From positions 1 to 29,153 of the IMG/VR virus record IMGVR_UViG_3300022602_000312: a DNA stretch of 29,153 nt. One strand, given 5' to 3'. Origin of the DNA: a virus. The first letter of the stretch is position 1. Every line of letters starts with the position of its first letter. This document shows positions 1 through 29,153 of this stretch, piece by piece. Below the pieces are notes generated by a model. It made no database searches, was not told where the DNA came from, and saw only the letters and a program-made list of their open reading frames with translations. Both the position numbers and the translations under genes were made by a program.

Positions 1-45
1 CACGTTAAAGGTGTTGCGTATCTGGTCAACTATGTTCAAGTCCAT
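1..45 (-). CDS. Partial leftward ORF, N-terminus only (hypothetical)
   Basis: A leftward frame opens with ATG at 45 and runs off the left edge, giving 15 residues (MDLNIVDQIRNTFNV). In-frame stops lie upstream, so this ATG is the likely start. No clear Shine-Dalgarno is seen; the upstream bases are A-rich. It lies downstream of the DUF1640-like ORF on the same strand and could share its promoter. Fifteen residues are too few to assign a family. Confidence 0.35.
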   Translation of the reverse strand, partial: MDLNIVDQIRNTFNV

Positions 46-107
46 TTTTTTATGCTTATGCCGCTTGGGTTCTAAGGCGTTAAGAAAGACTTTATTTTAT
101 CAGGGTT

Positions 108-203
108 TTAAATTGGGAATTGCTGCTCTGCTTGCGCAGGTGGAACACCCGCAGCCTTTAGCGTGTTAGCGAATTTTAAAGTATCAAATGTAATGGTTGT
201 CAT
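108..203 (-). pseudogene. Truncated DUF1640-like protein (31 aa)
   Basis: The leftward ORF starts at ATG 203, preceded by a good AAGGAG ribosome site and a sigma70-type promoter. The product begins MTTITFDTLKFANTLKAAG and then PPAQAEQQ. This resembles the N-terminus of DUF1640 (CCDC90/MCU-regulator-like coiled-coil) proteins, which usually run on for about 60 or more residues of coiled coil and often end in a membrane anchor. Here the frame stops at 108, right where the coiled coil should begin, and neither other frame continues it. I read it as a decayed or minimised copy that kept its expression signals. It may instead be a genuine micropeptide. Family recognition rests on the N-terminal pattern only. 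Confidence 0.55.
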
Positions 204-231
204 CGTTATAGCTCCTTAAGATAATCTCATC

Positions 232-260
232 AAAATACCGAAACGGTTGGGGGTTGTCAA
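232..260 (-). promoter_or_regulatory. Sigma70-type promoter for the leftward DUF1640-like ORF
   Basis: On the minus strand, a perfect -35 TTGACA (255-260) is followed by a 17-bp spacer and a -10 TATTTT (232-237, four of six matches). The expected start of transcription lies about 20 nt before the ribosome site of the ORF starting at 203. This is the best host-type promoter in the window. It points away from the late genes, as expected for a lysogenic (moron) transcript. Confidence 0.7.
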
Positions 261-313
261 ATATCCACGTCCTACCATTTTATGTTTTGCACTTAATTGT
301 TAGCTTGTCTTAG

Positions 314-322
314 GTCGTGACA
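314..322 (+). promoter_or_regulatory. GTCGTGACA motif, site 1 (putative late promoter/operator)
   Basis: GTCGTGACA followed by ACAAAATTT ends 13 nt before the ATG at 336. The same 9-mer occurs before every other rightward transcription unit in this window. The arms GTC and GAC form a small near-palindrome. No Shine-Dalgarno is visible between the motif and the start codon. The promoter/operator role is inferred from position and recurrence. Confidence 0.6.
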
Positions 323-335
323 ACAAAATTTAGTC

Positions 336-1166
336 ATGATAGCAATGATTCAACTTATCCCAGCCGGAAACGGCTTAAAAATAATTCTGCAGCCGCCTAC
401 TGGAACGGTTCGTATTCGGCTGCTAAGAAGAGACGATAGCGCTTTTGCTGGGCAAGCTGACCCTATTGCTTTATTAATTAATGATGGCAAAGAAACCTAT
501 ATTGTTGATACAGCTGCGCTATACAACGGCCACGTCGTTTATTACTGCGCTTATTACTTTGACGGCACCAATTGGACAGCTTCTGCGGTAGTTTCTGCTA
601 CACCTAATGCTAATTTTGCTGATATGTCATCTGATGCAATGACTGTTGTGCGCGATCGGATTGAGCTTGGCTTGCAGGTTTATGTAGATAGAGGGCTTAT
701 TACGCCATCTAGCGGAAGAATACCCGTTATGACTGCTTCGCCTTTGGTTGAAACAACACCTATGCCATTAATTACTATCCATCTAGCCAGCGATTCATCT
801 GAAGATCGTTTTATAGGCGATATGGTGGCTAATGATATTTTCGACTCAACAGAATGGAAATGGCATTCGCAAGACGCCTATTTTTCAAGAGTGCAATTGA
901 CCATTATTGCTTGGTGTTTAAATGCTGACGAAAGAATCATTTTAAGAAACGCTTTAAAGACAGTGATGATTTCTAATTTTGCTGTTTTTGATGCAGCTGG
1001 GCTAATGCAAGTGGATATACAGTTTTCTGATCAGGAGGATTTTGTATCTTATGCAGCGCCCATTTATCAAGCTGTGTGTAATTTTACATGCTATGCAGCT
1101 TCTGTGGTGGACAGCGTTGATCCAGCTATCCGCGACCTTACTTCTAATCTAACCCCAATTATATGA
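336..1166 (+). CDS. Virion protein, putative tail terminator/completion protein
   Basis: This 276-aa protein opens the first rightward unit, two genes before the sheath. Residues about 10-90 are beta-rich and read like a fibronectin-III-type module (PPTGTVRIRLLRRDD at the start, then VVYYCAYYFDGTNW). The second half contains TPMPLITIHLAS and a run of helix and strand segments, a layout seen in myovirus tail terminator or completion proteins, which usually sit just upstream of the sheath. The assignment is by position and general character; no diagnostic motif is visible. The start at 336 lacks a Shine-Dalgarno and lies 13 nt after the GTCGTGACA motif. A second in-frame ATG at 345 is an alternative start. 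Confidence 0.5.
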   Translation: MIAMIQLIPAGNGLKIILQPPTGTVRIRLLRRDDSAFAGQADPIALLINDGKETYIVDTAALYNGHVVYYCAYYFDGTNWTASAVVSATPNANFADMSSDAMTVVRDRIELGLQVYVDRGLITPSSGRIPVMTASPLVETTPMPLITIHLASDSSEDRFIGDMVANDIFDSTEWKWHSQDAYFSRVQLTIIAWCLNADERIILRNALKTVMISNFAVFDAAGLMQVDIQFSDQEDFVSYAAPIYQAVCNFTCYAASVVDSVDPAIRDLTSNLTPII

Positions 1167-1175
1167 GACTAAACC

Positions 1176-1424
1176 ATGGCTAATGCTGACATACAGGGCG
1201 CTGTTATAGCGCCAGCTATTCAAAGTGTTGTTTTAAATGCAACCTCTGTAAATGATGAGTTCCCCTTGTCACTAGACGAATTTTGCTCACGTTTATCATC
1301 ATCTGATAAGCGCGTCGAAATGATTGGCGCTTTTCATCACACTGAAAAAGCAGCCGGTCGTAATAAAGATATTGAGTCAGCTTATATAGCTCGTTACTCA
1401 GATTTCATCAATCAGCCTGCATAA
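1176..1424 (+). CDS. Small conserved late protein of unknown function
   Basis: An 82-aa acidic, mostly helical protein lies between the putative tail terminator and the sheath, with 9-nt and 13-nt gaps to its neighbours, so it is clearly part of the same transcript. It contains SLDEFCSRLSSSDKRVEMIGAFHHTE. No signal peptide, membrane segment or recognised motif is visible. A tail assembly role is inferred only from its position. The Shine-Dalgarno is weak (GAGAC). Confidence 0.6.
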   Translation: MANADIQGAVIAPAIQSVVLNATSVNDEFPLSLDEFCSRLSSSDKRVEMIGAFHHTEKAAGRNKDIESAYIARYSDFINQPA

Positions 1425-1437
1425 GAAGGGGCATAAA

Positions 1438-3147
1438 ATGAGTGTATTTTTTAATGGAAGATTATGGGTTTCGCCCGTAACTGCATCGGTTGTTGATGAC
1501 TCTGCAATGAATAACACCAATGTTGGCGTAAGCAATGTCTTAGCTATCATTGGTGAATCTGAAGGTGGACAGCCTTTTACAGCGCTAAGCTTTGGTTCTG
1601 CAACAGAAGCAAGAGCAACATTGATTTCAGGAGAGTCACTAAAAGCTATTGAGAATGCTTTTGATCCTTCTGCACAAACAACTGGACCATCAACCATCAT
1701 TTTTGTACGCGTTAATCCTGCATTGCAATCCAGTTTAAATTTGTTAGATGCAAATGGTAATGTGGCAATTAATCTTGTGTCGCAAGACTGGGGTCTGCAT
1801 ACTAATGGCATAAAAGTTAAGATTGAATCTGCATCTTTGGTCGGCAGCAAGGTAACTAGCCAATTTGGCAATAATTATTATTCTGCTGACAATATCCATA
1901 AGAATGCTTTAAGTGTTCATTATACTGGAGCTGCTGCTACAGCGACTATTGCTATTAATGCAGATACAGTTACTTTGGTTTATGGCTCAACAACAACAGC
2001 CATTGACTTAAATACCTATAAAACAGTTGGAAGTCTAGTTGATAGAATCAATGCAGAGGCTGGTTTTTCTGCTGCTGTATTGGATGGTAATATTGAGACG
2101 CCTGCTTTAAATGGACTTGATTTTGTAGCTGCTCAAGATGTTAAATCTACTTCATTCACTGTGACTGGAAACTTGCAAGCTATAGTTGATTGGATGAATA
2201 GCATGGGCGAAGGTTATGTAACTGCAACTCGTGCAATTAATGCTGGCTTAGTTCCTGTCAATATTCCATTCAGTTATTTAACTGGCGGCACTGATGGCAT
2301 GGTAACCATGAATGAATGGCAACAAGCTTATGATGCTCTTCAATCTGTAGATGCTCAATGGGTAGTGCCTATCTCTTCAAATCCTGCACTTCATGCTATG
2401 AATGATACGCATTGTTCTTATATGTCAAACATTGCACGCATGGAAAGACGCGGCATTGTTGGTGGTGATATAGGTACAACAGATCTGCAAGCCATTGCTG
2501 CCGCAAAAATGCTGAACAGCGATAGAACTTCTTATACGCATCTAGGTTTTTATGATTATGATGTGAATGGTAATCTAACACTATACCCTCCTTATATTAT
2601 GGCTGGATTGTTAGCCGGCATGTTCTCAGGTGTTAACCCTGGCACTGCTTTGACAAACAAAGAAGTAAAAATAAGAGGCATCGAGCGTAGTCTGCGCAAT
2701 CCTACTGATACTGATATTTTAATTAATGGCGGTGTATTGTGTGTTGAAAACACCAAGAAAGGCTATAAGGTTGTTAAATCGATCACTACTTGGCTGATTA
2801 ACAACAATTATAACCGTGTTGAGGTTTCAGTCGGTGTGGCTTGCGACTTTACATCGAGAGCAGTAAGAGATGCGGTTGATGATTTGCGCGGTGCTAAAGG
2901 TTCGCCATCATTATTGGCTGATGCTGTATCGAGAGCTGAAACAGCTCTTAGACAGCTATCTGTTCCTGAGCCTATGGGTCCTGGCGTTCTTGTTGGTGAC
3001 AAATTAAACCCTCCATACAAAAATATTACAGCGACTTTATCGGGCGATGTGTTACGTATCGAGTATCAAGCAAGCCCAGTTATTCCAGCTAACTACATCT
3101 TGTTAGTGATGCACGCCGTACCTTACTCTGGATCTGCTAGTTTGTAA
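1438..3147 (+). CDS. Contractile tail sheath protein
   Basis: A 569-aa protein preceded by a strong ribosome site (AGAAGGGG). The C-terminal part follows the usual sheath pattern: a conserved region from the middle (QWVVPISSNPALHAMND, then GTALTNKEVKIRGIERSL) through NNNYNRVEVSVGVACDF to the final strand-rich end with VGDKLNPPYKNITATLSGD and IPANYILLVMHAVPY. In sheath proteins this end forms the handshake with neighbouring subunits. Length is normal for the family. It forms the outer cylinder that contracts to drive the tube through the envelope. It ends the first late unit and is followed 14 nt later by a strong terminator. Confidence 0.9.
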   Translation: MSVFFNGRLWVSPVTASVVDDSAMNNTNVGVSNVLAIIGESEGGQPFTALSFGSATEARATLISGESLKAIENAFDPSAQTTGPSTIIFVRVNPALQSSLNLLDANGNVAINLVSQDWGLHTNGIKVKIESASLVGSKVTSQFGNNYYSADNIHKNALSVHYTGAAATATIAINADTVTLVYGSTTTAIDLNTYKTVGSLVDRINAEAGFSAAVLDGNIETPALNGLDFVAAQDVKSTSFTVTGNLQAIVDWMNSMGEGYVTATRAINAGLVPVNIPFSYLTGGTDGMVTMNEWQQAYDALQSVDAQWVVPISSNPALHAMNDTHCSYMSNIARMERRGIVGGDIGTTDLQAIAAAKMLNSDRTSYTHLGFYDYDVNGNLTLYPPYIMAGLLAGMFSGVNPGTALTNKEVKIRGIERSLRNPTDTDILINGGVLCVENTKKGYKVVKSITTWLINNNYNRVEVSVGVACDFTSRAVRDAVDDLRGAKGSPSLLADAVSRAETALRQLSVPEPMGPGVLVGDKLNPPYKNITATLSGDVLRIEYQASPVIPANYILLVMHAVPYSGSASL

Positions 3148-3161
3148 TTGATTGGCATCTA

Positions 3162-3188
3162 AAAAAGCCCTCCTAGTGAGGGCTTTTT
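3162..3188. terminator. Strong bidirectional rho-independent terminator
   Basis: A perfect 11-bp stem, AAAAAGCCCTC paired with GAGGGCTTTTT, closes a 5-nt loop (CTAGT). The T-tracts on both strands let it end the rightward sheath transcript and the leftward DUF2335 transcript. Confidence 0.92.
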
Positions 3189-3192
3189 ATTA

Positions 3193-3570
3193 TTATTTTT
3201 TTGATCTTCCTGTTAAAAATATTGCTGCCAATCCTGTCAATGATGCAGTTGCTATTGTTCCTCCTGCCCATGCTTGACCACTTATGGCTACATAAGAGCC
3301 GCTAATAATGCCTGTAACCCCAATAATAAGCGCAAATACTTGCCCTATTATTCGCTCAATTAAAACAAAAGTGTTTAATCGTAGCGTTTCTTTTCTTCTA
3401 TGCTCCGCTTCAATTTGAGTTTGATTAATAACCAATTCAACAGCCTCTGGTTTAAATGAGTTAAGTTGCTCAAGTTGTGCAATGGGCAGGATAGGGCTAT
3501 CTGAATCATGCTGCTGTAAAGTTAAATCGCCATTTCTTCGATTAACTTTTGCTGTTGTAGATCTACCCAT
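3193..3570 (-). CDS. DUF2335-family membrane protein
   Basis: This 125-aa leftward protein has the DUF2335 layout: a short disordered N-terminus with proline (SDSPILPIAQLEQLNSFKPE), then an amphipathic helix with QTQIEAEHRRKETLRLN. Two hydrophobic segments follow (about residues 72-95 and 98-118) and a basic tail GRSKK. The family has no firm function; its proteins are small membrane proteins common on mobile elements. The start overlaps the end of the upstream 60-aa gene (ATGGGTAG), implying coupled translation. With that gene it forms an isolated leftward cassette inside the tail module, typical of a moron. A holin-like role is possible but not shown by the sequence. Confidence 0.7.
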   Translation of the reverse strand: MGRSTTAKVNRRNGDLTLQQHDSDSPILPIAQLEQLNSFKPEAVELVINQTQIEAEHRRKETLRLNTFVLIERIIGQVFALIIGVTGIISGSYVAISGQAWAGGTIATASLTGLAAIFLTGRSKK

Positions 3571-3745
3571 TGTATTTTGTTATGGATCGCTTTATGCCTT
3601 TGCCAACCGTTCTAAAATCTCCTGATAAGTTTCTTGTGTCTTTTGAAAATCCTTTTCTATCTGGATATTGATACCCATCATTATAAAAAATAACCAGCGC
3701 AGATTTTGCGCCATCAATTAAATTTTTAACAAAATTGTGTTTCAT
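3563..3745 (-). CDS. Small basic hypothetical protein (60 aa)
   Basis: This leftward protein starts at ATG 3745, chosen because a GGAG site lies 5 nt upstream; the in-frame GTG six bases earlier overlaps that site. The product is basic, begins MKHNFVKNLIDGAKSALVIF and is rich in K, R, G and Y towards the end (DFRTVGKGIKRSITKYNG). A short hydrophobic stretch near residues 14-21 is too short for a confident membrane span. Its last codons overlap the DUF2335 gene start by 8 nt, so the two probably work together. Family not recognised. Confidence 0.6.
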   Translation of the reverse strand: MKHNFVKNLIDGAKSALVIFYNDGYQYPDRKGFSKDTRNLSGDFRTVGKGIKRSITKYNG

Positions 3746-3782
3746 TTTCACTCCAACGACCGTTGATCAGTTCTTTTGACTA

Positions 3783-3788
3783 ATTATA
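3783..3788 (-). promoter_or_regulatory. Probable -10 element for the leftward 60-aa/DUF2335 cassette
   Basis: A perfect TATAAT on the minus strand lies 37 nt before the ATG at 3745. No good -35 is found at 16-18 bp, so an activator or a relaxed -35 would be needed. It lies 28 nt from the rightward GTCGTGACA motif at 3817, so the two divergent units share this gap. Confidence 0.5.
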
Positions 3789-3816
3789 TCCCAATGCTTT
3801 AATTTTAGTTTAAGAA

Positions 3817-3825
3817 GTCGTGACA
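3817..3825 (+). promoter_or_regulatory. GTCGTGACA motif, site 2
   Basis: GTCGTGACA then GCAA and CATAAT (a five-of-six -10 match) lies 38 nt before the ATG at 3864 of the polyvalent protein gene. It has the same 9-mer as site 1 and continues GCA, as at sites 3 and 4. The CATAAT box 4 nt after the motif suggests the motif could stand in for a -35 or extended -10 element. Confidence 0.6.
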
Positions 3826-3852
3826 GCAACATAATCAGAATTTATTCTTTTT

Positions 3853-3865
3853 ATGGTGCGACCAT
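3853..3865 (+). promoter_or_regulatory. Hairpin containing part of the start codon of the polyvalent gene
   Basis: ATGGT pairs with ACCAT across the 3-nt loop GCG. The second arm contains the first two bases of the ATG at 3864. No Shine-Dalgarno is visible upstream. The stem is short (5 bp), so this is suggestive only; similar stems lie downstream of motif sites 3, 4 and 5. Confidence 0.35.
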
Positions 3866-6800
3866 GACTATCATCCTTTTGAGCAAAGCATTTGTTAAAG
3901 AACATCAACGTCACAAAAAAGATGGTTCCGTTTATACAGTTTTGGCGCATTACAATAAGCGTGTTAAGAAAAATACCGAACATGCACCAGAACACGGTCA
4001 TGATCTTAGCCACTTAAATGATGATGACAAGGCACGTTTTAATCAAATGCACGCTGAGCAACATTTAGCTAAGCATTATGATGAGCACGCGATTAAGCAG
4101 CAGTTACAAGACAGTAGGGCTGAGCACGACAAGCTTATTCGAGATGCTGATGTACAAGACAAGTTGGGAGATCATAAGGCTGCAACTAGGCTACGCAACA
4201 AGGCGATTAAAGTTAATCAGCACATGATGCGCTTTCAGCGGCAATTATCCAAACTAGAAGAGACAATACAAGGTATTGGTAAAATGAAGGAGAAGTTAGT
4301 CGCAGGAAGCGGTGAATTAGTTCATGATGCGGCGGCTCATGCACATTATGTGAGTAAGCTAGGAGCTAAGTTTAAAGGCCGCATTATGTTCATTAAAAAG
4401 GTCACAAAACCTAAGCAGCCTTTTATACCGACTCATACGCTATCAGATGGCGTGCCTGCCAGGCATGTTGAAGGCAATATTTATATCGATAAAGACGGCG
4501 ATGAGGTGCAAGATTATTATGCTGAGCCGGTTGCTGGGAAGGCTGATGATAATAAGCAAGGAGACTTTGGCCCTATATTACATGAGTTCTACCATGATGC
4601 TAATGGGGCAATTGCTAAACTAACAGAGCTACAGGACGGGGAGGCTGTTGCGGCTTTACATCATCCAGATGTTGGTGATATTGATTTAGTATGGGGAAAA
4701 GAAGGCACAGCTAAAAGCGATGGATATGGCTTATCTAAACTAATTAAGTATCATCCTGAAGTGTTAAGTAACTTACAAGGATTATTGCTTACGCTTACTA
4801 AGAATGATGATCGCAGTACCGAAAGAAGAATACAGCTTGAATCAAAAGACCATCAAGCAGGAATTAAGCTTGACTGGGATGGCAAGAAAAAAACATGGCT
4901 ATTAACTGCGTTTGAAAAAAAGACTGGAAACAATACGTTGACAGACACTATTGATATTTCTGGAAAAGATGACACAGCTCGCTCTTCCTCCAGTCCTGAC
5001 AAAACTATACCCCAATTACCCGAAAACGCAACAGAAAAAGACAGACCCAAAGAAGGCGAGCGCAACGCCGAGGGCTTAGTGTTCCATGATGGGCGCTGGC
5101 ATAGGGAAGGCGATAATGCGGATAAGAGCGCAAGATTCCATGCAGACATTAAAGCTCTGAAAGAAACAAATTTTAAATACAAAGCAGGTGATAAGGTAAT
5201 TGACAAAGAATCTGGTAAAAAATATATGGTGTTAAGCTCATATATTCAAGATGGACAGGTTAGATATACTGTTTATCCTCCAGGCAAAAAATCATCTGTT
5301 GGCCACCATATTTGGATTAAAGAGTCTGACTTGGTTAATAGTGGGAATGATGAGGCCAAAAAACCAGCCAAGGTTGTTTCTATCAAAGAGGTTGCTCGTA
5401 AGCCTGAAGCTGAAAAATTAGCGGATGAAGACAATCCCAATAGCCCTAACTATCGATTCCGTGATACTGGCTATATAGGCGGCAGTCGTAAAGAAGATGC
5501 GGCGTTAATGATTAGGTCTGCGGCTAAAGGTGGTGTTTTAGTCAGATCAACAGCCATTGACTGGGACGAGATAGAAAAAAATCCACGGGAAGCGCATCAG
5601 TTAATCACTAAATCAAATTTGTTCGGTAAAGTAGATTGGGATAGCTTAAAAGTAGAGGGTATGGAGCCTAGCGCCGGATTTTTAGTTGATAGAGTCTATG
5701 CTAGCGTCGCTAAAGAACCGGAAGATAATGCGCCTATGCGTAAGGATTATGCAGTGGGTATAGAAACTCTGCGTGATCGCATGGAGGCATGCAAAACACC
5801 TGATGAAGTCGTTAAGGTGCTTGCTGAGATTAGGGGCGAATATGAAGGCACTATGCTTTCTGCTACTGAGTCAGAGGAATATCAAAAGGCCAATGATGAA
5901 GTAAACAGGCTTCGTGGCATATTAAGAGCGGCTAATGATGAAAAAGATGTTTTTTTTCAGAGATGGTATAGCGCTCAGATTAATGCCAACAAGGTTGGCT
6001 ATGAGCAAGAAGCTAGAAAAAGACGCAAGTGGAAGCCTAGTCCTGAGCTAGATGCGCGCTATGCTGAATTAAGAGGTATTGAATCTCAATATAAAAAAGA
6101 TTATATGGATTATTTAAGCGCACACCCAGAGCTTAAGTCAGTTCCAAGGAACAAGATTGATGGCATCTATATGAATTTTGACAATGAACTTGAGCATAAT
6201 TTGCGACAAGCAAGAGGCAGGGCTAATACTATTCTTAACTCAGCTAAAGCTAAAAACCTCTATGAAAATCCAGTAACAAGAGCGTGGATTTCTCTTGGGC
6301 CTAAGTTTCATGCGGTTCTTAATTATCGTCAATACAAAGGTTCTGGCGCTTTTGGTGGTCATGTGACTAGCGCAAAGACTGGAAAAATAAATGATTGGTC
6401 ATGGGCAGAATCAAGCGGCGCTACAAAAGCCCCTAGATCTACTGAAGCACGGGTTAAATTCCAGCTTAAAGTGGCTGATAGCTATGATCGAATCGGTGGG
6501 GCGGATATTAGTAGTGACTCAACAAGCTCGCTTAAAGACATGTTTAATTTACGTGATGTGCAGTCGGGTAATTGGGTATTAAAAGACATTAATTCAGCTA
6601 AATTTCATGTGCAAAGATCGGCAGAGGCTTTTAGTGATTTAGCTGATATCCTTGGCTCAGACAAAGAAAAAGTGTCCATGAATGGCAGGCTTGCTATGGC
6701 ATTTGGTGCGCGTGGCAAAGGTAATGCTGGCTTTGGTGGTGCAGCAGCTGCTCATTACGAGCCTGTGCAGAGAATTATAAATCTAACCAAGATGGGCGGA

Positions 6801-7598
6801 GGCGGATCTCTAGCGCATGAGTGGTTTCATGCTATGGATAATATGACCAGTGCCGCTGTCAATGGAGTTGATGGCAGTGCTAAGGACTTTGTATCTGAAA
6901 ACTTAGACTTGTTGCCGCAGGGTGAGTTGCGCAATGCTTGGGGTAATCTTATGCAGGCCATAAACCATGGCGATCATTATGCCACCAAGAAAATTGCCTA
7001 TACAGATAAAGACTATAGGCTAGCAATACATAATATTGATCGTCCATCACCAGGTAAATTAGCCTCAATGATTAAGGATGCGCCAGATGTCCATGCCGCT
7101 GTTAGGGCTGTTGAGAGTTATTTAGGTGACTCAACTAGCAAAAGAAGCATCAAGAACATGAATGATTGGATAAAAGTTGCCGCTGCGTATCATGATAAGA
7201 ATGCGGCCGGTGGAAGTGCTTTTGTAAAAGCCGGTGCGCCTATGTCTTCATTTGCTGCTGAAGCTAGGTCTTTAGATGGTGGCGTTGCTGGTAAGTATTG
7301 GTCGCAGTCGGCAGAAATGGCGGCTAGAGCTTTTCAAGCCTATGTTGAAGATAAGCTTCAATCTATGGATAGAAAGAATGACTATCTATCAGCATTTGCC
7401 GATAACAAATATTATAAAGATCCTATATTTGGCGATACCTATCCCTTCCCAGAGGGTGAAGAGCGTAAGGCTATTAATGCATCATTTGATGGCCTTATGG
7501 CGGCTATGAAAAAAGAAAATGTCTTGTCAAAGGCGGCAGATGCTTTTTCTAAACCCATGATCTTACTCAATGTCAGAGTTAGGCGGGCAGTTGCGTAA
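3864..7598 (+). CDS. Polyvalent protein with PBECR-like nuclease segment and LPD1-like HExxH region
   Basis: A 1244-aa multidomain protein. Residues 1-40 carry a strand-rich SKAFVKEHQRHKKDGSVYTV segment, and about 45-150 are helical and charged. Residues about 236-353 match the phage barnase/colicin E5-like (PBECR) pattern: GDIDLVWG at 271-278, GYGLSKLIKYHPEV with His297, and WLLTAFEKK starting at Trp345. A small SH3-like segment (KYKAGDKVIDKESGKKYMVL) lies near 436-493. From about 450 to the end the protein follows the LPD1-type polyvalent module: RDTGYIGGSRKEDAA, NLFGKVDWDSL, AMAFGARGKG, HYEPVQRIINLTKMGGGGSLA, then HEWFH (985-989, a zincin-like HExxH), and near the end YWSQSAEMAARAFQAYVED and YPFPEGEERKAIN. 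Such proteins are thought to enter or act with incoming DNA and carry several effector activities. Catalysis is not shown by sequence alone. Confidence 0.85.
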   Translation: MTIILLSKAFVKEHQRHKKDGSVYTVLAHYNKRVKKNTEHAPEHGHDLSHLNDDDKARFNQMHAEQHLAKHYDEHAIKQQLQDSRAEHDKLIRDADVQDKLGDHKAATRLRNKAIKVNQHMMRFQRQLSKLEETIQGIGKMKEKLVAGSGELVHDAAAHAHYVSKLGAKFKGRIMFIKKVTKPKQPFIPTHTLSDGVPARHVEGNIYIDKDGDEVQDYYAEPVAGKADDNKQGDFGPILHEFYHDANGAIAKLTELQDGEAVAALHHPDVGDIDLVWGKEGTAKSDGYGLSKLIKYHPEVLSNLQGLLLTLTKNDDRSTERRIQLESKDHQAGIKLDWDGKKKTWLLTAFEKKTGNNTLTDTIDISGKDDTARSSSSPDKTIPQLPENATEKDRPKEGERNAEGLVFHDGRWHREGDNADKSARFHADIKALKETNFKYKAGDKVIDKESGKKYMVLSSYIQDGQVRYTVYPPGKKSSVGHHIWIKESDLVNSGNDEAKKPAKVVSIKEVARKPEAEKLADEDNPNSPNYRFRDTGYIGGSRKEDAALMIRSAAKGGVLVRSTAIDWDEIEKNPREAHQLITKSNLFGKVDWDSLKVEGMEPSAGFLVDRVYASVAKEPEDNAPMRKDYAVGIETLRDRMEACKTPDEVVKVLAEIRGEYEGTMLSATESEEYQKANDEVNRLRGILRAANDEKDVFFQRWYSAQINANKVGYEQEARKRRKWKPSPELDARYAELRGIESQYKKDYMDYLSAHPELKSVPRNKIDGIYMNFDNELEHNLRQARGRANTILNSAKAKNLYENPVTRAWISLGPKFHAVLNYRQYKGSGAFGGHVTSAKTGKINDWSWAESSGATKAPRSTEARVKFQLKVADSYDRIGGADISSDSTSSLKDMFNLRDVQSGNWVLKDINSAKFHVQRSAEAFSDLADILGSDKEKVSMNGRLAMAFGARGKGNAGFGGAAAAHYEPVQRIINLTKMGGGGSLAHEWFHAMDNMTSAAVNGVDGSAKDFVSENLDLLPQGELRNAWGNLMQAINHGDHYATKKIAYTDKDYRLAIHNIDRPSPGKLASMIKDAPDVHAAVRAVESYLGDSTSKRSIKNMNDWIKVAAAYHDKNAAGGSAFVKAGAPMSSFAAEARSLDGGVAGKYWSQSAEMAARAFQAYVEDKLQSMDRKNDYLSAFADNKYYKDPIFGDTYPFPEGEERKAINASFDGLMAAMKKENVLSKAADAFSKPMILLNVRVRRAVA

Positions 7599-7601
7599 TT
7601 T

Positions 7602-8063
7602 TTAATCATCAGGCAGCCAGTCGGTAGAAAGTACATCATCGATAGACCACGGGCAGTTTTGCGGAAAGTTGTCTAGGTTGGTTTCTTTTTCTGCAAGCAA
7701 TCTTCCGTCTAGGTAAGCATCATCAAAGCGATCTTCTTCAATGAAGAAAGCCTTAAGGCTGGGCGTTCTTTTAAGTCTGAGCTGTATGCGCTTTCGTTGT
7801 TCTTTTATGGTCAGTGTCCAACTGCTTGATCTGCGTTCAGGCTGATACTGGTATTTCAACAAATGGCCGATGAGTACGGCCATTCTGTTCTCAAGTTCTC
7901 TTGCTTCACTTTTTCCCACGTCGTTTATTTCATCCGCTATATGTTCTAGGTCGAGCAGGTCAAAACGCCCTGCGCGGATAAGGTCAGCTTGCTCTCTAGC
8001 CCAAGCAACAATGTCTTGCTGATAGGTAGCTAAGGATTGTTTGTCAAAAGCTATGGTAGACAT
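7602..8063 (-). CDS. DUF29-family protein
   Basis: This leftward 153-aa protein fits the DUF29 pattern along its whole length: AFDKQSLATYQQDIVAWAREQA, LIRAGRFDLLDLEHIADEI, VGKSEARELENRMAVLIGHL, LKYQYQPERRSSSW, and a C-terminal region ending WSIDDVLSTDWLPDD. The function is unknown; the family is common in cyanobacteria and proteobacteria and on mobile DNA. I set the start at ATG 8063 because family members begin close to this point and a GGAG lies 11 nt upstream. A longer frame to 8123 adds 20 untypical residues. The stop codon faces that of the polyvalent gene with 3 nt between them and no terminator. It is a single-gene moron between two late units. Confidence 0.85.
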   Translation of the reverse strand: MSTIAFDKQSLATYQQDIVAWAREQADLIRAGRFDLLDLEHIADEINDVGKSEARELENRMAVLIGHLLKYQYQPERRSSSWTLTIKEQRKRIQLRLKRTPSLKAFFIEEDRFDDAYLDGRLLAEKETNLDNFPQNCPWSIDDVLSTDWLPDD

Positions 8064-8102
8064 GATTATGCTTACTCCAATTAATTCATATTTAATGTAT
8101 TG

Positions 8103-8108
8103 ATTGTA
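8103..8108 (-). promoter_or_regulatory. Possible -10 element for the DUF29 gene
   Basis: TACAAT (five of six matches to TATAAT) lies on the minus strand 39 nt before the ATG at 8063. The -35 region at the usual spacing (CCTGTA) is poor. Low confidence. Confidence 0.35.
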
Positions 8109-8132
8109 CCCCAAAAGAAACAAATTACAGGC

Positions 8133-8158
8133 AGTGTTTAATTAATTAATTTAACACT
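8133..8158. repeat. AT-rich inverted repeat between divergent DUF29 and tail tube genes
   Basis: AGTGTT and AACACT are the outer arms around TAATTAATTAATTT, itself self-complementary apart from one T-T mismatch. The whole 26 bp can fold as one long hairpin or be bound as a dyad. There is no T-tract after it. It lies 8 bp before motif site 3 and just behind the putative DUF29 promoter, so an operator is a reasonable guess. Confidence 0.55.
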
Positions 8159-8165
8159 CAAAATG

Positions 8166-8174
8166 GTCGTGACA
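8166..8174 (+). promoter_or_regulatory. GTCGTGACA motif, site 3
   Basis: GTCGTGACA then GCACCC lies 46 nt before the tail tube ATG at 8221. This is the head of the largest late unit (tail tube to spike, about 9.2 kb with no gap over 13 nt). Confidence 0.6.
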
Positions 8175-8183
8175 GCACCCTTT

Positions 8184-8204
8184 AGACGTTCCTTTTTAAC
8201 GTCT
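8184..8204 (+). promoter_or_regulatory. 5' leader hairpin upstream of the tail tube gene
   Basis: AGACGTT pairs with AACGTCT around a 7-nt pyrimidine loop (CCTTTTT). It lies between motif site 3 and the GGAG ribosome site of the tail tube gene. It could stabilise the message for this very abundant protein or keep the ribosome site open. It is not a classical terminator, because the T-run is in the loop. Confidence 0.5.
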
Positions 8205-8220
8205 TTAGTGGAGTTGTACG

Positions 8221-8646
8221 ATGTCCTCAATAAATCTCAAAGCCAGAACTGGCAATAGAGTTATCGTCAAATTTGATGGTATGCAAATTGGTTTAATTCA
8301 ATCAGTAAGACAGTCTGATGAGTATGGTTTGGAGCCAGCCAGCGGTATAGGGGATATTCATGTCGTCGAATATGTCCCATCGATGGCTAGGCACAGTATT
8401 TCTGTATCTTCAATGGTTTTATTTGTAGGAGCTATGCGAGAGGCTGGTATTACAGCTCTTAATGGTGACGATGTATTGCAAGGCAAGGTCTTTGATATTG
8501 TTGTTCAGTCTAAAGACGATGGCTCTGAGCTTCGTAAGTATGTGGGCTGTTCTTTTGCATCAGGTGATATTGATATTCAAAAGCATGGCATTATCGTTTC
8601 TAACGCTCAATTCAATGCGTTAGACGTTACTGGCTCAGGTCTATAG
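8221..8646 (+). CDS. Tail tube protein
   Basis: The 141-aa beta-rich protein has the size and feel of myovirus tail tube proteins. It shows an early VIVKFDGMQIGLIQSVRQSD strand pair, GIGDIHVVEYVPSMARHSISV in the middle, and a strand-rich end with an asymmetric SGDIDIQKHGIIVSNAQF. Such proteins stack as hexamers inside the sheath. Start at 8221 is supported by GGAG 6 nt upstream. Unusually, it is separated from the sheath gene by 5 kb holding the polyvalent gene and two leftward cassettes, whereas sheath and tube genes are commonly adjacent. Assignment is by sequence character and context, not by a catalytic motif. Confidence 0.7.
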   Translation: MSSINLKARTGNRVIVKFDGMQIGLIQSVRQSDEYGLEPASGIGDIHVVEYVPSMARHSISVSSMVLFVGAMREAGITALNGDDVLQGKVFDIVVQSKDDGSELRKYVGCSFASGDIDIQKHGIIVSNAQFNALDVTGSGL

Positions 8647-8648
8647 TT

Positions 8649-8954
8649 ATGATGCCTAATTTCCGCAGAGGCTTTATTGCTGATTCAAGGTTATGGGTGT
8701 TATTAATTCCTGCGCTCGGCATATTGGCTGCAGATATTCCTGTCATGCTGACCTTGCTCTATTCGCTATCAGCAATGATGGTTGTATTGGCGATGACACA
8801 CTTCATGCGTCGTATTTTAATGCACTACATTGATCTTGAAGAAATGGCTGACATTGCTGCTGATACGCCTTTAGGGGCTGGATTAGTCTTTTGTGGCGTT
8901 TGCTTAATTATTTCTGCCATTGTATTAGCTACGGCAATCTGGATAGCAAAATGA
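8649..8954 (+). CDS. Putative holin (three membrane segments)
   Basis: The 101-aa protein has hydrophobic segments at about residues 14-30, 31-53 and 76-98. Between the second and third lies a conserved-looking basic and acidic loop (MRRILMHYIDLEEMADIA). The layout and the position directly before an endolysin and spanins fit a class I-type phage holin that opens the inner membrane at the set lysis time. The start has two tandem ATG codons (8649 and 8652), two nt after the tail tube stop, so either could serve; dual starts are a known holin control device, but no charge difference is seen here. The end overlaps the endolysin start by ATGA. Confidence 0.7.
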   Translation: MMPNFRRGFIADSRLWVLLIPALGILAADIPVMLTLLYSLSAMMVVLAMTHFMRRILMHYIDLEEMADIAADTPLGAGLVFCGVCLIISAIVLATAIWIAK

Positions 8955-9559
8955 TTCCGGCTCTTGCAAAGCTATACATTCCTGTTCTTGCATCAGTATT
9001 GACGACCATGTGGCCGTCTATGCCCGATAAGCCTTTGTTTGCTGCGCAAGTTGAACAGGAAACTTGTGTATCTTTGACTGGCAAGGGCTGCTGGAATCCA
9101 AAGACAGAGTTAAAAACAAGTAGAGAGTATGGGTTTGGGCTTTCTCAGTTAACCATAACCAAACAGTTTAATAATTTTACTGCCGCTAAGGGTTGGGATA
9201 AATCATTAGCAAATTGGCAATGGTCTGATCGTTATGATCCAGAGATGCAGTTAAGATCCTTGGTTGCTTATGACCGCAACTTGTTTGAGCAAATTAAGTT
9301 TGGTGCAACTGATGTGGATAGGCTGGCATTTATGTTTTCTGCCTATAACGGCGGTCTTGGTGGTGTGCTTAAAGATCGTCACATGTGCAGAACTATTAGT
9401 GGCTGTGATCCTGACAAGTGGTTTGGGAATGTTGAGAAATATTCTTTTAGATCACGAACAGCTGTAAAAGGTTATGGGCAGTCATTTTTTGATGTTAATC
9501 GTGGTTATGTAAAAAACATCATGATCGAAAGGGTTGAGAAGTACAGGGGTTTGCTGTGA
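8951..9559 (+). CDS. Endolysin, lytic transglycosylase/lysozyme-like
   Basis: I place the start at ATG 8951, overlapping the holin stop by ATGA, giving 202 aa; the longer frame from 8891 lies inside the holin. The likely catalytic region is AAQVEQETC (Glu35 or Glu37), followed by a cysteine-containing loop (SLTGKGCWNPKTEL), SREYGFGLSQLT, and later FMFSAYNGGLGG (131-138). The order E..., GxGLxQ, AYNGG is that of SLT-type lysozymes and transglycosylases. The N-terminal 20 residues are moderately hydrophobic but carry no clear signal peptide, so export through the holin is expected. It cleaves peptidoglycan glycan strands. Enzyme class is inferred from motif order. Confidence 0.75.
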   Translation: MIPALAKLYIPVLASVLTTMWPSMPDKPLFAAQVEQETCVSLTGKGCWNPKTELKTSREYGFGLSQLTITKQFNNFTAAKGWDKSLANWQWSDRYDPEMQLRSLVAYDRNLFEQIKFGATDVDRLAFMFSAYNGGLGGVLKDRHMCRTISGCDPDKWFGNVEKYSFRSRTAVKGYGQSFFDVNRGYVKNIMIERVEKYRGLL

Positions 9560-10203
9560 TCTCATGGGTGTTTGGGAAATTGATAGGCTTCTCTGCTGGG
9601 TTTACAAGCCCGTTTGCATTAAAAGTCATATTTTTGGGTGTGTTTATAGTCGGTATTTTTATTGGAGGCTGGGTCGTTAAGGGTGATTTTGATAATGCAA
9701 CAATCATTAATCTTAAGGCTGAGCAAGAAAAACAATTGTCTGACATAAGAGCGCAAGAAGAGGCCGACCGAAAGGCGGTTAATGACGCTGTTGCTGCAAA
9801 AATAGCGGCTTCAGAAGCAGCTGGCAGAGTGCAAGTATCGATCCTAACTGAGCAATTGCAAAAGAAACGCAAGGCTGCTCAAAACATTCAAATGGAGATT
9901 TCCCATGAAGAAAAAATTAATCCTAATCCTGTGCTCCCTAATAATGAGCTTACTAATGACTGGGTGCGCATCTACAACGAAGCCTTGCGAGGCGACGGTA
10001 TTAGCTATGAACCCACCTCAAGAATTAATGATGAAAGCGGACGAACCAACATATCTGTCAGCTCCGGCCTTTCTCAGTGGGACGCCCTCCGCGTCCACAC
10101 TATTAATGCCGAAAGTTTTTCCGCGTGCAGGGCGCAATTAAACGCCTTAATCGATTTCATTAATTTACAGGCCAAGACTAGCTCAGTGGTCAATGAGAAA
10201 TAA
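9556..10203 (+). CDS. Rz: i-spanin (Rz-like), inner-membrane spanin subunit
   Basis: The start is GTG 9556 with AGGGG upstream and a GTGA overlap with the endolysin stop. The 215-aa protein has one N-terminal membrane segment (about 20-41) and then a long charged coiled coil (about 45-115, LKAEQEKQLSDIRAQEEADR and onward). A periplasmic C-terminal part follows, ending in a cysteine-containing region (ESFSACRAQLNALIDFI). This is the classic Rz layout; the C-terminus binds the outer-membrane partner and fuses the two membranes in the last lysis step. A complete Rz1 lipoprotein frame is embedded in it, which strongly supports the call. It is somewhat longer than lambda Rz (153 aa). Confidence 0.87.
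   Translation: MISWVFGKLIGFSAGFTSPFALKVIFLGVFIVGIFIGGWVVKGDFDNATIINLKAEQEKQLSDIRAQEEADRKAVNDAVAAKIAASEAAGRVQVSILTEQLQKKRKAAQNIQMEISHEEKINPNPVLPNNELTNDWVRIYNEALRGDGISYEPTSRINDESGRTNISVSSGLSQWDALRVHTINAESFSACRAQLNALIDFINLQAKTSSVVNEK
9905..10141 (+). CDS. Rz1: o-spanin (Rz1-like lipoprotein), embedded in Rz
   Basis: A 78-aa frame lies wholly inside the Rz gene, in the +1 frame, with its own GGAG seven nt before ATG 9905. It begins MKKKLILILC and has a lipobox LMTGC at residues 17-21, so Cys21 would be lipidated, leaving a mature protein of about 58 aa with several prolines (MNPPQELMM, APAFLSGTPSA). Embedded Rz1 genes are well known in lambda-type spanin pairs. Partner of the surrounding i-spanin in disrupting the outer membrane. 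Confidence 0.85.
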   Translation: MKKKLILILCSLIMSLLMTGCASTTKPCEATVLAMNPPQELMMKADEPTYLSAPAFLSGTPSASTLLMPKVFPRAGRN

Positions 10204-10205
10204 TT

Positions 10206-10757
10206 ATGTTACCAGAAGCTATACAGAGTATGCCTACAGGTGGCGATCCTTTCCTTGATGTTCTCAAGTGGATAGTTGTTGCCGTTACTTTAATCGTTGT
10301 TTCGGGATCTACAATCATATCTTACATTAAAAGTGCAAAAGGTAATGATTCAGTAGAGGTTGCCAAAGATGAGGCTGAAATATTGCTTTATAGCCAACTT
10401 CAAGAACAGCTTAGAAGAATGGATGAGGATGTACAAGAGCTTACTCATCAAAAGAATAGATTGTTTGAAGAGTGGGCTACTTTAAAAGTTAGGTCAGAGT
10501 ATCAAGAAAAAAAGCTTAATGAGCTATCAAAATCAGATGCAATTATTTGTAAGTTACGCGAAACATTGGCTGAAAAAGATAAAGATATTGCCTTAAGAGA
10601 TAAGGAAAACAAAAAGTTGATGCGCGATATTTTAGATATGAAAGATCGTATTTATCACCTTGAAATGCGTCTTGCTGAAGACGAAAAAAAGTTTTGTAAC
10701 AATTGTCCTACTCTTAAAAAGAAAAAGCAGGCTCTGGAAAAAATACAACCGGAATAA
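10206..10757 (+). CDS. Membrane-anchored coiled-coil protein of unknown function
   Basis: This 183-aa protein has a single N-terminal membrane span (about 20-42, LKWIVVAVTLIVVSGSTIIS) and then a long charged helix predicted as coiled coil (about 55-165). It ends in a Cys pair and lysine-rich tail (KKFCNNCPTLKKKKQ). It follows Rz with a 2-nt gap and precedes a Zn-binding protein. The topology resembles an i-spanin, so it may be an extra lysis-timing or membrane-associated protein, but no embedded lipoprotein frame was seen within it. Family not recognised. Confidence 0.6.
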   Translation: MLPEAIQSMPTGGDPFLDVLKWIVVAVTLIVVSGSTIISYIKSAKGNDSVEVAKDEAEILLYSQLQEQLRRMDEDVQELTHQKNRLFEEWATLKVRSEYQEKKLNELSKSDAIICKLRETLAEKDKDIALRDKENKKLMRDILDMKDRIYHLEMRLAEDEKKFCNNCPTLKKKKQALEKIQPE

Positions 10758-10763
10758 TGGATT

Positions 10764-10991
10764 ATGGAAAGGTATGCAGATGAAATAGATCGAGCATCTG
10801 CGCTTGAGGAAGCTGAGCGCAGACACTTAATAAACAAAGCAAAAAATAGTACAACCATATTCATTAAATCAACAGGGTTTTGTCATAACTGCAATAGTGA
10901 GTTACGACATCCATTACTTTTTTGTGATGATGAATGTGCAGAAGATTATGAGTATTTGACGGCATGTCGCCGTCGTAATGGGGATAGATAA
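10764..10991 (+). CDS. Small Cys4 zinc-finger protein
   Basis: A 75-aa protein with an acidic, helical N-terminus (MERYADEIDRASALEEAERR) and a probable zinc site CHNC...CDDEC with about 13 residues between the pairs, followed by AEDYEYLTACRRRNGDR. The N-terminal half is reminiscent of TraR/DksA-like phage proteins, and the finger looks like the small Cys4 fingers often found beside phage late genes. RNA polymerase modulation is possible, but the spacing differs from classical DksA, so I leave the function open. Confidence 0.6.
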   Translation: MERYADEIDRASALEEAERRHLINKAKNSTTIFIKSTGFCHNCNSELRHPLLFCDDECAEDYEYLTACRRRNGDR

Positions 10992-11002
10992 AGAGGCATT
11001 AA

Positions 11003-11350
11003 ATGCGTACTGCGAAAGAGAGTGATTTTTTTATTGAGCTGACAGGAGTTGGCTTTTTTCGTTTTGGTCGCCGCACTTATGGTGATCGTTTAAAGATAAG
11101 GTCTGAGTATTTAAGGCTGGTTCGTGAATTTGGTGATGATGATCCTGATTTGTCAATGTATGCGGCTATGATTTCTTCTCATACGGTTTTGTGTGTTGAA
11201 GCGCCTAAAGGCTGGGAAAACTTAGCAGATATTGATCTTATTGCTGATGATGGAGCAGAAGATAAGATTTATGAGCTTTATCAATTATTGAAAACACAGG
11301 AAGAGTTTTTTCGTCAAGGCCATACCCAAGCAGGCCAAACGAAAGGGTAA
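11003..11350 (+). CDS. Tail assembly chaperone, zero-frame product (gpG-like)
   Basis: A 115-aa acidic, helical protein directly upstream of the tape measure gene, where almost all tailed phages encode the chaperone that coats the tape measure during assembly. It has an RGG-type start site (AGAGGCATTAAATG) and ends TAA at 11348-11350. A long open frame continues from inside its 3' end, which is the classical sign of a programmed frameshift producing a longer G-T fusion. No enzyme motif is present. Confidence 0.72.
   Translation: MRTAKESDFFIELTGVGFFRFGRRTYGDRLKIRSEYLRLVREFGDDDPDLSMYAAMISSHTVLCVEAPKGWENLADIDLIADDGAEDKIYELYQLLKTQEEFFRQGHTQAGQTKG
11342..11350 (+). promoter_or_regulatory. Candidate +1 programmed frameshift site
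   Basis: The zero frame ends AAA GGG TAA. A +1 slip of the peptidyl-tRNA from GGG to GGT while the stop codon TAA waits in the A site gives GGT AAA GAA and enters the downstream frame. The downstream frame is open from 11292, so a slip further upstream, for example at TTT TTT C (11306-11312), is also possible. The frame relation requires +1 or -2, not the lambda-type -1. Confidence 0.5.
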
Positions 11351-11594
11351 AGAACTACATGATACGTATTCATTTTGGTTTAGGCGTAAGTATAACTTGT
11401 CTCCTTTAGATCCTAGGTTTCTTGAATTGACTTCAGAAGATGTTGAGGCTGAGTTCTGGGCTTATTACTATGTAGATAAGCCGCCAGGTGAAGAATTTGA
11501 AGATGATGATTTTGATATTCAGGCCATTATGGATGATTTGAATGGTGGTGATATAAATGATGATGAATGGGAAGAATTGATCAATGACCGTTAA
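11346..11594 (+). CDS. Tail assembly chaperone, frameshifted C-terminal extension (gpT-like)
   Basis: This frame is the continuation reached by +1 slippage out of the 115-aa chaperone frame. It reads GKELHDTYSFWFRRKYNLSP, then LDPRFLELTSEDVEAEFWAYYY, then a very acidic end (EEFEDDDFDIQAIMDDL). The only internal start is a TTG at 11397 with no ribosome site, and the coding signal begins well before it, so translation by frameshift is far more likely than independent initiation. The fusion would be about 196 aa. It overlaps the start of the tape measure gene by 11 nt. In lambda the T part binds the major tail protein and helps wind the tail round the tape. Confidence 0.68.
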   Translation, partial: GKELHDTYSFWFRRKYNLSPLDPRFLELTSEDVEAEFWAYYYVDKPPGEEFEDDDFDIQAIMDDLNGGDINDDEWEELINDR

Positions 11595-14500
11595 AATTAA
11601 TGTCTCTGCTGATGTATCTGATGTTCAATCTGGACTAAAGAAAGTCCAAGATTCGGCTGATAAAATCAATAAGTCTTTATCAGGTGAGGTTGATTTTGAT
11701 TTTAAGCAGGGTAAGGATGATCTAGCTGAATTAGCTGCCAATGCTAAAAAACTGACTGATCTTTTAGAAAAAGCCAAAAAAAATGGCTCTGATTTATCTG
11801 GCGTTGATTTTGATGCGGTCTCTAAAGTATTTGAGGAAGCAGCCAAATCTGCCGAGGAACTTGATAGGGCACTTGAGTACCTAGGAAAATCTGATGGGTT
11901 GTCTAAGGTCGTAAAGAGCTCAAAAGATCTGACTGAAAACATCAAAAAAGCAACCAGAGAACAAAAGACCTTAAGGGAAGAAAATAGAAAATACATTACT
12001 GACCAAGAAAAGTACGATAGAGCAAGAAACTCAGGTGCTGCAGGATCTAGGCCTTTTAGAAATATTTTACATGAAGATATTTTGGGCGGTGGTTGGCGTA
12101 AAGTCGATGTTGATGAAGCAGCAGCAAAGCGTAAAACAAGGAATTTTTTTGATTTTGCTGGAATAAAAGTTCCCAAGGATTTATTTGGCAATGGTGATTC
12201 TGAAAAAGAAAGGGTAGATGCTGAAAAACAGGCTGAGAAAGAGCGCATATCTGCTGAGCAAAAAGCTGATAGAGAGCGTCAATCTGCTGCGCAAAGTAAT
12301 GCTCGAAGAATAGCTGCTGTAGCAGGAGCTGTAGGAAGCTATGCGGGCAGCATGGGGCAGGGTGGCGGGATAATGGGTTCAGCAGGGCGATTAGCTGGCT
12401 CTGGTATTGGTGCTGCTGCTGGAGCAGTGGCTGGTTCACTTATCCCTATTCCTGTTGTTGGCTCTATGATTGGTGCAGGCGTTGGTGCTTTTGCAGGAAA
12501 GTTACTAGGTGGCGCTGGTTCTGCTGTTGATAGCAAGGCTGATGATGTTACTGCAGAAGGTGCAATGTATACGGATTTGCGTCATTCATTAGGCGCAACA
12601 TCCATAGACTTTGAGATGTTGCGCGGTTCAGTTCGTCATTTTTCAGAAGGCTTAGGCTTGGCTTATAACGAGTCAGCCAAGTTGGCTAAAGAGTTTGCGC
12701 ATACCGCTAACCTTAATGGTGAAGACGGCATGAAGGTTGGCAAGGAGGTGGGCTCTGCTGTCGCTTTTGGTCGCGGCTATGGAATTTCACCTGATCAGTC
12801 TGTGCAGTTTATCGCAACTATGCGTCAAATGGGTGTTACTCAAGATGATAAGGGTAATCGTAAGCTTGCATTACAAATAGCTGAGTCTGTCAAAAGTGGT
12901 GGCACATCGGCAAAAATGGATGAGGTATTAGCTTCATTGCAATCTTATGTGCAGACATCGACAAGGCAATCCTTAACTTCTGCTGATGCAGGCGCTTACG
13001 CGTCTTTTATGGCTTTGCTGACTGGATCGTCAGTGCCAGGCATGAAGGGCGATCCTCGCAATGCAGCCGCCACTATGAATGCGGCAGATGAGGCTATGCG
13101 ACAGGGCGGCGCTCATGGTGAAGCTTCAAAAAATGTTAGTCTAGCAGCTTATCAGCAGCTATTTGGCAACAACTTTAATGCGTATGATGCTAAATTTGTC
13201 AATGAACAAGGTGCATTTAACGATCTTGGTAAATCGTTTGATAATGTTATTTCTGTGGCTGAGGATCGAGGTGATAAAGGTGAGGCTGATCGATATAGAG
13301 AAATGGCTAAGGCCGGTAGGGGCAAGACTGCTTTATCAGTCAATATGGATTTTCTTGAGAAAGAGTTTGGGCATCAGCCGCTTGGTGAGTTTATTGGTTC
13401 TGGTGCAAATCATTTTGGCATGGGTGTTAATCAATTTTCAGCGCTTAATACTGCCATTAATAAGGTTGGCGGCACAAATAATTTAGAAAAAACTTTATCT
13501 GATGCTGGTGTTGATATGAGCAACATGAGTATGGATAAGGTTTCTTCGCTTGCGGCGCTAGCAACGGGAAGCAAAGATGAATTAAAGGCGCAGGCTAAGA
13601 GATTGCAGGGGCTAACTGGTGAAAATAAATTATCAGATCCAGAGAGAAGCGCACTAAAGCAAGGGCTGGATGAAGATAACGAAGATAAGATACGTAAATC
13701 AGTGCTTAATTTATCATCTAAGCACAATGCATTAGGCGATAGCGGTGAGAAAGGAAGGCAATTACAAGCCACCGCAGACAATCTTTTACAAGAAATGGCA
13801 ACAAAACTTGTGCCTTATACGCAAGCAATTAAAGAAGGCATTACTGAGTTAGTGCGCAATGCTGCGCCTGATTCAGAGTTTGTTAAGCAAATGGATGCTG
13901 AGAAGGAAAAGCAAAAGAAGGATGCTGAAAAAGCAAGTTATTTGGATGCGCAAATTGAAGAAAGAAAAAAGATGGTTGATGATCCGAGTAGATCAAGGGA
14001 TCATGAAGGTGATATTAATCTTTATAATCATCTTGTTAAAAAGCGTAAAGAAATTGGTATTCCAACTGAATACAGTGAAATAGATGCGCCTACGCCTTGG
14101 GGAAATAAAAAAGACTATACTCAGTATGGGGATAGTAAGACAAAAGATTCATCTCCTCTTGCCAAAAATCAGTCTGATTTTATAGAAAAAACTAAGTCAG
14201 CTGCGGAGCGTGCGGCGACAAAAATTAACAAAGATACCGGCTCATCAATTTCAGCATCTGATATACAAGCTCAATGGGGTCTTGAGACTGGATGGGGTAA
14301 GTCAGTTCTTTCTGGAACTAATAATCTTGGCAATATTAAAGCCGGAAATGATTATAAAGGTCGCCATAAAATATTTAATGTAAATGAGGTTGATAAGGAT
14401 GGTAAGCCTTATAAAACTGATCAGTCTTTTAGGGCTTATGATTCATTAGATGATTCTGCTGATGATTATGCTGATTTAATATCAAGAAAATATCTAAATG

Positions 14501-15132
14501 GAAAGCCAGCTGCTAATGGGGCAGAATTTGCAAAAAGGTTAAAGCAGGGTGGTTATGCAACTGATCCAGACTATGAAAGCAAGCTTAGATCTGCAGCTAA
14601 TAAAATAAATAGTAATAGCAGTATAGCTATTGCTTCCGAAGACAATAAATCTGCCAAGCCAGAAACAAAAGAAGAGAAGCAGAAAATTGTTAAGGAAGCT
14701 GTTAAGGGCAATGATGCTATAAAAAAAATACCCCCCCAAGAAAAGTTGGCTGATGCGATAGCTATGCCAGAATCTGCCAAGGCCGGCCCTAATGATCCTT
14801 ATGATATTAATCAGACATTTCCATCTAATGAAGTAGACAAGGCTTTAGATCCAAATCGTACATTTGAAAGAAATCAGATTGATGATGCGCTTGATCCTAA
14901 TAGAAATTTTGAGCGTAATCAGATTGATGATGCACTTGGTAAATCAGCTGACTCAGATGGAAAGCTTCCGAAAGGCACTGTAATGGGCTCTTCAGGACAG
15001 CCTATTGCTCAAACGATTACCCATAAAATGGAAGGCAAGGTAACTCTTTATGATCCTTCTGGAAATCAAGTAGCAGATCCCGTATTAATGGCATCGGTTG
15101 GAATGCCTGTGGCCTCAGGTATGCCAAGATGA
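11584..15132 (+). CDS. Tape measure protein with peptidoglycan hydrolase (GH73-like) domain
   Basis: The 1182-aa protein sets tail length and is ejected through the tube. Residues 1-235 are charged and helical. About 238-318 form a Gly/Ala-rich hydrophobic segment (GSGIGAAAGAVAGSLIPIPV and onward), expected to help cross the inner membrane. A helical core runs to about 850. Residues about 860-1010 form a FlgJ/glucosaminidase-like domain (SDIQAQWGLETGWGKSVL with Glu901, NNLGNIKAG, then FRAYDSLDDSADDYADLI). The C-terminus carries three 15-residue repeats. The enzyme domain would cut the cell wall during DNA entry. Near 14741 there is an A8 run and a C7 run where sequencing slips are possible, although the frame is intact. 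Confidence 0.9.
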   Translation: MTVKINVSADVSDVQSGLKKVQDSADKINKSLSGEVDFDFKQGKDDLAELAANAKKLTDLLEKAKKNGSDLSGVDFDAVSKVFEEAAKSAEELDRALEYLGKSDGLSKVVKSSKDLTENIKKATREQKTLREENRKYITDQEKYDRARNSGAAGSRPFRNILHEDILGGGWRKVDVDEAAAKRKTRNFFDFAGIKVPKDLFGNGDSEKERVDAEKQAEKERISAEQKADRERQSAAQSNARRIAAVAGAVGSYAGSMGQGGGIMGSAGRLAGSGIGAAAGAVAGSLIPIPVVGSMIGAGVGAFAGKLLGGAGSAVDSKADDVTAEGAMYTDLRHSLGATSIDFEMLRGSVRHFSEGLGLAYNESAKLAKEFAHTANLNGEDGMKVGKEVGSAVAFGRGYGISPDQSVQFIATMRQMGVTQDDKGNRKLALQIAESVKSGGTSAKMDEVLASLQSYVQTSTRQSLTSADAGAYASFMALLTGSSVPGMKGDPRNAAATMNAADEAMRQGGAHGEASKNVSLAAYQQLFGNNFNAYDAKFVNEQGAFNDLGKSFDNVISVAEDRGDKGEADRYREMAKAGRGKTALSVNMDFLEKEFGHQPLGEFIGSGANHFGMGVNQFSALNTAINKVGGTNNLEKTLSDAGVDMSNMSMDKVSSLAALATGSKDELKAQAKRLQGLTGENKLSDPERSALKQGLDEDNEDKIRKSVLNLSSKHNALGDSGEKGRQLQATADNLLQEMATKLVPYTQAIKEGITELVRNAAPDSEFVKQMDAEKEKQKKDAEKASYLDAQIEERKKMVDDPSRSRDHEGDINLYNHLVKKRKEIGIPTEYSEIDAPTPWGNKKDYTQYGDSKTKDSSPLAKNQSDFIEKTKSAAERAATKINKDTGSSISASDIQAQWGLETGWGKSVLSGTNNLGNIKAGNDYKGRHKIFNVNEVDKDGKPYKTDQSFRAYDSLDDSADDYADLISRKYLNGKPAANGAEFAKRLKQGGYATDPDYESKLRSAANKINSNSSIAIASEDNKSAKPETKEEKQKIVKEAVKGNDAIKKIPPQEKLADAIAMPESAKAGPNDPYDINQTFPSNEVDKALDPNRTFERNQIDDALDPNRNFERNQIDDALGKSADSDGKLPKGTVMGSSGQPIAQTITHKMEGKVTLYDPSGNQVADPVLMASVGMPVASGMPR
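14818..14940 (+). repeat. Three tandem 15-residue repeats in the tape measure C-terminus
   Basis: The period is 45 bp from 14818: FPSNEVDKALDPNRT, then FERNQIDDALDPNRN (14863-14907), then FERNQIDDALGKSAD (from 14908). Copies two and three are nearly identical at DNA level over their first 10 codons. Copy one is diverged, suggesting one older and one recent duplication. The function is unknown. Confidence 0.8.
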
Positions 15133-16619
15133 GAGTCTATGAGCCAAAGGTAGAAGTGAGGCTAGTAAAAGCCATAAATAGAAAAGAAATTATTCCGACT
15201 GTTCCTGTTGTTGCAAAGCGCTACGGCGATTCTTTAAAAGCTATCGATTTAACACCTTATCTAGGTGAGAATGGGGGCGTACATATATCTAAAGGCATTC
15301 GTGAGCCTGCAGGTGCTTGGTCTGTTACTATTTGTGATAAGCCTCATACAGTTAGCGATAAGAGTCAAAAGTCCTTATTTGAAACGATTTATGCCTTAGT
15401 AGAGCCTATGGATTTAATCGAGATTCGTATGGCGCATGATCCTTATACTTACCGTGATGATGTGAAGCATACCACGGGTCTGCCTGTAGTTATGCGCGGC
15501 TTTGTGTCAATGGTAACGCGCAATGAAATTATGTCAGGTGGTAAGCCTACCAGGACAGTGACTATTTCTGGTCAGGATTTTGGTAAGATTCTTCAAATAA
15601 TTCAGATTTTTTATTTAAACAACTCAATGGTTGGTGACAACATTTTAAGTGAGTTTGCTTTTTTTCAAAAATATGGGGTTGATGCAAAGATTAAGCCGGC
15701 TATTGATTTTGTTGCTGATGTCCTTAATGGTATTCTTAACCCTTATTTGGCAAAATTAACAGCACTTGCTAATGGGAAAAGCATTGGTGCGGATGTTGTC
15801 AATGTCATTACGCCTAATGTCACTATAGAGGGCTCTATATCTCCTAAAGTAGTTTCTAGTAAAGTTAATGTGTCTTTATATCAGCTATTGGTCTCTGTGC
15901 TAGATATAGGCGCATTCAATGAGTTATTTATTGAAGATACCGATGGTGGCATAGCCTTAACCGTTCGTCCTGCGCCCTTTTTAGATGTAGATGGCAATCC
16001 TATTCAAGGTCATGCGCCCGACTCTATTCAAATTGATTCTACGGATATAGTTGCCATCAATGTATCAAGGTCTGATGCGGGTGTAGCCAATTACTATTGG
16101 GCTCAATGTGCGCCTTGGGCATTAACCAGCAATGAAGATCAAAAGGCGGCAGCCTCGGTGGGCGATAAGTCTACGTTCATTTTGTATGATTACCTAAACT
16201 GTATGCAAGCTTATTATGGTGTTAGGAAAATGGAGGTTGAAATATCACTAGGTCCGCCTTCTTATTCATGGTCTGATGCAATAAGAGCAACGCAAGCAGA
16301 TTCGCAAACTTCATCATTGTCAGCTTGGATAGTTAGTAGGCGGAAAATCTTATCATCGATTAATAAAGATAATGTGATATTTGAAAGTGGCTCATTACGC
16401 CTTAGAGGCAATGAGCGCATTAAGGCAGGGATGCAATTAAATATAAGTCGTGGAAATAAAATGTATTCCAGCTATTACGTTACCAAAGTAGATCATGAGT
16501 TTGTGCCTTTTCAGGGTTTTTATACTACTGTTACGGTTGAAAGAGGTACGAGTTTTATAACGCGCTCCCAAAGTGATCAGCTTACTTATTTTTTAGAAAT
16601 TGATGGCAAGGGGGTGTGA
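15129..16619 (+). CDS. Baseplate hub protein (T4 gp27 / gpD-like)
   Basis: The 496-aa protein overlaps the tape measure stop by ATGA. It lies between tape measure and spike, the standard place for the hub on which the spike trimer sits. The N-terminal half contains GVHISKGIREPAGAWSVTIC, MDLIEIRMAHDP and MRGFVSMVTRNEIMSGGKPT then RTVTISGQDFGKIL. This is the usual hub-domain pattern in which an excitation strand pair is followed by a 'vxGxDxgkil' motif. The C-terminus has GNERIKAGMQLNISRGNKMY and SSYYVTKVDHEFVPFQGFYT, typical of the final hub barrel. Length matches the family. Confidence 0.8.
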   Translation: MRVYEPKVEVRLVKAINRKEIIPTVPVVAKRYGDSLKAIDLTPYLGENGGVHISKGIREPAGAWSVTICDKPHTVSDKSQKSLFETIYALVEPMDLIEIRMAHDPYTYRDDVKHTTGLPVVMRGFVSMVTRNEIMSGGKPTRTVTISGQDFGKILQIIQIFYLNNSMVGDNILSEFAFFQKYGVDAKIKPAIDFVADVLNGILNPYLAKLTALANGKSIGADVVNVITPNVTIEGSISPKVVSSKVNVSLYQLLVSVLDIGAFNELFIEDTDGGIALTVRPAPFLDVDGNPIQGHAPDSIQIDSTDIVAINVSRSDAGVANYYWAQCAPWALTSNEDQKAAASVGDKSTFILYDYLNCMQAYYGVRKMEVEISLGPPSYSWSDAIRATQADSQTSSLSAWIVSRRKILSSINKDNVIFESGSLRLRGNERIKAGMQLNISRGNKMYSSYYVTKVDHEFVPFQGFYTTVTVERGTSFITRSQSDQLTYFLEIDGKGV

Positions 16620-17440
16620 TGTTTTCTTTAGCAAGAGTGGTTAATATTCATCCAGAGTCTAATTCAGTTGATGTTGAGTTTATGGATGATGGCAGGCGTG
16701 TTTCTGGTGTTCAATGTATGGCTAATACTGCAGGTACAGATTTTGGCAATGCTGATTTATCAATGCCCGACTCAGTTGGTTATGGAACTCCAATAAGCAA
16801 AACCAGAAATATTATTGCCGTAGTTGGCTTTGTAAATAGCTTTCCTATTGTTATGGGTTTCTTGTTTCCCGAAGTGACTCAGTGTCTATTTAGTGACATT
16901 AATCGCAAGATATATCGTCATGCCTCTGATGTTTATTATTCAATTGATGGGGCTGGAAATACTGAGTTTGTGCATCCATCGGGGGCGTTTGTGCGCTTTG
17001 GTGTCACACCTGCGCATGAGGATTTAACCGGTAAAGATTATGATAATCTTTGGAAAATAAGCCGAAACACCGATAAAGCAGTTCATATACATATAGAGCA
17101 AGCGGCAGGAAAGGCTTCTATAGATATTGATCCAGCTGGTAATATCTCAATCGCTAATGCAGGCAATTCAACGATTGCTACGACTGGTGATATATCAATG
17201 TCAGCAGGTGGCAATATATCCTTGGCCGCTAAAGGAAGCTTGTCTATATCAGCAAAAGGCGGCATTTCATCAACAGCTTCAGGAAGCATGGCCATAAAAG
17301 CAGCCGCCATTGAAACAACAAGTTCTATGCACATCACTGGAGGCATTACTTCTGATGCCGATGTTGTGGCGGGTGGCATTAGTTTAATGAAACATACGCA
17401 TGGTGATGCTCAAGGTGGCAGGACAAGCCTGCCATCATAA
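16619..17440 (+). CDS. Baseplate spike protein (gpV / gp5-like) with HxH tip
   Basis: I choose ATG 16619 (273 aa) because AAGGGGG lies 4 nt upstream; the GTG three bases earlier is too close to that site. The N-terminal ~95 residues form an OB-fold-like domain (ARVVNIHPESNSVDVEFMDD and IIAVVGFVNSFPIVMGFLFP). From about 160 the protein is a triple-beta-helix stalk of short GNISI, GDISMSAGG, NISLAAKGS and LSISAKGGIS repeats. The tip has KHTHGD with His259 and His261, the pattern that binds an iron ion at the apex of phage spikes, ending GGRTSLPS. No lysozyme domain is present, so this is the short gpV-type spike. Confidence 0.9.
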   Translation: MFSLARVVNIHPESNSVDVEFMDDGRRVSGVQCMANTAGTDFGNADLSMPDSVGYGTPISKTRNIIAVVGFVNSFPIVMGFLFPEVTQCLFSDINRKIYRHASDVYYSIDGAGNTEFVHPSGAFVRFGVTPAHEDLTGKDYDNLWKISRNTDKAVHIHIEQAAGKASIDIDPAGNISIANAGNSTIATTGDISMSAGGNISLAAKGSLSISAKGGISSTASGSMAIKAAAIETTSSMHITGGITSDADVVAGGISLMKHTHGDAQGGRTSLPS

Positions 17441-17473
17441 TTGATTAATCAAAATACAAAATTTAAGTTCCAT

Positions 17474-17507
17474 GTCATAGGTCGTGACAGCATAGTCACT
17501 CTATGAC
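17474..17507 (+). promoter_or_regulatory. Nested inverted repeats around motif site 4 and the start codon
   Basis: GTCATAG (17474-17480) and CTATGAC (17501-17507) are perfect 7-bp arms enclosing the GTCGTGACA motif. Inside, CATAG (17491-17495) can also pair with the same CTATG (17501-17505) around loop TCACT. The shared right arm includes the ATG at 17503, so two alternative stems compete for the start codon. In DNA the outer arms make the motif part of a 34-bp dyad. Confidence 0.5.
17481..17489 (+). promoter_or_regulatory. GTCGTGACA motif, site 4
   Basis: GTCGTGACA then GCATAGTCACTCT ends exactly 13 nt before ATG 17503, the same spacing as at site 1. It occupies the only gap in the 8221-26188 stretch longer than 13 nt. 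No Shine-Dalgarno is visible. The gap also has the 12-bp palindrome TTGATTAATCAA (17441-17452) right after the spike stop. Confidence 0.6.
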
Positions 17508-18657
17508 AACGCCACAGCAAAAATCTTCTGATCGCCCTATAAGCTTTATTCTTCATAATATGGCTAAGGGTACTGAGCCTGTTGAAATGAGGCTAGTTAT
17601 TCGCCCTGAGGACTTGACGCGAACAGATCAGTCACGTCTTACAACAACTCAAACATTAGGAGGCGCTTGGGGTGATAATTTTGGTCGTGGTATCCCTACT
17701 GTGCAATTATCAGGCACAACAGGCTGGGGCTCTGGAGGACTTCCAGACGGCTTAGTAATATTTCAAGCCCTGTATGAACAAATTTTTATGCAATGGCATG
17801 CTCAGCGTGAAGAGGCGCTTAAAATTGCACTTGATCCGGATAAAGTTAAATTAATCTTTGCTGATTATTTGGATAATTTTATTTATGTAGTTGCTCCGCA
17901 AAACTTTGTATTACGTCGCAATAAATCTAGGCCGTTATTATCTCAGTATCAAATTAATTTGACTTGGTTGTCTGATGATGTGGCAGAAACAATGAAAGCT
18001 GTGGCTGCTTCTTCATCATCTGGGGCAATGAGTGATATTGAGAAAAGTGCTTTAGATTCTATCCTTAGCTCTATTGATGATATTAGTTCGTTTATTTCAT
18101 CTAATATTTCCTCGGTTCTTGGCGCAATAAAAGGAGTATTTGACGGCTTGGTTGCTATTGCTGCTAAAGCTCTTAATGCTGTTCAAAGAGTTTTAAAAGC
18201 AGGGATGGGTATTGTTAATGCAGTAACATCTGGCTTATTAGGTATTGCCAGCAGTCTTATGAGGGCTGCGGCTAATGTCACCTCTATGATTCGTTCTGTT
18301 ATGAGCTTTCCTCAAGTAGTTATGGCTCAATTTCAGCGCCTAACTGCAGCATTTGAAAACGCTTTTTGTGTTTTAACCAATGTTTTTACGCCTAGAAAAT
18401 TCTTACCTAATTATAGTGGGCTATATGGATCATCTAACTGTTCTTCAACGGCAGGTGGATCTCCAATATCAATTTACAATACTGAAAATCCATTTCCTAC
18501 CTTGTTCCCGGTTAAAGCATCTGCTTATAGCATGTCTACGCCAGCCAGCGCTTCATTGGGGCGACTTACAACTATTGATCCCGTTCTAAATCCAATGCCT
18601 ATCACTCGACTGAGTGGTGACATGAAGGCTGTTGGCGGCATAACGATAAACGCATGA
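17503..18657 (+). CDS. Baseplate-associated structural protein
   Basis: The 384-aa protein opens the baseplate unit. Residues about 12-160 are strand-rich: ISFILHNMAKGTEPVEMRLV, GIPTVQLSGTTGWGSGG, KVKLIFADYLDNFIYVVAPQ, FVLRRNKSRPLLSQYQINLT. This pattern resembles the tube-like baseplate proteins that join hub and tube or carry a LysM module. About 185-290 is a long amphipathic Ser/Ala-rich helix region (SSIDDISSFISSNISSVLGA and onward). The C-terminus is Pro/Ser-rich and probably extended. It overlaps the next gene by ATGA. The exact equivalent in T4 or P2 is not clear to me. Confidence 0.6.
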   Translation: MTTPQQKSSDRPISFILHNMAKGTEPVEMRLVIRPEDLTRTDQSRLTTTQTLGGAWGDNFGRGIPTVQLSGTTGWGSGGLPDGLVIFQALYEQIFMQWHAQREEALKIALDPDKVKLIFADYLDNFIYVVAPQNFVLRRNKSRPLLSQYQINLTWLSDDVAETMKAVAASSSSGAMSDIEKSALDSILSSIDDISSFISSNISSVLGAIKGVFDGLVAIAAKALNAVQRVLKAGMGIVNAVTSGLLGIASSLMRAAANVTSMIRSVMSFPQVVMAQFQRLTAAFENAFCVLTNVFTPRKFLPNYSGLYGSSNCSSTAGGSPISIYNTENPFPTLFPVKASAYSMSTPASASLGRLTTIDPVLNPMPITRLSGDMKAVGGITINA

Positions 18658-19253
18658 CCTTAGTAGCTGCGCCTAATGTTCGCTATGTCACTATAAATTA
18701 TGGTGACGATCTTAGACAAATATCTTTGCGTGAGCTAGGGGACGCCTCTAATTGGGTGTCTTTGGTCGTTATTAATGACCTTAAGCCGCCTTATATTTCT
18801 GACAAAGCAAGCAATGGAGTTCTTGCTTATGGTGATGCAATTAAGATTCCTGCGCCTTCATCTTATATTGATGCGAGCGCAGATCCTATTGCTGTTTTTA
18901 GCATCGATATTTTTGCTTCAAAAAAGAAACTATCAGCCGTTAATGGTGATTTAGCGGTGGTCAGTGGTCTGGCTAATTTATACCAGGCATTAGCTTTGCA
19001 TGTTGATGTAGATAAAAAAGAACTGGGTTTTCATCCAGAGTTTGGTTGTTATGTGCGCTCCGTTATGGGTGCAATGAATGGCCCTATGGCGGGTCAATTA
19101 GCTGCATTTTATGTGAAGTCTGCGCTTATTGAAGATTCTCGCGTTGATTATGTTTCTGCGTGCACTGCAACAGTGATAGGCGATGTCATTAATGTGAGTG
19201 CAACGGTTGTGCCCATATCTGGGAAGCCTATTGATTTATTACTGGTGATATAA
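18654..19253 (+). CDS. Baseplate wedge protein with LysM-like and gp25-like parts
   Basis: The 199-aa protein starts at an ATGA overlap with its neighbour. Residues about 10-70 look like a LysM or gp53-type module (INYGDDLRQISLRELGDASN, VINDLKPPYI, YGDAIKIPAP). Residues about 95-199 match the gp25/gpW-like wedge pattern (GLANLYQALALHVDVDKKEL, GFHPEFGCYVRSVMG, then DSRVDYVSACTATVIGDVIN and PISGKPIDLLLVI). gp25-like proteins link the sheath start to the baseplate. A combined LysM and gp25 layout is seen in several myoviruses. The gpJ-like gene follows with no gap. Confidence 0.75.
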   Translation: MTLVAAPNVRYVTINYGDDLRQISLRELGDASNWVSLVVINDLKPPYISDKASNGVLAYGDAIKIPAPSSYIDASADPIAVFSIDIFASKKKLSAVNGDLAVVSGLANLYQALALHVDVDKKELGFHPEFGCYVRSVMGAMNGPMAGQLAAFYVKSALIEDSRVDYVSACTATVIGDVINVSATVVPISGKPIDLLLVI

Positions 19254-20360
19254 ATGTTTCAGCTTAAGGACATGATTTCTATTAGCGCAGGTATGATAAA
19301 CCGCGCTAAAGCAACACAGGCAAAGATAACTGATTTTAATATAGGTTCTGTTGCAAGGACGATGCTTGAATCGTCGGCGATTGAAGTTGAACAGTTTTAT
19401 CAGCGTATGTTTTACGGAATCCTTGAAGCTATTCCGACAGCCATTTATTTAGGCTTTAATTTTACAATGATTCAGCCTACTGAGGCTCAGGGTCTAGTTA
19501 CCATTAATTTTGCTGGACCTATAGTAAGTGCCTTTACTATTCCGGCTGGAACTATTTTTGTAAATTCATCTAATGCTGTTACTTATTTATCAGTTCAAGA
19601 TACCTCTGTTGGGCTGGGCGTCACTACCATTAACGTACTAGTTCAATGCTCTCAAGCAGGCTCGGCAGGCAATGCGCCTTATGGGGCTATTGATTCAACT
19701 CAAAACTATAGCCTGCCAGTTGGTGCAGTAATTATTGGGAATGCTATTAGTTCGGGTGGAGATGGCGAAACAGACCTAGAGAGACAAGCTCGATTTGCGC
19801 AATATATTCAAACTTTAGCAAGAGGCACAAATAGTGCGGTTGAGTATGGTGCGCGTATGGCGCAAATATTTTCAGCAGATGGCAGTCTTATTGACTATGT
19901 AAGTAGGGTGGGGTTTTCAGAAGTACCAGGCACTATGAGTGTTTATATCTATGGCTCAAACGGCCTTGCCTCACCTGCATTGGTAGCTGATGCTCAAAAA
20001 ATTATTGATGGTTATTGGGATGCTGCAAGCCAAACTTTTATAGCAGGATGGAGACCGGTAGGTATACAGGTAATTGTTTTCCCCATGATACAGCAGCCAG
20101 TTGATGCTATTTTTACGATAGTGATGTTTTCTGGCGTGGCCTTAGATACCGCTGTTAAAAATAACATTATGACTGCAATTTCAGCTCAAATTACCTCTGT
20201 TTTGCCTAGTTTTGTTTTATATGTTGAAAATATTGATGATGCTATTTTAACAGTTGCTGGTGTTCAATCTGTTAGAAACAATATGACTTCTAATATTACT
20301 TGTCCATTCAATACTGCATTAGTGATGGGTAATATTGAAATAATTGAGGGGACTAGCTAA
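19254..20360 (+). CDS. Baseplate wedge protein, gpJ/gp6-like
   Basis: The 368-aa protein has the baseplate J signature. Its start region is FNIGSVARTMLESSAIEVEQ followed by FYQRMFYGILEAIPTAIYLG, then a jelly of strands with FTIPAGTIFVNSSN, then GSAGNAPYGAI. Next comes ISSGGDGETDLERQARFAQY with IQTLARGTNSAVEYGARMA, the most recognisable motif of the family. It forms the wedge ring that carries the fibres. A GGTGAT ribosome site precedes the ATG, which directly abuts the previous stop. The stop overlaps the next ATG (TAATG). Confidence 0.88.
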   Translation: MFQLKDMISISAGMINRAKATQAKITDFNIGSVARTMLESSAIEVEQFYQRMFYGILEAIPTAIYLGFNFTMIQPTEAQGLVTINFAGPIVSAFTIPAGTIFVNSSNAVTYLSVQDTSVGLGVTTINVLVQCSQAGSAGNAPYGAIDSTQNYSLPVGAVIIGNAISSGGDGETDLERQARFAQYIQTLARGTNSAVEYGARMAQIFSADGSLIDYVSRVGFSEVPGTMSVYIYGSNGLASPALVADAQKIIDGYWDAASQTFIAGWRPVGIQVIVFPMIQQPVDAIFTIVMFSGVALDTAVKNNIMTAISAQITSVLPSFVLYVENIDDAILTVAGVQSVRNNMTSNITCPFNTALVMGNIEIIEGTS

Positions 20361-22462
20361 TGGTAGCAACTCGCGAAAGGCTGATAGACAATCTATATAG
20401 CGGCCTTGATCCTTCTCCTGATGAAGAAATAGTTTTACGGATAGGGCAGGGAGGCAAGCTATCGTGGACGGTTTCTAATGATGTTTTAACTGTAATGGGC
20501 GCTAATGGCGCCTTATCTGCATTTAAGCTTAGCAATACGACTATTGGTGAGTTAGCTAATTCACTGTCCGATTCATCAATTGATGTTAAGTATATCAATA
20601 ATGATTTTTTAACGATTAGTGCGGCTGCCATTATTGATGGTAGTGGCACTGAGTCAGAAACTAATGGTGATGCGCTTTCTGCTTTTACATCTATTTTATG
20701 GGCGTTTATGGACGCCTATGCTGTTGAGCTTGATGCGGCAAATAGTAATATAGATGAGGCTATTGCTGATCTTTATATCAATAGCGCTACAGGGGAAATT
20801 CTTGATATTTGGGGTAAATATTTTGGTGATCCACGTAATCTTGGTGAGTCAGATTCAGATTATAGCAAGCGGATTATTATTGATACCTTGCGCCCAAAAT
20901 CAAATAAATATGCATTAATCAATGCCGCTGATGCGCTATCGGGCTCTAAAATTGATATTTATGAGCCTTGGACTGATTTGTTTTTCTTGTCTCAATCTAA
21001 TCTTGATGATCAACATACTTATGATGGCGATATGTGGTCGCCTTACGTATTTAGACCTCAGCTCAGAGCGCAGCAAAATATCAAATGGGCTGCTATCACG
21101 GCCTTATTTGAAAAGCTTCGTCCTGCAGCTGTTTTTCAATTGCCTCCAGAGTTTATTCCTGATACCAGAGGCAATGAGGTTAGTGTTAAAGGCTTAGGTA
21201 TCTCGCAAACTGATGATGTTTTTGTGGGCGCTAGATACGCCGACAAAATGAATCTTGATGATTATCATCTGGGTGATCCAGTCATCAATAATTATCGTAT
21301 GTCAGTTTATGACATCTATGGCATGGGCTTATATAAGTTAATGCCGATTGGTTGGAATAGCGCCCAAGATCAGCAAGATTATTACTGGAATGGCTCTTGG
21401 GATAGCCGTGCATGGGACATATTAGCTTTAGAAAATGGCTGGAACGGTTTATGGGATGGTCATGAATGGTTTGGAGCTCTTCCGGCTAATGGTTGGGACA
21501 ATAGGTCATGGAATGATTTATATCCCAGCATAGGGACGCCTATTCCAGAGCTGCCTTTAGAATTACATGCAAGGCGCTTATTTGTTCATGCTGATATTGT
21601 TTTATCTGATATGGATGAGGGCTTTGGTCATGAACGCTTTATGTTTACAGGCGGTTGCCAAGTAACGAGAAATGTTCCTGTATTAGATGATTTTCTTTTG
21701 TCTGATTTTGATATGGGAACGACTTATGAAGAATTTGAAGACGTTTATTTAGAAAGTCATATTTTAGGCAATGATGGCACTCAGATGCCTTATTCATTAG
21801 GAATAAATGTAAGCAATGAAATAGCTTTGTCAGCTACGGTCATAGGCTCTTTAGATTGGAATGGCGCATGGTCTTCGGCATCATGGGACGCTGTAATAGC
21901 TGATATTGGCATAACTCATGAAATAGGTTTGTCGGTCACGGCTAATGCTATGGCTATTCATGAGCCTTTATATTGGAACAACTTATGGTCGTCTGATACC
22001 TGGAGCACTACAACATTATCACATGATTTATTTTGGAATGGTTCTTGGTCTACAAGTTCTTGGAATTCAAATGCTTTTAGTTACGGTTTTAATATAGGTT
22101 CTTACGATACTTATAGTCTGCAAGGGGCATTTAACAGCGGCTCAGGGATTAACAGTATTAGTAGTTTTGCTTCTGGCGTTTCCGTTTCAATGTCTCCTGA
22201 ATACATTAATGCTATGTCAATAGATTGTGACTATATTGAGGATGATTATGTGCCGCCTGATTATACGGTCGGTTACTTTCAGTCAATGAGTTTAGTGCCT
22301 TCTGTTGTTGCTGAAACGGTCGTGACAACAGAATACATAGAAGTTAATCCAACTAATGGGGCTGTTAGCTTAATGTGGGCTGACAATTGGTCGGTTTATT
22401 CTTGGGATTATAGCTCAACCTATTCTGGCATCTGTATTACTGTTCAAACGGAGAACAACTAA
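20360..22462 (+). CDS. Baseplate/tail protein with gpI-like N-terminus and Trp-motif repeats
   Basis: The 700-aa protein starts in a TAATG overlap with AGGGG upstream. Residues about 110-300 match the position and character of gpI-like (DUF2612-like) proteins that follow gpJ: MDAYAVELDAANSNIDEAIA, DIWGKYFGDPRNLGESDSDY and DTLRPKSNKYALINAADAL. From 343 the protein carries a scattered tryptophan motif, W-x3-W-x4-W, beginning at Trp343, 361, 500, 539, 559 and 673, with a W-x4-W variant at 379. The core is WNG(S/L/A)W. Between them lie beta-rich stretches. The repeat half is probably exposed and may bind a fibre, glycan or neighbouring protein; I do not recognise it as a named family. Confidence 0.7.
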   Translation: MVATRERLIDNLYSGLDPSPDEEIVLRIGQGGKLSWTVSNDVLTVMGANGALSAFKLSNTTIGELANSLSDSSIDVKYINNDFLTISAAAIIDGSGTESETNGDALSAFTSILWAFMDAYAVELDAANSNIDEAIADLYINSATGEILDIWGKYFGDPRNLGESDSDYSKRIIIDTLRPKSNKYALINAADALSGSKIDIYEPWTDLFFLSQSNLDDQHTYDGDMWSPYVFRPQLRAQQNIKWAAITALFEKLRPAAVFQLPPEFIPDTRGNEVSVKGLGISQTDDVFVGARYADKMNLDDYHLGDPVINNYRMSVYDIYGMGLYKLMPIGWNSAQDQQDYYWNGSWDSRAWDILALENGWNGLWDGHEWFGALPANGWDNRSWNDLYPSIGTPIPELPLELHARRLFVHADIVLSDMDEGFGHERFMFTGGCQVTRNVPVLDDFLLSDFDMGTTYEEFEDVYLESHILGNDGTQMPYSLGINVSNEIALSATVIGSLDWNGAWSSASWDAVIADIGITHEIGLSVTANAMAIHEPLYWNNLWSSDTWSTTTLSHDLFWNGSWSTSSWNSNAFSYGFNIGSYDTYSLQGAFNSGSGINSISSFASGVSVSMSPEYINAMSIDCDYIEDDYVPPDYTVGYFQSMSLVPSVVAETVVTTEYIEVNPTNGAVSLMWADNWSVYSWDYSSTYSGICITVQTENN
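22319..22327 (+). promoter_or_regulatory. GTCGTGACA motif, site 6 (intragenic)
   Basis: GTCGTGACA followed by ACA, the same continuation as site 1, lies within the Trp-repeat gene and encodes TVVTT. It is 135 nt before the ATG at 22463. It may be an internal promoter for the distal tail genes, or chance; it is the only copy not in an intergenic gap. Confidence 0.35.
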
Positions 22463-22978
22463 ATGGCAATTTTAACCGCATCCGGTCGCACCGCTATAGC
22501 GGCATCAATAGCGGCTCAACCTATACATTTTGCATGGGGGTCTGGAAGTCCTAGTTGGGATGTTACTCATGTTGCTGAAGATGTTAATGCAACAGGCTTG
22601 GTGACTGAAATAGGTCGTCGTCTTGCAACCAGTGTGCAATATGTTAATCCTGATAATTCGGGCAGCATTGTTGTTCCCGTATTCAATGACGCTTCAGGCA
22701 ATAGTATCTCTAAAAGCTTTTCGCTTTCAACCGTGCCTACGCCAAACTTATACATGCGTTTTAATTTTGACTTTACTGATGCGCCTATAGCTACCATTCG
22801 TGAAGTAGCTATTTTTGTTGGCACTATAGTAGCTACAGGTCTTCCGGTAGGTCAGCTTTATTTTACGCCCGATCAACTGGTAAGCTATGGGACTTTATTA
22901 GCGCTTGAAAATTTAATAGAGAACATTCAAAGATCACCTAACTCAAGACAGTCTTTTGAGTTTGTTCTAACCATATAA
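22463..22978 (+). CDS. Conserved phage tail protein, function unknown
   Basis: The 171-aa protein starts directly at the previous stop with GGAG in the end of the upstream gene. It is strand-rich: MAILTASGRTAIAASIAAQP and HFAWGSGSPSWDV at the N-terminus, LYMRFNFDFTDAPIATIREV and AIFVGTIVATGLPVGQLYF in the middle, RQSFEFVLTI at the end. Proteins of this size and position occur between gpI-like and fibre genes in myoviruses and are presumed baseplate-fibre adaptors. No enzymatic motif. The assignment as structural comes from position. Confidence 0.6.
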   Translation: MAILTASGRTAIAASIAAQPIHFAWGSGSPSWDVTHVAEDVNATGLVTEIGRRLATSVQYVNPDNSGSIVVPVFNDASGNSISKSFSLSTVPTPNLYMRFNFDFTDAPIATIREVAIFVGTIVATGLPVGQLYFTPDQLVSYGTLLALENLIENIQRSPNSRQSFEFVLTI

Positions 22979-22990
22979 TCTGGGGCAATT

Positions 22991-24961
22991 ATGACTAATA
23001 CAACAATGCCTTATGGTTATTATGATCGATTTGATATATCAAAAGGCTATGAGAAAAATTTATTTGTAGCCGGTGCTGGCCTGCAATCAGCAGAGCTTAA
23101 TGAGATTCAAGATTACGCAACTCATCAGATTCAAAGTATTGGCAATGCAATGTTTCATGATGGCAATGTTATAAAAGATGCGGCCATTATTGTTAATCCT
23201 ACTACGGGTGTAGTGACTGCTGAAGCTGGCATGATCTATATTATGGGCGCTGTAAGAGGCGTTGCGGCGGCTTCATTTACTATTCCTACTGTTGGAAATA
23301 TAGCCATTGGTCTTTATTTGCAAGAGACAGTTGTTACTGCGCTTGATGATCTGGCTTTACGTGATCCAGCTTCTGGTACTCGAAACTATCAGCAGCCTGG
23401 CGCTTCTCGTTTAAAGCGTCAAGTAGTGTGGGGATTTGTTGGCGACAATCAGTCGGGTGAATTTTATCCTGTTTACACCGTTGTCGATGGCGTGCAAATT
23501 TCTAAAATTTCTCCGCCCAATGTCGATCCTATTACACAATCTATCGCTAAGTATGATCGTGACTTATCGGGTGGTGACTACATTGTGACTGGCTTTAGCG
23601 TCACTATTCAGCCAGATGATAATAATAAACAAAATTATTCTATAGCAGCAGGTCGTGCTCGTGTAAATGGTTATGCCGTTGAGCTTAGCACTTCATCGCG
23701 CATGGTGTTTGATGCGCAGGCTGATGAGATGTATGTTGATTCAGAGCCTTATGCCTCTACAACACTGGCTGCACAGCGTATTACTTTGGCACAAGCACCG
23801 ATTGCCAATATCACTAAAGTGGGTATTACCTCTCAAAAAACAGCAACCATGACTCATGGTGCTTATAACGGTGCACTTGATCCTCTGCCAGATAATTCAG
23901 TTTTAACACTGGTTTCTGTTGTCCAAGGGACTACGACCTATGTAGCTGGTACTGATTACAAATTAACTGCCGGTAAAGTAGATTGGTCTTTAACAGGTGC
24001 AGAGCCTGCTACTGGATCAACCTATTCTGTCACCTATCAATATATGACTTCAGTAGTGCCTACTCTAGTAGATGCTACAGGCTTAACAGTGACAGGAGCT
24101 GTTACAGGCTCTTTAATTCTTGTTAGTTATAACTTTTATTTGCCTCGTTTTGATCGTATTGCTTTGGCGTCTGATGGCTCTTTTGTCTGGGTTAAGGGCG
24201 TTGCTGCTGAATGGAATCCGCAGCCGCCCGCCATATCAAATTCATTGCTTCCTATTTGCACCATTGCTCAAACTTGGGATGCTAACCGTTCTATCGTCAA
24301 CGATGGTGTGCGTGTAGTGCCTATGAATGACATTGTGGCTATGAATGAACGCATTAGTTATGTGCTTGGGCTTGTTGCTCAGCAAGAATTAACAATGGGT
24401 ATTCATACTCGTGAGGCAGGTGCTAAAAAAGGTTTATTTGTTGATCCATTTTTGGATGACTCACAGCGAGATGCTGGCACACCGCAAACAGCTGCTGTTA
24501 TTAACGGCACTTTGAATTTGCCGATATTAGCTGTTGCTAATAATACAGTTGGAGACATTACCTCCGCAAAATCTTTACCCGCTATTCAGACTGTCGATTT
24601 ATCCCAAGCTCTAAAAACATCATTTATGCCGGTTAATCCGTATATGTCATTTGCTGTGACGCCTGCGGTGATTACATTAACGCCTGCTATTGATGTTTGG
24701 ACTGAGGTAACGACAAGCTGGGCAGCTCCAGTGACTAATTATGTCTATGACAATCATGGTTGGTGGTGGTGGTGGTGGGGCTGGTATGGCTGGGGCTGGC
24801 AGACAGTGTCAACAGCAACCAATACGTTGTCTAGCACTAGCACGCCCGCACAAACTTTGCGTCAAATTGATATTGATTTTTCAATCTCTGGCTTTGAGGC
24901 TAATGAAAACTTAATAGTGACGACTTTTGATGGCATCACTATCACGCCTGTAGCGCAGTAG
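22991..24961 (+). CDS. DUF4815 tail/fibre protein, N-terminal part of a split gene
   Basis: The 656-aa protein has the DUF4815 start pattern: YGYYDRFDISKGYEKNLFVA, GAGLQSAELNEIQDYATHQI, SIGNAMFHDGNVIKDAAIIV, and further YDRDLSGGDYIVTGF and AGRARVNGYAVEL. In related phages DUF4815 proteins are longer and include a downstream DPLAQTF region. Here that region is in the next ORF, in the same frame, separated by TAG-GAG-ATT-ATA-TAA-ATG. The C-terminus holds a very unusual run of six tryptophans (591-596) in HGWWWWWWGWYGWGWQ. Predicted role: virion side-protein or fibre linking baseplate to adhesin. A GGGG ribosome site precedes the ATG. Confidence 0.8.
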   Translation: MTNTTMPYGYYDRFDISKGYEKNLFVAGAGLQSAELNEIQDYATHQIQSIGNAMFHDGNVIKDAAIIVNPTTGVVTAEAGMIYIMGAVRGVAAASFTIPTVGNIAIGLYLQETVVTALDDLALRDPASGTRNYQQPGASRLKRQVVWGFVGDNQSGEFYPVYTVVDGVQISKISPPNVDPITQSIAKYDRDLSGGDYIVTGFSVTIQPDDNNKQNYSIAAGRARVNGYAVELSTSSRMVFDAQADEMYVDSEPYASTTLAAQRITLAQAPIANITKVGITSQKTATMTHGAYNGALDPLPDNSVLTLVSVVQGTTTYVAGTDYKLTAGKVDWSLTGAEPATGSTYSVTYQYMTSVVPTLVDATGLTVTGAVTGSLILVSYNFYLPRFDRIALASDGSFVWVKGVAAEWNPQPPAISNSLLPICTIAQTWDANRSIVNDGVRVVPMNDIVAMNERISYVLGLVAQQELTMGIHTREAGAKKGLFVDPFLDDSQRDAGTPQTAAVINGTLNLPILAVANNTVGDITSAKSLPAIQTVDLSQALKTSFMPVNPYMSFAVTPAVITLTPAIDVWTEVTTSWAAPVTNYVYDNHGWWWWWWGWYGWGWQTVSTATNTLSSTSTPAQTLRQIDIDFSISGFEANENLIVTTFDGITITPVAQ

Positions 24962-24973
24962 GAGATTATATAA

Positions 24974-26188
24974 ATGACACTTAAAGCAAATTCATTAGGC
25001 GCTGTCAGCGGAAAATTTACCATTCCAGCAGGCGTGCCATCGGGGAATAAGTTAGTTGCCTTTACAGGTGATAAAGGTTCTCATGGCCAGGCCATTTTTA
25101 CAGGGGAGGGTACCTTAGTCTCTCAAACTTTGCAGCTTGTGACTACATTAAGCGAAAACTACTGGTGGTGGTATTACGACCCTCTAGCTCAGACCTTTAT
25201 GGTTAATGCGGATGGTCAATACTCTGCTGTTGAGTTATTGGTAGGTGCTGTCGGGAGTTCTGATGTAACTGTGCAAATTCGTACTTGCCAATTAGGATTT
25301 CCAACGCAAACTATTTTAGCGACCTCGCGTTTACCTGCTTCTAGTTTGCTGACGAACGGTGCTTTCACTCAATTCAATTTTGATGCGCCTGTATATCTTA
25401 CGCAGAATACCGAATATGCCATTGTTGTGCTTTGTGATGATGCAACTACAGCTATTGGTGTTGCTGAAATGGGTAAATATGATGTGACTCATGGTCAGTG
25501 GGTTACTTCTCAACCTTATACGGTTGGGGTGTTGCTATCATCATCTAATGCCTGTACATGGACTGCAAGTCAAGATGTAGATCTTACCTTTGAATTGATT
25601 AAATCTAGCTATACGACAACGTCGGCTGATATTGCTTTAGGTTCAGTTGCACTAGATCATGCGACTGATTTAATGGTTGTTGGTATGGCAACACAACCGA
25701 CCTCCGCTACAAAAGTCAGCTATAAGTTAACTATGCCAGATGGCACAGCTTCGGTTGTTTCATCAGGTCAGCCCATACAATTGGCTAATCAAACTAGTGG
25801 CTCAATGAAAGTTGATGCCATGATTTTGGGTGATGCTAATGCTTCGCCTGTTGTTTACCCTGGTGTACAAGTTATTGCTGGCATGGTCATGAGCACAGCC
25901 GATTATGTTACACGTGCTATTCCAGCTGCTAATAACTCAACCGCCAAGATTGTATTTGATGCCGCGATTCCATCGGGATCATCAGTCAATGTTTATATCA
26001 TGGCTCAAGGCGCAACAGCATGGACGCCGGTTAGTTTAGCAGCTTCTGCTATCAATCCTGATGGCTCTATGGAGTTTTCATATACGTCTGGAGTTTTCTC
26101 CGGACAAAGTGTGCAAGTGAAGCTGACGTTAAACGGCTCAAGCTCAGCAAGACCTGTGGTCAAAAATCTACAGGTGGTTGTTCTTTAG
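24974..26188 (+). CDS. Tail/fibre protein, C-terminal part of the split DUF4815-type gene
   Basis: The 404-aa protein begins with a beta module (GKFTIPAGVPSGNKLVAFTG) that in related proteins lies just before DPLAQTF. It then has ENYWWWYYDPLAQTFMVNAD (from about residue 60) and a carbohydrate-binding-like domain (VELLVGAVGSSDVTVQIRTC, TEYAIVVLCDDATTAIGVAE). The frame equals that of the DUF4815 gene and the ribosome site GGAG is formed by the TAG stop region. It therefore looks like gene fission, with the parts now made separately, or joined in small amounts by readthrough. The last base of its stop codon is the first base of motif site 5. Confidence 0.75.
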   Translation: MTLKANSLGAVSGKFTIPAGVPSGNKLVAFTGDKGSHGQAIFTGEGTLVSQTLQLVTTLSENYWWWYYDPLAQTFMVNADGQYSAVELLVGAVGSSDVTVQIRTCQLGFPTQTILATSRLPASSLLTNGAFTQFNFDAPVYLTQNTEYAIVVLCDDATTAIGVAEMGKYDVTHGQWVTSQPYTVGVLLSSSNACTWTASQDVDLTFELIKSSYTTTSADIALGSVALDHATDLMVVGMATQPTSATKVSYKLTMPDGTASVVSSGQPIQLANQTSGSMKVDAMILGDANASPVVYPGVQVIAGMVMSTADYVTRAIPAANNSTAKIVFDAAIPSGSSVNVYIMAQGATAWTPVSLAASAINPDGSMEFSYTSGVFSGQSVQVKLTLNGSSSARPVVKNLQVVVL

Positions 26189-26196
26189 TCGTGACG
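26188..26196 (+). promoter_or_regulatory. GTCGTGACG motif, site 5 (one change from consensus)
   Basis: GTCGTGACG then AAACAATAAAA, beginning on the last base of the upstream TAG stop. It lies 62 nt before the fibre ATG at 26259 with a perfect hairpin between. Eight of nine bases match the other copies. The AATAAA box 4 nt downstream parallels CATAAT at site 2. Confidence 0.52.
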
Positions 26197-26211
26197 AAAC
26201 AATAAAACGCG

Positions 26212-26227
26212 GGTATCACAAGATACC
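26212..26227 (+). promoter_or_regulatory. Leader hairpin upstream of the tail fibre gene
   Basis: GGTATC and GATACC form a perfect 6-bp stem with a 4-nt loop ACAA. It has no T-tract, so it is not a normal terminator. It sits between motif site 5 and the ribosome site (GGATG), as the site 3 hairpin does for the tail tube gene. Confidence 0.5.
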
Positions 26228-26258
26228 TATCATTTAGTAACTTTTTGGATGCAAAAAC

Positions 26259-27389
26259 ATGGTTAATAACACAACGCCCAACTTAGGTTTACAGTTACCT
26301 GATCCCTCTAATCCGCTAAGCACTGATGTATTAAGATTAATAAGCTCTCTTAATACGCTAGATACAGCTGTTAATGCAAAAACAACAATGGCTCAAGTTA
26401 ATACAGTCTTGAGCGAATCACCTACATTAAGTAACCCAACCTACACAGGCACACTCACAGGCTCTACAGGCATACTGAATATTGGCTCAGGTCAAGTCTA
26501 TAAAGATGCTAGCGGCAACGTGGGGATTGGGACTACAGCCCCGAACGCAAAACTGGGAATCTACTCATCGACAAGTACAGCCAATTTAACTCAGTGGGTT
26601 GGTGGGACATCAGATCCAAATTTTATCACCATTGCAAAAAGTGGAGTTATAGGCGTAGGACCTCAGTTTTCATTGGGTATGGATTATTCAAGCACTTATA
26701 TTGATCTTTGTGCCATCAAATTTGCAAGGACCAGTGGTGCTGGTGGAAACATGCAGTTCTTTACTGGTATAAATACTAATGGCGCAGAACGGATGCGCAT
26801 CGACTCCTCTGGCAATTTGCTTGTGGGGACTACGACACCACAGATATCATCTCAAAATACTATTGTAGGTGCTTCTTTAGCAGATCTTTTTTCTTTAGCC
26901 GTTGTGCATAACGCAACTACTAATGCAGTTCGAGGAATTTTATCAATATCACCAAACTTTGCAGGTAATGATGGATATTTATGGATTGCTTCCCGCAGTG
27001 GAGGCGACGTTGGCTACCAATTTACAAACGGAAATATTGTAAATATTAATTCTAGCTATGGCACTTTGTCAGACATCAAGCTAAAAGAAAACATTGTTGA
27101 CGCTACGCCTAAGTTAAACGCCATTTTGCAACTGCGAGTGCGCAACTTTAACTTAAAAAAGCAACCGGGTGAAAAACAAATTGGTTTTGTTGCGCAGGAA
27201 ATAGAACAAGTCTTTCCGGGTTTGGTGGAAGAAATAACTGACTTGAGTGCGGATGGTGTGCCGAACGGTGACAAGACTAAATCTGTAAAAACTTCGGTGC
27301 TTATTCCGATGCTAGTCAAATCAATCCAAGAACTCAAAGCCATCATCGACACGCAACAAATACAAATTAACTCTTTACTAGGAAAATAA
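26259..27389 (+). CDS. Tail fibre/spike with S74 intramolecular chaperone
   Basis: The 376-aa protein starts with a short adaptor (PNLGLQLPDPSNPLSTDVLR, then SLNTLDTAVNAKTTMAQVN), then beta-rich repeats typical of fibres (DASGNVGIGTTAPNAKLGIY; later MRIDSSGNLLVGTTTP). The C-terminal ~105 residues form a Peptidase_S74 domain: SDIKLKENI at 271-279 with the Ser271/Lys276 dyad (S-D-x3-K), then IGFVAQEIEQVFPGLVEEI, SVLIPMLVKSIQELKAIIDT. This chaperone trims itself off at Ser271 after fibre trimerisation. It is the likely receptor-binding protein, with mature length about 270 aa. It opens the fibre unit after motif site 5. Confidence 0.9.
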   Translation: MVNNTTPNLGLQLPDPSNPLSTDVLRLISSLNTLDTAVNAKTTMAQVNTVLSESPTLSNPTYTGTLTGSTGILNIGSGQVYKDASGNVGIGTTAPNAKLGIYSSTSTANLTQWVGGTSDPNFITIAKSGVIGVGPQFSLGMDYSSTYIDLCAIKFARTSGAGGNMQFFTGINTNGAERMRIDSSGNLLVGTTTPQISSQNTIVGASLADLFSLAVVHNATTNAVRGILSISPNFAGNDGYLWIASRSGGDVGYQFTNGNIVNINSSYGTLSDIKLKENIVDATPKLNAILQLRVRNFNLKKQPGEKQIGFVAQEIEQVFPGLVEEITDLSADGVPNGDKTKSVKTSVLIPMLVKSIQELKAIIDTQQIQINSLLGK

Positions 27390-27390
27390 A

Positions 27391-27741
27391 ATGACTACAA
27401 ACAAATGGAATATCGCAGCATTAGAATGTAAACCAACAGTAGGCACAATGACTGATTATGTAGTTACTGCTCACTGGACGTTATCAGCAACTGATGGTAC
27501 TTACACAGGATCAGTGTACGGCACAGCATCTTTTGAAGTTGATGAAACTAAACCTGATTTCTTACCGTTTGCCGACTTAACTTTAGATAAAGTTATTGCT
27601 TGGACTAAAACAGCATTGGGTGAAGAACAAGTAGCAGCTTATGAAAAGTCTGTTGCTGACCAAATAGAAGCACAAATAGAACCAGCAATCGTAACTCCAA
27701 AACTACCTTGGGTTGCACAAACTTTAACAACAGAGATTTAA
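27391..27741 (+). CDS. Small phage protein following the fibre gene (DUF7936-like)
   Basis: The 116-aa protein resembles a family widespread after fibre genes: NKWNIAALECKPTVGTMTDY at the start, VVTAHWTLSATDGTYTGSVYGT in the middle, FADLTLDKVIAWTKTALGEE and QIEAQIEPAIV near the end, then LPW. Function unknown; a fibre-associated or regulatory role is guessed from position. The ribosome site AGGAAA precedes the ATG, one nt after the fibre stop. I am fairly confident of the family pattern but not of its number. Confidence 0.7.
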   Translation: MTTNKWNIAALECKPTVGTMTDYVVTAHWTLSATDGTYTGSVYGTASFEVDETKPDFLPFADLTLDKVIAWTKTALGEEQVAAYEKSVADQIEAQIEPAIVTPKLPWVAQTLTTEI

Positions 27742-27743
27742 TT

Positions 27744-27905
27744 ATGATTAATTTAGAACTATCTTTAAACGATGTAAACATTATCCTACAAGCATTAGGT
27801 CAAGCACCTTATGTTTCAGTGGCAGAATTGGTTGAGAAAATCAAAGGACAAGCAACGCCACAAGCACAGTCCTTACAAGAAGCTCAACCTGTTGAAGCAG
27901 CTTAA
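27744..27905 (+). CDS. Small helical phage protein (53 aa)
   Basis: I choose ATG 27744, 2 nt after the preceding stop; the longer frame from 27708 overlaps that gene and is unlikely. The product MINLELSLNDVNIILQALGQ followed by APYVSVAELVEKIKGQATPQ matches a pattern of tiny proteins found beside the preceding family in many phages and cyanophages (MINLE...ILxALGQxPY...V..LI.KI). It ends in a flexible Gln/Ala/Glu-rich tail. Function unknown. Confidence 0.7.
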   Translation: MINLELSLNDVNIILQALGQAPYVSVAELVEKIKGQATPQAQSLQEAQPVEAA

Positions 27906-27918
27906 TAAGTAAATGATC

Positions 27919-27983
27919 TATACCAGTCTCTAATCGGGCTGGTATATTTCTTAGCCTAATTCTAAAAGTTACTCTAAGAAATA
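27919..27983 (+). promoter_or_regulatory. Two successive hairpins between the fibre unit and a small ORF
   Basis: Hairpin 1: TATACCAG (27919-27926) pairs with CTGGTATA (27939-27946), followed by TTTCTT, so it may be a weak terminator of the fibre unit. Hairpin 2: TATTTCTTAG (27945-27954) pairs with CTAAGAAATA (27974-27983). The arms overlap by 2 nt, so full pairing of both is not possible at once. It lies in the leader of the ORF at 28000. Confidence 0.5.
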
Positions 27984-27999
27984 CCACACAAGGACTCAC

Positions 28000-28149
28000 A
28001 TGATCACCCTACACAACCTAAACGGAGACGATGACGAGGACAACTACGGCGTTGTTTGTCGTTATCAAGTCAAGAAAGATGGGCAAGTCATTTGCTCATT
28101 CAACCACGATCCTGAAGAGGGGGTTGTGGTGGCGTTGCAGAAGGCTTAA
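28000..28149 (+). CDS. Small acidic hypothetical protein (49 aa)
   Basis: ATG 28000 has AAGGA six nt upstream. The product is MITLHNLNGDDDEDNYGVV followed by CRYQVKKDGQVICSFNH and DPEEGVVVALQKA. It is acidic at residues 9-14 and strand-rich after that, with two cysteines. Codon choice (GAC, GAG, GTC, TGC) is less AT-rich than in the neighbours, suggesting recent acquisition. Its own leader and downstream terminator set it apart as a one-gene unit. No family recognised. Confidence 0.6.
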   Translation: MITLHNLNGDDDEDNYGVVCRYQVKKDGQVICSFNHDPEEGVVVALQKA

Positions 28150-28163
28150 ATAACTTAATTTTC

Positions 28164-28189
28164 CAGTGAATGTCACTGATGTTTTTTTT
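28164..28189 (+). terminator. Probable rho-independent terminator after the 49-aa ORF
   Basis: CAGTGA pairs with TCACTG around an ATG loop, followed after three bases by T8 (28182-28189). The stem is short, but the T-tract is long. Confidence 0.5.
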
Positions 28190-28210
28190 AACATTAAAAG
28201 GAATAGAGCA

Positions 28211-28360
28211 ATGAGTAACACATTAGTGATTAAAAACTCATCGGTGACAGGTCATGTACCTGTAGGCACTGATTTAGTAGAGGCCGAAATAGCGGTCAAC
28301 ACCGCTGATAAAAAGATATTTACCAAAGATGCGCAGGGTAATGTTCAAGCGGCAGCTTAA
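28211..28360 (+). CDS. Stand-alone fibre N-terminal-motif mini-protein (49 aa)
   Basis: ATG 28211 is supported by AAGGAA 7 nt upstream. The longer frame from 28166 runs through the terminator T-tract and is unlikely. The product reads MSNTLVIKNSSVTGHVPVG, then TDLVEAEIAVNTADKKIFTK, DAQGNVQAAA. This is the familiar (V)L(K)xSSVxGxVP...L..GELAxNxxDxKxF.K module normally found at the N-terminus of much longer tail fibres and other virion proteins. Here it stands alone, ending right after the module, and is followed by a strong terminator. It may be a real mini-adaptor or a remnant of a lost fibre gene. Confidence 0.7.
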   Translation: MSNTLVIKNSSVTGHVPVGTDLVEAEIAVNTADKKIFTKDAQGNVQAAA

Positions 28361-28366
28361 AAAAGC

Positions 28367-28402
28367 AAAACCCCCGATGGCTGGCAGGCTGTCGGGGGTT
28401 TT
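28367..28402 (+). terminator. Strong rho-independent terminator
   Basis: AAAACCCCCGA (28367-28377) pairs perfectly with TCGGGGGTTTT (28392-28402) around a 14-nt loop, followed by further T. The stem is 11 bp and G/C-rich. It could also act leftward because of the A-run. It ends the mini-adaptor gene. Confidence 0.92.
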
Positions 28403-28437
28403 TAATCCAATCCTTAAAGCCAGTAAGGAAAGAACTT

Positions 28438-28578
28438 GTGGAACAGTATAACGTGTTTATCATTGTGCTTAAAGAAATTTTAGAGTCGTGGTCGCCATTA
28501 AAAATAGGCTTAATTGTGGTATTGGCGATTATGTCTTATCGGCTACCCGACATCATTACCGCAATTCGCTGGTGGTAG
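28438..28578 (+). CDS. Small membrane protein ending in AIRWW (46 aa)
   Basis: GTG 28438 has AAGGAAAG upstream. The product begins MEQYNVFIIVLKEILESWSP and has one membrane segment (about 22-33, KIGLIVVLAIMS), then a short basic and aromatic end YRLPDIITAIRWW. A second small protein at 28716-28868 ends in the same AIRWW motif encoded by an almost identical DNA stretch. Such mini-proteins near an attachment end could be lysogeny or superinfection-exclusion factors, but that is speculation. Confidence 0.6.
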   Translation: MEQYNVFIIVLKEILESWSPLKIGLIVVLAIMSYRLPDIITAIRWW

Positions 28579-28586
28579 CTATTATG
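28561..28586 (+). repeat. Direct repeat, copy 1 (26 bp with one mismatch)
   Basis: Begins GCAATTCGCTGGTGGTAGCT and continues to an ATG. It covers the codons for AIRWW-stop plus the following 5 bases and the next ATG. It recurs at 28851-28876 with a single T/C change. Confidence 0.85.
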
Positions 28587-28637
28587 GCGTGGAATCTTCC
28601 AGATACTATTTCAGCAATCATGCCACTATTAAGATAG
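28584..28637 (+). CDS. Possible micro-ORF following the first AIRWW gene (17 aa)
   Basis: ATG 28584, five nt after the AIRWW stop, encodes MAWNLPDTISAIMPLLR. No ribosome site is seen, so coupled translation would be needed. A comparable ATG follows the second AIRWW gene. The SAI(M) stretch resembles the TAI/AAI of the AIRWW end, so it may be a decayed partial duplicate. Confidence 0.2.
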   Translation: MAWNLPDTISAIMPLLR

Positions 28638-28647
28638 CGCAAAAAGC

Positions 28648-28683
28648 AAAACCCTAGGCAGCGGCAAACTGACTAAGGTTTTT
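28648..28683 (+). terminator. Imperfect hairpin with T-run, possible terminator
   Basis: AAAACCCTAG pairs with CTAAGGTTTT with one C-A mismatch, and the right arm runs into T5. The loop is 15 nt. Weaker than the one at 28367. Confidence 0.5.
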
Positions 28684-28715
28684 ATCAATCAATTGAAGAA
28701 GACAACTGATTAATT

Positions 28716-28868
28716 ATGGATAAATATAACAGATTAAAAATAATTTTGCATTCAGAAAAAGGGTTAAAAATGGATATTCCACACAATGAATTTGTTATTA
28801 GGTGTATTGGTATTGCTATTATTTTATGGTTATTAGCCCCATTGATGGCTGCAATTCGCTGGTGGTAG
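28716..28868 (+). CDS. Small membrane protein ending in AIRWW, second copy (50 aa)
   Basis: ATG 28716 starts MDKYNRLKIILHSEKGLKMD and the protein continues IPHNEFVIRC, a membrane segment (about 28-44, IGIAIILWLLAPLM) and AAIRWW. A second in-frame ATG at 28770 with AAAGGG upstream (32 aa, MDIPHNEFVIRC...) is an equally plausible start. Both this and the 46-aa protein share the span plus AIRWW layout, but the N-terminal parts are unrelated, so only the 3' end was duplicated or conserved. Confidence 0.55.
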   Translation: MDKYNRLKIILHSEKGLKMDIPHNEFVIRCIGIAIILWLLAPLMAAIRWW

Positions 28869-28876
28869 CTACTATG
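28851..28876 (+). repeat. Direct repeat, copy 2 (26 bp with one mismatch)
   Basis: Same sequence as 28561-28586, except C for T just before the final TATG. It covers AIRWW-stop and the following ATG. Confidence 0.85.
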
Positions 28877-28939
28877 AAAGAATTACAATCTTGGCGAGCT
28901 GCCGATACTTTGTGTAACTACTGTAGTTTAGATCTTTAA
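28874..28939 (+). CDS. Possible micro-ORF following the second AIRWW gene (21 aa)
   Basis: ATG 28874 encodes MKELQSWRAADTLCNYCSLD then L. It is again five nt after the AIRWW stop. It has a CxxC pair but no recognisable family and no ribosome site. It ends 5 nt before the stop of the opposing dusA fragment. Confidence 0.2.
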   Translation: MKELQSWRAADTLCNYCSLDL

Positions 28940-28944
28940 GAATT

Positions 28945-29085
28945 TCACAAAAACTGTGGATAAATACCATCAGTCCGCACCCAGTACGCATGGACTCCTG
29001 TATAGCCTTTATTTATAGGGTACTCTGTCCAATCTAGCATGGGGGCAACGCTAAAGCGGTAACTTGGGGTGTTCGGGGTTAGCAT
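28945..29085 (-). pseudogene. dusA: 5' fragment of dusA (tRNA-dihydrouridine synthase A) fused to phage DNA
   Basis: Leftward ATG at 29085 encodes MLTPNTPSYRFSVAPMLDWT, the hallmark DusA N-terminus (RFSVAPMxDWTDRHCR, flavin-binding strand one of the TIM barrel). After DWT the reading changes to EYPINKGYTGVHAYWVRTDG and stops after 46 residues, with none of the DRHCRYF continuation. A whole DusA is about 330 aa. The break point is exactly where dusA-targeting phages recombine, so this is an attachment junction. Either the host gene's displaced 5' end (prophage state) or the phage-supplied 5' end in an attP of a non-integrated genome would look like this. Confidence 0.8.
29023..29045. other. 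Putative attachment-site core within dusA
   Basis: The minus-strand bases encoding APMLDWTE, including GCCCCCATGCTAGATTGGAC, are the most conserved stretch of the dusA 5' end. They lie at the boundary between DusA-like and non-DusA coding. The exact crossover cannot be fixed without the other attachment end. The 68 bases right of the ATG (29086-29153) hold no gene I can support and would be the dusA promoter region. Confidence 0.65.
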
Positions 29086-29153
29086 GAATTATTTAGTATT
29101 GTTTGGGGGCGGGCTTTAGATAAATAAAGTATTTGGCTATTATTTCATATTAA

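Follow-up and report, generated by a model that had tools for sequence, protein, structure and literature searches.

Junction between host dusA and phage sequence

The window analyzed here, a stretch of 29,153 bp that represents an entire IMG/VR record (IMGVR_UViG_3300022602_000312), comprises a phage tail module followed by a short segment in which phage DNA adjoins the start of a dusA gene (Table 1). Since the record stops 113 bp past the shared attachment core described below, the other end of the element is not visible in it. Read on the minus strand from 29085 to 29026, the window encodes DusA codons 1–20, after which the frame continues through unrelated sequence to a stop at 28945. The translation consists of MLTPNTPSYRFSVAPMLDWT, corresponding to residues 1–20 of the 325-aa DusA of the Methylococcaceae MAG A-1_bin-241 (L002), followed by the non-DusA stretch EYPINKGYTGVHAYWVRTDGIYPQFL; the resulting 46-codon fusion probably has no function of its own. 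A search for the Dus Pfam domain in the window and its sister contigs returned no match, because just 20 dusA codons are left.

Table 1. Features of the window, with coordinates, strand and supporting evidence
Feature	Position	Strand	Evidence
Tail module (sheath, baseplate, lysin-bearing tail proteins, fibres) toward the attachment end	1438..27389	+	PHROG matches
Truncated fusion ORF, 46 codons + stop	28945..29085	-	Translation
Phage P' arm adjoining the core	28945..29026	-	L001 and attP contig L136 share this sequence beyond the core
Putative arm-type site GCGGACTGAT, at an offset of 48 bp from the core	28969..28978	-	Motif and offset shared with related elements
Further putative arm-type site GCGTACTGGG, spaced 11 bp from the preceding one, roughly a helical turn	28980..28989	-	Motif pairing
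Displaced host dusA 5' end, 20 codons MLTPNTPSYRFSVAPMLDWT	29026..29085	-	Matches L002 DusA residues 1–20
Attachment core ATGCTAGATTGGAC, 14 bp, crossover zone	29027..29040	-	Three-way alignment of attB, attP and window
Host flank: upstream of dusA and first dusA codons	29041..29153	-	100% identity to L002; continued in L001 as comF-bioB-bioF

In A-1_bin-241 an intact dusA follows comF, and this MAG offers the uninterrupted site for comparison. Window positions 29027–29153 are identical to it at 127 of 127 bp, with an abrupt divergence at 29027/29026 and only random similarity beyond. Compared with this site, the window breaks at codon 20, in APMLDWT, and the third base of that codon (29026) is already phage-derived. 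Because the perfect identity gives way so abruptly, we conclude that the window carries displaced host dusA sequence and that L002 represents attB. Outside the window, an exact 23-mer from the junction matched a single viral contig, L001. Its identity to window 28576–29153 is 97%, and it extends past the window end into comF, bioB and bioF (gene names from our reading of the translations). When the ComF of L001 was searched against methanotroph genomes, the best match was again A-1_bin-241, and the host DNA of this contig is 98.9% identical to that MAG over a 2534-bp match. The 127-bp perfect identity, together with a second contig bearing the same junction, excludes a chance match. Judged by the sequence of the junction, the prophage host is a freshwater methanotroph with the comF-dusA locus of A-1_bin-241. 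Phage-database searches with the end region recovered a 45-bp match at a terminator and chance matches, and nothing else.

The original prediction had read the DusA N-terminus through APMLDWT, followed by non-DusA sequence, as an insertion inside dusA, and had placed the right end of the element near 29023–29045. The translation and the nucleotide identity ending at 29027 confirm this reading, and the empty site in L002 bears out the insertion. The placement was also correct: in the window, host sequence borders the core on one side and phage sequence on the other, placing the crossover within its 14 bp, which are identical in attB and attP.

Two other observations concern the same region and locus. 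Near the phage end, a nearly perfect direct repeat of 26 bp (GCAATTCGCTGGTGGTAGCTAYTATG) has its copies at window 28561–28586 and 28851–28876, at a spacing of 290 bp. In a Crenothrix polyspora MAG (L003, 2040–2907), other sequence has taken the place of the dusA start and the 800 bp upstream of it, bringing a longer N-terminus and a CCDC90-like gene; neither a second core nor an integrase was found near this replaced start, and a dusA element since lost may have left the locus as a scar.

Free-phage attachment site, integrase and putative arm-type sites

A 38-mer from the phage arm retrieved contig L136, whose phage side is 99.4% identical to L001 and 100% identical to L120. Beyond the core, L136 has no host sequence but a dusA start of phage origin, MINPDKPAYRFSVAPMLDWT, which brings an ATG and 20 DusA codons; a 119-bp gap separates this start from a divergent gene that encodes a tyrosine integrase of 336 aa, and a PrtN/RdfN-like gene lies on the same side, an arrangement corresponding to attP. 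Joining this phage start in silico to the dusA body of L002 yields an open 325-codon DusA with an altered N-terminus. L136 is 94% identical to window 28576–29094, an interval covering the phage-specific dusA start, and it has a diversity-generating retroelement (DGR) version of the tail-fibre region, for which reason we regard it as a sister strain and not the phage of the window. Another contig, 3300000439_000158 (L120/L137), breaks off precisely at 29040, the last base of the shared core, as expected if the assembler met integrated and free forms in one sample. Among viral contigs, a P-arm pattern matched only L136, and a DusA query recovered 13 other contigs that carry dusA. A pattern for the host dusA body was absent from the viral contigs, and hence no fused left end of the window's phage was found.

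The L136 integrase matches the Pfam Phage_integrase profile (4e-17), retains R208-K237-H291-R294-H317-Y326, and groups with dusA-adjacent integrases of Methylococcales, with 44–72% identity to 14 of these (closest 72%). By its match to PF11112 (E 9e-14), the neighboring protein is a putative PrtN/RdfN-type directionality factor. A search of 301 Methylococcales genomes with the integrase of Enterobacteria phage mEp460 recovered 14 strong homologues, every one beside dusA, and at these 14 loci the dusA starts vary ahead of a conserved core. Two of the elements, both in large contigs, are complete with both ends seen: dusA is restored at the integrase end, and the displaced start lies 40.8 kb away in G190 and 77 kb away in G040. 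Our reading of the G190 proteins places a phage tail module in that element. For the elements in G162 and G167, the pattern used found no displaced dusA start within 100 kb. In the four larger related phages that encode an integrase (G002, G004, G006 and G007), the enzyme is unrelated and the dusA core is absent.

These results bear on what had been predicted for the far side of the element. The expected dusA-type tyrosine integrase is present across the core in the sister attP contig and is not visible in the window. As to whether the 5' end of the restored dusA is phage- or host-supplied, the ATG and 20 codons at attP decide for the phage; the far end of the window's own phage was not recovered. 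The anticipated second copy of the core is likewise seen in Methylococcales genomes with the same integrase type, the window's far end lying outside the record.

Both arms carry a short motif, GCGKACTGAT, that may mark integrase binding. In the window it lies 48 bp past the core, an offset shared by the copy in the G190 element (GCGTACTGAT); on the P side of the core it is at -91 in L136 (GCGTACTGAT), L127 (GCGTACTGAA, with A as the last motif base) and L130 (GCGGACTGAT). Like the window, the L136 P arm also has an 11-bp pair (GCGTACTCAAT-GCGTACTGAT). The chance expectation for the motif is 0.06–0.20 per arm, and more distant members of the dusA-integrase family are without it. We infer that its copies are putative arm-type integrase sites; as fixed-offset sites, they would provide a direct handle for footprinting the integrase.

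A dusA-specific prophage and competing explanations

Within the phage body, PHROG matches identify a tail sheath, baseplate wedge, endolysin and tail fibre. Contigs L082, L120 and L121 represent the same phage, being about 98.7–100% identical over long stretches. Sister phages carry a DGR at the tail tip (L001 1–1887, L120 11434–15240, L136 2985–4635), with a bAvd-like protein, a reverse transcriptase, and template and variable repeats that differ almost solely at template adenines (15/16 in L001, 14/14 in L120). At the corresponding place, window 26407–28345 has a Peptidase_S74 chaperone fibre, an apparent module swap. A 593-bp segment with a weak DUF2335-like ORF (3200–3792) is missing from the otherwise ~99% identical L082, and window 1–310 is unmatched in L082, reflecting either a strain difference or a break, with the next 2.9 kb 98.7% identical.

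The right end of the window is almost certainly the attachment junction, distal to the integrase, of a prophage of the dusA-associated integrase (DAI) type lying in host dusA. The window would then cover a portion of the late half of a tailed prophage that bears a sheath and whose DAI-type tyrosine integrase recombines the 14-bp core common to host dusA (codons 16–20) and phage attP. Integration would split dusA: the native upstream region and codons 1–20 would stay at the window end, reduced to a dead fusion of 46 codons, and at the opposite end the phage ATG and codons would be joined in frame to the remainder of dusA, giving a full-length gene beside the integrase and presumably expressed from phage-side sequence. 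Excision is probably under the direction of the PrtN/RdfN-like factor, whose gene neighbors that of the integrase. The missing end of the window's phage would match that of the sister phage, and the attP contig together with the contig break at the core is consistent with excision as a circle that restores attB.

A right end that is itself the attP of a free or circular phage, with the dusA start being the phage's own, would give a similar reading, since the attP of this class also runs from a DusA start into non-DusA sequence and such an attP exists in L136. However, the window matches host L002 at 100% over the 68 bp upstream of its dusA start and over that start itself, which differs from the one carried by the phage in L136, and L001 continues into host comF-bioB; the 127-bp host identity refutes this explanation, to which we assign hardly any probability. 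Equally far-fetched is a mis-assembly of host dusA and phage DNA through their shared core. Short shared sequence of this kind is prone to assembler mis-joins, but an independent assembly of a different metagenome yielded the identical join, there accompanied by 2.5 kb of host DNA (L001), and integrases of this family are known to integrate at this core.

A real junction in a defective or remnant prophage unable to excise is also improbable, if less extravagant as a proposal. In its favor, an intact integrase end is not demonstrable from the window alone, and possible scars exist, as in L003 with its replaced dusA start and no integrase nearby. Against it, the existence of an attP form in a near-identical phage implies a lineage capable of excising or circulating, the L136 integrase is intact, the window genes are long and open, and 3300000439_000158 breaks at the core as would coexisting integrated and free forms.

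Relation to known dusA elements and implications for the host

DAI prophages and genomic islands were described by Farrugia et al. 2015 (PMC4482086), and the attachment of the present prophage at dusA is well supported as a new example within that class, from a freshwater methanotroph. Both target the 5' end of dusA, with a tyrosine integrase beside the restored gene, a dusA 5' end supplied by the element and the host's own 5' end displaced to the side away from the integrase, and both have a PrtN homologue. The semi-conserved att repeats of the class would correspond to the core seen here at the right end, in attB and in attP. The present element differs in its 14-bp attB/attP identity, compared with a 21-bp semi-conserved consensus in the class, and in its methanotroph host, contractile-type sheath and, in some sister strains, DGR. 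The integrase of mEp460 (NC_019716) is listed as a DAI homologue by Farrugia et al. (PMC4482086); this phage shares a DAI-homologue integrase and PrtN-type excisionase, but it is an E. coli phage with another tail type, and no dusA-like core was found beside its integrase. The dusA-specific IMEVchUSA3 of Vibrio cholerae, in which the PrtN homologue RdfN was shown experimentally to drive excision (PMC8409611), likewise combines Int with a PrtN-like RdfN and replaces the dusA promoter and N-terminus. IMEVchUSA3, however, is a mobilizable island under IncC plasmid control, whereas the present element is a phage, and its int and rdfN lie on opposite sides of attP, whereas here the PrtN-like gene is on the integrase side. 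By analogy, the integrase and RdfN-like factor would act as in Vibrio. Our literature search for dusA prophages in methanotrophs returned nothing relevant.

The original prediction also raised a possible effect of the element on dusA expression. In the Vibrio element, dusA is restored with a new promoter and lower expression (PMC8409611). In the 119-bp gap of L136, a promoter scan detected no plus-strand sigma-70-like promoter better than in shuffled sequences. It is a speculative and rather unlikely proposition that lysogeny changes tRNA dihydrouridylation in freshwater methanotrophs, with dusA expression coupled to integrase occupancy via this region; if true, dusA would be placed under a 119-bp region shared with the divergent integrase promoter and integrase arm sites. 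More broadly, dusA integrases recur in Methylococcales, in 14 of the 301 genomes sampled and always at dusA. For the phage studied here, the junction fixes one end and, as a physical DNA join and not a prediction, links an uncultivated phage with one particular freshwater methanotroph.
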